Source: Alphaproteobacteria bacterium
Lineage (GTDB): Bacteria > Pseudomonadota > Alphaproteobacteria > Rhizobiales > Beijerinckiaceae
Direction: 5' to 3'
Length of the DNA stretch: 55,260 nt
NCBI GenBank assembly: GCA_021325385.1
Contig: JAJPHH010000104.1
Location: forward strand, 1-55,260
Below are positions 1 through 55,260 of this stretch, piece after piece. A program made the translations under genes and the position numbers. Numbering within the stretch: the first letter of the stretch is position 1; each line of letters opens with the position of its first letter. The notes under the pieces are model-generated. The model was not told the origin of the DNA. It made no database searches and worked only from the letters and a program-made list of their open reading frames with translations.

Positions 1-218
1 GCGCCGATATTTCCGATGTCATGATGATCCCCGAGTCGCATCAGTGCGCCGGGTTCTCTATGAATACCAATTCGCAAAAGTGCGCAACAACGACGGGGAT
101 GGGCCGCCGTCGCGCCTCGCGCGCGGTTGAGCGTTGCAACGGCTCATCGTTCTGCAATTAGCCTTTCTCGCGCGGCCCCAAACCGCGCGAGTCGAATCAA
201 TTGCCGGGAGCGTCCGCC
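1..218. other. Left-edge stretch without a supported gene
   Basis: Frame 3 of the plus strand is open from the window edge to a TAG at 159-161. Its translation resembles nothing I recognise, so it may be the tail of a gene cut by the window or chance. Confidence 0.2.
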
Positions 219-341
219 GTGGACCGCATGCGGATAACCATTCTTAACCTCGTCTCTGCAAGCGCAGAGGGCAAATTCGCGATCAGCGTGACGGCCGCCG
301 TCGTCCTAACGATTGTGGCGCTCGCCTATCTACGTTGGTAG
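219..341 (+). CDS. Small single-membrane-span peptide (about 40 aa)
   Basis: This short frame has a GTG start at 219 about 7 nt after a GGGAG ribosome-binding sequence, and an in-frame ATG at 228. The product is about 40 residues: a short polar N-terminus, then a hydrophobic stretch (FAISVTAAVVLTIVALAYL) ending in RW and TAG. The composition fits a one-pass inner-membrane peptide. I do not recognise the family. It lies beside the tRNA-Ser fragment, so it may belong to mobile DNA extending left of the window. The size makes coding status uncertain. Confidence 0.42.
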   Translation: MDRMRITILNLVSASAEGKFAISVTAAVVLTIVALAYLRW

Positions 342-493
342 CTGTCCGCACGTCGAGGAACCTTACCTGTGCCGGAATCTGTGCCGACTCTATGCATTGC
401 CATACACGCTATACACGCTTAATGCGCATTGAAATCGGGCGGTTTTTGCTAGTGATTTCAGCGATTCCAAGGGTTTAGGCTTCGTTCTTTTTG

Positions 494-535
494 GGTTTTC
501 AAGACCGCTGCCTTAAACCACTCGGCCACCCTTCC
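494..535 (-). pseudogene. tRNA-Ser(UGA) 5' fragment
   Basis: Read on the minus strand from 535, the sequence is the first 42 nt of a tRNA-Ser: acceptor strand GGAAGGG, TG, the D-arm GCCGAGTGGTTTAAGGC, then an anticodon arm with loop CTTGAAA (anticodon UGA). The match stops after ACC of the 3' anticodon stem, where CCAAAAAG replaces the expected CGC. There is no variable arm, T-arm or acceptor 3' strand. A clean break at the anticodon stem is typical of a site used by a tRNA-targeting integrative element, with the element on the left. Confidence 0.72.
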
Positions 536-823
536 CCCTTCGAAATTTTCGATGCATCGGCAAGCCAACGGCGCGCGCATTGCCGTGGACATGTACGGCA
601 GCGTTGTGTTCTTGGCCCGTTCTTGCCGGGCCGCGGCGGTTCTAGCTTACAGGGCGCCGATCTGACAAGCACTGGCTCGGCTTTGCTCCCCGCGTCCCTA
701 AGCAAATGCCAGCGGCCGCCTTCGGTCAAAACCGTCGGGCGGCTGCTCGGCTTGCCGCAATCGGTTGGAACGATTTCACGCTCCGAAACGTTGTTTGCGG
801 CGGATCTCGCAAAGGAGAGGTTG

Positions 824-1150
824 ATGGACAAGAAACTGTACGGCGTTCTCGGCGCCGCATCCGCATTGGCGCTTATGGCCGGCGGCGCGGCGACAGCCCG
901 CGCCGAACCCTCGGCGCCTATGCAGCCGGCCCAATCCTTCGCCGAACTTCTCGATCCCATCCCCCATGCCGCGGAGACTCTGGCGGCGATCGACGAGAAC
1001 TCGGCGGAAGCTCCAGAGCCGGCGATTCGGCTCGCCCAAGCGGATCACCACCATCATCACCATCACTATCGCCGCTATCACCATCACCATCACCACCATC
1101 ATCACCATTACCACCACCATCACCGCGTGATCATCGAGAAGCACTACTGA
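824..1150 (+). CDS. Exported His-rich small protein
   Basis: The product is 108 aa. The ATG at 824 has an AAAGGAGAGG ribosome-binding site 3-8 nt upstream, which rules out the longer in-frame opening to 491. Residues 1-28 form a signal peptide (hydrophobic ALALMAGGAA, then ARAEP). An acidic linker (residues 40-65) leads to a C-terminal tail with more than 20 His residues interrupted only by Tyr and Arg, ending RVIIEKHY. Such tails bind Ni, Zn or Cu, so a periplasmic metal buffer is plausible but inferred. The CAC/CAT repeat could change length by slippage. It stands alone with no metal transporter nearby. Confidence 0.75.
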   Translation: MDKKLYGVLGAASALALMAGGAATARAEPSAPMQPAQSFAELLDPIPHAAETLAAIDENSAEAPEPAIRLAQADHHHHHHHYRRYHHHHHHHHHHYHHHHRVIIEKHY

Positions 1151-1307
1151 CGGAGAGAAGGCTCAGGCCAGAGCGCGCCCGAGCGCCGCTGCGCGACTTG
1201 CTCGCTCAGCAGGGATTTGCGCCGCGGCGTGGCGCGCTCTTCGCTCGCAGCGACGCCAGCGCGGCAAGGCGCGCCAAGAGCCGGCGCCGACTCACCCGGC
1301 GCTCGTC

Positions 1308-1511
1308 TCACGAAAGCGACGGTTTTTTCGCCGCTGCGCCGCCGTTGCGCCCTTTGATTCTCCGCAACGCGGTTTTGAGAAAGGCCGCCGCCTCGTCCCG
1401 GGTGGCGAAAGGCCTGGCCTCGACAACCTGCCAATTCGAATTGGCGACAATGGCGACGAACGGAAAGCCCGGCTCTTCCGGGCTGTAAACGGTCGATCTG
1501 AAATCCGGCAT
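1308..1511 (-). CDS. Small conserved-looking protein, unknown function
   Basis: The product is 67 aa from an ATG at 1511 preceded by GCTGGGGGCGGCT. It starts MPDFRSTVYSPEEPGFPFVA, has a compact alpha/beta-like middle and ends with a basic tail (RRIKGRNGG...KKPSLS). There is no signal peptide or membrane span. I do not recognise the family. The 5' extension to 1649 has odd composition and is probably not translated. The neighbouring genes are unrelated, so this is likely a single-gene unit. Confidence 0.5.
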   Translation of the reverse strand: MPDFRSTVYSPEEPGFPFVAIVANSNWQVVEARPFATRDEAAAFLKTALRRIKGRNGGAAAKKPSLS

Positions 1512-1847
1512 AGCCGCCCCCCAGCAAGCTAGGTCTAAAACAAGGCTGGAATGGTTAACGGCGTCAAGCCCACTCGAGCCAAGTCCCCGACCCGCAAACA
1601 CTGATTGCGGCGAAGCGGACGCCGACCAGACAGGCGCGGCCTTCGGCAAATGTTTCGGCAGTGAATGGACATCAGGGCGTCTCGAGGAAGGCCTTGTACT
1701 TAATAGGCAACGTCCTCATCCCTGTCCCAAGGACAAAAAGAAGGCCTCCTGGCCACCGGCCTGCGGGACGGAAGCGGCGTTCAAATCCGTCGCGCCCTGG
1801 CGCCTGCTTTGCCGCTTTTGCGACATCACGTCATCACAACGGCGCTC
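1512..1847. other. Intergenic stretch with nothing clear
   Basis: Several overlapping frames are open here on both strands, but none has a convincing start or protein-like composition. No repeat or RNA was recognised. Confidence 0.35.
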
Positions 1848-2012
1848 ATGTTCAACATCGGTTCAGATCCGTCCCAAGATGGCGCGTCCCGGCGCGGCGC
1901 GTTGAATTGGCCGTTGGCGATTCTGTTCGCCGGCCTTGCCCTGAATCTCGCATGGATCGCCGCGCTCGCCTGGCTCGTGGTCAAGATCGCGGTCCGGCTT
2001 CTCGTCGGTTAG
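1848..2012 (+). CDS. Small membrane protein (54 aa)
   Basis: The frame from ATG 1848 gives about 54 residues: a polar head (MFNIGSDPSQDGASRRG) followed by one long hydrophobic segment (WPLAILFAGLALNLAWIAAL and WLVVKIAVRLLVG) long enough for one or two spans. The ribosome-binding site is weak. Its 3' end overlaps the convergent DUF72 gene by 32 nt. I do not recognise the family. The strongly hydrophobic composition is the main reason to accept it. Confidence 0.45.
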   Translation: MFNIGSDPSQDGASRRGALNWPLAILFAGLALNLAWIAALAWLVVKIAVRLLVG

Positions 2013-2916
2013 CGCTTCGCTCAGGCCGCGCTGCGGGCGATCGGCGGTCGAGCTTCAGCCGTTTGATCAACGCCGCCGCGTCGAGCGGCGCGCGAGCCTT
2101 GGCGTCGTTGTCGAAGAAGAGATAAACGTCGCGGCCGCGGGCGCGCGGTTTGGTGGGCGCGAGAACGCGAACAGCGTCTCTTGGCTCGCCGCCTTTGGCC
2201 CAAGCCTCGACTCGCAGAGCCCAGCGCGCCAGCGCTTTCTCGTCGTAGCCGCTGGCATAGAGCTGCTCGGAGCCATGCAGGCGGCAATAGACGAAATCGG
2301 CGGTCAAATCCATCAGCAGCGGCCATTCCACCGTGTCCGCGCAGACGAGCGCGACGCCGTAGCGGCGCAACAATTCGATGAAGGCGGGATCGCGGAAACT
2401 TTCGTGGCGGATCTCGACAGCGTGGCGGAGCGGCTTTGATACGTCGCTAGAGAGCCAATCGCGATTGTCGAGGCGCGCGTCGTGCCGACGCGCCAACGCG
2501 CTCGCCTCCGTCATGTCGCGCGGCAGAAGCTTGAAGAACGACTCGAAGCGCTCCGCGTCGAACTTCAGTTGCGGCGGGAATTGCCACAGGATCGGCCCCA
2601 ATTTGGGTCCCAGCCGCAAGAGGCCCGACGCGAAGAAATTGGCGAGCGGAATTGCGACGTTCCTCAGCTTCAGCATTTGGGTGATGTAACGGGATCCCTT
2701 TACGGCGAAGACGAAGTCCGGCGGCGTCTGCTCGCGCCAATGCGCGAAGGCCTCCGGTCTTTGCAGGCCGTAGAACGTGCCGTTGATCTCGATCGCCTGG
2801 AATTGGCGCGCCGCAAAGGCGAGTTCCTGGCTGTGCGGCAAGCCCTTTGGATAGAAGACCCCCCGCCAGCCCGCATAGGTCCAGCCGGAAATCCCGATGC
2901 GAACGACGCCGCTCAC
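1981..2916 (-). CDS. DUF72 (YecE-like) TIM-barrel protein
   Basis: The product is 311 aa from a GTG at 2916, starting VSGVVRIGISGWTYAGWRG, which is the usual DUF72 opening. Further hallmarks are the FxAIEINGTFYG strand, PPDFVFAVKGSRYITH-like segment (ITQ here), GPILWQFPP, the AVEIRHESFRDP strand and a C-terminal DVYLFFDNDAKARAP. DUF72 proteins are cytoplasmic with a TIM-barrel fold and no settled function. The GTG overlaps the TGA of the small gene upstream (GTGA), so the two are probably translationally coupled. Reading the frame back to 3108 would add about 64 residues of unlikely sequence that overlap that gene. Confidence 0.85.
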   Translation of the reverse strand: MSGVVRIGISGWTYAGWRGVFYPKGLPHSQELAFAARQFQAIEINGTFYGLQRPEAFAHWREQTPPDFVFAVKGSRYITQMLKLRNVAIPLANFFASGLLRLGPKLGPILWQFPPQLKFDAERFESFFKLLPRDMTEASALARRHDARLDNRDWLSSDVSKPLRHAVEIRHESFRDPAFIELLRRYGVALVCADTVEWPLLMDLTADFVYCRLHGSEQLYASGYDEKALARWALRVEAWAKGGEPRDAVRVLAPTKPRARGRDVYLFFDNDAKARAPLDAAALIKRLKLDRRSPAARPERSANRREAGPRS

Positions 2917-3101
2917 CCGCGTTGGACGATGCTGTGATAAGCCCTGGCCGGCCATGCCGCCGCCCTCGGCAAATCCTGCGCGATGCTGGCCGCGAAGTCG
3001 GAGGCCGTGGCCGTGCGCCACTTGGCCTCTATGGTCGGCGCCAGCGCAACCCCTACCCCGACCAGGTAAATGATGACGACGAGGGCGACAAACAAACGCA
3101 T
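2913..3101 (-). CDS. Small exported or membrane-anchored protein coupled to DUF72
   Basis: The product is 62 aa. It starts MRLFVALVVIIYLVGVGVAL, an uncleaved anchor or signal peptide, followed by about 40 polar residues (EAKWRTATASDFAASIAQDL...). The stop codon TGA at 2913-2915 shares bases with the GTG start of the DUF72 gene, indicating an operon with translational coupling. The hydrophobic head and the overlap support it as real. Function is unknown. Confidence 0.62.
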   Translation of the reverse strand: MRLFVALVVIIYLVGVGVALAPTIEAKWRTATASDFAASIAQDLPRAAAWPARAYHSIVQRG

Positions 3102-3268
3102 CGTCCATGTTCTCCGACCCTACTCAACTCGGCCGCTCTTCGTAAGGTTCCATCGCACGGATGGGGTCGGTCGCGCCAAGCGCCTCCCTTCATGCAACTT
3201 TTTGCCGTCGCGAATGTTAGGGCTCGGGGGCGCGGGACTGTCCCGCGACGGATTACGGAGGTATGATC

Positions 3269-3511
3269 ATGCGACTAATGTTGATTGGCGCGGCTTCGCT
3301 CGCTCTGTGCGGCGCGGCCTTGGCCGACGAAGTCACCATCCATCACGACGTTGCCCCCGCCCCGGGGGTCGTCATTGAACATCGCTCCGTGGACGCCCCC
3401 GTAGCGAAAGAGAAGACCATCACTCAACATCCGGATGGATGCACCACCAAGAGCGTGAAAAAGACCAACGAGTTCGGCGATACGATGAAGAAATCGAAGA
3501 CCGAGTGCTGA
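3269..3511 (+). CDS. Small secreted protein, unknown function
   Basis: The second ATG (3269) is chosen because GGAGG lies 7 nt upstream of it; the ATG at 3263 would sit directly on that site. The product is 80 aa with a signal peptide (MRLMLIGAASLALCGAALA, cleavage before DEV). The mature part is charged, VTIHHDVAPAPGVVIEHRSV then a Lys-rich C-terminus with two Cys (DGCTTKSVKKTNEFGD...KTEC) that could form one disulfide. It resembles short periplasmic proteins common in Rhizobiales with no known role. A hairpin follows 4 nt after the stop. Confidence 0.72.
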   Translation: MRLMLIGAASLALCGAALADEVTIHHDVAPAPGVVIEHRSVDAPVAKEKTITQHPDGCTTKSVKKTNEFGDTMKKSKTEC

Positions 3512-3514
3512 GTT

Positions 3515-3546
3515 GCGATAAGGCCGCCGAAAGGCGGCTCTATCGC
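3515..3546 (+). terminator. Hairpin after the small secreted-protein gene
   Basis: GCGATA-AG-GCCGCC-GAAA-GGCGGC-TC-TATCGC folds into a long stem with one mismatch and a GNRA tetraloop, starting 4 nt after the stop at 3511. There is no strong U-run, so it may act as a 3' stabilising structure as much as a terminator. Confidence 0.55.
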
Positions 3547-3636
3547 CCGGTTTCCACCGTACTGTCCTGGAATCTCTGCTCCGCCCCCGCCAGTTCCGCT
3601 GTGCGGGGGCGCCTGTCTATTGATTTCCGCCGGGGC

Positions 3637-4614
3637 CTAAAAACTCTCAGCTCTATCGCCGGCGAGACAGCATTTTTTGGCCTTCTTGCCGCTGCCGCAC
3701 GGACATGGATCGTTTCGGCCAACGTGACGCCAGGGATTGGTCACCGGCGTTGAAGCCGGCGTCGTCCAGTCCTTCCAAGACGGTGTCCAACCGTCTTCAT
3801 CCGCCATTTCGTCTTCAGAATCATCCGCCCAGCGGGCCCAATCGAGCGCCTGCACGATGTCCTCGATATAGCCGAGATTTTTGTCCGCAAAGCGCCCCCT
3901 ATCGTCGGGTTTTTGCTCCGCCTCGGCGAGATCTTGCTCGAAATGTCTGAAATCGAGCACCCTTTCCGGCAATCGCCCGTCGGCGAACGCTTTCGTGACG
4001 AGCGGCGTCATGTCGCGGAAGCCTAAAAGCGCGATCGCCTCGAGCCAGCCGATCCAGGCGTAATCGCCGTCGTCGGCGAGACGGTCGCGGTCGTAACGTT
4101 GGAGAAAGGCCCGCATCGCCTCGCGCTCGATGCGGCCCTCGAAAGTCAGGAATGTCGCCGCGCCCCAAAGCCCGTCGCGTACGAATTCGTCGAGGCGGCG
4201 GTCGGCGATCTCCTGAAAGAGCGCGTCGCAATCGCCGTCGAAAACGCCGGCGACAATGCGCGACAAAGTCTCGGTCACGGCGTCGCCGAGGACCTCATCG
4301 AGGTCGCGCATCGGCCGATGCAGCAAGCGCCGCAGGACCGGCCAGGTCTTCTCGTCGCGAGCGCCGCCAAGAACATGGACGCCGCGAAACGCCAGCGTCG
4401 CCTGGTCTTCTGTCAGCGCCGCGCCGTCGGCCGCCTTGGCGAGCGCGGCGCGCAAGGCGGGACCGGATTCTTCGATGCGCGCCGCGCACATGCCGAGCGC
4501 GGCGTCTGGCAGGTCTCGCTCGGTCGCGAGGAGATCGAGATAATATTCGATCGGCGGCAAATCGGGTGCAACGCCGTCCACCGCCAGGAGCGCTTCCAAC
4601 TCTCGCTTTTCCAT
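3637..4614 (-). CDS. DUF1186 protein with C-terminal SEC-C zinc motif
   Basis: The product is 325 aa. The ATG at 4614 has GGAGG 7 nt upstream. The body is an alpha-helical repeat (MEKRELEALLAVDGVAPD..., paired-helix segments) as in DUF1186 proteins. It ends in a SEC-C motif, HVGRNDPCPCGSGKKAKKCC, whose CPC...CC residues bind zinc in SecA and in many adaptor proteins. The role is unknown; SEC-C domains usually mediate protein or nucleic-acid contacts. There is no signal peptide, so it is cytoplasmic. Confidence 0.8.
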   Translation of the reverse strand: MEKRELEALLAVDGVAPDLPPIEYYLDLLATERDLPDAALGMCAARIEESGPALRAALAKAADGAALTEDQATLAFRGVHVLGGARDEKTWPVLRRLLHRPMRDLDEVLGDAVTETLSRIVAGVFDGDCDALFQEIADRRLDEFVRDGLWGAATFLTFEGRIEREAMRAFLQRYDRDRLADDGDYAWIGWLEAIALLGFRDMTPLVTKAFADGRLPERVLDFRHFEQDLAEAEQKPDDRGRFADKNLGYIEDIVQALDWARWADDSEDEMADEDGWTPSWKDWTTPASTPVTNPWRHVGRNDPCPCGSGKKAKKCCLAGDRAESF

Positions 4615-4713
4615 GCCGCGGCCTCCGGCTCCGTCCGCCGCGACGATAAGGCGCCGAGCGCCAGGCGGCGAGCGCGGCGACGGCGCGATCCACAAATTCC
4701 CGTGGCGACCGCT

Positions 4714-5283
4714 TTAGCTTATGGGAGGACAGTCCGTGGCTTTGAGGACAGGCCCGAGGTCGGGCGCAAGCGCGGACTGGACTTCAATCTTCGAATCGAG
4801 GCGAGCGCCGTAGCTCTCGTAAAGAGCGGTCAACAAGACCTCGGCCACGGAAGCGAAATCCGACGGATCAGGCGTCTCCATCACACGTTGGAAATTGCCC
4901 TGCGAGTCGTCGGTCGAAAAACCGAGCTTCGCCAAGGCGGCGACAGACTTTGCCGGCAGATAAACGGTCCGCGGCGCTCCCTTGGGCGCATCGTAATAGC
5001 CGGACGCGGCTTCGCACATCAGCCGCTGATCATTGTCGAAGAACGCGCATTGTACGTAGCTTGTTTCGTTATGGGCGAGCGCGAGGATGAGAAATCGTTC
5101 GTTCTCCCGTTTTCGATCGCCACGCGCGTGAATGCTGGCTAGCCGAAGCGCCACGGGACAGCGAAATGCCGAGAGAAACCCGCCGAGATCGTCGCCGTTC
5201 GCCGCAGACGGGCCAGGCATAGCGACGATGGCGAGCGCGACCGCCGCGACGATCCGCGCGCGCCTCAGCTCACCGGCGGACAT
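4714..5283 (-). CDS. Exported protein, second of a tandem paralogous pair
   Basis: The product is 189 aa with a signal-like N-terminus (MSAGELRRARIVAAVALAIVAM...SAANG). The core is shared with its upstream neighbour: RFLILA-A...SYVQC-F...R-LCEA-SG-Y...PRT-(Y/F)L...LA-LGFS-DDS-GNFQ..., and both end CPP(I/V)S. The YVQC and LCEA segments recall TY-Chap-like domains, but that is tentative. The start lies 19 nt inside the upstream gene, so translation is probably coupled. Conserved Cys residues suggest periplasmic disulfides. Confidence 0.7.
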   Translation of the reverse strand: MSAGELRRARIVAAVALAIVAMPGPSAANGDDLGGFLSAFRCPVALRLASIHARGDRKRENERFLILALAHNETSYVQCAFFDNDQRLMCEAASGYYDAPKGAPRTVYLPAKSVAALAKLGFSTDDSQGNFQRVMETPDPSDFASVAEVLLTALYESYGARLDSKIEVQSALAPDLGPVLKATDCPPIS

Positions 5284-5801
5284 GACAATTGTCTAAGCTT
5301 GCTGTTCTTCGGCAGGAATGGCGATGTCGCCTCGATCGGCGTGTCCAATCGCGCGCCATAGACGTCGTAGAGCGCGCCCAGCATAACGTCCGCCACGCCG
5401 CCGAAAGCGCCGACCGCGCGCACATCGATCATCTGCTGGAAGTTGCCCTCGCTGTCGTCCAGCGAAAAGCCGAGGCGCGCCAGCTTGCCTTTGTCTTCGG
5501 CCGAGAGAAATATCGTACGCGGCTCCTCAGGCTCGTTCGCGTAAAAGCCGGAATCGGCTTCGCAAAGGACGCGTCTGCGGTCCGGCATGAACAGGCATTG
5601 CACGTAGCTCGGCGTCCTGCCCGCCACCGCTAAAATCAAGAAGCGATGGCGCTCGGAGTAGCGTCCCTCGATCGCCGCCAAGATTTGCACCACCGCGCAT
5701 CGGTAGGTTTCGATGAACGCGTCGCGAGCGCCGTCGCTCTCCGCCTGAGAAGGCGTCGTCGAGTAGAGGAAAAGGGCGATCAAAGTGCAGATGCGACGCA
5801 T
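5265..5801 (-). CDS. Exported protein, first of a tandem paralogous pair
   Basis: The product is 178 aa with a signal peptide (MRRICTLIALFLYSTTPSQAES). It shares with the downstream gene the segments RFLILAVAGRTPSYVQC, RRVLCEADSGFYANEPEEP, RTIFLSAEDKGKLARLGFS and DDSEGNFQ, and the terminal CPPVS. The two arose by tandem duplication and have since diverged; core motifs are kept and signal peptides and tails differ. Function is unknown. Both are likely expressed from the promoter upstream of 5801. Confidence 0.7.
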   Translation of the reverse strand: MRRICTLIALFLYSTTPSQAESDGARDAFIETYRCAVVQILAAIEGRYSERHRFLILAVAGRTPSYVQCLFMPDRRRVLCEADSGFYANEPEEPRTIFLSAEDKGKLARLGFSLDDSEGNFQQMIDVRAVGAFGGVADVMLGALYDVYGARLDTPIEATSPFLPKNSKLRQLSCPPVS

Positions 5802-6013
5802 TCGATCAAGTTTTCGGCAATGATGTGACGTTAAAATGACTCGGACCCGGCGGTACGTCCAGCTTACGCTACGTCATCGAGCGCGAGCGCAACCGGCGAG
5901 ACGCCGCGCCCTCAAAGGCTCTGGCACTTTCGTCCGTCGTGCGCTATGGTTACATGTAAGCTGGAATAATCCCTTAGGCTTCGCCTCCTGACTCCAAACC
6001 GTCGCGCGAAAAG

Positions 6014-6199
6014 GTGCGCGCGCATCGTGGGCGCCTAGGGAAGCAAGGCTTGCGTCCTATTCAGATTTGGGTTCCCGACATCCGGGCGCCCGCCTTTCGC
6101 GCCGCGGCGCACCGCCAGTCCCTCGCGGTGGCGAGGAGCGAAAAGGCGAAGGAGCATCAGAGCTTCATCGACGCCGTCTCCAGCTTATATGACGAATGA
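6014..6199 (+). CDS. MazE-family antitoxin (DUF3018 type)
   Basis: The product is 61 aa from a GTG at 6014. The segment LRPIQIWVPDIRAPAFRAAAHRQSLAVA is the hallmark of the short rhizobial MazE-type antitoxins in which a DNA-binding segment precedes an acidic toxin-binding tail (FIDAVSSLYDE). Its stop overlaps the toxin start by ATGA, the classic antitoxin-first arrangement with coupled translation. Autorepression by the complex is expected from the family. The N-terminus is short for the family, so the true start could be different. Confidence 0.82.
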   Translation: MRAHRGRLGKQGLRPIQIWVPDIRAPAFRAAAHRQSLAVARSEKAKEHQSFIDAVSSLYDE

Positions 6200-6549
6200 A
6201 GCGCGGCGAAATCTGGACTGCTCCAGGCGACAGCGATTACGCCGGCAAGCCCCGTCCCATCGTGATTTTGCAAGGCGACAGTTTTGATAGTACGGACTCG
6301 ATCACGATCTGCGCCTTCGCGACGGACGAGACCGAAGCGCCACTTTTCCGCTTGCGCCTCTTACCGAACGAGCGCAACGGCTTGCATGTGCCGTGCCGGC
6401 TCATGGTGTACAAGATCACTACCGTTCCGAAAAGCAAGCTTGGAGCGCGGATCGGACGGTTGGACGATGACGATATGGTGCGGCTGAACCAAGCGACGCT
6501 AGTTTTTCTTGGGCTGGCGGGCTCGGCGAGGCGAACCGGGATTTTGTAA
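6196..6549 (+). CDS. MazF/PemK-family toxin endoribonuclease
   Basis: The product is 117 aa. MKRGEIWTAPGDSDYAGKPRPIVILQ is the typical MazF start (RGEIW, then GKPRP in the beta1-beta2 loop). SITICAFATDET and the K(I/L)TTVPKSKLGARIG...L strand match the core, with the conserved basic and Thr residues used for RNA cleavage. The full-length fold is present, so the toxin is probably active. It forms a two-gene operon with the antitoxin at 6014. Nothing else mobile is adjacent. Confidence 0.88.
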   Translation: MKRGEIWTAPGDSDYAGKPRPIVILQGDSFDSTDSITICAFATDETEAPLFRLRLLPNERNGLHVPCRLMVYKITTVPKSKLGARIGRLDDDDMVRLNQATLVFLGLAGSARRTGIL

Positions 6550-6693
6550 GTGTCGCCGTAATCGCGGAATCACAACTCCCGTAATGCGGTCATTTTCCCT
6601 CGTAGACTACGCGGGCATCGGGCTGATATTCAGAAGGTCCATCCCAACCGCGCCACCGACTTGGTCAGACGGTCGTCTTCCCTTCGTTTTGCT

Positions 6694-6709
6694 AGGCGGT
6701 TCGCCGCCC
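6694..6709. terminator. Short GC hairpin with UUCG loop between mazF and pyrG
   Basis: AGGCGG-TTCG-CCGCC(C) forms a stable stem with a UUCG tetraloop. It lies between the convergent ends of the toxin gene and pyrG and could end either transcript. No U-run is present on either side. Confidence 0.35.
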
Positions 6710-6749
6710 TGGGGTTAAGGTGATTACGCCGACACTTCACCAAATCCCC

Positions 6750-8390
<1,641 letters not shown>

Positions 8391-8492
8391 CTAGCCGATC
8401 CGATTCGATTCGGCGAGGGCTGATTTCGGCCGGCCCGCCCGCACTTGTCTAATCCATTGAATTTATTTGCTTCACCGTGTGGAAAAGCCGCC

Positions 8493-9791
8493 CTACACGA
8501 CCGGGACGGCCCTCGCCTGAAGCTCGGCCCACCAGGGCCGGCGGGCCGACCGCGAGGCGCGCATCGGCGCGCCTTGCTTGCGGCTTCTTGCGTCGCGCGG
8601 CGCGGCGCGATTGGGCGTCGGCGGCGCGGCCTTGCGGACGACCGGCGACGGCGCCGGGCCCTTATGCCCGCGGCGATCGACCGTCGCGATCTGCAGCCGC
8701 GTCAACTTCTCGATCCCGCGCAACAGATCGCGATCCGACGGCGCGCAAAGCGAGATGGCGATCCCCTCTCGGCCTGCCCGCGCGGTGCGGCCGATGCGAT
8801 GAACATAAGCCTCCGCGACCTCCGGCAATTCGAAATTGACGACATGGGTGACGCCGTCGATGTCGATGCCGCGCGCGGCGATGTCGGTCGCGACCAAAGC
8901 CCGCGCCGCGCCGCCGCGAAAGGCGGCGAGCGCGCGCTCGCGCTGGCCTTGGCTCTTGTTGCCGTGAATGGCGAGGGCGTCGACGCCCGCCTCGTCGAGC
9001 GCCTTGGCGACGCGGTCCGCGCCGCGCTTGGTCCGCGTGAACACGATCGCGCGCGACATCGCCTGGTCTTTGAACAGTTCGACGAGCATGTCGCGCTTGC
9101 GCGGCTCATCGACCAGAATGACGCGCTGCTCGACGCGGTCGGCGGTTTTGGCCGCCGGCGTCACCGCGACCTCTATGGGATTGCGCAGCAGCTCCGCCGC
9201 AAGCCGCCTGATGTCGCTCGGCATGGTCGCCGAGAAGAAGAGGTTCTGGCGCTTCAGCGGCAAATCGCGAACGATGCGGCGGATCGGCTTGATGAAGCCG
9301 AGATCGAGCATCTGATCGACCTCGTCGAGCACGAAATATTCGACGCCCCTCAGATTGGCGACGCCATTGTCGAGATGGTCGACGAGCCGGCCGGGCGTGG
9401 CGACGAGCACGTCGAGCCCGCGCGCCAGCGCCTTGATCTGCGCGCCATGCGGCACGCCGCCAAACACGACGGCGATCGAAAGCGGCAGGCCTTGCGAAAG
9501 ATCGCGAAAGCTCTGCGCGATCTGGCTCGCCAATTCGCGCGTCGGGCTGAGGATCAGGACGCGCGCGCTTCCCTGCGGCGCGCGGCGCGGATTGGCGAGG
9601 AGACGATGAAGAATGGGAAGCGCGAAGGCTGCGGTCTTGCCGGTGCCGGTCTGAGCCACGCCGATCAGGTCGCGGCCGGCGAGGAGAGCAGGAATGGCTT
9701 GCGCTTGAATGGGCGTCGGTTTTGCGAAGCCGATCCGGCCAAGAGCGGAGACGAGCGGCGCGGCGAGGCCGAGCGCGAGGAAGTTATCCAA
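8493..9791 (-). CDS. rhlE: DEAD-box RNA helicase, RhlE type
   Basis: The product is about 432 aa if translation starts at TTG 9791 (LDNFLALGLAAPLVSALGRIGF), where the family normally begins; opening the frame to 9965 would add an odd basic stretch. Ordered motifs are PTPIQAQAIP (Q), AQTGTGKT (I), PTRELA (Ia), VATPGRL, DEVD in place of DEAD (II), SATMP (III), ARGIDI (V) and HRIGRTARAG (VI). The C-terminus is a basic Pro/Arg/Ala tail for RNA contact. The likely role is ATP-dependent RNA remodelling in ribosome assembly or mRNA decay. The start codon is the least certain point. Confidence 0.9.
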   Translation of the reverse strand: MDNFLALGLAAPLVSALGRIGFAKPTPIQAQAIPALLAGRDLIGVAQTGTGKTAAFALPILHRLLANPRRAPQGSARVLILSPTRELASQIAQSFRDLSQGLPLSIAVVFGGVPHGAQIKALARGLDVLVATPGRLVDHLDNGVANLRGVEYFVLDEVDQMLDLGFIKPIRRIVRDLPLKRQNLFFSATMPSDIRRLAAELLRNPIEVAVTPAAKTADRVEQRVILVDEPRKRDMLVELFKDQAMSRAIVFTRTKRGADRVAKALDEAGVDALAIHGNKSQGQRERALAAFRGGAARALVATDIAARGIDIDGVTHVVNFELPEVAEAYVHRIGRTARAGREGIAISLCAPSDRDLLRGIEKLTRLQIATVDRRGHKGPAPSPVVRKAAPPTPNRAAPRDARSRKQGAPMRASRSARRPWWAELQARAVPVV

Positions 9792-10071
9792 TGAACAATG
9801 CCTTTGACGAAGCCGCGCACGCGCAAGCCCTCGAGCAGCGCTCCGGCGGCTGATTTTGAGGAGACGCCCTGCGTGGTCCGGGCAATCAATGAGACGTTCG
9901 ACGCCGCACGGTAGGAGAGCCTTTTGGCCCTTCACGCAACCGATGCGCGTAGTCCCGCACGGCAATGCGCCTCAGCGGTCGGCTTCCATGTGCGGGACAC
10001 GTGACGGAATGTCAAGAACTGCGCGCCGCCTCGCCGCAATACGACTACCTATTGCGGATTCCTCTTGCCAG

Positions 10072-10086
10072 GAACACAGCATGAAC
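10072..10086 (+). promoter_or_regulatory. LexA box (GAAC-N7-GAAC)
   Basis: GAAC at 10072-10075 and GAAC at 10083-10086 are separated by 7 nt, the direct-repeat SOS box of alphaproteobacteria. It lies about 100 nt before lexA, so autoregulation is expected. A GTTC at 10094-10097 follows closely but lacks the correct spacing. Confidence 0.85.
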
Positions 10087-10184
10087 GTATAAGTCGTTCA
10101 CGATTTGTTTAACCGGCGCCGCGACATTCGGCGCGAAAGGCGAACGGTCGAGCGATTCGCTGGCCGGCAAAGGGCGAAAAGTAC

Positions 10185-10880
10185 ATGTTGACCAAGAAAC
10201 AAAGCGAATTGCTGCGCTTCATTCACGAGCGGCTGCAAGAGCAAGGAGTGCCGCCGTCTTTCGACGAAATGAAAGAGGCGCTCGATCTGCGCTCCAAGTC
10301 CGGCATTCACCGGCTGATCCTGGCGCTGGAAGAGCGCAACTTCATCCGCCGCCTGCCGAACCGCGCGCGCGCCATCGAGGTTCTCCGATTGCCCGAATCG
10401 GCGACGGTCGCTGCGCCCCGCGGCGGCAAATTCTCGCCGAGCGTGATCGAAGGCCATCTCGGCAAAGCGCGCGCAAATCGCGGCGCGGCGCAATCGGCTC
10501 CGGCTATGATTCCGATCATGGGCCGCATCGCCGCCGGCACGCCGATCTCGGCGATCCAGACGCGCACCGCCTCCATTCCGGTACCGCCGGAATTCCTGGG
10601 CGGCGGCGAACATTTCGCGCTGGAGGTGCGCGGCGATTCGATGATCGAGGCCGGCATTTTCGAGAACGACACGGTCATCATCCGCAAGCAGGACACGGCC
10701 GAGACCGGCGACATCGTCGTCGCTTTGATCGATGAAGAAGAAGCGACGCTGAAGCGGCTGCGCCGCCGCGGCGCCTCGATCGCGCTGGAAGCCGCCAATC
10801 CGGCCTATGAGACGCGCATTTTCGGCCCGGACCGCGTGCGCATCCAGGGCAAGCTGGTGAGCTTGCTCAGGAAGTACTAA
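10185..10880 (+). CDS. lexA: LexA repressor
   Basis: The product is 231 aa, normal for alphaproteobacterial LexA. An N-terminal winged helix ([21 protein letters not shown]...[23 protein letters not shown]) binds the SOS box. A linker leads to the self-cleavage site Ala117-Gly118 (GRIAAGTPI). The S24 peptidase domain has Ser152 (RGDSM) and Lys190 (EEATLKRL) as the catalytic pair. RecA-stimulated self-cleavage derepresses the SOS regulon. A GAAC-N7-GAAC box lies about 100 nt upstream. Transcription appears to be monocistronic. Confidence 0.97.
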
Positions 10881-10945
10881 GCGCGGCTCATCCTGTCGGA
10901 GAAACACAGCCGGTCGCAACGCTGTACGTTGCTACAGTCTTTACG

Positions 10946-11054
10946 CGTCATGCCCGGCCTTGTGCCGGGCATCCACGCCCATCCGCGAGCCCCAATGCCG
11001 AAGCTTTGTCGCAGCGCCGCCGCGTGGATGGCCGGGACAAGCCCGGCCATGACG
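10946..11054. repeat. Palindromic extragenic repeat (MPGLVPGIHA type)
   Basis: The arm CGTCATGCCCGGCCTTGTGCC at 10946 and its complement ending CATGACG at 11054 make a large imperfect inverted repeat with an internal spacer of about 40 nt. It encodes MPGLVPGIHA in one direction and a close variant in the other. I know this repeat as dispersed in many copies in Rhizobiales chromosomes; only one copy is seen here. Confidence 0.75.
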
Positions 11055-11186
11055 GGCGATGGTTGTACGAAGCGCACGCTCTCACCCATTTCGTGCGTGC
11101 TTCAATTTCCCCGATGGCCATGTGTTGACACGGGGCGGAGGGAACGCGTTCTTCCCAACTCTCGCGCCGCGCTTAAGAAATAGGAG

Positions 11187-11237
11187 GCCGGCTGGAAACG
11201 GCAACGAGGAGGCCACTCCCGCCGTTTCCAAGCCGGC
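11187..11237. other. Long hairpin, 16-bp stem
   Basis: GCCGGCTGGAAACGGC pairs with GCCGTTTCCAAGCCGGC, with one bulged base and an 18-nt loop. No gene covers it. It could be a structured RNA, a terminator or a repeat remnant. Confidence 0.45.
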
Positions 11238-11299
11238 CGACCCCACGGACCCAGGAGATGCGGCGGACCTGAGCACTCCGTAGGGTATTCTTTGAGAGG

Positions 11300-11352
11300 A
11301 TCGCTGTAACGACCTGACGACGCAACGTTACAGCGATGGCTTGCGAAAGCAA
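11300..11352. other. Perfect 12-bp inverted repeat followed by a GNRA hairpin
   Basis: ATCGCTGTAACG (11300-11311) and CGTTACAGCGAT (11326-11337) are exact complements with a 14-nt loop. TTGC-GAAA-GCAA follows at 11341-11352. Two adjacent stems suggest a structured RNA or an operator. No flanking gene is within 100 nt. Confidence 0.45.
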
Positions 11353-11381
11353 TGGTTTGATTACGGCCGCGCTTAGAAACC

Positions 11382-11401
11382 TTTTCTTTACCTAAAGAAA
11401 A
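11382..11401 (-). terminator. A/T hairpin downstream of nagZ
   Basis: TTTTCTTTA-CC-TAAAGAAAA is a perfect inverted repeat about 75 nt past the nagZ stop. On the minus strand it could end nagZ transcripts. A repeated GGTTAACGG (11404 and 11429) lies between it and the stop. Confidence 0.35.
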
Positions 11402-11476
11402 TGGGTTAACGGCCAGATTTCCGGCATGGTTAACGGGTAAGCGTCAGCGGGAAAATCGCCCGGGAGCCTCGCAGGA

Positions 11477-12490
11477 TCAGGCCGCGCGAGCGAAGGCGGC
11501 GGCGAGTTCATCGCGGGCCGCCGCCGCGTCCAACGGCGACGGCGGCCTGGAAATCGCGGCCAACGCCGCCTCGGCGCGGCGCAAGGCCAGACCGGCGAGC
11601 GGCGGCGCGGCTTTGGCGACCGCCCAGGCTTCGGCAAGGTCGCCGTTGCAATGGAGCGCGATATCGACGCCGGCTTCGAAAGCGGCTCGCGTCCGCTCTT
11701 CGAACGAGCCGCCGAGCGCCTTCATGGATAGATCGTCGGTCAAGAGCAGCCCATCGAAGCCGATCGCGCCGCGGATGATTGTCTGGACGACGATTTTGGA
11801 GGTCGTCGCCGGCCGGTCCGGATCGATCGCGCGATAGACGACATGGGCGGTCATCGCGATCGGCAAATCTTTCAAGGCGGCGAAGGGCGCGAAATCCTTT
11901 CCGGCAAGGTCGTCGCGGCTCGCCGTGACAATCGGCAGTTCGAGATGGCTGTCGACCAGGGCCCGGCCATGGCCAGGCATGTGCTTGACGACCGGCGCGA
12001 CCGCGCCGGCCAGCAGCCCTTCGGCGACCGCGCGGCCGAATTCGGCGGCCCGAGCCGGATCGCTCGAGAAGGCGCGCGAGCCGATCACGGAATGCGCGCC
12101 CTCATAGGCGAGGTCGAGCACCGGCGCGCAATCGATCGTGACGCCGACCTCGCGCAAATCGTGGGCGATCAGGCGGGCTGTCAGGCGCGCCGCCTCGAGC
12201 GCCGCCTGTCTTTCGTCGATTTGCGCGTCGAAACTGGCGGCGCTCGGATAGGCCGGCCAGTGCGGCGGCGCCATGCGCTGCACCCGGCCGCCCTCCTGGT
12301 CGATCAGAACCGGCGCGTCGGACCGGCCGACAAGCTCGCGAAAGCTCTGCGTCAGCCGGCGCATCTGGGCCGGGTCAGCCACGTTGCGTTTGAAGAGAAT
12401 CAAGCCCCAGGGCTGAGTCGCGGCGATGAAGTGGCGCTCGTCGCCGGTCAGCGCGACGCCCGCGCAGCCGCAGATGAAGGCCTTCGCCAT
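11477..12490 (-). CDS. nagZ: Beta-N-acetylhexosaminidase (GH3)
   Basis: The product is 337 aa. It removes GlcNAc from anhydro-muropeptides in cytoplasmic peptidoglycan recycling. Hallmarks are VLIDQEGGRVQRM (61-73), the GH3 signature KHMPGHG (169-175) with DSHLELP carrying the general-acid His-Asp loop, and TDDLSMKAL with the nucleophile Asp near 252. There is no signal peptide, as expected for NagZ. The start overlaps no neighbour; the SPOR gene ends 27 nt upstream on the same strand, so the two are probably co-transcribed. Confidence 0.95.
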   Translation of the reverse strand: MAKAFICGCAGVALTGDERHFIAATQPWGLILFKRNVADPAQMRRLTQSFRELVGRSDAPVLIDQEGGRVQRMAPPHWPAYPSAASFDAQIDERQAALEAARLTARLIAHDLREVGVTIDCAPVLDLAYEGAHSVIGSRAFSSDPARAAEFGRAVAEGLLAGAVAPVVKHMPGHGRALVDSHLELPIVTASRDDLAGKDFAPFAALKDLPIAMTAHVVYRAIDPDRPATTSKIVVQTIIRGAIGFDGLLLTDDLSMKALGGSFEERTRAAFEAGVDIALHCNGDLAEAWAVAKAAPPLAGLALRRAEAALAAISRPPSPLDAAAARDELAAAFARAA

Positions 12491-12517
12491 GCCCGTTCCC
12501 CGGCGGCCGCGCCTCGC

Positions 12518-14404
12518 TTATTCCCGTGCGAGGAAGCAGGCGCCGCCCGCCGCTTTCAGCTTCTCGCAGAGGTTGACCGCGGCCGCGCGGGAAAGGCCGA
12601 CGACGCGCACGCGGTAGACGGTCTTGTCTTTCACCGACGCTGCATGAATCACCGGCTGCAGACTGCCGAGCTCGCTCGCGTATTTGGACTGAAGCCGGGC
12701 AGAGACGCTCCGCGCCTCCGCCTCGGTGCGGGGCGCGGCGAGTTGGACGGCGAAACCGCCGCCCTCGGCCGGCGCCGAGGCGGTCGCGGCGGCCGAAGCC
12801 GTCCGCACAGGCGCGGCCTGGGCCGGCGGCACGGCCGCATTGTCCTGCCCATGGACGATGCCGCGCAAAGCGTCGAAGAGCGAGGACGGCCCGGAACTCT
12901 CCTGACTCGGCGCAGGGGCCTGCGGCGGCGCAGCTTCGGCCGCGGGCGGGGCTGTCTCGGCCGCCGCCACACGCGTCGGCTCATGTTTCCGCGGCTTAGG
13001 CTCCGGCTTGGGCTCTGGCGCGGCTGGCGACGGCGCCTCGGGCGGCTGGCCGGTCGTCGCCGCGGTCGTGTCGGTCTTCGGAACCGGCACGCGGGCGGTC
13101 GTTTTGCCGGAGAGCTTTGTCGGCAGATCGAGCTTCGGCGTCGCCGGCTCGGCCGTGGAGGCGTCGAAAGCCGGCCGCGGGACCGGCGTCGGCGGATTGA
13201 CGGGGAGGTTCGGCGGTTCGACCGGCTGATCGGCTTGGTCGGCCTGTTGCGGCGCGGCGAGGACGGAGCCGTCTGGACCGACAGAGACCGTCTTGACCCG
13301 TTTGGGCTCCGGGAACGGAGCCGGCGGGGGCGCCGGGGCCGCGGCGGGTCCGATCGTGCCGCCGCCCGGCGTGATCGCGGCGCCGTCGGTCGGCGCGACG
13401 GGCGAGGCGATCGTCGGGGCAATGGCCCGCGCAGGCGGCGGATTCGACGGAGCGGAGGCGACAGCCGGCGCGGGCTCGGCGGCGCCATGAGCGGCGGCAG
13501 GGGTCGGCTGCATCGCAGCCGTATCCGCCGCGGACGACGGGGAAGGCGCGGCGGCGCTGTTGGCCGCGGCCGGCGCGGGCGCCGGCGGAGCGCCCGGCGG
13601 CGGCGCGGCGACGACGACCAGCGGCGCGGCGGCGATCGTCGGCGCATTGGCGGGCGGCGCTTCGGCGTGAGCGTCGGCGGCGGCTTGCGCCCTCGCCCGC
13701 TCGTTGAGATCGACCGGCTGCTCCTCGTGCGACACGACCGTCGCAGGCGTCGGCTGCTTCCCCTGCTCTTCCTTGCCAATGAGCGAGGAGATGTCGTTGG
13801 GCGACGAGACCGTTTCCTGCGAGGGCGGCTGGACCTTGGTCGGTCCGGCGGCGGCCATGATCAGCGGCGGCGCTTTCGCGGTCAGGCCGGGTACGCCGCC
13901 GCGATAGGCCCAGGCGCCCGCCCCGCCGGCGACGCCGATGACGATTAGCGCGGCGATCGGCCAAATCTTTCGCGGCGCTTGCGCCCCTTCGCCGAAGCTC
14001 CGGGCGGGCGCCGCGCCAAGCGCCGACTGCGCAGCCGGCTCGACATAGGGCGGCGGCTCGACCGAAAGCGGCGGCGGCGGGTTCGGCGCAGCATGGCCGC
14101 CGCCGAAATCGACATTCACGACTCGGCCGAAAGCGTTCTCGACCCGCGGCGCGGCGCGAAGCGGCGGCGGCGCAGGCGCGGCTTCTGCAACCGGCGCCGG
14201 CGGCGGCGCCGGCGCAGGCTCGGGTTCCGGCTTGGCCTGCTCGGCCGCTTCTGGCTTGACGGGCGGCTCTTCCGCGCCGAGCAAGCGGGCGAGTTCGGCG
14301 AGCGGATCGTCGGCAACCGCGCCCAACGGGCCCGTCGCCCGAAGCCGCCGCTCGAATTCGTCGATATTGACGGACGGGGTCGCGCGCAGCGCGGTCTCGC
14401 TCAT
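12518..14404 (-). CDS. SPOR-domain cell-envelope protein
   Basis: The product is 628 aa. A cytoplasmic Pro/Ala/Glu-rich N-terminus leads to one membrane span (about 147-167, WPIAALIVIGVAGGAGAWAY), then a very long low-complexity Pro/Ala periplasmic region. It ends in an 80-residue SPOR domain (GGFAVQLAAPRTEAEARSVS...CFLARE) that binds denuded glycan strands at the septum. Members act in division or glycan remodelling. It sits between argS and nagZ, as in many alphaproteobacteria, and all three are on the minus strand with short gaps. GC-rich repetition leaves long open frames on all other strands, which are not genes. Confidence 0.9.
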   Translation of the reverse strand: MSETALRATPSVNIDEFERRLRATGPLGAVADDPLAELARLLGAEEPPVKPEAAEQAKPEPEPAPAPPPAPVAEAAPAPPPLRAAPRVENAFGRVVNVDFGGGHAAPNPPPPLSVEPPPYVEPAAQSALGAAPARSFGEGAQAPRKIWPIAALIVIGVAGGAGAWAYRGGVPGLTAKAPPLIMAAAGPTKVQPPSQETVSSPNDISSLIGKEEQGKQPTPATVVSHEEQPVDLNERARAQAAADAHAEAPPANAPTIAAAPLVVVAAPPPGAPPAPAPAAANSAAAPSPSSAADTAAMQPTPAAAHGAAEPAPAVASAPSNPPPARAIAPTIASPVAPTDGAAITPGGGTIGPAAAPAPPPAPFPEPKRVKTVSVGPDGSVLAAPQQADQADQPVEPPNLPVNPPTPVPRPAFDASTAEPATPKLDLPTKLSGKTTARVPVPKTDTTAATTGQPPEAPSPAAPEPKPEPKPRKHEPTRVAAAETAPPAAEAAPPQAPAPSQESSGPSSLFDALRGIVHGQDNAAVPPAQAAPVRTASAAATASAPAEGGGFAVQLAAPRTEAEARSVSARLQSKYASELGSLQPVIHAASVKDKTVYRVRVVGLSRAAAVNLCEKLKAAGGACFLARE

Positions 14405-14450
14405 CCAAAGTCCTCTTCAGTTACGCTCGCCGCCTTATGCCGCTTTTCGC

Positions 14451-16223
14451 TTAGCGCATCTCCTCGGGCGCGCTGACCCCAAGCAGCGCGAGGCCCGACG
14501 ATAGAACAATCGTCACCGAAAGCGCCAACGCTATACGCGCATTGGTTAAATCTCTGCTCGTTTCATTAACGAAACGCAAATGCGGCATATCTTTGCCTCG
14601 GTTCCAGTGGGCGTGCAGCGCCGTCGCTAGATCATGCAAGAAAAAGGCGATTCGATGAGGCTCGCGCGCCGCGGCGGCTTGTTCGACCACGCGCGGATAT
14701 TGCGCAATCAGCCGCAGGATCGCGCGCTCGCCTTCGTCCGTCAGCAAAGCGAGGTCGGCGGCCGCCATCGCAGCGGGGGAGGCGTCGAAACCAGGAAAGG
14801 CCGCGCGCGCCTGACGCAGCACGCTGCGGCCGCGCGCATGCGCGTATTGGACATAGAAGACCGGATTGTCCTGGCTCTGCTCGATGACCTTGGCGAGATC
14901 GAAATCGAGCGGCGCGTCGTTCCGGCGGGTCAGCATCATGAAACGAACCGCGTCGACGCCGACTTCGTCCACGACCTCACGTAAGGTGACGAAGTCCCCG
15001 GCCCGTTTCGACATTTTGACCGGCTCGCCGGCTCGCATCAGGCGCACGAGCTGGCACAGGCGCACATCGAGCGTCGCCTTGCCGCCCGAGACCGCCGCCA
15101 CCGCCGCCTGCATGCGTTTGACATAGCCGCCGTGATCTGCGCCCCAGACGTCGATCAAGGTGCGGAAGCCGCGGTCGACCTTGTCTTTGTGATAGGCGAT
15201 GTCGGCGGCGAAATACGTGTAGCCGCCGTCCGACTTGATCAGCGGACGGTCGACGTCGTCGCCGAAATCGGTCGAGCGGAACAAGGTCTGCTCGCGATCC
15301 TCCCAATCTTCGACCGGCGCGCCTTTCGGCGGCGGCAGGCGGCCGAGATAGACGATGCCGCGCGCCTTCAAATCGTCGATCGTCTCGCGCACGCGGTCGG
15401 GGCCGCCGTCGGCGCCGGTCAGCGCGCGCTCGGACGAGAATACGTCGTGGCGGACATTGAGCGCGGCGAGATCGTCGCGGATCATCGCCATCATCGCGTC
15501 GGTAGACTTGCGGCGGACGATCGGCAGCCATTCGGCTTCAGGTTTTTCTTTAAGAGCCGCGCCGAACTCTTTGGCTAGAGCCGCGCCGACCGGGACGAGA
15601 TAATCGCCGGGGTAAAGCCCGTCCGGAATCTCCCCGATCGCCTCGCCAAGCGCTTCGCGATAGCGCAGGAAGGCCGAGCGGGCGAGGACGTCGACCTGCG
15701 CGCCGGCGTCGTTGATATAATATTCGCGCGTCACTTTCCGGCCGGCGAAGCTCAGGAGATTGGCGAGCGCGTCGCCGAAGACCGCGCCGCGGGCGTGGCC
15801 GACATGCATCGGCCCGGTCGGATTGGCGCTGACATATTCGACATTGACCGGCTCTCCGGCCGGCGCGCCGGCGCCGAATGCGGGCCCCTCGCTCAGAACC
15901 GAGCGCAGCACGCCCTCGAAAACCTGCGGCCTCAGGCGAATATTGATGAAGCCCGGCCCGGCGACTTCCGCCTGATCGACGTCGTCTTGCTCGGCGAGCC
16001 ACGCGGCGATCTCGGTCGCCAACTGGCGCGGATTCATCCCCGCCGCCTTCGCCTCCTTGGCGAAGACCATGGCGGCGTTGGTCGAAAGATCGCCATGCGC
16101 CGCTTCGCGCGGCGGCTCGACCGTGAAGCGGCCGAGGTCGAGCGGCTGCGGCAGACGCCCGGACGTCGCAATCTCTTCGAGCAGCATCGCAATGCGCCGC
16201 TGGAAATCGACGAAAATATTCAT
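14451..16223 (-). CDS. argS: Arginyl-tRNA synthetase
   Basis: The product is 590 aa, the family length. It charges tRNA-Arg in the cytoplasm. The Arg-RS N-terminal additional domain ([17 protein letters not shown]...) precedes the class I core with [19 protein letters not shown] (HIGH motif as HVGH, 140-143). A KMSKR-type loop ([12 protein letters not shown]) and the alpha-helical anticodon-binding domain ending [16 protein letters not shown] follow. It is placed with the dGTPase gene 27 nt upstream on the same strand, an order common in alphaproteobacteria. Confidence 0.98.
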
Positions 16224-16250
16224 GAACCCTCTTTGGGAAAGAGGGCCGCT

Positions 16251-17468
16251 CTATCGCAAGTCCGGGGCCTCGTCAAAAAGCCGGCGATGCTCAGCGATGG
16301 CGTAGCGGTCGGTCATGCCGGCAATGTAGTCGGCGACGGCGCGCGCCCTGCCCGCTTCGCCGTCGCGCGCCTCCGCTTCGGAGGTCAATTGGGCCCATTC
16401 GGCCGGCATCCTGGCCGGCTCGGCGAAGAACGCCGCAAACAGCCGGCGAACGACCCGATCGGCCTTCTCGCGAACCCGCGCGACGCTCGGATGGCGGTAC
16501 ATATGAACGAAGAGAAAAGTCTTGATCGCCTCCGCCGCCGCGGCGAGGGCCGGCGAGAATCCGACCAGCGTTCCGCCCGCGTCGCGGACCTCGTCGAGCG
16601 AGGCGACGCCGGCGCTCGCGAGGCGACGCCGGCTTTCGCCGATCGCGTCCTCGATGAACCGCGTCACCAGCCGCCGGCTGAGTTCGTGAATCACGCGGTT
16701 GGTCTCGAGGCCCGGATAGAGGCGGTCGATCTCGTCAAGCAAAGCGGCGATGAACGGCGTCGCGCGAATCGTCGCCAGGTCGAAGAGGCCGGCGCGCAGG
16801 CCGTCGTCGACGTCATGGGCGTCATAGGCGATGTCGTCGGCCAGCGCGGCGGCTTGCGCTTCGAGGCTGGCGAAGCGGGCCAGCGCCAAATCCTGGCGAA
16901 GGTTGTAGGCGAGGATCGCCTGCGGCGCCCCGCGCTTGCGCCAGCGGCCGAGCGGCGCGCCGGCGGCGTCGACCAACGGACCATTATGCTTCACCAGGCC
17001 TTCGATTGTTTCGAAGCTGAGATTGAGCCCGTCGAAATCGGCGTAACGGCGCTCGAGCTCGGTGACGATCTTCAACCCGTGGCTGTTGTGATCGAAGCCG
17101 CCGTAAGGCGAAAGGCAATCGTCGAGCGCGTCTTCGCCGGTATGGCCGAAAGGCGTGTGGCCGAGATCGTGGCCAAGCGCCACCGCCTCGGCAAGATCTT
17201 CGTCGAGCCGCAGCGCGCGGGCCAGGGCGCGGGCGATCTGGCCGACTTCGATCGTATGGGTGAGGCGGGTCCGGAAATGGTCGCCCTCGTGGTAGACGAA
17301 GACCTGCGTCTTGTGCGCCAGCCGGCGGAAGGCGGTCGAGTGGATGATGCGGTCGCGGTCGCGCTGAAAGTCGGTGCGGGTCGGCGACGGCGGCTCCGGG
17401 AAGAGCCGTCCGCGCGAAGCGGCAGGATCGGCCGCATAGGGCGCCCGACCGCCCGAAGACCCGTCCAT
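16251..17468 (-). CDS. dGTP triphosphohydrolase-like HD protein
   Basis: The product is 405 aa from ATG 17468, preceded by GGGGAAGG; the in-frame TTG at 17486 is less likely. It should hydrolyse dNTPs to deoxynucleosides and triphosphate. Key segments are [22 protein letters not shown], the HD metal site [14 protein letters not shown]...[18 protein letters not shown], and [17 protein letters not shown] with further metal ligands. Family members control nucleotide pools. It is divergent from the Fe-S carrier gene at 17560 and shares that intergenic promoter region. Confidence 0.93.
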
Positions 17469-17559
17469 CGCCTTCCCCAACGCCAATTGAAGCTCGAACG
17501 CCCTGAGCCTATCTTAACGGCTTACGGCCCTGATAAAGCGCTTTAAAAGGTTGTGATCG

Positions 17560-17910
17560 ATGGATTCAATCGCCGAGCCGAAAGCCGCGCCTGTTTCGCT
17601 GAGCGAGAGCGCCGCTCGCCGCCTCGCTAAAATCCTGGCGCGCGAAGAGCCCGGCGCGGCCTTGCGCGTCTCGGTCAAAGGCGGCGGCTGCTCCGGTTTC
17701 CAATATTCTTTCGACATCGAAAGAAACCGCGCCGCGGACGATCTCGTCGTCGAGCGCGACGGCGCGACCATTCTCGTCGATCCGGTCTCGCTCGAATACA
17801 TGGCCGGGGCGGAGGTCGACTTCGTCGACGACCTGATGGGCCAGGCTTTCCGGGTGAAGAATCCGAACGCGGTCGCGTCTTGCGGCTGCGGGGTAAGCTT
17901 TTCGGTCTAG
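17560..17910 (+). CDS. erpA: Iron-sulfur cluster insertion protein, ErpA/IscA family
   Basis: The product is 116 aa, an A-type carrier that delivers [2Fe-2S] or [4Fe-4S] clusters to target enzymes. The three ligand cysteines are present: Cys44 (GGGCSGFQY) and Cys108 and Cys110 (ASCGCGVSF). The segment LVDPVSLEYMAGAEVDFVDDLMG is typical of the family. The symbol erpA is chosen for length and context; IscA cannot be excluded. The gene is monocistronic and convergent with the beta-helix array that starts 45 nt downstream. Confidence 0.93.
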   Translation: MDSIAEPKAAPVSLSESAARRLAKILAREEPGAALRVSVKGGGCSGFQYSFDIERNRAADDLVVERDGATILVDPVSLEYMAGAEVDFVDDLMGQAFRVKNPNAVASCGCGVSFSV

Positions 17911-17954
17911 CGCGGCGCCCGACCGCTTCTCCTTCGGCGGCGCGTCGCCAGCCG

Positions 17955-18851
17955 CTATTGGGGCTTGGTCCCGCCCAAGCTGCCGCCGGTGACGTTGGCG
18001 CCGTTATTGGCGAAGTCGTTGTCGCCGAAACTGTTGACCGCGCCGCCGGCAATGGCGACGCCGGCGGCGCTGCCGTAGATCGCCGATTTCGCTAGCCAGG
18101 CGACGCCCCCTCTCGCGTTCACCCCCGCGATGCTGTCATTGGCCAAAACGCTGGTTTTCACCATGGCCTGGCCGCCGGCAAGATCCAGGCCGGTGGGATT
18201 GTTGGAAAGCTTGCTGTTCGTCACCGTCACCTGGCCGGCAAGCACCTCCAGGCCTCTCGTGTTGTTCGTCGCGGTGACGGCGTCGAGCGTGATCGGCTCG
18301 CTGCCAGCGCCGCTGATGAAGACGCCCGCGGCCGAATTGTCCGACACGATGGTATTCGAGACCGACAGGATGGGCGGATTGGTCGGCGCATAATCGATGC
18401 CGGCGTCGCTGAAATGGCGGATGACGCAATTGACGATCTGCACCGAGCCGGCCGTGTTGACGAAGACGCCGTCACGGCCCGCGCCCTCGCCGTCGAGCAA
18501 CAACCCGTTGAGCAGGATCGTGTCGGAACTTCCGGCATTGATGTCGATCGCGTCGGCGGCGCCGCTCGTTTGCGCGATCGAGGCGAAGCCGTGGCCCTGG
18601 ATGCTGATCGAGGTGCTGATGGCGAGGGCCCCGTAACCGGCCGAATCGAGCGCCTCGATCTCGGCGCCGAGGGGGTTGCTGGCGGCGACGACATCGTAAG
18701 CCTGCTGGAAGCTGCGGCATGGCGCGGCCAAAGTACAGGGGTTGGAATCGTCGCCGTGGCCGGAGACGAAGACGCGCACAAGCTGCGCGTGAGCCGGCGG
18801 CGCGACCATTGCGGCGGCGAGCGAGGCGATCAGGACTGCGATGCGGATCAT
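17955..18851 (-). CDS. Exported beta-helix protein P1
   Basis: The product is 298 aa with a Sec signal peptide (MIRIAVLIASLAAAMVAPPAHAQL). The head is the most divergent of the array: VRVFVSGHGDDSNPCTLAAPCRSFQQAYD, with two Cys likely disulfide-linked. The body shows short repeated strands (VSNT..SDNSAAGVFISG, VTNSKLSNNPTGLDL) typical of a right-handed parallel beta-helix. It ends AVNSFGDNDFANNGANVTGGSL. No pectate-lyase or other catalytic motif is visible. A surface or periplasmic binding role is inferred. Last gene of the array in transcription order, convergent with erpA. Confidence 0.85.
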   Translation of the reverse strand: MIRIAVLIASLAAAMVAPPAHAQLVRVFVSGHGDDSNPCTLAAPCRSFQQAYDVVAASNPLGAEIEALDSAGYGALAISTSISIQGHGFASIAQTSGAADAIDINAGSSDTILLNGLLLDGEGAGRDGVFVNTAGSVQIVNCVIRHFSDAGIDYAPTNPPILSVSNTIVSDNSAAGVFISGAGSEPITLDAVTATNNTRGLEVLAGQVTVTNSKLSNNPTGLDLAGGQAMVKTSVLANDSIAGVNARGGVAWLAKSAIYGSAAGVAIAGGAVNSFGDNDFANNGANVTGGSLGGTKPQ

Positions 18852-18882
18852 GTGCTTGTCCCCCCCTGCTGCGGAGCCGGCG

Positions 18883-19794
18883 CTATTGCGGGGAAACTGA
18901 CGTCATGCTGCCGCCGCTCACGTCGGCGCCGTTATTGGCGATATCGTTGTCGCCGAAGCTGTTGACCGCGCCGCCCTGGATGAGCACCCCAGTTCCGTTG
19001 CCATAGATCGCCGCACCGGCCAGCCAAGTGGGCGAAAATGTCCACACGCCGGCATCGCCGTTGTTGGACAAGACGCTATTTTTCACCAGGATCTGGCCGC
19101 CGCCAACAAGCAAACCGTAGTTGTTGTTCGATAAGTTGCTGTTCGAGAGCATCACTTGTCCGCCAGCGACAACCACGCCTCTATTGTCATGGGTCGCGTT
19201 GATGGCGTCGAGCATGACCCGCGGATTGCCGGATTGCGGCTGGATCAAGACGCCGAGCGCCCCCCCTGCAGCTGGCCCCACTTCGTCCGAAGTTATCGTG
19301 TTCGAGATCGAAAGAACGGCCGCATCGCTCGCCTCATAGTCGACGCCGTGATCGAAGTGGCGGATCACGCAATTGACGATCTGCACCGAGCCGGCCGCAT
19401 TGACGAGTACGCCGTCACGGCCCGCGCCCTCGCCGTCGAGCAATAACCCGTTGAGCAGGATCGTATCCGAAGCGCCGGCGCTGATGACGATCGCGTCGCC
19501 GCCGCTCGTCGCGCTGATCGAAGCAAAGCCGTGGCCTTGAACGCTGACGGCCTGAGCGATGGTCAGCGGCCCATAGCCGGCCGGATCGAGCGCGGCGATC
19601 TCGCCGCCGGCGGCGATGACGTTGTCGTGCACGTATTGGAAGGTGCGGCACGGATTGGTCGGCGCGCCGCAGCCCGCGGCGTCAGACCCATGGCCGGAGA
19701 CCCAGGCGCGATTGGCGGAGCCCGCTTGGGCCGGCGAGAGCGAAAGAGCGAGCGAAGCGAGCGTGATCGCCGCGAGCACAGACGTCTTGATCAT
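18883..19794 (-). CDS. Exported beta-helix protein P2 (mosaic of P1 and P3 types)
   Basis: The product is 303 aa. Residues 1 to about 66 match P3 almost exactly (SPAQAGSANRAWVSGHGSD, GCGAPT-PCRTFQYVHDNVIA). From about residue 80 on it matches P1 instead (SVQGHGFASI, SDTILLNGLLLDGEGAGRD, GSVQIVNCVIRHF). The switch around 66-85 marks it as a recombinant of its two neighbours. The tail is NSFGDNDIANNGADVSGGSM. There is a signal peptide, and a parallel beta-helix fold is predicted from the repeated short strands. No enzyme motif is seen. P1 starts 31 nt downstream of its stop. Confidence 0.85.
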   Translation of the reverse strand: MIKTSVLAAITLASLALSLSPAQAGSANRAWVSGHGSDAAGCGAPTNPCRTFQYVHDNVIAAGGEIAALDPAGYGPLTIAQAVSVQGHGFASISATSGGDAIVISAGASDTILLNGLLLDGEGAGRDGVLVNAAGSVQIVNCVIRHFDHGVDYEASDAAVLSISNTITSDEVGPAAGGALGVLIQPQSGNPRVMLDAINATHDNRGVVVAGGQVMLSNSNLSNNNYGLLVGGGQILVKNSVLSNNGDAGVWTFSPTWLAGAAIYGNGTGVLIQGGAVNSFGDNDIANNGADVSGGSMTSVSPQ

Positions 19795-19807
19795 TGGAGT
19801 CGCCCCG

Positions 19808-20821
19808 TCATCGCGGCTGGGCGGCCGTCAGAGGGCCGTAGATGTCTGTTCCGTTCTGATTGATCCGGTTGTCTCCATAGGTATATATTGTCGCTTGCCC
19901 TCCTACCGACTCATTCGTGGCCCCAACCCCGATTCGGGCGTTCGAGGCGATGACGGATCGGCCGAGCAGAACGGTCGCCGCACCTCCTGCGTCAAGGCCG
20001 TCATACGTATTGCCGCTCATGCTCGAATTGTCGATCGACGCGGCAAGAGCGGTGGCGGCGTCAATCTCTATCCCAAAGCTGTTATTGTTTAAGACGCTAT
20101 TGGACACGGCGATATTCAGCGCGCCGCCGTGTGATGTGTCGATGCTAACGCCAAGATAGTTGTTGACGGCCGTGAGACGATCGATCGTCCCCGTTGCACT
20201 CGGCGTCCCGCTCGGCGGTCGAAAAACGACGCCGGCAAGACCGTTGTCCGAGGCGATCACGTTCGAGATGAGAAAGCTCATCGAGCCGGACGTCGGCTGG
20301 ATCAGGACGCCATCGCCGCTCGGCTCTACCGGCTGGACCAGGGCCTGGCTTCGCTTGACGCCGGCGTTGCTATTGAAGAAATGCCGGATGACGCAGTTAA
20401 CGATGGTCAGGCCGGCGCCGGAATTGAAGACGACCCCGTTCGATCCAGTCCCGAGCCCGTCAATGTCGAGGCCGCGCAGCGTCACGACGTCGCTCGCGCC
20501 GGCGTTGATGACGATCGCGTCGCCCGAGACGGCCTGCACGCCGGCCGCGCCGACGCCGTCATTGACGATGCTCAGCGCCTTGCTGATCGTCACCGGCCCG
20601 TAGCCGGCCGGATCAAGTACATCGATCTCGCCGCCGGCGGCGATGACGTTGTCGTGGACGTACTGGAAGGTGCGGCAGGGCGAGGTCGGCGCGCCGCAGC
20701 CGGCGGCGTCAGACCCATGGCCGGAGACCCAGGCGCGGTTGGCGGAGCCCGCCTGGGCCGGCGAGAGCGCGAGAGAAAGCGAGGCGAGCGTCGTCGCCGC
20801 GAGCAAAGACATCCTGGTCAT
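19808..20821 (-). CDS. Exported beta-helix protein P3
   Basis: The product is 337 aa, the longest intact copy. A signal peptide (MTRMSLLAATTLASLSLALSPAQAG) precedes the array head NRAWVSGHGSDAAGCGAPTSPCRT. EIDVLDPAGYGPVTISKALS, TLRGLDIDGLGTGSNGVVFN and GTPSATGTIDRLTAVNN closely match P8, so these two form a subtype. It carries a private insertion (FNSNAGVKRSQALVQPVEPSG) before VLIQPTSGSM. The tail is YTYGDNRINQNGTDIYGPLT. The P2 start is 14 nt downstream, so co-transcription is likely. Confidence 0.85.
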   Translation of the reverse strand: MTRMSLLAATTLASLSLALSPAQAGSANRAWVSGHGSDAAGCGAPTSPCRTFQYVHDNVIAAGGEIDVLDPAGYGPVTISKALSIVNDGVGAAGVQAVSGDAIVINAGASDVVTLRGLDIDGLGTGSNGVVFNSGAGLTIVNCVIRHFFNSNAGVKRSQALVQPVEPSGDGVLIQPTSGSMSFLISNVIASDNGLAGVVFRPPSGTPSATGTIDRLTAVNNYLGVSIDTSHGGALNIAVSNSVLNNNSFGIEIDAATALAASIDNSSMSGNTYDGLDAGGAATVLLGRSVIASNARIGVGATNESVGGQATIYTYGDNRINQNGTDIYGPLTAAQPR

Positions 20822-20885
20822 AGCAGCCCCTCAACCCATCCGAGCCGGGCGCTCGGCGGCGAGATCAAAGTCTCAAAAAGAGGAA

Positions 20886-20947
20886 AATCACAATCTGAAT
20901 CGGCGCCGGCGGGCTGACTTTTATTGGGAGGACTTGGCGCCTTGGCC
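20886..20947. repeat. Direct repeat, copy 1 (regulator 3' end)
   Basis: About 62 bp similar to 21256-21317, with roughly ten mismatches. On the minus strand both copies contain the last codons (QGA-S-Q), the TAA stop and the sequence just after it. Copy 1 is thus the duplicated 3' end of the regulator gene at 21291. Confidence 0.7.
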
Positions 20948-21139
20948 CCCGCGCGCGGCAAGGCGGCCAAGGTCGACCAGGCCTTGATAGATCAAACCTT
21001 CGTCCTCATAGATTTCGAGGTACATGATTTGAAGCGAAAGCGATCGGCCCAGATCGACTTCGATCCGCCTTATCCGATCCGAGTTCGTCCGCCGGCCGTT
21101 GGGCAGGTCAAGAATTTTCGCGCGCATCACGGCCCTCAT
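20921..21139 (-). pseudogene. Probable 3' remnant of a second regulator copy
   Basis: A 72-residue frame from ATG 21139 ends GQGAKSSQ, matching GQGAESPQ at the end of the regulator at 21291, and the TAA and the bases after it are also shared. Upstream the translation (RAKILDLPNGRRTNSDRIRR...LEIYEDEGLIYQGL) only weakly resembles the regulator. It may be a decayed duplicate or a short unrelated gene that acquired the regulator tail. It lies directly upstream of P3 on the same strand. Confidence 0.4.
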
Positions 21140-21255
21140 TGCGACTTCCAGCGCCGCGGCGACGATGCGGAGCGGCTCGTTGCGCCGGACCCGTCCTCGA
21201 CAGTTCCTCTGGCGGCTGGCGCTCGCAAAAAAATGGAATGCTCGAAACATCGAGC

Positions 21256-21317
21256 AATCACAAACTGAATCGGCGCTGGCCGGCTGACTTTTATTGGGGG
21301 GATTCCGCACCCTGGCC
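21256..21317. repeat. Direct repeat, copy 2 (regulator 3' end)
   Basis: This is the partner of 20886-20947 and includes the real stop of the regulator gene at 21291. The central stretch GGCTGACTTTTATTGGG is shared without mismatch. Confidence 0.7.
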
Positions 21318-22253
21318 GTCGCGCTCTTCCGCGAACGCGTCTCGAAACGCTTGATCGATGATTGCGAGCTTGACGGATTGCTGGGCGAGATACTCGCCGC
21401 GGAATTCCGCCGACACCCACATGACGGATTTGCCACGCTCGCCGAACCAGCCGAGGCTGCCCATGGCCTCGGCCCGGCGCAGCTTGCGCGTCAGATGGCT
21501 GCGCGACAGATGGATTCTTGCGCCGAGATCGTCGAACGAGGCGACGGTCGAGGGGACGCGCTCGACGCCGGGCGGGACGTCGGCAAGCCCGGCGATGAGC
21601 CAATCCATGACCACGCCGCCCTCGTTCAGCCACGTGAAAAGGGAAAAGGTCGGGGCCGGCGCGCGGATGGCGTCGGAGCGCAAAAGCCCGTCGGCGATGC
21701 GCGGGTGAACCGTCGCGATGCGCTCGGGCTGAGCGAGGAACGCCTCGCGGCGGTCGAGGCCGTCGAGATCGTCCAAGGTCGCCAGATGCGCCGTCAGCCA
21801 GGCCGAGACGGATTGAACGGCGTGGGCGCTCGGCTCGAGCGGCCGCTGCCGCCGGTCGCCATCATGCGGCGCGGGCCGGACATAGCCGTATTTGAGCATT
21901 TCCTTGAGAAAGGCGTCCGCCGTGTTCTTGCTGGCGACGCCGCGAGCGGCGACCGATTCGATGAATTTGGTCTGCCGCAGCCCGCCGCCTTCGCCCGCGG
22001 CGGCGAAATATTGCGCCAGCGCCATATGGGCCATCAGCCATCTCTGCTGGGTGGCGAAGACGGCGGCGAGCCTGGGGTTGAGCTCCTGGATCGACAGCAG
22101 GGACAGAGCCTGTCGGCGGATGCACGGGATGAGCCGCGGATGCTTTGCGATTTCCGCCGCGCTCAGCGGCGCCCGCGGCGCGAGAAAACGCCATCCGCCG
22201 CGCGGCGACATTGACGGCCGGCGCTGGGCGCCCCCGCCCGAAAACTCGCCCAT
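21291..22253 (-). CDS. Two-domain winged-helix transcriptional regulator
   Basis: The product is about 320 aa from ATG 22253; ATG 22211 is an alternative. There is no signal peptide. Two helix-turn-helix-like regions are visible: around 95-150 (LRQTKFIESVAARGVASKNTADAFLKEM, then KYGYVRP) and around 240-300 (VASFDDLGARIHLSRSHLTRKLRRAEAMG, then a wing-like GERGKSVMWVS). This suggests an internally duplicated MarR/PadR-like DNA-binding protein. It lies between P3 and P4 on the same strand and is a candidate regulator of the array; that link rests only on position. Confidence 0.6.
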   Translation of the reverse strand: MGEFSGGGAQRRPSMSPRGGWRFLAPRAPLSAAEIAKHPRLIPCIRRQALSLLSIQELNPRLAAVFATQQRWLMAHMALAQYFAAAGEGGGLRQTKFIESVAARGVASKNTADAFLKEMLKYGYVRPAPHDGDRRQRPLEPSAHAVQSVSAWLTAHLATLDDLDGLDRREAFLAQPERIATVHPRIADGLLRSDAIRAPAPTFSLFTWLNEGGVVMDWLIAGLADVPPGVERVPSTVASFDDLGARIHLSRSHLTRKLRRAEAMGSLGWFGERGKSVMWVSAEFRGEYLAQQSVKLAIIDQAFRDAFAEERDGQGAESPQ

Positions 22254-22332
22254 GGCGATCCCCGACTCGTCCTGAAGCCCAAGCGCATCTTACCGAGCCG
22301 GAGGTTATTCGAGGAAGGGCGCGTGGCCGATT

Positions 22333-23115
22333 CTAGCGGTTGCGCGTGACGTTGTCCCGGGCGGTGAAATTGGCGGATTGGCCGGCGCCGAGCCGGCGCA
22401 GCGTCTCCATCATCCAAGCGACGAAATATCTGTGATTATTCGCCCTGACGTCGGCGCGCCGATGCGGCGGCTTGGGGCGGGCCTTGAGCTGCTCGCTGCG
22501 AACCGGTTCGGCCAGGACCCGGGGCTCGGGCGAAGCGGCGGCGAGGCGAGGCGCTTTGGGCGCGGCGATCGTCTTGACGTCGATCCCGGCCTTTTCGGCA
22601 TCAGCGGCGCTGAGCCAGGTCATGCCTTCGGGCGGCGCCGCGGTGATGTAGACGACCGCGCGATCCGGCAAGCCGATCTTGCCGAGATAGGCGCCCAGCA
22701 AGGCGTTCGGTGCGCCCGCCTCTTTCGTCTGACCATTCTTCAGCGTGTAGGCGGCATGGAAGCCGATCTGCGAGCCGTCCTCCATGATGCGCGGCGCGCC
22801 GCCGAGCCAGGCAACGGCGCAGGCCGAGGCGCAATGGCTGTCCGCCGGCACGAGCGTCGCATAATTCTTCAGCCTGATCGCCGTGCCGATCTTGATCGCG
22901 GCTTCAAGATCGCCGCCCTCGCCCTGAAAGACGACGATTCCCTTCGGAAACTGCATCAATCGCTTGGCGAAGGCCTCGTCGTCCCCGGGCTGCAACGTGC
23001 CGGAGACGATGATCGCGCCGGTCTCTTGCGAGCCGACCGGCGCCGCGACGATCGTCGCCGCCGACGCGGCGCCGGCGCAGAGAAGAGAGGCAGTGACAAG
23101 AATGAAGCGATTCAT
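22333..23115 (-). CDS. Periplasmic ClpP/crotonase-fold protein (COG3904-like)
   Basis: The product is 260 aa with a signal peptide (MNRFILVTASLLCAGAASAA). The sequence follows the ClpP-like pattern: a substrate-lining strand (IVVFQGEGGDLEAAIKIG), the nucleophile region DSHCASACAVAWLGG with Ser97, and SQIGFHAAY with His120. The acid residue was not placed with confidence. The C-terminal 70 residues are basic and Pro-rich. The family is predicted to be secreted serine peptidases, but activity is unproven. It sits inside the beta-helix array, between the regulator and P4. Confidence 0.72.
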   Translation of the reverse strand: MNRFILVTASLLCAGAASAATIVAAPVGSQETGAIIVSGTLQPGDDEAFAKRLMQFPKGIVVFQGEGGDLEAAIKIGTAIRLKNYATLVPADSHCASACAVAWLGGAPRIMEDGSQIGFHAAYTLKNGQTKEAGAPNALLGAYLGKIGLPDRAVVYITAAPPEGMTWLSAADAEKAGIDVKTIAAPKAPRLAAASPEPRVLAEPVRSEQLKARPKPPHRRADVRANNHRYFVAWMMETLRRLGAGQSANFTARDNVTRNR

Positions 23116-23313
23116 CGCTCTGGCTTGATTCTGCGACGCAGCAGACTCGCGAGGGCGACTTTACTTGAGCTTTTGCGTCGCGCCAACCTCGTGTCTGTCT
23201 CACTACATATGAGACGCCGCCAGAGGCGGATTTCGTCATTGCTTGCGCGCGCCTCACATCTCTCTGAACTGGACGCCTCTGGCAAGTTTTGGCGCGACGC
23301 GCCGCGATCCGCG

Positions 23314-24210
23314 TCAGTTTCCGCTGAAGGCAGTGAGGCTTCCTCCGTAAACATTGGATTGGATGTTGTTCCAGATACGATTGTCGCCATAGCTGCCGAC
23401 CACCGCGCCAGCGCCGAGGAAAACGCCGTGGTAGCCGTTTCCTACGGCGAGCGACCGCGTCAACGCCAGCGTGACCGAGCCATTCGCTCCAAAACCATCG
23501 TACCAATTCTTGCTTGCATTGACCTCATTCGCAACGAGGTAGCTGCCGGCCGCGCTGGAAGCGGAGCCGTCTATATAGACGCCCTCGAAATTGCCGGTCG
23601 CCTCGACATTGGAGATTGTTCCTTGCACCGTCGCCGAACCTTGAGGGTAAGCGAGAAGGCCGTAGCCGTTCGACCATAAGGTCGTATTGGAGATCGATAC
23701 GGTCACGCCGCCGCTCGCGCTGCTTGGCATGAGCATGACGCCGCCCGAGGTGAAGCGTCGAATGGCGCAATTGACGATGGTGAGGCGAAAGGCCGAAACC
23801 AGGTCGACGCCGTTTGCGCCAGTTCCGAGGCCCTCGATCTCGAGCCCACGCAAAAGCACCTCGTCGCCTGACCCTGCATTGATGGTAATTGCGTTCTGGC
23901 CTGACGTCCCCTGCTGCACGCCGGCGACGCCGACGCCGTCATTGACGATGCTCAGCGCCTTGGTGATCGTGATCGGCCCATAGCCCGCCGGATCGAGCAC
24001 GTCGATCTCGCCGCCCGAAGCGACGACGTTGTCATGCGCGTACTGGAACGTGCGGCAGGGCGAGGCCGGCGCGCCGCACCCCGCCTGGTCGACGCCGTGG
24101 CCCGACACCCAGGCGCGGTTCGCGCTCGGCGCCGCGCCGACGGGCGTGGAGAGAACGACCGCGAGCGCGACGCACGTGGTCGCCGCGATCAGTGACGGTG
24201 ATTTAAGCAT
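23314..24210 (-). CDS. Exported beta-helix protein P4
   Basis: The product is 298 aa with a signal peptide (MLKSPSLIAATTCVALAVVL...VGAAPSA). Its head NRAWVSGHGVDQAGCGAPAS and PCRTFQYAHDNVVASGGEID is identical to P5 over this stretch and nearly so to P6. It then carries its own body with strands such as VSISNTTLWSNGYGLLAYPQ and ISNVEATGNFEGVYIDGSAS. The tail is VGSYGDNRIWNNIQSNVYGGSL. The pattern is a parallel beta-helix with two head cysteines and no catalytic site seen. A GC hairpin lies between the P5 stop and this start. Confidence 0.85.
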   Translation of the reverse strand: MLKSPSLIAATTCVALAVVLSTPVGAAPSANRAWVSGHGVDQAGCGAPASPCRTFQYAHDNVVASGGEIDVLDPAGYGPITITKALSIVNDGVGVAGVQQGTSGQNAITINAGSGDEVLLRGLEIEGLGTGANGVDLVSAFRLTIVNCAIRRFTSGGVMLMPSSASGGVTVSISNTTLWSNGYGLLAYPQGSATVQGTISNVEATGNFEGVYIDGSASSAAGSYLVANEVNASKNWYDGFGANGSVTLALTRSLAVGNGYHGVFLGAGAVVGSYGDNRIWNNIQSNVYGGSLTAFSGN

Positions 24211-24229
24211 GCGATCACCCCCTCATATG

Positions 24230-24252
24230 GGAGGCGCGCCACGCGCGCCTCC
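24230..24252 (-). terminator. GC hairpin between P5 and P4
   Basis: GGAGGCGCG-CCACG-CGCGCCTCC is a perfect 9-bp stem, 32 nt past the P5 stop and 20 nt before the P4 start. It may terminate P5 or shape the P4 leader. Confidence 0.45.
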
Positions 24253-24283
24253 GTTGACGACCCAGCCGATGCCGAGCGGAGCG

Positions 24284-25222
24284 CTATTGCATTTGAATGG
24301 GCGTCAAGCTGCCGCCATTTGTCGTATCGGCGATAGAATTGTTGCCAAACGTCTTGATCGTCCCTCCGGAGTCGACGCTGTAGCCGCCTGCCGAGTTTCC
24401 GTATATGGAGGATTGCGTGATAAACATCGTCGCCAATTGCGCGGTTACGCCGTACGAATTGTTGAAAGCCTTGGCGTTGACCGCCATGAAGCTCACATGC
24501 ACCGAGGCGTCGTTGCTGCCATTGGCGAAGAATCCAACATAGTTTCCGGCCCCGACGCTATCCGCAGCTTGGGCCTTGATAATAGAGCCGCTCGCGGCGA
24601 GATCGCCATTGACGAGAAATCCTGTATAGCCCGGCCCAATCGCCTGGACCCGCTCGTAAAACGCGGCGGCGCTGGCGCTCGGGCTGAAATAGACGCCTGA
24701 ATTCCCATAGTCCGAGACGATCGTGTCGGAGACGTGGACGGTCGTTCCGCCCCCGGCAAGATTGAGTCCGTTCTGGGCGAAGCCGCGCAGGATGCAATTT
24801 TGGATGTCGAGCAAGCCGGCGCTGGTCAGCGTCACGCCATGGCTCGCGACGTCCAGACCCTCGATCGTCAATCCGCGCAGCAAGACCTTGTCGGTCGCGC
24901 TCGCATGGACGACAATGGCGCTCTGGTTCGCCGTCCCCTGCTGCACGCCGGCGACGCCGACGCCGTCATTGACGATGCTGATCGCCTTGGTGATCGTGAT
25001 CGGGCCGTATCCCCCCGGATCGAGCACGTCGATCTCGCCGCCCGAAGCGACGACGTTGTCATGCGCGTATTGGAACGTGCGGCAGGGCGAGGCCGGCGCG
25101 CCGCAGCCCGCCTGGTCGACGCCGTGGCCCGACACCCAGGCGCGATTCGTCAAGCCCGACGCGTCGGCAGGCGCAAAGCTGAAAGCGGCGAGCGCCGCAA
25201 CCAACAGACAAGTCTTCGTCAT
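24284..25222 (-). CDS. Exported beta-helix protein P5
   Basis: The product is 312 aa from ATG 25222, which begins the signal peptide MTKTCLLVAALAAFSFAPADAS; the open frame upstream to 25303 is not coding. The head is the same as in P4. The body is distinctive (YERVQAIGPGYTGFLVNGDL, SVGAGNYVGFFANGSNDASV) and the tail differs from all other intact copies: TIKTFGNNSIADTTNGGSL then TPIQMQ. The fragment at 27182 has the same tail type. Predicted exported right-handed beta-helix; function unknown. Confidence 0.85.
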   Translation of the reverse strand: MTKTCLLVAALAAFSFAPADASGLTNRAWVSGHGVDQAGCGAPASPCRTFQYAHDNVVASGGEIDVLDPGGYGPITITKAISIVNDGVGVAGVQQGTANQSAIVVHASATDKVLLRGLTIEGLDVASHGVTLTSAGLLDIQNCILRGFAQNGLNLAGGGTTVHVSDTIVSDYGNSGVYFSPSASAAAFYERVQAIGPGYTGFLVNGDLAASGSIIKAQAADSVGAGNYVGFFANGSNDASVHVSFMAVNAKAFNNSYGVTAQLATMFITQSSIYGNSAGGYSVDSGGTIKTFGNNSIADTTNGGSLTPIQMQ

Positions 25223-25248
25223 CGAGAAGTCCCCCAAATCGGCGCGCT

Positions 25249-25266
25249 CATGTGCGTCCGCACATG
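25249..25266 (-). terminator. Hairpin between P6 and P5
   Basis: CATGTGCG-TC-CGCACATG is a perfect palindromic stem 46 nt past the P6 stop and 27 nt before the P5 start. Its placement resembles that of the hairpin between P5 and P4. Confidence 0.4.
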
Positions 25267-25311
25267 TGGAAGAAACGGCCGGCTCCGCTCGTCCGGCGCG
25301 CATGGACGGCG

Positions 25312-26295
25312 TCAGTTCCCGGATGTGGTCGTCAGCGCTCCGCTGATATTGGCCCCATTTTCGAAGATGCGATTGTCGCCATAGGTGAAACTCGCGCCAG
25401 AGCCGGTGAAGACGCCTGTCCCATTGCCGGTCGCAACGAAGCGCGTGAGCACGGCGGTCCCGCTATTGTAGAGCCCATAGACGGAGTTATTGCTGGCGTT
25501 CGAATCGGCGACGAAAACGGCTTTCGTGGTGATGACGCGTATTCCGATCTCGTTCCCGCTCGCCGTAGCCCGGGTAAGAGTCGCCTTCCCCGTCACGAAT
25601 GAGTATCCGGCTGTGAGATTATTGGCGGAGACGCTGTCGACGATCGTCACGGCCGCCGCGTCGTTTCCAACTTGTATCACGCCGAAGGCGTTGTTGTTTG
25701 TCGCCGTACGATTAATGATTCCTGTAACGGCCGCCGTTCCCTCGATATCGACTCCATAGCTATCGCCGTCGATGCTGGTATCGGCGATCGAGAAGGTCAT
25801 GGCGCCGGAGGCGTTGATGAAAATGCCGTCATTGGAGAAGCGGCGGAAGGCGCAGTTGGCGATTGTGAGCGCCGCGCCTGAATTGAACGTAAGCCCGTTT
25901 TGTCCGTTGTTCAGTCCCTCGACCGAAAGCCCGCGCAGGGAAACGGCGTCGCTCGCGCCCGCGTTGACGACGATCGCGTCCGCGCCCGATGTCCCCTGCT
26001 GCACGCCGGCGACGCCAACGCCGTCATTGACGATGCTCAGCGCCTTGGTGATGGTTATCGGCCCATAGCCGGCCGGATCCAGCACGTCGATCTCGCCGCC
26101 GGAGGCGACGATGTTGTCGTGCGTATACTGGAAGGTGCGGCACGGCGACGCCGGCGCGCCGCAGCCCGCCTGGTCGACGCCATGTCCCGATACCCAGGCG
26201 CGGCTCAGAGACGCCGCTTCGGCGCGGCCAGACGCCAGGCCGAAGAAAATCACGGCGAGCGCCGCAGCGGCGCCCGTCGAACGATGAATTGTCAT
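25312..26295 (-). CDS. Exported beta-helix protein P6
   Basis: The product is 327 aa from ATG 26295 with AGAGGGG upstream; the GTG two codons earlier is less likely. The signal peptide (MTIHRSTGAAAALAVIFFGLASGRAEAA) leads to LSRAWVSGHGVDQAGCG and the shared head. The body has many short strand repeats (ATNNNAFGVIQVG, SVSANNLTAGYSFVTG, ATASGNEIGIRVIT) and the tail FTYGDNRIFENGANISGALTTTSGN. Body and tail match the frameshifted copy at 27469, so P6 and P7 are a duplicate pair. A conserved 15-bp upstream element lies 50 nt before the ATG. Confidence 0.85.
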   Translation of the reverse strand: MTIHRSTGAAAALAVIFFGLASGRAEAASLSRAWVSGHGVDQAGCGAPASPCRTFQYTHDNIVASGGEIDVLDPAGYGPITITKALSIVNDGVGVAGVQQGTSGADAIVVNAGASDAVSLRGLSVEGLNNGQNGLTFNSGAALTIANCAFRRFSNDGIFINASGAMTFSIADTSIDGDSYGVDIEGTAAVTGIINRTATNNNAFGVIQVGNDAAAVTIVDSVSANNLTAGYSFVTGKATLTRATASGNEIGIRVITTKAVFVADSNASNNSVYGLYNSGTAVLTRFVATGNGTGVFTGSGASFTYGDNRIFENGANISGALTTTSGN

Positions 26296-26344
26296 GAGCA
26301 CCCCTCTTAGCTCGCCGGCGGGATTGTCCGCGGCGGACTAAGTA

Positions 26345-26359
26345 TTACGGGATGGTTCG
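26345..26359 (-). promoter_or_regulatory. Upstream element shared by P6 and P7
   Basis: TTACGGGATGGTTCG on the plus strand (CGAACCATCCCGTAA in gene orientation) starts 50 nt before the P6 ATG. TTACGGGATGTTTCG lies exactly 50 nt before the P7 ATG. It may be part of a promoter or simply duplicated with the gene. Confidence 0.4.
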
Positions 26360-26460
26360 CCGGGTCCAGCGGTTAAAATCGCGCGCCGAGCGTGTTGCGC
26401 CTGATGGATGCGCCAAGCCGTTGGCGTTAGCGGGTTCGGCCGCCCCGCTCGCCGAAATCC

Positions 26461-26481
26461 GGCCGGCCGCCGCAGCCGGCC
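26461..26481 (-). terminator. GC hairpin after the Gly/aromatic-rich gene
   Basis: GGCCGGC-CGCCGCA-GCCGGCC is a perfect 7-bp stem about 54 nt past the stop at 26535. There is no U-run. Confidence 0.35.
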
Positions 26482-26534
26482 GTATGGGCGCCCGGCGGGA
26501 GCCTCGTCGGGCCTTCGCAAAGACTCGCGGCCGG

Positions 26535-26999
26535 CTAGTAGGCCCAGTAGCTTGCGCCGTAGCCGCAAGCGTAGCCGTACGGATAGACCCACCGGTAGCC
26601 GTTCCAGTACGGCGAGCAATCGTACGGGTAGCCGCCGTAGTCGAAGCCGAAGAAGGGGGCGCCGGCAAAGAAGAAGAAGCGCCGATGCCTGTGATGGCGG
26701 AAGTCGAAGTCGCGGTCTCGATCGAAGTCGAAGCCGCGCCGATGTCCGAAGCCGAACTCAGCGAACTGGCTCCTTCTTACAAAATTGTCGTGGAGCGCGG
26801 CGCCGCCATGGAACGCCGGCATTCCGCCGTGGAAGCTTCCGAACGGCGCTCCGCCGCCGTGGAAGCCGCCGCCTCCGCCATGGAGGCCGCCTCCGCCGCC
26901 TGGACGAAACGCCGCCGAAGCCGGCGCCGACGCCAGCGCGGCGCCCAATCCGATCGCCACCGCCGACGAGGCGACGGCGGCAAGTGTCGTTATGCGCAT
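26535..26999 (-). CDS. Secreted Gly/His/Phe-rich protein
   Basis: The product is 154 aa from ATG 26999 with GGAG 7 nt upstream. A signal peptide (MRITTLAAVASSAVAIGLGAALASAPASA) precedes a glycine/histidine-rich region (GGGGGLHGGGGGFHGGG), then an Arg/Asp/His/Phe-rich stretch (GFDFDRDRDFDFRHHRHRR). The C-terminus is Tyr/Trp-rich (GGYPYDCSPYWNGYRW..., two Cys). Such proteins are often exported and possibly disordered or surface-bound. The function is unknown. It interrupts the beta-helix array on the same strand. Confidence 0.7.
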   Translation of the reverse strand: MRITTLAAVASSAVAIGLGAALASAPASAAFRPGGGGGLHGGGGGFHGGGAPFGSFHGGMPAFHGGAALHDNFVRRSQFAEFGFGHRRGFDFDRDRDFDFRHHRHRRFFFFAGAPFFGFDYGGYPYDCSPYWNGYRWVYPYGYACGYGASYWAY

Positions 27000-27181
27000 G
27001 ACTGTTCTCCAGCATTGGAAGGCTTGCGCCCTCCACTTGTCGAACAGTCGGGTCGGTCGCCGTATTCGCCGCCATTCATTCAAATCGTCGCGATCGCCGG
27101 CTGGCTTCCCTCATGCGCCGGCCTCGTCGAAGCGTCGGGCCGGACGCCGTTTCCCGTTGGCGGCCTCGGCGACGGGGCGAT

Positions 27182-27294
27182 TCAATGCTGCGCGATCGGG
27201 GTCAGCGATCCCTGGTTATTCGCGTCGGCGATGTTGTTGTTGCCGAAAGAGTCGAGCGTTCCGCCGCCGACGCCTTAAAGCGATCACTAGTCAT
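27182..27294 (-). pseudogene. Beta-helix gene remnant with internal deletion
   Basis: On the minus strand, ATG 27294 starts MTSDRF, like the P7 start MTDSRF, and is preceded by the same GGGGTCAT leader. Within 7 codons the sequence jumps, out of frame, into a beta-helix tail: GGTLDSFGNNNIADANNQG then SLTPIAQH and TGA at 27182. That tail matches P5 (FGNNSIADTTNGGSLTPIQMQ). Roughly 850 bp of the gene body is missing, so the fragment cannot make the protein. Confidence 0.72.
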
Positions 27295-27468
27295 GATGAC
27301 CCCCTCAGCCCGCGAGCAGGATTTTCCGCGGTGAGGATCGGTCAAAACCGCGCTTGGCGCGCCGTCAGGGCTGCTCCCATCGACTAGCTAGACGAGCTCC
27401 CGCCGGCGCGGCCGAGTCGCGACGCTCCTCGTCTCTCGATACAGACGGCAATGATTTTAGGTACGACT

Positions 27469-28456
27469 CTAATTTCCCGTCACGGGCGTCAGCGTTCCAC
27501 TGACATTGGTCCCGTTCTCAAGGATGCGATTGTCGCCATAGGTGAAAACGGTGCCGAATTCCGTAGACAGTCCTGCTCCGTTCCCTGTCGCCGTGAAACG
27601 CGTGATAATGACGATTCCGCCATCATTGAAAAGGCCGTCATCGACATTGTTGCTCGCGGTCGAATCGCTGACCAAGACTGTCTTGTCGGTCTCGACGGTT
27701 ATCCCGAAATTGCTGCCGTTCGCGGTGACCCGGCTGAGCGTCGCCTGCCCCTTCTGGATATAAAACCCATCATAGGTATTATTGGCGGCGACGCTGTCGA
27801 CGATCGTGACGGCGGCCGAGTCGTTTATCGCTTGTTCGACGCCTTGATCGTTATTGTCTGCTTCCGTGTGCGAGATTGTCCCCGTGATCGGCGCGCTTCC
27901 CAGTATGTAGATGCCAGCGCCGTTATCGCTGACGACGGTGTTCGAGACGGAATACGCCATCGGGCTGCTCGAATTGATGAAAACGCCGATATTGACGAAA
28001 TGGCGGAAGATGCAATTCGTGATAGCGAGCTTTGCGCCTGTATTGAAGTTAAGGCCGTACCGGCCGCTTCCGAGGCCGTCGACTGTGAGGCCGCGGATGA
28101 AGACCGCGTCGGACGGGCCGGCGTTGATCGTGATCGCGTCCGCCTGCGACGTCCCCTGCTGCACGCCGGCGACGCCGACGCCGTCATTGACGATGCTCAG
28201 CCTTGGTGATGGTTATCGGCCCATAGCCGGCCGGGTCGAGCACGTCGATCTCGCCGGCGGCGACGACGATATTGTCGTGGGCGTATTGCAAGGTCCGGCA
28301 GGGCGAAGCCGGCGAGCCGCAACCGGCCTGATCGACGCCATGTCCCGAGACCCAGGCGCGGCTGGCGCTCGGCACGGCGTGGGCGGGGCCGGCGGCGAAG
28401 CCAAAGGAAATCACGGCGAGCGCCGTGGCGGCGCCCATAAAGCGGCTATCCGTCAT
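27469..28456 (-). pseudogene. Beta-helix copy P7, broken by a 2-bp deletion
   Basis: The reading frame starts at ATG 28456 (MTDSRFMGAATALAVISFGF, signal peptide) with the normal head RAWVSGHGVDQAGCGSPASP. It fails at about 28199, where CTCAGCCTTGG replaces CTCAGCGCCTTGG of P6. The loss of two bases gives KAEHRQ and a stop. The rest, in another frame, is intact down to TYGDNRILENGTNVSGTLT at 27469. Restoring two bases would give about 328 aa. Apart from that lesion it looks undamaged, so the break is recent or possibly reversible. Confidence 0.85.
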
Positions 28457-28505
28457 GATGACCCCTTTCCGCCGGCGGACCCGGTTGTCGGCGCCAAGTC
28501 CTATC

Positions 28506-28520
28506 TTACGGGATGTTTCG
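28506..28520 (-). promoter_or_regulatory. Upstream element shared by P7 and P6
   Basis: TTACGGGATGTTTCG starts 50 nt before the P7 ATG and pairs with the site at 26345 for P6, at the same distance. Confidence 0.4.
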
Positions 28521-28602
28521 ATGGGGCGAGCTGATCGGAGCAAGCAAAGATGTTTTGATCATCGGACGTCCCCGTAAACTGCGAGCCGCGTGCGCGCCGA
28601 CG

Positions 28603-29565
28603 TCACCGCGGCGTGAAGGTCGTATTAAGGGACCCGACAATATCTGACGTCCCGCTGCCGTTGATGCGGTTGTCGCCATAGGTATAGAGCCTGTTTGGCG
28701 AGGTATTATTGACGACCCCGAAAAGGCTGTTCGATGTGATGACCGAGCGGCCGAGCAGGACGTTGGCAGTGGCGCCGGCGGAAAGGCCGGTTCCCCCGTT
28801 GCCGTTCATGCTCGAATTGTCGATCGAGACGGTAAGCTGACCGCCGCCGCCGGAGACGAGGACGCCGTACTGGCTATTCTCGCTCGCGACGTCATAAGAC
28901 AAGGCGAGGGCCATCACGCCGCCGCTTGTGTTAATCGAAGCAACGCTGATTCCAATTTGGTTACTCGTTGCGATGACGTGATCGATTTCGCCGGTGGCGC
29001 TGGGCGTTCCGCTTGCAGGCAGAAAAGAGACGCCGGCAAGGGCATTGTCCGAGGCGGTCACATTGGAGACAAGAAAGACCATCGTGCCCGAGGTCGGTTG
29101 GATCAGGATGCCGTTGTCACCGAAGTGTCGGACGACGCAATTGACGATCGTCAAACCGCCGCCAGAATTGAAGACGATCCCGTTCAATCCGGTTCCGAGC
29201 CCGTCGATGTTGAGACCGCGCAAGGTCACCGTATCGCTTGCGCCGGCGTTGATCGTGATGGCGTTTCCGGAGGCGGCCTGCACGCCGGCCGTGCCGACGC
29301 CGTCATTGACGATGCTCAGCGCCTTGTTGATCGTCACCGCGCCGTAGCCCGCGGGATCGAGCACGTCGATCTCGCCGCCGGCGGCGATGATATTGTCGTG
29401 GACGTACTGGAACGTCCGGCAGGGCGCGGTAGGCGCGCCGCAGCCCGGGGCGTCCGTCCCCTTGCCGGACAGCCACGCGCGGTTTGACAAAGCGTGAGCA
29501 GGCGAGAGCGCGAGGCCGCAGGCGGCGAGCGCCGCCGCCACGGTCAATAGGCGAGTCCTGATCAT
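28603..29565 (-). CDS. Exported beta-helix protein P8
   Basis: The product is 320 aa with a signal peptide (MIRTRLLTVAAALAACGLALSPAHA). The head is LSNRAWLSGKGTDAPGCGAP and PCRTFQYVHDNIIAAGGEID. The body agrees with P3 for most of its length (TLRGLNIDGLGTGLNGIVFN, VLIQPTSG-like ILIQPTSGTMVFLVSN, SGTPSATGEIDHVIATSN). The tail is YTYGDNRINGSGTSDIVGSL. This is the first copy of the array in transcription order and is divergent from the AraC gene at 29891. Confidence 0.85.
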   Translation of the reverse strand: MIRTRLLTVAAALAACGLALSPAHALSNRAWLSGKGTDAPGCGAPTAPCRTFQYVHDNIIAAGGEIDVLDPAGYGAVTINKALSIVNDGVGTAGVQAASGNAITINAGASDTVTLRGLNIDGLGTGLNGIVFNSGGGLTIVNCVVRHFGDNGILIQPTSGTMVFLVSNVTASDNALAGVSFLPASGTPSATGEIDHVIATSNQIGISVASINTSGGVMALALSYDVASENSQYGVLVSGGGGQLTVSIDNSSMNGNGGTGLSAGATANVLLGRSVITSNSLFGVVNNTSPNRLYTYGDNRINGSGTSDIVGSLNTTFTPR

Positions 29566-29890
29566 GGCAATCTTTCCCCAAAGCGTAGAGGCTGGACGCG
29601 CGCGTCACCATAGCGCCGTTGTCGTCGCCGTCTTGGACTGTACGGAAGAAACAATAGGACTGGACGGCACAACGGCCGCTATTTGGTCGCGCACAAAGCT
29701 GCGTTTCGCAGGCCGTGAGGCCAAACGCGCGCCCGGCCCTCCGTTTTGATTTTTCTTTTAGATCTCGTGAATTAGCGGTAGAGTGCCGATCGCGGCCGGG
29801 CGACGCAAGGCGATTTAGGAGGGCGGAGGGCCGCGTCATCCCGTAAGCGTCGAGGGCCCTTTTTTCGACTTGCTGTGGCGGAGGGGAGCC
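29566..29890. promoter_or_regulatory. Divergent intergenic region between P8 and the AraC gene
   Basis: This 325-bp gap must hold the promoter of P8 (leftward) and of the regulator (rightward). The A/T-rich TTTTGATTTTTCTTTTAG at about 29744-29761 is the most promoter-like part. No operator could be assigned. Confidence 0.35.
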
Positions 29891-30874
29891 ATGGCCGACA
29901 CCAGTCCGACAGGTCCCGTCAGAATTTCGACGGACGCCCTTCCCGAGCAGGCGCGGCTCGCGCTTTGGCGCGAAATTTACGGCCGCAATATCGTCAACGT
30001 CGACATCAAGCCGCTCGACGACCGGCCGTTCCGCGCCTCGGTGACGTTCCACGCTCTGCCCGGATTGGGCGTCGTCATCGGGTCGCGCTCCGACGCGACC
30101 TATGTCTCCCGAAAGGGCGGCGCGGCCAACATTCAGGACCCGCTGATCCTGACGCTGCCGACGCGAGGCGACGCGCATATCGAGCATCTCGGTCGCGAAT
30201 TTTCCGGCGGTCCGGGCGACGCGGTTCTTGGCACGGGCGTCGATCCGGGCGCCGCCACGCTCCGCGGCGACGGCGCCTTCATCACGCTCACCCTTCCCCG
30301 AGCCGCCCTGCAAGCGCTCGTGCCGAATGTCGACGCCGCCCTGATGCGGCCGCTCCCCGCGAGCAACCAGGCCTTGCGCCTGCTAATCAACTATCTCGGC
30401 CTGCTCAACAGCTTCGACGGACCGCTCGACCCGGCCCTGGCGCGCGCCTTTTCGACCCATATTCTCGACTTGACCGCGCTTGCGGTCGGCGCCGAGGGCG
30501 ATGCGCAAGAAATGGCCGCCGCCCGCGGCGCGAAGGCGGCTTGGCGGCGGGCGATCCTCGCCGAGATCGACGCCGGCGCCCATGCGCCGGATGCGTCAGC
30601 GGCGGCGATCGCTCGCAAGCTTGGCATTTCCGAGCGCTACTTGCGCGCTATCCTGGAGGAGACCGGCAAAACTTTCTCCGAGTTGACGCTCGAGCGACGC
30701 CTTCTCCTCGCCTGGCGGCGGCTCCACGACCCGCGCGCTCGCCGTCTAAAGATCGTCGACATCGCGTATTCGGCCGGCTTCTCCGATCTTTCTCATTTCA
30801 ACCGTACTTTTCGCCGCCGCTTCGGCGAGACGCCGACCAGCGCGCGAGCCGGACGGCGCGGCGGCGCGCCCTAG
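29891..30874 (+). CDS. AraC-family transcriptional regulator
   Basis: The product is 327 aa from ATG 29891, with GGAGGGGAG just upstream; extending to 29870 is unnecessary. The N-terminal part (residues 1-200) resembles AraC-binding-like domains (DALPEQARLALWREIYGRNI...). The C-terminal 100 residues hold two helix-turn-helix motifs: ASAAAIARKLGISERYLRAIL and RLKIVDIAYSAGFSDLSHFN-RTFRRRFGETP, the AraC signature. It is divergent from P8, so control of the beta-helix array is possible but unproven. Confidence 0.88.
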   Translation: MADTSPTGPVRISTDALPEQARLALWREIYGRNIVNVDIKPLDDRPFRASVTFHALPGLGVVIGSRSDATYVSRKGGAANIQDPLILTLPTRGDAHIEHLGREFSGGPGDAVLGTGVDPGAATLRGDGAFITLTLPRAALQALVPNVDAALMRPLPASNQALRLLINYLGLLNSFDGPLDPALARAFSTHILDLTALAVGAEGDAQEMAAARGAKAAWRRAILAEIDAGAHAPDASAAAIARKLGISERYLRAILEETGKTFSELTLERRLLLAWRRLHDPRARRLKIVDIAYSAGFSDLSHFNRTFRRRFGETPTSARAGRRGGAP

Positions 30875-30934
30875 TTGACGCTTGGCGGCCAGCTTTGGCT
30901 GAGCCACGCCATGGCGTCAGGCAACGGCCAGGGA

Positions 30935-31027
30935 ATCAGCTCAACGGATACGGTTTACACGTACGGCGACAATTCCGTGGCCGGCAATGGAGCCGACGTG
31001 AACGCCGCTTTGTCGAACGTGTCGCGC
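30935..31027 (+). pseudogene. Beta-helix tail fragment on the plus strand
   Basis: The plus-strand translation here reads ISSTDTVYTYGDNSVAGNGADVN then AALSNVSR, matching the array tail (YTYGDNRI--NGTDI-G-LT). There is no head or body. It shows that at least one further copy lay here, in the opposite orientation to the array. Confidence 0.7.
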
Positions 31028-31112
31028 TCGCGCGCCTCGCTCCGCCTTCGACCCTTGGGCGTTTCCACCGAGCGGTTTTATTGAATTTCGCTCGCCAGGA
31101 CGGGAGCTCAGG

Positions 31113-31210
31113 GTGAATGACGTTGGGCGGCTTTCTCAACTCATCCGCGAGATTTACGACAGGGCGCTCGATCATTCGCTCTGGCCGGGTGTGTTGAAGC
31201 GGCTCTCACG
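31113..31210 (+). pseudogene. LuxR-type regulator N-terminal fragment
   Basis: GTG 31113, after GGGAGCT, starts NDVGRLSQLIREIYDRALDH then SLWPGVLKRL. This is the usual start of LuxR-family regulators with an N-terminal sensor domain (LI--IYDAALDP-LWP-VL). Similarity ends near 31210 and no HTH domain follows. It is probably a deleted gene beside the beta-helix debris. Confidence 0.5.
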
Positions 31211-31243
31211 ACTCAGGAGTCCGAGGGCGGTGAGAACGCCGCG

Positions 31244-31783
31244 CTACTTCATGTATTTTGGCCTGTTCACGGCTGTCGGGTCTCTGGCCTCCAGCTTTTG
31301 AATGGCGATTTGCAATGCTCTTGGCGTGTTAACGAAATGAAACTCCTCTGAAGCCAATCTGGCGCCAAAAATTTCGACGATTTTCTCCGTCGCCCAAGTT
31401 GCGCAATTATTTGTAATACGCCACCCCGTATATTGCCCAAGGGTCATGATGGCCTTTGATGATTGGTTGGAATAAAGCCCGTAATATCTGCTCGCGAGCG
31501 CCAGATAATGATACTTCTTTTCTAGGCCGAAGACCACGTCGAAGGTTTCCTCGCTATCTGGCAAGAAGCCAACGGGATCACGAACAACCATTCGAAACTG
31601 AAGACGCTGATCGGGTGGCAAACCTACTGTTCTGGCTCCCGCGGGCCAGAGGCCGACGCTCTCGCTGGCGCCATTCAGGTAGTGCAGCGTGAGCCATGCG
31701 TGGCCGTCACCGATGTTTCGGAGAAGATTTGGCTGACCTGGGATTTGGTGGAGCCCAGAATGAATGCCGATCACACTGAGCAT
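31244..31783 (-). CDS. Possible permuted papain-fold (LRAT/NlpC-like) protein
   Basis: The product is 179 aa without a signal peptide. H28 in GDGHAWLTLHY precedes C127 in RITNNCATWATEKIVEIFGA. The order His then Asn-Cys, with a helix after the Cys, fits the permuted NlpC/P60-LRAT group, where His and Cys form the catalytic pair. Between them lie a Tyr-rich helix (YHYLALASRYYGLYSN) and short strands (RLQFRMVVRDP). If correct it would be a thiol hydrolase or acyltransferase, possibly an effector. I cannot name a closer family. It is isolated from its neighbours. Confidence 0.5.
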   Translation of the reverse strand: MLSVIGIHSGLHQIPGQPNLLRNIGDGHAWLTLHYLNGASESVGLWPAGARTVGLPPDQRLQFRMVVRDPVGFLPDSEETFDVVFGLEKKYHYLALASRYYGLYSNQSSKAIMTLGQYTGWRITNNCATWATEKIVEIFGARLASEEFHFVNTPRALQIAIQKLEARDPTAVNRPKYMK

Positions 31784-31862
31784 TTTGCCCCCCGAACAAG
31801 ACGCCTGGACCCAGTCGGTTGACCGAAGCGCGACCGCTTAGGCGCCGTGGCGCCGCCGCTCT

Positions 31863-33071
31863 TCAGGAAATCTTTGCAACCCTCGCTCCTCGCAACCGCG
31901 CGATGCTCGGCATGTCCGGCCCGAGCAGCGGGCGCAGATAGGCGCGGAACGCCTCCGTCACGTCGTTGCCGGCCGGCGCGATGAAATGATCGTCCATCAC
32001 CCGCGTCTTGGCCGCGACGCTCTCCAGCGCGACTTTCTCGTAGTCGACCGCGTAATCGCCGACGCGCTTGATCGCGACCGAGCCGTCTCCGGCCCCGCGC
32101 AGCGCGAATTGCACGGCCCGTTCGCCGACTTCGCGCGCCTCTTGGCTGTCAACCGCCGAGACGCAGCCGACGAAGGAGCGCTGCAAGTAGCCGAACGTGT
32201 CGCCGCGCACGCGCTTGATCCCGAGCTTGTTCTTGATCTCTTCGCAGAGCAGATCGGCGAGTGCCCCGGTGCCGGAGAGCTGGACATTGCCATGCGCGTC
32301 CTTTTCAAGGCCGCCGGCGGCGAGCTTGGCGAGGATCGGCTCGCCTTTGTCGTCATGGACGCCCTCGGACACCGCGACGATGCAGCGGCCATGCTTGTCG
32401 TAGGCGGCCTTGACGTCGGCGAGGAAGCGATCGACGATAAAATTGCGCTCGGGCAGATAGACAAGATGCGGCCCGTCGCCGGGGAGCTGGCGCGCCATGC
32501 AAGAAGCCGCAGTCAAAAAGCCGGCGTGGCGGCCCATCACGACCGCGCAATAAACGCCTTTCAGCGCCGCATTGTCGAGGTTGACGCCCATAAAGGCCTG
32601 CGCGACGAAGCGCGCGGCGGAGGGATAGCCGGGCGTGTGATCGTTGCCGACGAGGTCGTTGTCGATCGTCTTCGGGATGTGAATCGCGCGGAGCGGATGG
32701 CCGCTCTTTCGCGCCTCCTCGGCGACGATGCGCGCGGTGTCGGAGGAATCGTTGCCGCCGATATAGAAGAACGCGGTGATCTCGTGCGCTTTCAGGACTT
32801 TGAGGATTTCCTGGCAATATTTGAGATCGGGCTTGTCGCGGGTCGAGCCGAGCGCGGCGGCCGGCGTTTGGGCGACCGCTTCGAGATTGGCGCTGGTCTC
32901 CTGCGTCAAATCGACGAAATCCTGCTCGACGATTCCGCGCACGCCATGCGCCGCGCCATAGACGGCGGCGACGTCAGCGAATTTCCGCGCTTCCAGGACG
33001 ACGCCGACCAGCGATTGGTTGATCACGGCGGTCGGCCCGCCGCCCTGCGCCACAAGAATCTTCTGCGCCAT
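31863..33071 (-). CDS. 6-phosphofructokinase, PPi-dependent type
   Basis: The product is 402 aa from ATG 33071, with GGGAGG 12 nt upstream. It phosphorylates fructose-6-phosphate in glycolysis. The substrate loops are clear: VAQGGGPTAVINQS near the N-terminus, YIGGNDSSDTA (105-111) and IPKTIDNDLVGNDHTPGYPSA (131 on). Asp108 in GGNDS, where ATP enzymes have Gly, and Lys134 in PKTIDND are the residues associated with pyrophosphate use. Many methanotrophs and methylotrophs rely on such enzymes. It directly precedes the tRNA-Gln gene on the opposite strand. Confidence 0.88.
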   Translation of the reverse strand: MAQKILVAQGGGPTAVINQSLVGVVLEARKFADVAAVYGAAHGVRGIVEQDFVDLTQETSANLEAVAQTPAAALGSTRDKPDLKYCQEILKVLKAHEITAFFYIGGNDSSDTARIVAEEARKSGHPLRAIHIPKTIDNDLVGNDHTPGYPSAARFVAQAFMGVNLDNAALKGVYCAVVMGRHAGFLTAASCMARQLPGDGPHLVYLPERNFIVDRFLADVKAAYDKHGRCIVAVSEGVHDDKGEPILAKLAAGGLEKDAHGNVQLSGTGALADLLCEEIKNKLGIKRVRGDTFGYLQRSFVGCVSAVDSQEAREVGERAVQFALRGAGDGSVAIKRVGDYAVDYEKVALESVAAKTRVMDDHFIAPAGNDVTEAFRAYLRPLLGPDMPSIARLRGARVAKIS

Positions 33072-33266
33072 AATTCTCAAGGCCTCCCGTTGGTCCGCCG
33101 ATCCGCGGCCGCCTCGGCGAGCCGCATGGCGGCGGGACATTGCCCGGACGAGGTTGGAACGGCAAGCAGGCCCGATTTTGACCGGATCGCCGGTCTGGAC
33201 GCCGCCGGCGCTCTTGCGCCTCGCGCCCGGCTTGGCTATTTAGCCCGGGCTCGTCCGAGCCGCCGT

Positions 33267-33340
33267 TGGGGGATAGTTCAACGGTAGAACAGCGGACTCT
33301 GACTCCGTTAATCTTGGTTCGAATCCAGGTCCCCCAGCCA
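33267..33340 (+). tRNA. tRNA-Gln(CUG)
   Basis: The 74-nt gene has acceptor stem TGGGGGA/TCCCCCA, D-arm GTTCAACGGTAGAAC, anticodon arm GCGGA-CTCTGAC-TCCGT (anticodon CUG), a T-loop TTCGAAT and an encoded GCCA end. It is intact. An integrase gene starts 100 nt downstream, so its 3' end probably served as an attachment site. Confidence 0.95.
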
Positions 33341-33401
33341 TCGAAAAGCGATCGGACTGGACGTGTAACTTATTGATTTTCCTTGCATTGACTGCGCTGT
33401 A

Positions 33402-33433
33402 ACTGTCCCATATGACTGTCCCATTTTTGGGAC
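33402..33433 (+). promoter_or_regulatory. Repeated operator-like sites before the integrase
   Basis: ACTGTCCCAT occurs at 33402-33411 and 33415-33424, and TGGGAC at 33428-33433 inverts the second copy (GTCCCA-TTTT-TGGGAC). It ends 7 nt before the integrase ATG. This could be an autoregulatory or excisionase-type binding site. Confidence 0.5.
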
Positions 33434-33440
33434 GCGCAAT

Positions 33441-35231
33441 ATGGTTTCCTACATCGGCAAGCGGGGCGGTTCGGCGAACTTTTACGTGCGGCTCCTGGTC
33501 CCGGATGACCTTCGCGAGATCGTCGGCCGGGGTGAATATCGCAAGTCGCTCGGAACCTCCGATCTCCGCAAGGCCAAGGCCAAGGCGGCGACGGTCATCG
33601 CCGCTTGGCAGACCGAATTTGAGACCCTGCGTCGCCGCCGCCTCGCGACCACCCATGATCTCGCCAAGGCCGGCTGGGACCATTATCTCGCTGAGATCGA
33701 GATGGACGAGCGCCAACGCGCCAATCTCCCGTCCGAACAAGCGATTGAGCGGGAGCGTGTCAAGGCGATCGGCGCGATCCAGGCCCTTCCGGCCGAAGAG
33801 CTTGCGTCGCCCCTCGCGACCACTGCCGCGGCTCTTGACTACGTTATGGTGCGCGACAAGGCCGAATGGCGGCGCGAGCAGCGCGAAATTCTCAAGCGAG
33901 AAATCAAAAAGCATTTAGCGGTCGGCGAGACGGTCTTAGTCCAGTGGGCCGCCGACTGGTTCATTGAGCGCGAGAAGCTGCTCATCGAACCTAGTTCGGG
34001 CGAATACAAGGCGCTTTGCCAGAGACTGCTACGCGCCCACTTGGAGGCGCTGGAGCGCGCCAGCGAACGAGATCAAGGCGATTGGAGCGGGACGCCGCGC
34101 GATCCCGTCATCCGGCCGCCGGAGGACTCGGCGGCGCCGCGACTCGCCGCGCCTGGCGAGACTATCATGGCGCTCTTTGAACGCTTCAAGCGCGAACGCT
34201 TTGCGAGCGCAAAGCCTGATACTTGGGATCAGGCCGAAAGGGACATCCGTATTTTCGCCGACTTCGTTGGCCCTTCGTGTCATATCAGCGTGATCACGCG
34301 CAAGGCAGTTAGAGATTGGAAGCAGGGCTTGCTTCAATTTCCTCTTCGTGCGAGCGAGACCAAGGCGTTCGACGGCCTGAGCTTCAAAGAAATCGTCGAA
34401 TCCAATAGGACGATCGGTAAGCGAACCCTCGCCGATAAGACGGTTAATCGCATGCTATCGGCGCTGTCCAAATACTGCGATTGGCTGCGCGCCAACGAGT
34501 TTCTCGAGAGCAATCCCGTCGACGGCCATTATCTTGAAATCGACAAGCGCAAGCGCAAGGTCCGGCCCTATTCAACAGACCAACTGACCGCGATCTTCAC
34601 CTCGCCCCTTTTCAGCGCATGCGCCGGCGACGACAGCGAGCACATCGCCGGTGATGTGAAGATTCGCGACTGGCGCTATTGGCTACCCTTTATCTCGCTC
34701 TTTTCTGGCGCACGGCTTGGCGAGATCGCGCAGCTTTTCATTGATGACGTCCGCGAGCAAAACGGCGTCTGGTTCTTTCACGTGACAGACGAAGAGGACG
34801 CTGACGGACCCGACGAAAAGAGCATCAAAACCGAGGGCTCCGCTCGCGTTGTGCCCATCCATCCAGAATTGATTCGCCTCGGCTTGCTGGATTACCGCGA
34901 GCAACTGAAAGCTCGCGGCGAGACGCGGCTATTTCCGACCGCAGAGCGCGACACGCGCGGCCATTTCGGCGAAGCGTCCCGATTTTTCGGGCGCTATTTC
35001 GCCAAGATCGGCGTAAAAATTGACCGGACAACGAATTTTCATTCGTTTCGGCATGGCGTCGCCGACGCCTTTCGGCGCGCCGGCTACCTTGACGAGCAAT
35101 TCGCGATGCTGCTTGGCCATACCGAAGGCACGACGACCGGCCGCTACGGAATCCTACCCCAGGGCGAACTCATGCGTCGAAAAGAAATGATCGACTCGAT
35201 TGACTATCCGGGCTTGAATCTTCATTCATGA
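33441..35231 (+). CDS. Tyrosine recombinase (site-specific integrase)
   Basis: The product is 596 aa. The N-terminus (MVSYIGKRGGSANFYVRLLVPDDLREIVGRGEYRKSLGT) is the arm-type DNA-binding segment seen in large proteobacterial integrases. The SAM-like core-binding region is near 238-360 (ETIMALFERFKRERF...). The catalytic tetrad is present: Arg425 (SGARLGEIAQL), His534 and Arg537 (FHSFRHG), His560 (LLGHTEG) and Tyr569 (TGRYG). It should integrate and excise DNA at the tRNA-Gln 3' end 100 nt upstream. Codon use and composition are similar to the chromosome. Confidence 0.93.
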   Translation: MVSYIGKRGGSANFYVRLLVPDDLREIVGRGEYRKSLGTSDLRKAKAKAATVIAAWQTEFETLRRRRLATTHDLAKAGWDHYLAEIEMDERQRANLPSEQAIERERVKAIGAIQALPAEELASPLATTAAALDYVMVRDKAEWRREQREILKREIKKHLAVGETVLVQWAADWFIEREKLLIEPSSGEYKALCQRLLRAHLEALERASERDQGDWSGTPRDPVIRPPEDSAAPRLAAPGETIMALFERFKRERFASAKPDTWDQAERDIRIFADFVGPSCHISVITRKAVRDWKQGLLQFPLRASETKAFDGLSFKEIVESNRTIGKRTLADKTVNRMLSALSKYCDWLRANEFLESNPVDGHYLEIDKRKRKVRPYSTDQLTAIFTSPLFSACAGDDSEHIAGDVKIRDWRYWLPFISLFSGARLGEIAQLFIDDVREQNGVWFFHVTDEEDADGPDEKSIKTEGSARVVPIHPELIRLGLLDYREQLKARGETRLFPTAERDTRGHFGEASRFFGRYFAKIGVKIDRTTNFHSFRHGVADAFRRAGYLDEQFAMLLGHTEGTTTGRYGILPQGELMRRKEMIDSIDYPGLNLHS

Positions 35232-35440
35232 CCCGATCGACGTCCTCGCGCCGATCTTGAAGTTCCCTTATCGCAGCGAAGCGCTCCTGTTGGCAATTCG
35301 AGTAACCGCTGCCGTCCCATCAGCGAGGGCCGGTCGTCGAACCTCGCCGCCACCATAGGCTGCGTCAAGGACCAATGCTGCAAGGAATTTGCTCATCCCA
35401 AGACAGCCAATGATCTGCAAACCGCGATCACCGTGCCAGG

Positions 35441-35857
35441 CTAAGGAGCCCCTCCATCCTTCAGCCGGCGATATGCCCCGTCGATTCCGCGCCAATACGC
35501 GGCATGGCGAAGAATCTCATCCGGCAAGTCCAACGCCGCAAGTCGGTCGGGATGATACGCCTTCGCGAGTTCCAGCCAAGCGGCATGCACCCCGTCCAGC
35601 GTCGCATCGCCGCCGACCCCAAGAACCAGCCGCGGGTCCCTTGCGTCGACGCGGCTCCAATCGTCACCATCGCGAGATAGGCGCCGAGCCTCTTCGCCAA
35701 CAGGATCGATTCTCGCGATCTCTGTCTTCAACAGAAAGGTGCGGCACCTATCAGCGGTCTCGATCTCAATGAAGAAGCGCGCCGTCGTTTCGGGATTGGC
35801 GCAGCGAACGGTGCAAGCGATCAGGATCGAGCCCGTCTCGGTCTCGCCTGACAGCAT
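35441..35857 (-). CDS. C-terminal J-domain protein
   Basis: The product is 138 aa. The last 65 residues form a J-domain (DPRLVLGVGGDATLDGVHAA then WLELAKAYHPDRL) with the HPD motif at 102-104, needed to stimulate DnaK ATPase. The N-terminal 70 residues (IACTVRCANPETTARFFIEI...) look like a small substrate-side domain of unknown type. It is a likely DnaJ-like co-chaperone carried on the integrated segment. It is convergent with the integrase. The start codon is uncertain because no good ribosome-binding site is seen. Confidence 0.75.
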   Translation of the reverse strand: MLSGETETGSILIACTVRCANPETTARFFIEIETADRCRTFLLKTEIARIDPVGEEARRLSRDGDDWSRVDARDPRLVLGVGGDATLDGVHAAWLELAKAYHPDRLAALDLPDEILRHAAYWRGIDGAYRRLKDGGAP

Positions 35858-36142
35858 CCGCGCGGTAATCCGAATGCGCTTTTGGGACGTCCGACGGGTC
35901 GGCCTTGCTGAACATGAGCGGTCCCCGCGCCCTTTCTGGCGGGTAACCTTCCATATCTCTCGGATTTTGCCGGACGGCTAGCGTTACCGGGTCGCGATCG
36001 CCCCGTCAGTGAAAGCGATAAGTCGTCAGGCAGCGCGAAGGGGCGCGATCGCTCGCCACCCTAGTCAAGATCATCCCGAGATCATCGATACGGCGTTGAC
36101 GAAAAGATCACGGCGAGCGACAATTTTGTATCATTATGCCCG

Positions 36143-37375
36143 TTGAAAGTGACAGAAGTGAAATCCAGTGACCGTCGGCCGGACCGTCTCCGCGATGCGG
36201 CTTTTGTGAGAGAATTCAAAAGGATCGCGGAAGCCGACAAGTTGCCGCCCGACACGGGGATGGGTCCTGTAGTAAGACTAGAGGAATCTCTAGTCTTACG
36301 TAGACTCAAGATTCAGCGTCAGATCAACAAGCGTTCTCTTCCTTCTTCCTCCCCGACTGCTAAAGCGGAGCGCTTTGCCAGACGTAAACGCCTCAGTGAA
36401 GCGCTGAACGTCCCTCTGACAGATATGATCCCCAAGCCAATATATCGTCGGGGCCGTAAGGGCGAGCCAGCTTTCGTTCTTATTGAGACGCCGCGGCGTA
36501 AGCCGAAGTCACAGAGCCGCTGGTATTACGACAAGAACGACCGTCAGCCGAAAGCCCGGCCAACTGGCGCAGCCAAGCGTCCGTTGCCGAAGAGGGCTTA
36601 TGATCGGGACGGTCTGTCCCGGCTTGGCGCGCCAACTGCCATTGGCTACCGAGAGGGCGCAGAGTGGGGCCGCACGACGCCCTACCTGAAGCTCCAGTTC
36701 AGCCACTACGCCTTGCAGGCGATCAATCTTGAATATGAGCAGCACCTCGGTCAGGCGTTCACGCTGAATATCGGCGATGACATCGCGGCGAAGATGCTCG
36801 CCAGCGGGAACCCAAAGCGCTTTCTGTCACGGAGGATATCGACTGAACTTCGAAAGGCTCTCGGCCGGACCGTCGAACTTTGGTTCGTATTCGAACTGTC
36901 GCGGGGGAACGCCGGGTCGAAGCCTTACCACCACATCCACGGCGAAATCCTCTTGCGGCGCGGCGAGCGTGAGAAGGCAAGGGCCGCGCTGCGTAAGGCT
37001 GGCGGCGATTGGGGCCGGACCAAAGGCGTTCCCCATTTCCAAGTTAAATATGAGGCCGACCTGTCCGACGACGGATGGGTGAGCTACGCGGTCAAAGATG
37101 ACCGCCTGAACTCAGTCCCTATGCTCAAACGGATCGCCGGATCTTCCAACGCCCCTATCTGGATGCAAGACGGGCTCGATAGCGCATTTTTCATCACTGA
37201 GAAGCTGAAGCGCCTCGCAGGGCTTTTCTACGAATCCGTTCGACCTCACGTCCGGCTGACGCCGAATTCGATGAAGGCAATGAACGAAGCTATCGCCAAG
37301 GCCGAGGCGAAAGCCGTAGCTAACCGTAAGACGGGTATGCCGACGCCCGCAAGCCTGCCCGCGCCGCCCAATTGA
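36143..37375 (+). CDS. HUH-endonuclease-like Rep candidate
   Basis: The product is up to 410 aa (TTG 36143; GTG 36149 or ATG 36260 are alternatives). Three ordered motifs match single-Tyr HUH replication proteins: a hydrophobic strand FTLNIGDD (206-213), PYHHIHGEI with His264-Ile-His266 as the HUH pair, and WVSYAVKDD with Tyr315 and Lys318 as the nicking motif. The first 160 residues are very basic, fitting DNA binding. If right, it would nick one strand to start rolling-circle replication of the element. A 12-bp hairpin lies in its 5' region. The family assignment is my motif reading only. Confidence 0.55.
   Translation: MKVTEVKSSDRRPDRLRDAAFVREFKRIAEADKLPPDTGMGPVVRLEESLVLRRLKIQRQINKRSLPSSSPTAKAERFARRKRLSEALNVPLTDMIPKPIYRRGRKGEPAFVLIETPRRKPKSQSRWYYDKNDRQPKARPTGAAKRPLPKRAYDRDGLSRLGAPTAIGYREGAEWGRTTPYLKLQFSHYALQAINLEYEQHLGQAFTLNIGDDIAAKMLASGNPKRFLSRRISTELRKALGRTVELWFVFELSRGNAGSKPYHHIHGEILLRRGEREKARAALRKAGGDWGRTKGVPHFQVKYEADLSDDGWVSYAVKDDRLNSVPMLKRIAGSSNAPIWMQDGLDSAFFITEKLKRLAGLFYESVRPHVRLTPNSMKAMNEAIAKAEAKAVANRKTGMPTPASLPAPPN
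36272..36299. repeat. Perfect 12-bp hairpin inside the Rep candidate
   Basis: GTAAGACTAGAG-GAAT-CTCTAGTCTTAC is an exact inverted repeat with a 4-nt loop. It is far more A/T-rich than its surroundings and lies just after the alternative ATG at 36260. It could be a nick site, an attenuator or an operator. Confidence 0.6.
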
Positions 37376-37801
37376 TGGCGCCATAGCGGCGCTTCCCCTG
37401 CATTTTCACCTGATTGTTTTCTGAAGATTTAGCTGCGGAGGTCGAAATCACCGGCCCGGCGATGGAGCACCCTCAGGGTTCCAAGTTTGGCTGCTGGCTG
37501 GCGTCTTGACCGAGGCGCAGCACCTTAGCCGCGGGGATTACGTATTGCTGGTGAGCGACCTGTTCGATTTTAAGGCCTTGTCACCCTCGCGGGGCGATGA
37601 CGGCGCGCCATGCGCCTCCCTGACGCAACTGTTGCCTGTCAGTTGCGTGGCGTGACCACGGCCCGACGCTTACGAAGAAATCTCACTCCGTTTGAGCACA
37701 GCAATAACCGCTACCGCGATTTAGCTAGACAGGGCTTTTTTCATATCTCGGCAGAACCCACTCTATAATCCATGTAGATTCGTCCGGCTGCGGAGCAGTC
37801 C
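37376..37801. other. Gap after the Rep candidate with one hairpin
   Basis: No supported gene is present. ACGCAACTG (37623-37631), 8-nt loop and CAGTTGCGT (37640-37648) form a perfect 9-bp hairpin. A short frame reading GVLTEAQHLSRGDYVLLVSD (about 37501-37560) looks protein-like but has no start codon and may be debris. Confidence 0.5.
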
Positions 37802-38881
37802 TTGCACGTCCTCCTTCTTGCGTTTGCGTTATCGCTTGCATTGGTCGCGACCGCTCTCGCCGATCCCCCCTGCGGCGCGCCGAGCGCTCGGGATGACGGC
37901 TGGGACGCCGCCACGCCGGCGAGCGTCGGGATTGACGCCGACAAACTCTGCGCGCTGGCGCAGCGGCTAATGGAATGGAAAGCCGCCGACATCCACGCTG
38001 TGCTGATCGCTCGCCACGGCAAGTTGATCTTCGAGCAATATTACTCCGGTTTCGACCAGCATTGGGGGGAGCCGGCGAGAGAGGTCGTGTTTGGACCGGA
38101 TGTCCCGCATGATCTCCGCTCCATCACCAAGAGCGTCGTCGCGCTGGTCCTCGGGATCGCGGTCGACAAGGGGTGGGTGAAGGACCTTGATCAGCCCGTC
38201 TTATCGTTGTTGCCTCGCTACGCCGGTCTCAAAAATCCGGACAAAGAGCGCATTACCTTGCGTGACCTTCTGACCATGTCCGCGGGCCTCGAATGGAACG
38301 AAGACTCGCCCTACGGCGATCCGTCGAACAGCGAGACGGACATGGATATGGCCGCCGACCCTTGCCGCTATGTGCTAGAACGGCCGGTGGCTCATCCACC
38401 TGGCTCGGTTTGGACCTATAGCGGCGGATCCGCGGCCTTGATCGCCTGCGTGTTGCGCCAAGCCACCGGCCAGAGCATCGATAAGCTTGCGCAACGAACG
38501 CTCTTTGATCCGCTCGGCATCAAGCAGGTCAGTTGGGCGCGTTATCCGGTTACGGGCGATCCGGTTGCAGCGTCCAGGCTGCGTCTTGTCCCCCGTGATA
38601 CCTTGAAGATCGGCCAACTCGTCCTTGACAAGGGACGATGGCGAGGCAAGCAAGTCGCGCCGGCATCCTTCATTGAGGCAGCGACGACGCCCCAAATCAA
38701 TGCGCTTGGCCTAATGTTCTATGGGTATCAATTCTGGCTCGGCCGCTCGCTTGTGCAGAAACGCGAAGTCGATTGGATAGCCGGAATCGGCTATGGCGGG
38801 CAGCGACTTTACGTGATTCCTTCGCTCGATCTCATCGTGCTTATTCACGCCGGACTTTACCAGAGTTCGATGCAGGAATAG
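37802..38881 (+). CDS. Serine hydrolase (class C beta-lactamase fold), truncated by an amber codon
   Basis: The product is 359 aa from TTG 37802, with GGAG 6 nt upstream, and has a signal peptide (MHVLLLAFALSLALVATALA). The catalytic S-x-x-K is SITK (107-110), and the YSG motif is at 206-208 (WTYSGGSAAL). EstB-type or penicillin-binding-like carboxylesterases and beta-lactamases share this fold. The frame stops at TAG 38879-38881, but the next 16 codons in the same frame read VGNMLLNRYVMSAVTP and stop at 38930. That is the usual end of such proteins, so the TAG probably replaces TGG. Confidence 0.82.
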   Translation: MHVLLLAFALSLALVATALADPPCGAPSARDDGWDAATPASVGIDADKLCALAQRLMEWKAADIHAVLIARHGKLIFEQYYSGFDQHWGEPAREVVFGPDVPHDLRSITKSVVALVLGIAVDKGWVKDLDQPVLSLLPRYAGLKNPDKERITLRDLLTMSAGLEWNEDSPYGDPSNSETDMDMAADPCRYVLERPVAHPPGSVWTYSGGSAALIACVLRQATGQSIDKLAQRTLFDPLGIKQVSWARYPVTGDPVAASRLRLVPRDTLKIGQLVLDKGRWRGKQVAPASFIEAATTPQINALGLMFYGYQFWLGRSLVQKREVDWIAGIGYGGQRLYVIPSLDLIVLIHAGLYQSSMQE

Positions 38882-38932
38882 GTAGGCAATATGTTGCTCA
38901 ACCGCTACGTGATGAGCGCCGTGACGCCCTAG

Positions 38933-39650
38933 CGCGATCGCGCGCAGGCGCCCGATGCTCTCAAAATACGATCGGGTTGGATGACCTGGAAGACATCATT
39001 ACGTCGGAGCTGTTGACTGCGGCGCCGGTCGCGTCGCGGCCAACGTGAGAATAGGCCGCGGCATTCGGCATTCCGGTGGGTGATCTCCCAGACCCGCACC
39101 GCGGTCTCGACCGATTCGACGCCACGGTCGGTCGCGGGCTTTACGGGACGGCCGGACGGGTTGAGAGCAGTTGATCCTTGAAAAAGTGACAAGCATGGCC
39201 GCGGTTGATCCTTCGCGCCCATTGTCCAAGCTCAGAATGCGGGCGCGGTTGAAAGGCAACCGTGAAAGAATGCGTGTCCGGATTCGGGGTTGTTTAGTTT
39301 ACGACCGCGGCAATTGGAGAATTTGATCGCCGCGCTTCGGCGAAGCGCTCAGGGAGGTGCCCGGCCGCCGCATATGTTGCCGTCCTCAGCGTCGCATCGA
39401 ATCGAGGAAAGCGCAGGTTGAGCTGTAACGGAGGAAGAGATCCCCTCCCCTGCGCCCGCGTGCGGACGACCGCTAGTCGGCTGGGCGGCAAGGCCGGAAT
39501 TTGTCACGTCACTGGCTGGCGACGCGATTCGAATCCGTCCTTGTCGCCGCTCCGGCCCGGCACCGGTCATGCTGGCCCCTCCCCTCCATCTCGCGCTCTC
39601 GAAAAGCAGTGACGCCTCGGGATCCTCACCAGCGGAATTCGCGACCGACG
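38933..39650. other. Gene-poor stretch after the serine hydrolase
   Basis: No frame here has a convincing start, domain or composition. It may contain decayed genes; the right end runs into transposase debris. No repeats were recognised. Confidence 0.35.
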
Positions 39651-39659
39651 TGGGACCCT

Positions 39660-39757
39660 CCTCTCTTTGCGAGGACATGGACACATAAGCACGCGGCCGA
39701 ATTGGGATCGACGCCACTGTGCGCGCCCAGATAGTTAGCCGCCAGCTTGTCATATCG
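39660..39757 (-). mobile_element. IS5-family transposase 3' remnant
   Basis: Minus-strand translation gives TRYDKLAANYLGA (39728-39757), and after a frame change ASIPIRPRAYVSM. Together these match the C-terminal end of IS5-type transposases (YDKLAANYLAF--LASIRIWLRAYE). The rest of the gene is missing and the frame is broken. Confidence 0.6.
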
Positions 39758-39859
39758 GGTTACCGGCGCGCCGACAATTGCGCCCGCGATACCGATACGC
39801 GCTGACCCCAGATCGGAGCTTTGCAAGCTCGGCAGAATGTCTCTAGCCCTCGCACGCTC

Positions 39860-40273
39860 TCACGACTTCTCCTTCGTCTCCACGTATCGCGCGAAATTGT
39901 CGAGGATTGCCTGCCAGCCGCTCTGCTGCTGCTCGACTGAGTGGGTCGGTTCGCTATCGAAGACAACGCGGACGACAACGCCCTTTGGGCCGGGCAGGAA
40001 CTCGACTTCGGCATTTCGATCGCCGAATGAAAATTCGATCCGCTTGTGTTCAACGACTTTGGTGTAGGTCCCGGCGAAGTCGAAACCCATGCTGCCGTCC
40101 TTAGCCTCCATGCGAGACGAGAAGGCGCCGCCGTCCCGCAGGTCGACATTAGCCTTGGTCGTATGCCAGTCGTCCGACGCGGCGTTCCACTTCACGATGT
40201 CGGCCGGCGTCGTATACGCACGCCAGACCTGACCGATCGGGGCTGCTACATCGGCTTCGACGGTGATTCTCAT
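39860..40273 (-). CDS. SRPBCC (AHSA1/Aha1-like) domain protein
   Basis: The product is 137 aa: MRITVEADVAAPIGQVWRAY then TTPADIVKWNAASDDWHTTK is the typical start of the AHSA1 group. It continues with RMEAKDGSMGFDFAGTYTKV, a beta-sheet stretch and the C-terminal helix SGWQAILDNFARYVE. These small cytoplasmic proteins bind hydrophobic ligands in a helix-grip fold; functions vary and none can be fixed here. The length and all core segments are complete. It appears to be a single gene. Confidence 0.88.
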   Translation of the reverse strand: MRITVEADVAAPIGQVWRAYTTPADIVKWNAASDDWHTTKANVDLRDGGAFSSRMEAKDGSMGFDFAGTYTKVVEHKRIEFSFGDRNAEVEFLPGPKGVVVRVVFDSEPTHSVEQQQSGWQAILDNFARYVETKEKS

Positions 40274-41206
40274 GGGTATTGCTCCGGTTCGATTTCATGG
40301 GAAGGCGACGACATCGCTTGCCTTGTGCTGGGTCGACCTACAGCATTTCCGGGGAATGTCCCACCCAGGACGATCGAGACCCGCCCATGCCGACATCGTC
40401 CAGCCGTCTCTATGTAAAAATTCGAAAGCCTTGTCGGCAGGTCTTTTGGCCATCCACGAGCGACCGCGAGCAAACTGGACGCCGTAACTTGCGGCATGTC
40501 CGGACCTGGCCCATTGCGTCGCGGCCTCGATCGGCCAATCGTGATACGGCGGCTGTGCCTTCGATCAAGTGAGGCCCGCTTTCGACGGCTGCTATTCCCC
40601 TTCCCTCCCCTGCCCCCGACTATGCGCGTCGTCGTCATATAGCGCGCGCGACGAAGGCTCGAATTCTATCGGCCCGAACGGTCGTTCGCGTCATCGCAGG
40701 AGCGTTTACGGCGCCATCGACGGCGAACAAAAACCATACTGAACCAAATGAAAGCCTAATATAAATTGCTATATTACTTTCGCAAGCGCAATCAACACTT
40801 GCTTATTCACACGCGTAGGCCGGCGCGAATGGAGCGCCGACCGGAAGACCGACGCCGGGCGGGCTGTCGCAAAGCGATAGCTGCAGATAGGCGCGGCTCG
40901 CCAAGCTCTGAACATAGCCGTCCCAAATTGCGTTCGGACGCGAAGCGAGCCGCTGCTGCGGAGATCTCTGTCGGCCGCCAAATGACCATCCGCTCGGCAG
41001 CGGCGATCGCCGGTTCGCGAGACTGAAGCGATCGGCGCTCCGTATGGTCGATGCTCTCGTTTGTATCTTCATCGTCTGTTATAGCCTTCCCGGCCATCTA
41101 CTTTCTGCGTTTTTCGTGGACTACATCGCGCATTTTTCGTTGCGATAGAAAGCTCCGCTCTGGTATTAATGTCGTTGCTGTTGGATATGAAGGTGAAAGT
41201 AACTCA
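40274..41206. other. Long intergenic region without a supported gene
   Basis: Overlapping short frames occur on both strands, but none is convincing. Near 40740-40800 the sequence becomes A/T-rich (AATATAAATTGCTATATTAC), unlike its surroundings, and could contain a promoter. Base composition from here to about 43.8 kb is visibly less GC-rich than the chromosome. Confidence 0.4.
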
Positions 41207-41800
41207 GTGGTTGATTCAAGCGTCATGTCGCCCATCCTCGTATTGGAGGCGACCTTCATCCGAGAGGTCCAAATCGTCTATCGCAATGAGCTCGAAGATC
41301 GCGGCAAAGAAGTGAGCGAATGCACGATTACCGATTATCGGGCCGCCCTGGCGCCGAAGAAGTGGGACAGGCCTGAGGAGGCGAGACGGCGCGCTTCGCT
41401 GCTCGCTGAATGGGAGCGCATTTTTGAAGTTCGCGGCGAGTTCGACATTTTCGACGAAGGCATCGAAGACGCCATCTTCGGCGATCGGCCCTGTGTGACG
41501 CTTGAACATGTCGATCCGAATGGGATTATGCGCAGGGTCATAGTTGAGCGGGACGAGACGACGCCGGATCGCTGCAGCGTGCAATTTTATCGCGGCCGCA
41601 GCCCAGAAACCATAGGATCAGCCGAAGCCGATCAAATTACGCGCGTCACGACGGCGGTTTTCCTTGAACGGCGTATTCTCAAATCGGATACCCATTTCCG
41701 CAGATACGTGCTTCCGTTGATATTAGCGGAGCCCGCCGCAAAATGCGGCTCGGATGGCGGTGAGCTCGCCGCCATTCTTGCCGAGGTGGACGAATTGTGA
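41207..41800 (+). CDS. Unknown protein X1 with shared F-D-E module
   Basis: The product is about 197 aa from GTG 41207 (AAGGTG 11 nt upstream); ATG 41225 is possible. The upstream frame to 41051 looks non-coding. There is no signal peptide. The N-terminal half is helical and charged (EATFIREVQIVYRNELEDRG, PEEARRRASLLAEWERIFEV). Residues 81-133 (IFDEGIEDAIFGDRPCVTLE, then RRVIVERDET--DRCSVQFY) match a module repeated twice in the protein at 42906. Gene X2 starts 17 nt downstream, so they form an operon. I do not recognise the family. Confidence 0.6.
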   Translation: MVDSSVMSPILVLEATFIREVQIVYRNELEDRGKEVSECTITDYRAALAPKKWDRPEEARRRASLLAEWERIFEVRGEFDIFDEGIEDAIFGDRPCVTLEHVDPNGIMRRVIVERDETTPDRCSVQFYRGRSPETIGSAEADQITRVTTAVFLERRILKSDTHFRRYVLPLILAEPAAKCGSDGGELAAILAEVDEL

Positions 41801-41816
41801 AGGCGAGTGATCAATC

Positions 41817-42212
41817 ATGACGGAGATGATGGAAACGCCCGCGGCGAAGCCGGAGGCGGCTGCAAAGGGCACGCATAGATTTGCATTCTCGATATTTCAT
41901 GCGGATGGAACGGGAGTTCCTGCCGAAAACTTTGAGCTGTTTGACCGCAGCCCGATCAGTCCCGAGGAGAACGCGCGCGCAGCGCGAGACTCTTATGCTT
42001 TCGAAGACTTCCTTAATGACCCTGCGCGCGCGATCGGATCAAATGAGCCGTTTCGCTTGTTCAAGCGAGGCAACCGGCTGCTGGCCGTTGAAAAGGTCCA
42101 GCAGGGATGGTGGGAAAGCAGGTATTTCGCGCCACGGCGCGTTCGGCGACGGAAGCCGGATGACCAACAAGGGCCAGTGTTGACCGGCTCGACAGCCGAA
42201 TACGTCGATTAA
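41817..42212 (+). CDS. Unknown protein X2, operon partner of X1
   Basis: The product is 131 aa from ATG 41817 with AAGGCGAG upstream. The first 20 residues are Ala/Lys/Glu-rich. HRFAFSIFHADGTGVPAENF follows. The C-terminal part (AFEDFLNDPARAIGSNEPFR, then ESRYFAPRRVRRRKPDD) resembles the module of X1 and X3, but more weakly. It is soluble and basic at the end. Function and family are unknown. It follows X1 by 17 nt. Confidence 0.6.
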   Translation: MTEMMETPAAKPEAAAKGTHRFAFSIFHADGTGVPAENFELFDRSPISPEENARAARDSYAFEDFLNDPARAIGSNEPFRLFKRGNRLLAVEKVQQGWWESRYFAPRRVRRRKPDDQQGPVLTGSTAEYVD

Positions 42213-42905
42213 TGGCTGACGGCGAGCTATCGATCGGACCATTGCTTGGGATCGCGTTGGTTCGTTCAACCGGTCGCACGGGTTAGCGAGAGCCGCACTG
42301 GCAGGCGAAGCGGTCGAGCTCGAAGCGATCTTCGACAATCTCGGCGGCGGATAAGACGGGTGATCAGCCTAGATTATCAATCCGTAGCGCGTTGCCGACG
42401 ATGAATCGGACGCCCTCGCGAAGCGCGGCGCGGTATCGAGATTTCCTGGCGCAGCGATCCTGGCGTCGGGGAGTTCTTGACGGAGCGGGTCAAAAAAGCC
42501 TGAGCAGGATTGACGGGCTGTGGATAGTCGAAAGAGCGGGCGCGAAAAGAATTCTTTTCGCCTCGGGATTCTCGGCATCCGAATCCCGACCGGCGGCGGG
42601 ATCCTCGCGCCCGTGATGCATGAGATGACATCGCGTGCGGTCGGCATAGTTGATGGAAGTCCTAGACGCCATGGCGCGTCGAGATCGCTATCCCGCCTGT
42701 GCGGAGCGCTTCGGCGCCCATCCTTGTCACCCGGAATTTTAGCTGCGATCTGGATGGATCGCGTGTGGATATAGATACCGACTGGCGGAACGTATCCTTG
42801 TCACTGAATGGCGACGCCGAGATATGTAACAGCAAGATGATGTCGAAAATCGTGGTTATCTATCTTCGTCCAAGTTAATATAGTCCAACGTCGTCGATCC
42901 TCTTT
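42213..42905. other. Gap between X2 and X3 with paired hairpins
   Basis: No gene is supported over nearly 700 bp. The middle holds a perfect 20-bp palindrome and a second hairpin directly after it. The last 120 bp before X3 are A/T-rich and may carry its promoter. Confidence 0.45.
42542..42588. repeat. Perfect 20-bp palindrome followed by a second hairpin
   Basis: GCGAAAAGAATTCTTTTCGC (42542-42561) is its own reverse complement. CGGGATTC (42564-42571) and GAATCCCG (42581-42588) pair around a 9-nt loop right after it. The pair could be a protein-binding site, a structured RNA or the end of a mobile unit. Confidence 0.6.
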
Positions 42906-43832
42906 GTGAAAGCTATGACGCCGTTCCTGCCAACCGAAGCGAGCCGAGCCGCTCATCACGACAAACCAAGCAACTGCATTCAAATGTATCGAACGAGCAA
43001 GAAGACAAAGCGAAATCCGATCCCTGTTCTCACGACAAAGTTCACGCTTGCGCCGAGTCAAAAGCCGGTCGAACCAGGCCAGAGACCCACATTCGAGATC
43101 GTCGGCGAAGAACACCAGAAGGGCGCGTCCGGCTTAACCGATAGCGAGCTGTCCGAGCTCGTTGCGTATTTCGACGAAAGAGTGCGCAGCGCCTTGCTGA
43201 CGGACGAGCTTCCCTTGCCATTTTTCATGTTCAATTCTTCTGGGAATATCGAATACGAAGTGACGCTGTCACGCATATCCGAGCGCGAGCGGGTTATCAG
43301 TTACTATCAGCATGGGCCGATAAAGACCCAGCGCCGTAAACCGGCTCGGGAGATTCTATTGCTGCAGACTATTCTAACGATCGGATATGCCGACCAGAAG
43401 GATCGTCGGAAAGCCATCGACGATTTGACCGACGCGGATATCGTTATCGTCGGCAGTAAGCGCGTCCCGGACGGCTCCAGCGCAACGAGCGGAGAGCGTA
43501 TAATCAGACTTTTCGAGGACGAGGTGCGTCGCGCGGTAACCAAGGACGAGCCGTTCCAACAAATATGGCGGCATCATTCTGACAGTTCGATGAGCGAACG
43601 GGTGACGATCGCGCGGATCTCTGAATTCGATCGCTTGGTTAGCTATTACTCCTATCCGCTTTCGCGGCCGGTTCTTCGCAAGCTCGCCAGAGAGGCGCAG
43701 GAACGGCGAAAGCGGGGCGAGACCGTTCATCTACGAGACTCTGCTCCAAAGCCCGAGCCAGTAGCGCCTAAGCGCAGTTTGCCGGAATGGGCAGAATACT
43801 ACAAGACTCGTTCGTCCACGGTAGGCTCGTAG
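42906..43832 (+). CDS. Unknown protein X3 with two copies of the module
   Basis: The product is up to 308 aa (GTG 42906; ATG 42915 or 42984 possible, no clear ribosome-binding site). A Lys/Arg-rich head (RTSKKTKRNPIPVLTTK) is followed by two tandem modules. Module 1 (88-150) reads YFDERVRSALLTDE...EVTLSRISERERVISYYQHG...RRKPARE. Module 2 (202-264) reads LFEDEVRRAVTKDEP...RVTIARISEFDRLVSYYSYP...LRKLARE. X1 has one further copy. There is no signal peptide or membrane span, and the protein is highly charged. The family is not recognised. Confidence 0.62.
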   Translation: MKAMTPFLPTEASRAAHHDKPSNCIQMYRTSKKTKRNPIPVLTTKFTLAPSQKPVEPGQRPTFEIVGEEHQKGASGLTDSELSELVAYFDERVRSALLTDELPLPFFMFNSSGNIEYEVTLSRISERERVISYYQHGPIKTQRRKPAREILLLQTILTIGYADQKDRRKAIDDLTDADIVIVGSKRVPDGSSATSGERIIRLFEDEVRRAVTKDEPFQQIWRHHSDSSMSERVTIARISEFDRLVSYYSYPLSRPVLRKLAREAQERRKRGETVHLRDSAPKPEPVAPKRSLPEWAEYYKTRSSTVGS

Positions 43833-43973
43833 CCTCGGTTCGGCTTGCGGACGAGCCATTCGTGAAGCAAGACGCGCATCCGCTTTGTGCCTGAGAGAGA
43901 TCGAGGCGCCGGCGCGGCGGTCCAGCAATCCTTCCCTACTCTCTGACGAGCGACGTATCGCCGAATAGCCGCC

Positions 43974-44235
43974 TTGAGATGTGGACGGACGAAAAAACGC
44001 GCCCGCTATGACCGCAGGCGCTTTCGTTGTCCGAGCGACCTGACCGAGGAGTGGGCGCTGGTCGAGCCGGTGATCCCGCCGCCAAAGCGCGGCGGCGCCA
44101 AACGCGCGGTGAACCTACGCGATATCATCGCCGCCGCGCTGGACGCTGCACGACGACCTCAAGCTGTGGAGTTGGGACGGCGCGCTCGACCGCATCCATG
44201 AAGCGCTCTACGTCGAATGCCGCGAACGGGCGGAA
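43974..44235 (+). mobile_element. IS5-family transposase 5' remnant with frameshift and deletion
   Basis: ATG at 43979 gives MWTDEKT and stops, while the shifted frame reads RARYDRRRFRCPSDLTEEWAL then VEPVIPPPKRGG, the usual IS5 start. After NLRDIIAAALDA the sequence jumps to LHDDLKLWSWDGALDRIHEA, losing the middle of the N-terminal domain. No DDE core is left. It marks the junction with the downstream catabolic locus. Confidence 0.78.
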
Positions 44236-44315
44236 GTGAGGCTTCTTCTCCCACCGCCGCCATATAGGCGCAGACAGCTTTGCCGTGTCGTAGGCCGCGC
44301 TCCGCGCATACAGGT

Positions 44316-45212
44316 CTAAAGCGCCCTTCGAACGGCCTCCAACAGCACCGACTTCATTTCCGAAGCCGCGGGAGACAGCATTCGCTGGCGGAGTTGCATC
44401 ACGGAAATGTCGCGGCTGATGATCGGGGCGGCAAGCAAAACCGTCTTTATATTCACCGCGGTCGTCAATTGCCGCGAATTCTCGGGTAGAATCGAGACGC
44501 CCAATCCTTCCGCGATCATGCTCAAGGCGGTTGTCGAGTATCGCACTTCATAACGCGTCTTGACGCCTGTCCCGAGCGCGATCAGGACGTGATCGACCAT
44601 GTCGCGCAGAGGATTGTCCTTGACGAGGCTTATCAAATTCTCGCCGTCGAGATCTTCCCAGCGCACCGCCGAGGCGTTGGCGAACCGGTGATCTTCGCGG
44701 CAGACCAGCATGAGCCGATCCCGACCAAGGAGCGTCTTCTCGACCTCGACATCGTCGACGGACAGCGTGCCGATTCCGAGATCCGCCTCGTTCCGCTTCA
44801 AGGCGGGGCGGATCTCCTCCTCGGGCATGTCTCGGATCTGCACCGCGATGTCCGGATAGCGCCGTACGAACTTGGCGATCGCCGGCGGAACGATCGTCGC
44901 CGCCAGAACAATCGCCGACGCTATGGTGACGCGCCCCCGCCGAAGACTGGTCAGCTCGTGAATATTGGTGACGGCCAATTCGAGGTCGTCGAGGACCTTC
45001 CGCGCCTGAGGCAGGAATTCCATGCCGGCCGGGGTCAAATTGACCATGCGCGTATGGCGGTCGAACATCCGGTGCTTCAGCTCGGCTTCAAGTTCTCTGA
45101 CGAGAACGCTGACCGCCGATTGCGTGAGGTTCAGGTGCGCCGCCGCCAAATTGAATCGGCCGAGATCGGCCACGGCGACGAAGGCCTGCAATTGCTTGAG
45201 CGTGACGTTCAC
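44316..45212 (-). CDS. LysR-family transcriptional regulator
   Basis: The product is about 298 aa from GTG 45212 (NVTLKQLQAFVAVADLGRFN), which is the normal LysR start; ATG 45296 would add 28 residues. The HTH is LAAAHLNLTQSAVSVLVREL. It is followed by the linker helix and the periplasmic-binding-like effector domain (GRVTIASAIVLAATIVPPAI to the end). It sits 124 nt after the ABC transporter operon on the same strand and could respond to the transported compound. LysR proteins usually need a divergent target promoter, which is not obvious here. Confidence 0.88.
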   Translation of the reverse strand: MNVTLKQLQAFVAVADLGRFNLAAAHLNLTQSAVSVLVRELEAELKHRMFDRHTRMVNLTPAGMEFLPQARKVLDDLELAVTNIHELTSLRRGRVTIASAIVLAATIVPPAIAKFVRRYPDIAVQIRDMPEEEIRPALKRNEADLGIGTLSVDDVEVEKTLLGRDRLMLVCREDHRFANASAVRWEDLDGENLISLVKDNPLRDMVDHVLIALGTGVKTRYEVRYSTTALSMIAEGLGVSILPENSRQLTTAVNIKTVLLAAPIISRDISVMQLRQRMLSPAASEMKSVLLEAVRRAL

Positions 45213-45336
45213 CGGGAGACGCCCGTCCAGATCGCCGGCCTTTTCGGAGGCAAGGCCTCTTCTTTGCTGGCGGACGCTATTCTGGATCAACGCCATTTAG
45301 CAAGCAGCCGGCGTCGCGCCGCGGCGGAGCCCGGCG

Positions 45337-46893
45337 TCAAAGCCTCGCCTCGTCGAGCGGCGGCCGGACGGCGCCTCCGGCGGGCGCATTGCCCGCCATG
45401 AGCAGGCCGATTTCATCGAGGCGGTTGCGATCGGGCGGCATTTCGCCGACGATCCGGCCCTCATAAATGACGAGAATGCGGTCGCTGAGGGCGAAAAGCT
45501 CTTCCAATTCCGTCGAAATGAGCAGGATGGCCTTGCCCAGCTCCCTCTGCTTCAGGATTTCCTGCATGACGAACTCCATCGCGCCGATATCGATGCCTCT
45601 CGTCAATTGACTGATGAGCAGAAAGTCGGGGCGGCGCGCGAGTTCGCGGGCGACGACCAGTTTTTGCTGATTGCCGCCGGACAGGGTTTGAATCGGGGAG
45701 TCGACGCCTCCCGCCTTGACTTTGAAACGCTGCAACAGGTCGCGGGTATGACGGGCGATCGCCTCGGGGGCCAACAATCCGCCTTTCGCGAACGGCGCCT
45801 GATTGTAGCGCTGCAGAATGACATTTTCGGTCAAAGGCAGCGGAAGGACGATGGCGAGCTTATGACGGTCTTCGGGGATATGCGCCATGGCTCGCCGGCC
45901 GATCTCGCCGGGCGACAGGCCGCGGATATTCTCGCCGTTCAGCTTGATCGCGCCCTCCGTCGCCGGGATGAGGCCGGCAAGCGCCAGCGCCAACTCGCTC
46001 TGGCCGTTGCCGGAAACGCCGGCGACGCCGACGATCTCGCCGGCTCTCACCTCGAACGACACGCCCCTCACCGCCGGCAGGCCGATATCGTTGTTGCAAT
46101 GAAGATTCTCGACGGCGAGAACCGTCCGGCCGGGCGTGGCGGCCTTGGTCGGCAGGTCCATCAGCACGTCGCGGCCGACCATCATCCGCGCAAGCTCGCG
46201 CGGATTGGTGCTCTTCGTATCGGTCGTGAACACGACCTTGCCGTCGCGCATGACGCTGACCCGGTCGCTGACCCGCATCACCTCGTCGAGCTTGTGCGAG
46301 ATGAAGATCACGGTCTTGCCGTCCGCGACCAGCACCCGCAGCAGATCGAGGAGCCGATTGGTCTCTTGCGGCGTCAGGACCGCGGTCGGCTCGTCGAGCA
46401 CAAGAAGGTCGATTCCGTGGAACAGGACCTTGAGGATCTCGACCCGCTGGCGCTCGCCGACGGAAAGGTCGCGGATATAGGCTTCCGGCCGGACGTCCAA
46501 TCCGTAATGATCGCTCAAGGCGCGGATGCGCGCCGCGGCTTCCTTCAAGCCGGTCAGCACGGCGAAGGGACTTTCCTTTCCGAGAAGATAGTTCTCGACG
46601 ACGGTGAGGTTCGGCACGAGCATGAAATGCTGGTGGACCATGCCGATCCGGTGCCGGATCGCCTCCGACGGCGAGCCGAGGCGCAAGGGCGCGCCGCGAA
46701 AGACGATCTCACCGGAATTCGGCGTCAGAACGCCGCAGAGAATGTTCATCAGCACGCTCTTGCCGGCGCCGTTCTCGCCGAGAAGCGCGTAGATTTCGCC
46801 CTGCCTGACGTCGATCGTCGCGCCGGCGCTGGCGACCACATTGCCGAAGCGCTTGTGAATGTTCTCCATGCGCAGAAACGGCTGGTCGGCCAT
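45337..46893 (-). CDS. ABC transporter ATPase (double NBD, nucleoside/BMP type)
   Basis: The product is 518 aa from ATG 46893 (MADQPFLRMENIHKRFGNVV); the open frame far upstream is an artefact of GC-rich sequence. NBD1 has Walker A GENGAGKSVLMN, signature LSVGERQRVEI and Walker B LLVLDEPTAVL. NBD2 has a variant Walker A (GVSGNGQSELA), signature LSGGNQQKLVVARE and LLISQLTRGIDIGA. This sugar-type double ATPase pairs with BMP-family binding proteins to import nucleosides or bases. It is the last transporter gene; its start lies 11 nt after the permease stop. Confidence 0.93.
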   Translation of the reverse strand: MADQPFLRMENIHKRFGNVVASAGATIDVRQGEIYALLGENGAGKSVLMNILCGVLTPNSGEIVFRGAPLRLGSPSEAIRHRIGMVHQHFMLVPNLTVVENYLLGKESPFAVLTGLKEAAARIRALSDHYGLDVRPEAYIRDLSVGERQRVEILKVLFHGIDLLVLDEPTAVLTPQETNRLLDLLRVLVADGKTVIFISHKLDEVMRVSDRVSVMRDGKVVFTTDTKSTNPRELARMMVGRDVLMDLPTKAATPGRTVLAVENLHCNNDIGLPAVRGVSFEVRAGEIVGVAGVSGNGQSELALALAGLIPATEGAIKLNGENIRGLSPGEIGRRAMAHIPEDRHKLAIVLPLPLTENVILQRYNQAPFAKGGLLAPEAIARHTRDLLQRFKVKAGGVDSPIQTLSGGNQQKLVVARELARRPDFLLISQLTRGIDIGAMEFVMQEILKQRELGKAILLISTELEELFALSDRILVIYEGRIVGEMPPDRNRLDEIGLLMAGNAPAGGAVRPPLDEARL

Positions 46894-46904
46894 CGTCTCG
46901 ATCC

Positions 46905-47837
46905 TCACGCTTTGCGATAAGGCACGCCGAGCATGCTCGGCGCGTCGGTCCTGTTCCGCACGACGACCAAAGCGATGATCGTGACGACATACGGCAAAGC
47001 TTGCAGCGCTTGGTAAGGAACGCCGAGATTGGGCTCGGCCTGAAGTACGAGCTGCAGGGCGTAAAACAAGCCGAACAGCAGCGAGACGAAGAATGCGCCG
47101 ACCGGCGACCAGCGCGCGAAAACGACGACGGCGAGCGCGATGAATCCGCGCCCGGAGGTCATGGCCTCGACGAATTGATTGGCGTGAGCGAGCGTCAGAT
47201 AGGCGCCGCCGACCGCCGCCAGGGCGCTGCCGATCAGGACCGCGCAATAGCGGTAGAGCGAGACGCTGAGGCCGGCGACGTCGACCGCTTTCGGATGCTC
47301 CCCGACCGCCCGGAGGGTGAGGCCGAAGGCGGTGCGCCGAAGCAGAAACCGCGCCGCGACGACGACCAGGACCGTCGAATAGACGAGCGCATTCTGCCGG
47401 AAGAAGGCGGGCCCGATATAGGGGATATCGCTGAGGATCGGGATGTCCAAGGCAGGCGCGATCTGCACGCCCTGGCCGGTCGAGACGAAATAGGTGCGGA
47501 AGAGGAACGAGGTCAGCCCCAGCCCGAGCAGGTTGAGCGCGGCGCCGACGACGATCTGATTGGCTTTGATCGTGATCGAGAAAAACGCAAAGAGCAGGCC
47601 CGCCAGCAGGCCGGCGCCGATCGCCGCGGCAAAGCCGAACCAGAGGTCTTGAGTGGCGAAGACGGTGGCGAACCCGGTAAAGGCGCCGAGCAGCATGATT
47701 CCTTCGACGCCGATATTGATGACGCCGGCCCGCTCGGAAATCGTCTCCCCGATCGCGGCGAAAACGATCGGGGTCGCCAGCCGCCAGGCGGCGGCGACCG
47801 TCGTCACGGCGAAGCTCAGATGGACGACGTTCTGCAT
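46905..47837 (-). CDS. ABC transporter permease (second membrane subunit)
   Basis: The product is 310 aa with about 8-9 hydrophobic spans. It starts MQNVVHLSFAVTTVAAAWRL. PIVFAAIGETISERAGVINI then GVEGIMLLGAFTGF is the signature of BMP-linked permeases (the YufQ-like half of the transporter). ALNLLGLGLTSFLFR and RTAFGLTLRAVGEHPKAVDVAGL are typical cytoplasmic loops. It forms the inner-membrane channel with the permease at 47844. The start is 6 nt after that stop, so the two are tightly coupled. Confidence 0.92.
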   Translation of the reverse strand: MQNVVHLSFAVTTVAAAWRLATPIVFAAIGETISERAGVINIGVEGIMLLGAFTGFATVFATQDLWFGFAAAIGAGLLAGLLFAFFSITIKANQIVVGAALNLLGLGLTSFLFRTYFVSTGQGVQIAPALDIPILSDIPYIGPAFFRQNALVYSTVLVVVAARFLLRRTAFGLTLRAVGEHPKAVDVAGLSVSLYRYCAVLIGSALAAVGGAYLTLAHANQFVEAMTSGRGFIALAVVVFARWSPVGAFFVSLLFGLFYALQLVLQAEPNLGVPYQALQALPYVVTIIALVVVRNRTDAPSMLGVPYRKA

Positions 47838-47843
47838 TTGCGA

Positions 47844-48983
47844 TTACTCCGCAGGGCGGGCGGTCTGGCGCTTGAACGCCGCGAAGCCGACGACCGACAG
47901 GATCACCAGGCCTTGAATCACGAAGACCAGGACCTGCGGCACTTGCGCGTTGATCTGCATGAGCTCGGAGCCTGACCGCAAAGCGGCGAAGAGGATTCCG
48001 GAGAAGATCGCGCCGAGCGGATTGTTGTTGGCGAGCAGCGCCACAGCGATCGCCTCGAATCCGTAGCCCGGCGAAATATCCTGGTAGAGGCGGAAGGTGA
48101 CGCCGTCGATCTCCACCGCGCCGGCAAGGCCCGCCATGGCGCCGCTGATCGCGATCGCGAGGAGGATGTTCTTCGGCACGTTGATGCCGGCATAGCGGGC
48201 GGCGTGTGGGTTGATGCCGACCACCCGCACGGCATAGCCGGCGCTGCTGCGAAAGAGAAAGACGTAAGCGGCGACCGCGAGCGCGACGGCGATCAGGATG
48301 CCGATATGCAGCCGAGTCGGCGGCAGAAAGCGCAGCAGCCACAGGTCGCGGAGAAATTTCGCCGACTGAGGATAGGAGGCGGCCGGGTCCTTCAACGGGC
48401 CCGTCACGAGGAAATCGGTGAGGATGATCGCGATATAGTTCAGCATGATCGTGGTGACGATCTCGCTGGCGTTGAAGAAAATCCTGAGCAATCCCGCGAT
48501 CGCCGCCCAGAAAGCGCCGGCCGCGGCGCCGGCGGCCAGGATAAGGGCGATGTGCAGCCAGGCGGGCAGCCCGGCAAAGGACACGCCGACCGCCGTCGCG
48601 GCGATCGCGCCGGCATAGAGCTGGCCCTCGGCGCCGATATTCCAGATGCTGCAACGGAAAGCGACGCAGAGGCCGACGCCGATCAGGATCAGCGGCGTCG
48701 CTTTCAGGAGCACTTCCGAGGTCGAACGGACGTCGTGAAAAACGCCCGTCACCATGATGGTGAAGACGTCCGTCGCGGGAAAGCCGTTGAACGCCAGCAA
48801 TGCGGCGGAAACGAGCAGCGCGAGCGCAACCGCCGCAATCGGCGGCAATATCGCCTTCAGCGCCCTCGTCGCCCAATGCAACAGGCGAGCCTGGCCCATT
48901 TTGCCGAGCGGCGGCGAATTCTCATCCGCGACCGCCAAGCCGCTTTCGCCCCCCGGAACGGCGAGTGGAGAGCTTCGCTTCAT
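47844..48983 (-). CDS. ABC transporter permease (first membrane subunit)
   Basis: The product is 379 aa from ATG 48983 (MKRSSPLAVPGGESGL). A cytoplasmic N-terminus of about 50 residues precedes some 8-10 membrane spans. AFRCSIWNIGAEGQLYAGAIA and PGYGFEAIAVALLANNNPLG are conserved segments of the YufP-like permease. The loop SSAGYAVRVVGINPHAARYAGI contacts the ATPase. The ATG overlaps the TGA of the short BMP remnant upstream (ATGA), so translation coupling passes from the remnant to this gene. Confidence 0.92.
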   Translation of the reverse strand: MKRSSPLAVPGGESGLAVADENSPPLGKMGQARLLHWATRALKAILPPIAAVALALLVSAALLAFNGFPATDVFTIMVTGVFHDVRSTSEVLLKATPLILIGVGLCVAFRCSIWNIGAEGQLYAGAIAATAVGVSFAGLPAWLHIALILAAGAAAGAFWAAIAGLLRIFFNASEIVTTIMLNYIAIILTDFLVTGPLKDPAASYPQSAKFLRDLWLLRFLPPTRLHIGILIAVALAVAAYVFLFRSSAGYAVRVVGINPHAARYAGINVPKNILLAIAISGAMAGLAGAVEIDGVTFRLYQDISPGYGFEAIAVALLANNNPLGAIFSGILFAALRSGSELMQINAQVPQVLVFVIQGLVILSVVGFAAFKRQTARPAE

Positions 48984-49162
48984 TTCTTGCGAGTCTGGAT
49001 TTCGCCGCCGATGGGGGCGATGCGGCTCCAACCTTTCTCGGCGACGCTGCCCGCGACCAGCAACCCCATTTTGAAATCATCGGCGGCTTGCGCCGCGCCC
49101 GCAGCGGGCGTCGCGATCATGGCGGCCATTCCCGCGAGATAGGCACGTACATCGGCCATCAT
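48980..49162 (-). pseudogene. Miniature BMP gene: internally deleted copy of the binding protein
   Basis: A 60-residue frame (ATG 49162, 9 nt after GGGAGG) reads MMADVRAYLAGMAAMIATPA, FKMGLLVAGSVAEKGWSRIA, then jumps to GGEIQTRKK and stop. The full-length neighbour has RRAYLTGMGAALA, FKMGLLVPGSVAEEGWNRIA and AGEIQTRKK at the matching places. About 270 residues are missing, in frame. The shared GGGAGGATG leader shows that the duplication included the ribosome-binding site. The stop overlaps the permease start (ATGA). It may persist as a translation-coupling leader. Confidence 0.82.
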
Positions 49163-49234
49163 GACTTTCATCCTCCCGCGCGCAGACCTCGGGTGAGCCA
49201 GCGGCTGGTCTCCAGCTCGACGAGCCGGTTCGCC

Positions 49235-50215
49235 TCACTTCTTGCGAGTCTGTATTTCGCCGGCGATGATCTTCGCCTTGACTGTCTCGACATATTTGCG
49301 GACGTCCTCCGGCACCGGCTTCGCCGCCTTGTCGTTGTAGGTGAACTTCATCACGTCGTCGTCCTTGAGGCCGAAATCGACGTTGCTTTTGGGGATGTCG
49401 CCGTTCTTGATGCCGGTGACGATGCGCACGACGCCGGCGCCGTAAAACGCCAGGTACGTGCCGAGGATGTTCGCCGGCGCGACCGACGTATAGTCGGTGA
49501 AGACGCCGAATGTGCCGACATTCGACCCTGCCTCGCGCGCCGCTTGAATGACGCCAAGCCCGGCGGCGTCGGCGTCGGGAACGACGATATCCGCGCCGTG
49601 CGAGATCATATTGACTGCGGCCTCCTTGGCCGCGCCGACATCCTGGAAATTGCCGATATAGACTTCGCTCAAGGGGAAGGCGGCGTTGGTCGCCTTGACG
49701 CCGTTCGAGAAGCCTTCGAGCGCCTCTTTGATCGGCGGTATCTCCATGCCGCCGACGACGCCGGCGCCCTTCCCGACTTTCGCGGCGATCACGCCCATCA
49801 GGTAGAAGGGCTGGCTGGAATCGGTGTTGAGGCCGATGACGTTGCCCTTATGGATGTAGCTCGACGAGATCAGAAAGACGACGTTCGGATATTCCTCCGC
49901 CACGGTCAGCGCCGCGTCCTGGAATTCGAAGCCATGGCCGAGAATGACATTGTAGCCTTGGCTGGCGTAGTCGCGGAAGGCCTTCTCGAACGAGGCGGGA
50001 TTCTGCTGCAACTCGACATAGCTGACCTTCGCGTCGAGCTTTTTCTTGACGTCCATCAGCGCATTGTAGGCGATGCGATTCCAACCTTCCTCGGCGACGC
50101 TGCCGGGGACGAGCAGGCCCATTTTGAATGGCTCGGCGGCCTCGGCGCGGCTCAAGGCCGTCGTCGCGAGGGCGGCCCCCATCCCTGTCAGATAAGCGCG
50201 TCTGTCGATATTCAT
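49235..50215 (-). CDS. BMP-family substrate-binding protein
   Basis: The product is 326 aa. It begins MNIDRRAYLTGMGAALATTA, a signal with a Tat-like twin Arg and no lipobox Cys. The mature domain starts EPFKMGLLVPGSVAEEGWNR, the typical first strand of BMP/Med-family proteins that bind nucleosides or purines. Later conserved segments are VILGHGFEFQDAA, IGLNTDSSQPFYLMGVIAAK and VGVGNFQDV-like IGNFQDVGAAKEAA. It delivers substrate to the permeases downstream. GGGAGG precedes the start. The amidohydrolase gene ends 41 nt upstream. Confidence 0.93.
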   Translation of the reverse strand: MNIDRRAYLTGMGAALATTALSRAEAAEPFKMGLLVPGSVAEEGWNRIAYNALMDVKKKLDAKVSYVELQQNPASFEKAFRDYASQGYNVILGHGFEFQDAALTVAEEYPNVVFLISSSYIHKGNVIGLNTDSSQPFYLMGVIAAKVGKGAGVVGGMEIPPIKEALEGFSNGVKATNAAFPLSEVYIGNFQDVGAAKEAAVNMISHGADIVVPDADAAGLGVIQAAREAGSNVGTFGVFTDYTSVAPANILGTYLAFYGAGVVRIVTGIKNGDIPKSNVDFGLKDDDVMKFTYNDKAAKPVPEDVRKYVETVKAKIIAGEIQTRKK

Positions 50216-50256
50216 GGCTCCATCCTCCCTTGCTTCTCAAAGCTGCGCGCCGGCGC

Positions 50257-51555
50257 TCACGCGGAAAGAGCCGGCTCCTCCCAACCGAGGGGCGGCGCGG
50301 AAATCGGCCGGCCTTTTGCGAGGACGACGAAATGATCGGGGCCGCCTGCGACGAGAGTCTCGACATCGGCGCAGTCGCAGACGACGAGGTCGGCGCGCGC
50401 GCCGGGCGCGATTCCGTACCCTTTCAGGCCCATCAGGCGGGCCGGCGTCTCGGTGATCATCGAATAGGCGAGGTCGAGCTCGCTGGCGTGAAGATGCCCG
50501 GCGAGCAGCGTCCAGCGCGCGATCTCGAGCATGTCGCCCGAGCCGGTCGGAACGAATGGATCCTGAATGTTGTCGGAGGCAGTGGCGATGGCGACGCCGC
50601 TGCGCGTGAGCTGGGCGACGCGGGTCAGGCCGCGCGGCGGCAAAACGTCGTGGCTGCGGCCCTGCAGGTAGAGATTGGCGGCCGGCAGGGTGATGACGCC
50701 GACATCGAGCGCCGCCATGTCGTCGCGGATGCGCTCGAAATGATCGCGCGGAAGCGCGCTGAGGACCGACGCATGGCTCAGGACCACTTTCCCTTGCAAC
50801 GCGTGGCGGCGGATGCGCTCGAAGACGCGGTCGAAGAGAGGGCGCTCGGGATTGAGATGCTCGTCGAGGTGGAGATCGACAGGCCGGTCGTGACGCGCCG
50901 CGGCCTTGAAAAGTATGTCCAGATAGCGGTCGGGATCCTCCGCCACCGCCGGCGTGCCGCCGACCACGTCGGCTTGCGCGACCGCCGCGTCGATATTGGC
51001 TTCGAGCCAATCGAGATCCTGATTGGGATGCGGAATCATGAAGGCGACGAGCTGCAGGACGAGGCGATCGGCCCATAGCGAGCGCAGGCGGCAAAGCTGT
51101 TCCAGGCCGGAAAATCCCGCGTCCTTATCCACGTTGACGTGACTGCGGATCGCCGTCGTGCCTCGCGCCAGGCAGCGGCGCATGGTGCGCGACGCGCGCG
51201 CCGTCACATCGCCGGGCGGCGCGCGGCGCGCATAAGCCGCGAAGGCGTCGCGCGCGCCTTGCAGCGTGCCGGACGGGTTCGGCGCGAATTTCAGCGTGCC
51301 GGTCTTGTCGAGATGCTGATGCGCGTCGATGAAGCCCGGCGAAATCAGCAGGCCTGCGACGTCGATGACAGCGGCCTGAACCGGCGTCGGCAGACGGGCA
51401 CCGACTGCGCCGACGAAGCCGTCGGCTGTAATGAAGATATCCGCGCCTTTGGCTTCCCTGCTTCCCGGGAGAATAGCCTTACCGCCCTTGAGCACATAGC
51501 CGTGCGTCGAGCCGTCAGGTCCACGCCTTAGCGCCTCGAGCAAGCCAGCCTTCAT
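50257..51555 (-). CDS. Metal-dependent amidohydrolase (cytosine deaminase-like)
   Basis: The product is 432 aa from ATG 51555 with GGGGAGGAG upstream. It is a TIM-barrel amidohydrolase: DAHQHLDKT carries the HxH metal pair (His79, His81), SHVNVDKDAG and DLHLDEH provide the next ligands and acid, KVVLSHASVLSAL a further His, and IATASDNIQDPF the closing Asp. This order (HQHLDKT, LDEH, ASDN) matches CodA-type deaminases of cytosine and related N-heterocycles. It is first in the transporter operon. It likely acts on the imported base in the cytoplasm. Confidence 0.88.
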   Translation of the reverse strand: MKAGLLEALRRGPDGSTHGYVLKGGKAILPGSREAKGADIFITADGFVGAVGARLPTPVQAAVIDVAGLLISPGFIDAHQHLDKTGTLKFAPNPSGTLQGARDAFAAYARRAPPGDVTARASRTMRRCLARGTTAIRSHVNVDKDAGFSGLEQLCRLRSLWADRLVLQLVAFMIPHPNQDLDWLEANIDAAVAQADVVGGTPAVAEDPDRYLDILFKAAARHDRPVDLHLDEHLNPERPLFDRVFERIRRHALQGKVVLSHASVLSALPRDHFERIRDDMAALDVGVITLPAANLYLQGRSHDVLPPRGLTRVAQLTRSGVAIATASDNIQDPFVPTGSGDMLEIARWTLLAGHLHASELDLAYSMITETPARLMGLKGYGIAPGARADLVVCDCADVETLVAGGPDHFVVLAKGRPISAPPLGWEEPALSA

Positions 51556-51910
51556 GCGCTCCTCCCCGCAGCAATCGGTAGCAGGAATTCATTGATTAAA
51601 CAATTTCATTATTCTTATTTAATGTTCGAGAAATCGCAACAATCGGTCGGGCAAGACGGTTCGGCAGCGACGGCGAGTCGAGGCGTAAAATATCTAGCAA
51701 TCCGGATCTGCCGAAATAACGAACTCTGTCGAATAGTCGAGAGACTAAAATGTATACTTGACTATGCAGTAAGCACTACTAACCAAAGGCGTCATATTCG
51801 CTCAGATAGCTAAATATGACCCAAAATATACGGCTGAATCCGAAAATTGTTGACAATCAATTCGCGCCAGGAGATTGTTGACAATCAGCGGAAGGGAGCG
51901 AGCGATCTCA
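51556..51910. promoter_or_regulatory. A/T-rich divergent control region
   Basis: About 355 bp separate the leftward amidohydrolase operon from the rightward GntR/xanthine-dehydrogenase operon. It is clearly richer in A and T than both sides (for example TTTCATTATTCTTATTTAATG near 51604). It should hold both promoters. A small open frame at 51592-51813 has no supporting features. Confidence 0.6.
51846..51885. promoter_or_regulatory. Two GntR-type operator sites
   Basis: ATTGTTGACAAT occurs at 51846-51857 and 51874-51885. Each is an inverted repeat (ATTGT-TG-ACAAT), and the centres are 28 bp apart. They end 26 bp before the regulator ATG at 51911. The GT-N2-AC core fits FadR-type operators, so autoregulation and control of both operons are likely. 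Confidence 0.65.
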
Positions 51911-52741
51911 ATGTTGGCGGCGCGGCGCAAATTGCCCCGAGACGTAGCCAGCGGTCCCGAGGCCGAACAGCGGGTGGTCAGCGCGATCGTGGAAGCGATC
52001 CTCGATCAGAAGCTCGCGCCCGGCGCCCGTCTCGTCGAGCGGGAGCTCGCCTTGAGCTCCGGCGCCAGCCGGTTGGCGATCCGCAACGGGCTCTTGCGGC
52101 TGGCGCAAAGCGGCCTCGTCGAACTCAGTCCGAATAAGGGAGCGACGATCGCGACATGCGGGCCGCGCGAAGCGCGCGAAATCTTTGACGCGCGCGTCCT
52201 CATCGAAAGCTCCCTCCTGACGACGCTCTCCGAAAAGGCGAGCGAGGATGACATTGCCCGTCTCGACGCTTTCGTCGAGGACGAACGGCAGGCCTACGCC
52301 GCCGGCCGCATGCAGGACGCGCGATACCTGTCGCGCGGATTCCATTTGCTGATCGCCGATCTCGCCGGCAACCGGGTTCTCGCCAGCTTCCTGCGCGAAT
52401 TGATCAACAAGCAGCCGCTTTTGTCATGGACCGGAAACGGATCGAGATCCTGCTTCTGCGGCAATCAGGCGCATTCCGAGATCGTCCGCGCGATCGCGGC
52501 CGGCGACGCGTCCGCGGCCGTTGCGCTGAATGTCGAGCATCTGCGCGAGCTTGAGCGCCAGTTGATCGCCGATCGCGGAAAGGCGCTCGGCGTGGAACAG
52601 CCTTCGTCCGGAGAGGCGAAAGCCATCGCCGAGAGGCCTCCGAAGCGCGCCCGCGCGCTTTCGACGAAGGGGGCGTTTGATTGGCGCGCCAAGCGCGACG
52701 CCGCCGGCGTCCTGGCAGGCAAGACAAGGGGCGCCAGATGA
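51911..52741 (+). CDS. GntR-family regulator, FadR/FCD subfamily
   Basis: The product is 276 aa from ATG 51911 (GGGAG upstream); the in-frame TTG at 51875 lies inside an operator-like repeat and is less likely. The winged helix is EQRVVSAIVEAILDQKLAPGARLVERELA, followed by SGASRLAIRNGLLRLAQSGL and ELSPNKGATIA. The FCD effector domain follows (REIFDARVLIESSLLTTLSE, then FHLLIADLAGNRVL and a His-containing metal/ligand site). A basic tail of about 50 residues is extra. The stop overlaps the next start (ATGA). Confidence 0.9.
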   Translation: MLAARRKLPRDVASGPEAEQRVVSAIVEAILDQKLAPGARLVERELALSSGASRLAIRNGLLRLAQSGLVELSPNKGATIATCGPREAREIFDARVLIESSLLTTLSEKASEDDIARLDAFVEDERQAYAAGRMQDARYLSRGFHLLIADLAGNRVLASFLRELINKQPLLSWTGNGSRSCFCGNQAHSEIVRAIAAGDASAAVALNVEHLRELERQLIADRGKALGVEQPSSGEAKAIAERPPKRARALSTKGAFDWRAKRDAAGVLAGKTRGAR

Positions 52742-53601
52742 GACGGTTCCGATATTACGCTCCGAACAGCCTGGCCGAAGCTTCTCGTCTGCTGCGCGAG
52801 CTCGGCGAGACGGCCAGTCTCTTCGCCGGCGGCACCGATCTCCTGGTCGAGATACGCGAGGAGTTGCGGACCTGCGCGCATGTGATCGACATCAAGAAAA
52901 TACCCGACTTGCATGAGCTTTCCTTTGACGAGGAGAGAGGGTTGCGGGTCGGCGCGCAGACGACCGCGCGCGAGATCGAAATCTCGCCCGTCGTGCGGAC
53001 CAGATATCCTAATTTGGCGAGCGCCGTCGCCGCGCTTGGCTCGATTCAGGTGCGCAACCGGGCGACGCTGGTCGGCAATATCTGCCGCGCCTCGCCATCC
53101 GCGGATACGCTGCCGCCGCTTATCGCCGATGGCGCGGTTCTGACGATTTGGAGCGAGGACGGCGAGCGAAGCTTGCCAATCGAGCGGTTCTTTGTCGGCC
53201 CCGGCCGGACGGTCCTTGCTCGCGGCGAGATCGTCGCCGGCGTGACCATTCCGCCGCCGCGCCCGGCAAGTGCGCGCATCTATATCAAACATGGGCGAAG
53301 AAAGGCGATGGAGCTCGCGACCGTCGGCGTCGCGGTCAGCGTCGATCGCCACGCCGGCGCGTGTGCGGACGTGAGAATTGCGCTCGGCGCCGTGGCGCCG
53401 ACTCCGATCCGCGCTCTTCGCGCCGAGGCCGCGCTGCGCGGCAATCGCGTCACGCCCCGGCTGATCGCCGAAGCGGCCGAGATCGCGATGTCGGAAGCGA
53501 CGCCGATCAGCAATGTGCGGGCGAGCGCCGGCTATCGCCGCGAAATGGTCGGCGTGCTGACGCGGCGCGCCCTCGAGGCCGTGACAGGAGCTCCCCAATG
53601 A
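52738..53601 (+). CDS. Xanthine dehydrogenase family, FAD subunit
   Basis: The product is 287 aa. ATG 52738 overlaps the GntR stop (ATGA). It is a CoxM/XdhB-type flavoprotein: MRRFRYYAPNSLAEASRLL, then FAGGTDLLVEI for FAD pyrophosphate binding, and the second site RNRATLVGNICRASPSADTL. The C-terminal CO-dehydrogenase-flavoprotein domain (RKAMELATVGVAVSVD and on) is complete. The subunit passes electrons from the iron-sulfur subunit to the acceptor. It is part of a three-gene set overlapping end to start, order FAD, 2Fe-2S, molybdopterin. Confidence 0.92.
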   Translation: MRRFRYYAPNSLAEASRLLRELGETASLFAGGTDLLVEIREELRTCAHVIDIKKIPDLHELSFDEERGLRVGAQTTAREIEISPVVRTRYPNLASAVAALGSIQVRNRATLVGNICRASPSADTLPPLIADGAVLTIWSEDGERSLPIERFFVGPGRTVLARGEIVAGVTIPPPRPASARIYIKHGRRKAMELATVGVAVSVDRHAGACADVRIALGAVAPTPIRALRAEAALRGNRVTPRLIAEAAEIAMSEATPISNVRASAGYRREMVGVLTRRALEAVTGAPQ

Positions 53602-54083
53602 CGCGCGACTTATCGATAACAATCAATGGCGAGGAGCGCGAATTCGCCGTGGCGGAATTCCGCAGCTTGCTCGACGCGCTCCGCAATGAGATCGGCCTGA
53701 CCGGCACGAAGAAGGGCTGCGATGTCGGCGATTGCGGCGCCTGCACGGTGATCCTCAACGGTAAGCCGGTCAATGCCTGCCTGGTCCTCGCGGTCGAGGC
53801 GGACGGCGGCGCCGTCGAGACGATCGAAGGCTTGCAGGCCGCGCCCGACAAACCCAGCCCGCTGCAGGAAAGCTTCATGGTCCATGGCGGCGCTCAATGC
53901 GGCTTTTGCACGCCGGGCGTGATCATGATGGCCAAGGCGCTGCTCGACGACAATCCCGAGCCGAGCGAGCACGACATCCGTTTCGCGCTGGCCGGCAATA
54001 TCTGCCGCTGCACCGGCTATACGAAAATCTTCGACGCGGTCCGCGCCGCCGCTGACGAGATGAGAAAGGCTCCCGCGCCATGA
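53598..54083 (+). CDS. Xanthine dehydrogenase family, 2Fe-2S subunit
   Basis: The product is 161 aa. The plant-type ferredoxin domain has Cys41, Cys46, Cys49 ([14 protein letters not shown]) and Cys61 (NACLVLAV). The helical second domain has Cys101, Cys104 ([18 protein letters not shown]) and Cys136, Cys138 ([16 protein letters not shown]). All eight ligands for two [2Fe-2S] clusters are present. It relays electrons from the molybdenum site to FAD. The ATG overlaps the FAD-subunit stop, and its own stop overlaps the next start. Confidence 0.96.
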
Positions 54084-55260
54084 ACATCGGATTGTCGCCG
54101 GCCGCCTGGAAGCGCGCAGACGCGGATCTGACGATTGTCGGCCGCAGCGTGAAGCGCACCGACACGCTTGAAAAAGTCACCGGACAAGCGCGCTATGCCG
54201 GCGATTTGGCGCTGCCTGGCATGCTACACGGCAAGATCAAGCGCAGCACGATCGCCCACGCGCTGATCAAGCGCATCGACGCTTCGAAAGCGCTGGCGCT
54301 CAAAGGCGTCAAGGCGGTGCTGACGCATGAAAACGTGCCGCGCGTGCTGCATTACGGCTCGCCGCATCCGCGCTCGGCCTCGGTCACCAAGGACCAATAT
54401 ATTCTGGACCGCAAGGTCCGCTATTGGGGCGAGGGCGTCGCCGCCGTCGCCGCGATCAGCGAGGAGATCGCCGAAGAGGCGCTCGCCCTGATCGAGGTCG
54501 AATACGAGCCTCTGCCGGCCGTCTTCACGCTCGAAGAGGCGATGGCCGAAGGCGCGCCGCAAATCCATGACAATGGGCTTTCGGGCAATAACGTGCTGCC
54601 GACGGTGGTCGTTACGCGCGGCGATGTCGAGAAGGGCTTCGCCGAAGCCGATCTCATCCTCGAAGGCGAGTACCATCTGGGCCGTCCGACGCCGGCCTAT
54701 ATGGAGCCGAATGTCTGCGTCTGCCGTTGGGACGGCAACGGCAAGCTGACGGTTTGGAGCTCGACCCAGACCGCCTTCATGGTCCGCGGCGCTCTTTCCG
54801 AAGTGCTCGGCGTTCCGCTCAACAAGGTCCGGGTGATCGTCGATCATATGGGCGGCGGCTTCGGCGCCAAGCAGGACCTGTTCCAGCACGAATTTCTCTG
54901 CGCGCTTCTCGCCAGGAACACGGCGCGTCCCGTCCGCATGGAGTTTTCGCGAAAGGAGACTTTTCTCGGCGGGCGGTCGCGCCATCCCGGCGTCGTCTGG
55001 CTGAAGCAGGGCTTCAGCAAATCGGGCGCGATCACGGCGCGCCAGGCGCGGCTGACGCTCAATTCCGGCGCCTATGGCTCGCATGGGCCGGGCGTCACCA
55101 ATGTCGGCACGGCCGCGCTGACTTCGTTGTACCGTTGCGAGAATGTCGATCTTGTCGGGCGGTGCGTCTACACGAATTCGCCGATCGCCGGCGCCTTCCG
55201 CGGCTACGGCGTGGTGCAGACCTACTACGCCCTCGATTTGCAGATGGACGAAGCGGCCGA
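54080..55260 (+). CDS. Xanthine dehydrogenase family, molybdopterin subunit (incomplete)
   Basis: The visible part is 393 residues and runs off the right edge; the full protein is usually 750-800. It starts [42 protein letters not shown], the normal N-terminal a/b-hammerhead. DHMGGGFGAKQD and GAFRGYGVVQ are molybdopterin contacts. AFRGYG places it with xanthine-dehydrogenase-type hydroxylases; the S-selanyl Cys loop of CO dehydrogenase (AYRCSFR) is absent. Substrate is unknown but is probably an N-heterocycle, given the neighbouring deaminase and BMP transporter. Confidence 0.93.
   Translation, partial: MNIGLSPAAWKRADADLTIVGRSVKRTDTLEKVTGQARYAGDLALPGMLHGKIKRSTIAHALIKRIDASKALALKGVKAVLTHENVPRVLHYGSPHPRSASVTKDQYILDRKVRYWGEGVAAVAAISEEIAEEALALIEVEYEPLPAVFTLEEAMAEGAPQIHDNGLSGNNVLPTVVVTRGDVEKGFAEADLILEGEYHLGRPTPAYMEPNVCVCRWDGNGKLTVWSSTQTAFMVRGALSEVLGVPLNKVRVIVDHMGGGFGAKQDLFQHEFLCALLARNTARPVRMEFSRKETFLGGRSRHPGVVWLKQGFSKSGAITARQARLTLNSGAYGSHGPGVTNVGTAALTSLYRCENVDLVGRCVYTNSPIAGAFRGYGVVQTYYALDLQMDEAA

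Follow-up and report, generated by a model that had tools for sequence, protein, structure and literature searches.

The array of beta-helix genes in the window (the whole stretch of 55,260 nucleotides that was analysed) is one cluster among a genome-wide family and no special locus, and the heads of these genes have passed from copy to copy through homologous recombination or gene conversion, latest between neighbours. The members consist of a conserved N-terminal cap (the head), about 68 residues long and bearing two cysteines, followed by a long diversified beta-helix (the body). Quite possibly, although we hold this only tentatively, they form a lineage-specific, genome-wide family of Sec-exported right-handed beta-helix proteins which exchange their heads, are directed at polysaccharides and are in part under AraC control.

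The array and its genome-wide family

In the whole genome, 52 matches to the family model (E <= 1e-10) were found at 27 places on 24 contigs, and 48 of the 52 are full-length copies, extending from model position <= 20 to >= 270. Both head cysteines are present in all 48 full-length copies, and 47 of them have a signal-like start by a simple rule, not a dedicated predictor. The array in the window spans 17955-29565, where the ORF listing has shown seven intact copies and one frameshifted copy, all on the minus strand and interrupted by three unrelated genes. The coordinates, strand and copy number given for P1-P8 in the original prediction agree with the ORF check, and its two further fragments were also found, both as C-terminal pieces:

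17955..18851, minus: P1, exported beta-helix protein with a variant head and a P2-type body (ORF; PF13229 at 41.8 bits, cut-off 25.9; profile match 1-310)
18883..19794, minus: P2, chimera with a P3-like front and a P1-like body (MaxChi 78:11 then 64:194, chi2 108; best reversal p 9.7e-14)
19808..20821, minus: P3, with a P2-like front and a P8-like body (MaxChi 8:34 then 196:65; reversal triplets)
21291..22253, minus: interrupting gene with weak MarR-like similarity (PF01047 at 18.2 bits, under the cut-off of 24.6)
22333..23115, minus: interrupting gene, weak ClpP-like exported protein (NF045542 at 22 bits, under the cut-off of 120; no Pfam match)
23314..24210, minus: P4, head near-identical to that of P5, body nearest to that of a family gene on contig C77 (with P5, 95.9% over 218 bp)
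24284..25303 as listed, minus: P5, with a GNN end (ORF; family profile begins at 25222)
25312..26301, minus: P6, exported beta-helix protein (ORF; PF13229 at 35.2 bits)
26535..27083, minus: interrupting gene, small exported Gly/His/Phe-rich protein (ORF; no Pfam match)
27194..27265, minus: fragment, P5-like C-terminus of 24 residues (tblastn E 2e-5, 71% identity)
27469..28462, minus: P7, broken, with different frames for head and body (two ORF pieces; three-frame reading)
28603..29565, minus: P8, the array's first gene (AlphaFold2 on the mature part: pLDDT 87.2, pTM 0.84)
29870..30874, plus: AraC-family regulator, AraC_binding_2 and HTH_18 (PF14525 at 46.1 bits, PF12833 at 71.2 bits)
30887..31024, plus: fragment, P6-like C-terminus of 47 residues (tblastn E 2.6e-4; profile E 6.7e-7 on ORF 30875-31081)

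The true start of P5 probably lies inside the listed ORF, near 25222, and the frameshift of P7 sits near its head-body junction. The body subtypes proposed earlier were recovered: body amino acid identity is 62% for P1/P2 and also for P3/P8, the pieces of P7 are closest to P6 (51%), and P4 and P5 stand apart with at most 48% and 41%, respectively, to any body within the window. The head ascribed to all copies is shared generally, but P1 has a variant head, VFVSGHGDDSNPCTLAAPCRSFQQ, with 43-57% identity to the other six; likewise, the terminal GDN motif is upheld except in P5.

Family loci were found in Methylocapsa sp. S129 and on a contig filed under Myxococcales, and the head residues are conserved across genera, including that contig. 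Among the same-genus relatives, the family is present in one of ten genomes, with 15 copies, most of them in one cluster at another location; copy number and place vary between relatives, as the comparison of the locus suggested in the original prediction has revealed. Copy counts from the order and class searches are lower bounds, because about 5 or 6 candidates were scored per genome. At the candidate insertion site, the genes argS, dgt and erpA adjoin one another in seven of the ten same-genus genomes and are separated or cut by a contig end in three, in a comparison of rows without matches of the family query P2. In the genome G010, the family genes lie on contigs C5 and C17 and the argS/dgt/erpA site on C57, hence at different places.

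A phage origin was considered and rejected, as four window copies scanned against PHROGs gave zero matches and none of the 26 stretches picked up in viral contigs by a pattern scan is a relative. No tRNA-Gln attachment repeat of >= 13 nt was found. A common neighbour gene was also looked for, and no Pfam family occurs in more than 3 of the 68 scanned neighbours (84 listed), GGDEF and AraC reaching 3 each. The search for AMO (methane oxidation) gave zero matches in this genome and likewise in the control genomes. Among the literature matches listed, there is no paper on this beta-helix family.

Exchange of heads between copies

Recombination or gene conversion between the copies, as originally predicted, is borne out by the triplet test, which requires opposite parents for the two gene halves. 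With 44 copies having a recognisable head and more than 230 residues from the head onward, 65 parent-reversal triplets were obtained and 13 of the 44 copies were flagged, whereas four sets simulated without recombination gave 0 reversals each. The 13 flagged copies are not 13 events, because one exchange can flag both partners. For seven of these copies p is below 1e-7, and for the remaining six it ranges from 1.5e-7 to 4.7e-7; the best simulated p is 1.1e-6, near the threshold of 1e-6. A few reversal triplets include L072_2700, a long-branch row. G010 also holds a flagged copy. MaxChi, together with the triplet test, has shown the breakpoints that a recombination scan was to look for, with P2 as a clear chimera; its switch point lies inside the head, at about codon 54, and so the head of P2 is itself mixed. 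The flag of P3 may stem from the same exchange as that of P2.

P4 and P5 have 218 bp in common at 96%, after which their bodies are unrelated, and identical silent sites number 38/41 in the head and 23/49 in the body (Fisher p 3e-6). The body of P4 is the sister of L065_6425 on C77 (SH-aLRT 100). In general, head tracts are 85-96% identical, and the near-identical recent tracts take in the head and its margin, not the whole body. Forcing together the bodies of the C77 head-sisters 6425 and 7382 was rejected (AU p 2e-6), as was holding together the bodies of P2 and P3 (AU p 1e-4); for the bodies of P4 and P5 the test does not reject (p 0.084), and for P4, P5 and P6 p is 0.016. For the short heads, none of the three AU tests made rejects the grouping: P4 with C77 6425 (p 0.19), C77 7382 with 2853 (p 0.45) and P1 with P2 (p 0.79, where the constrained tree even surpasses the unconstrained one by 20.6 log units).

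Silent sites are conserved up to about codon 70 and then drop to saturation, identity falling there from 0.69 to 0.40 while amino acid identity goes from 0.69 to 0.62. In 18 adjacent pairs the head silent identity is 0.753, versus 0.638 in 928 others (permutation p 2e-4), and the bodies of neighbours are slightly more similar too (0.469 versus 0.432, p 0.03). Concerted evolution of heads by array was tried over the whole tree, where array-wise homogenisation is unsupported because label changes number 21 for heads and 22 for bodies.

The drop at codon 70 bears directly on ordinary birth-and-death of secreted paralogs, in which purifying selection at the protein level would keep the head and its exchange would be functionally meaningless. 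This account agrees with the presence of pseudogenes and fragments and with head residues being conserved between genera and in the Myxococcales-filed contig, but the head silent sites are conserved as well and fall despite nearly equal amino acid identity, and simulations without recombination yield no reversals, which makes it rather unlikely.

The original prediction spoke of recombination that diversifies an exposed protein. A surface-variation system of this sort would use the clusters as donors and acceptors, recombination through the conserved heads swapping bodies into expressed positions and altering an exposed protein within a population, with phage, predators or competitors exerting the pressure. 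The mosaic genes, the broken copy with the fragments, the copy number varying between species, and heads long and similar enough to serve as recombination substrates all point in this direction. Antigen variation by gene conversion is described as recombination within a multigene family of exposed proteins (PMC4534519). The present family differs in that all but one of its 48 full-length copies begin with a signal-like start of their own. Antigen variation of the silent-cassette type uses donor copies lacking their own start and signal, together with one expression site; silent-cassette donors of this kind were searched for, and the same count speaks against them. Moreover, recent tracts are confined to the head and its edge, and bodies are near silent saturation between loci, even a best-matching distant pair (P4 and C77 6425) having 35/65 identical silent sites, so that no recent body swap is seen; a cassette system was not found either. 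The reverse transcriptase search (PF00078) gave no match here and was positive in three of 14 control genomes, on which basis a diversity-generating retroelement was rejected. Hence, this part of the original prediction is not supported, and we regard surface variation as improbable.

Constraint on silent sites, by which translation, RNA structure or a DNA site would keep the first 70 codons unchanged at the level of DNA or mRNA and so mimic homogenisation, seems somewhat more improbable still. For pairs with head identity >= 70%, the mean head silent identity to G010 is 0.682 (453 pairs), which is not below the 0.655 between loci within the genome (560 pairs) and exceeds that of three orthologs, a small baseline (261/485 summed); head codon usage alone predicts 0.525, versus 0.640 observed. 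On the other hand, identity to the heads of the Myxococcales-filed contig is just 0.459 for pairs so chosen, codons 20-29 of the head are as low as the body (0.46), neighbours stand above the background (up to 38/41), and chimeras such as P2 require exchange. An assembly artefact, in which short reads would have joined different genes through similar heads in a draft genome of 209 contigs, is very improbable, as the longest exact stretch between copies of non-overlapping ORFs is 71 bp, the head tracts fall short of 100% identity, and G010, in about 60 contigs, has a flagged copy too.

Predicted fold, neighbouring regulators and possible secretion

PF13229 exceeds its cut-off of 25.9 bits in seven of the eight window copies (P7 through its body piece), P5 having 20.6. 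A beta-solenoid fold is predicted for P8, with the head region less certain, and the nearest solved folds to this model are the AlgE4 epimerase (E 5.7e-5) and the pectate lyase Pel9A (E 1.2e-4), at a TM of about 0.5 and an rmsd of 8-11. Like PF13229 beta-helix proteins, PL9 and AlgE, the family has an N-terminal cap and stacked coils by prediction; it differs from PL9 and AlgE in having no sequence match to solved chains (E <= 0.01) and few conserved charged body residues. Only D83 and R88, immediately past the head, are charged body residues conserved at >= 80% in 61 rows. A lyase or epimerase role, which would call for conserved catalytic residues in the helix groove, was considered on account of the similar fold and was not adopted. 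Identity as NosD copper-maturation proteins was rejected, as only P2 among the seven intact copies matches TIGR04247 (21.6 bits, cut-off 300). A Pfam scan of the heads of four members gave nothing worth naming.

One copy in G010 carries, as a fusion, a mannanase-like domain of family GH113 that scores 72 bits against a cut-off of 27; this fusion is limited to one protein in one species. Two glutamates of this domain align with glutamates of solved endo-mannanases, which we take to be the catalytic ones. A role in polysaccharide binding or processing outside the cell is probable for the family proteins.

The AraC-family regulator is divergent from P8 across a 304-bp gap and matches the regulator of the C77 cluster along 948 bp with 84% nucleotide identity. 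Three of the four PF14525 genes in the genome adjoin family clusters, at three clusters, for which the chance is 3e-5, rising to 1e-3 when the two similar copies are taken as one; in G010, only one of six PF14525 matches lies inside a family cluster.

Family copies adjoin type II secretion system (T2SS) genes in three genomes. In this genome, a family gene is adjacent to the locus on C146 with gspO, D, E, F, H and I homologues, the sole one of three secretin loci having gspE, F, H and I; it takes only one of the 27 family places, and the window array lies elsewhere. In G010, the T2SS operon is flanked by the array end and by another family gene; its gspD scores 429.6 bits (cut-off 351), E, F, H, I, K, L, M and O were named from Pfam or best matches, with GspE at 532.5, below the NCBIfam cut-off of 630, and neither gspC nor gspG was recognised in this operon. 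In G017, a family gene lies beside gspD. At the secretin regions examined in other family-bearing genomes, G260 (one of two) and G034 (both), no family gene was found, and a T2SS is present without the family in five same-genus genomes. The Sec-type signal looked for in T2SS substrates occurs, by the simple rule, in 47 of the 48 full-length copies.

The beta-helix pectate lyases Pel3/PelI of Dickeya and Pectobacterium are secreted through the T2SS (PMC7949064). The likeness lies in a predicted exported, cysteine-bearing beta-helix and in T2SS genes that are present in the genome and adjoin some copies, and the difference in about fifty copies with no Fn3 domain in Pfam scans.

Meaning of the family

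As the computations show, the family has grown to 48 full-length copies in this genome, its heads having been exchanged between copies, most recently among neighbours, while the bodies have diverged to near silent saturation; the preferred reading takes it to be directed at polysaccharides. Divergent AraC-type regulators, sensing a small molecule, may turn on some clusters. Such an exchange would give a uniform common part across many different bodies and would not be a switch replacing an expressed gene. A more specific form of it, in which a T2SS-compatible uniform cap is reassorted by recombination over about fifty polysaccharide-recognising bodies, some under AraC control, in a free-living bacterium, is possible though doubtful, and perhaps the cap is reassorted across species too.

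The mycobacterial PE/PE_PGRS and PPE proteins are described as an expanded exported family with a conserved N-terminus, a variable remainder and recombination between copies (PMC3660525). The mode of evolution is the same as here, with no relationship found, so that the comparison is of the works-like kind only; fold and host differ, and whereas a PE/PPE member would be a mycobacterial protein with a PE or PPE motif, the loci of the present family lie in Methylocapsa sp. S129 and the Myxococcales-filed contig. The PE/PPE export route is also different from that of the present family.

If true, the specific form would be the bacterial counterpart of a repertoire of diversified binding proteins. 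The best-known large families that recombine while their front stays fixed and the rest varies come from pathogens, and immune pressure is invoked for them; such a pattern in the genus group of Methylocapsa sp. S129, together with hints of a T2SS link and a mannanase-like fusion, would suggest that substrate diversity or competition drives it. The family offers well-defined proteins and regulators, along with a candidate exporter.

The array and the extent of the family

The open reading frames of the window bore out the original prediction that the minus-strand array at 17955-29565 holds seven intact genes and one broken gene of a single family. The broken copy, P7, is divided by a frameshift near the junction of its head (the conserved two-cysteine N-terminal part, about 68 residues) and body (the diversified remainder). 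Two further fragments had been predicted nearby, and both are C-terminal pieces; three unrelated genes break up the array.

27194-27265, C-terminal fragment
30887-31024, C-terminal fragment
21291-22253, unrelated gene
22333-23115, unrelated gene
26535-27083, unrelated gene

The Pfam beta-helix cut-off is passed by seven of the eight window copies. The common head and terminal GDN ascribed to every copy hold except in P1, which has a variant head, and P5, which ends in GNN. Right of the array, a tRNA-Gln with a DUF6538/tyrosine recombinase gene after it (33267-35231) is the mark of an integrated element; no repeat of the tRNA-Gln end of at least 13 nt was found in the window.

A profile built from the seven intact copies gave 52 matches (E <= 1e-10) at 27 places on 24 contigs of the window's assembly (209 contigs, 5.35 Mb); the family is genome-wide and the array is one part of it. 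Among the loci analysed 54 ORF pieces match, 48 being full length; all 48 have the two head cysteines, 47 a signal-like start and 36 G[DN]N near the C-terminal end. At E <= 1e-10 the family is present in three of 40 relatives searched, and the same genomes are recovered with a profile made for the broader head type. These are Methylocapsa sp. S129, the only one of ten same-genus genomes with the family (15 copies, 13 in a single cluster), G017 (five copies) and G034 (three). With about five or six candidates scored per genome, 15 of 397 genomes matched order-wide and 2 of 385 class-wide at E <= 1e-20, the window's own included each time; no relative turned up when viral contigs were scanned with a pattern. 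A similar tandem set, its heads of the same type, lies on a contig recorded as part of a Myxococcales MAG (L046 5398-10897), where two adjacent copies have 264 bp exactly in common, and its sequence may reflect either cross-phylum transfer or misbinning. In S129, two of the 15 copies (C5 241495-242475 and 254338-255309) have one in-frame stop, hence copy loss is ongoing there too.

Recombination between copies

Many copies have heads with 85-96% identity over tracts of about 200-300 bp. P4 and P5 have 218 bp in common (95.9% identity), P2 and P3 237 bp from the start codon (88%) and two copies on contig C77 296 bp (90.5%). In MaxChi, 20 of 105 triplets of window copies reached p <= 0.001, the strongest case being P2, with a P3-like front (78/89 sites) and a P1-like rear (194/258). 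As heads and bodies differ in evolutionary rate, a parent-reversal requirement was added, i.e. opposite parents for the two halves, each half at p < 1e-6. It gave 65 reversals in 39,732 triplet tests in the window's genome, with 13 of 44 copies flagged, and two in S129, with 1 of 13 flagged; since one exchange may flag both of its partners, there are fewer events than flagged copies. For 7 of the 13 copies p is below 1e-7 (best 9.7e-14). Recombination between copies, as suggested earlier, is supported by MaxChi and by these 65 reversals against none in four simulated sets (body tree, slow heads, no recombination), whose best value, 1.1e-6, was near the threshold.

The trees agree with recombination in part. 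The heads of the C77 pair are sisters (SH-aLRT 99), and their bodies are closest to P4 and another C77 gene (SH-aLRT 100 and 99). Forcing the two bodies of the pair together is rejected (p 2e-6), as it is for the bodies of P2 and P3 (p 1e-4). None of three topology tests on the short heads gives a rejection, and the tree improves when the P1 and P2 heads are constrained together; across all copies, heads follow arrays no more than bodies do.

For copies at different places in the window's genome, bins of codons 1-70 have a fourfold silent identity of 0.46-0.76, which steps down to 0.40 in codons 70-79; amino-acid identity is 0.69 before this step and 0.62 after it. Body bins (0.36-0.51) are near the chance level for codon usage (0.37-0.49). 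The step is also present between the window's genome and S129, where head silent identity exceeds that of the orthologs argS (149/263), dgt (82/175) and erpA (30/47). Part of the silent conservation, between species included, may be constraint or transfer. Heads of adjacent copies are more alike at silent sites than those of other pairs (0.753 vs 0.638, permutation p 2e-4), and their bodies slightly so too (0.469 vs 0.432, p 0.03). Heads have thus been exchanged between copies, most recently between neighbours.

The surface-variation reading is not supported by this comparison. Recent tracts cover heads, at times with some tens of codons beyond, and no recent body swap was found among the copies compared. 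The best-matching bodies at distant loci, P4 and C77 6425 (57% amino-acid identity, 35/65 silent sites), are old, and reverse transcriptase had no match in the window's genome. Homogenisation of a shared part accounts for this pattern better than switching of an expressed antigen does.

Fold, export and regulation

Mature P8 was modelled as a right-handed beta-helix (pLDDT 87.2, pTM 0.84) with a less certain head, in which a short helix at residues 27-35 would cap the solenoid. Among solved structures, the modelled fold comes closest to AlgE4 mannuronan epimerase and pectate lyase Pel9A (TM about 0.5, rmsd 8-11); a sequence search of solved chains gave no match at E <= 0.01. Most columns that are at least 80% conserved across 61 copies either lie in the head or hold a glycine or apolar residue; D83 and R88, directly behind the head, are the charged residues of the body that reach this level. 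Two copies carry additional domains.

L052 3647-5908, minus strand, S129 copy with a GH113 mannanase-like domain
L065 12037-15081, plus strand, C77 copy with a Big_7 Ig-like domain plus a second part resembling a beta-helix

GGDEF diguanylate cyclase domains were seen in three of 68 scanned neighbours of family genes (e.g. L060 5357-6325, L069 192-2312).

In S129 a Sel1-repeat gene lies at the array end together with a T2SS operon, after which comes a further family gene. GspD scores above its NCBIfam cut-off. GspE falls below its own, and its name comes from Pfam and the best hit; the assignments of F, H, I, K, L, M and O rest on Pfam or weak best hits, and neither GspC nor GspG was identified in this operon. 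Three secretin loci were seen in the window's genome, one of which (contig C146) has gspE, F, H, I and an adjoining family gene, and in G017 a family gene lies ahead of gspD. Five same-genus genomes have the same operon (L117-L121) with no family member found, so the exporter is independent of the family expansion. Given these genomes, and the lack of a family link at both secretin regions of G034 and one of two in G260, the gene order is no more than suggestive of a T2SS link. According to PMC7949064, Pectobacterium and Dickeya are established cases in which the T2SS exports beta-helix enzymes that carry disulfide bonds.

A 304-bp gap separates P8 from a divergent AraC-family gene; related regulators occur at clusters C77 and C58, with two more in the S129 cluster. 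Over 948 bp the regulators of C77 and the window share 84% identity, so regulator and cluster were probably duplicated together. Three of the four PF14525 genes in the window's genome are the cluster regulators (window, C77, C58); only 3 of its 27 family places have such a regulator. In S129, one of six PF14525 matches lies inside the family cluster, whose second regulator has no PF14525 match.

Evolution and role of the family

The full proposed mechanism, joining a polysaccharide-directed repertoire, head exchange, T2SS export and AraC-type control, has slightly less than an even chance of being right, confidence being lowered by the GspE cut-off and the S129 regulator count, and three of the rival readings gain slightly. 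No description of the family was found in the literature searched. Mycobacterial PE/PPE families, as treated in PMC3660525, have a similar mode of evolution, and no relationship to them was found. Methylocapsa sp. S129 is described in PMC11237726 as being without methanol dehydrogenase, with a separate genus proposed; by analogy, the organism of the window may not be a typical methylotroph either. The family is large and recombining and consists of exported beta-helix proteins, and computation shows its evolution by recombination; its function is probably polysaccharide-directed and its export possibly through the T2SS.
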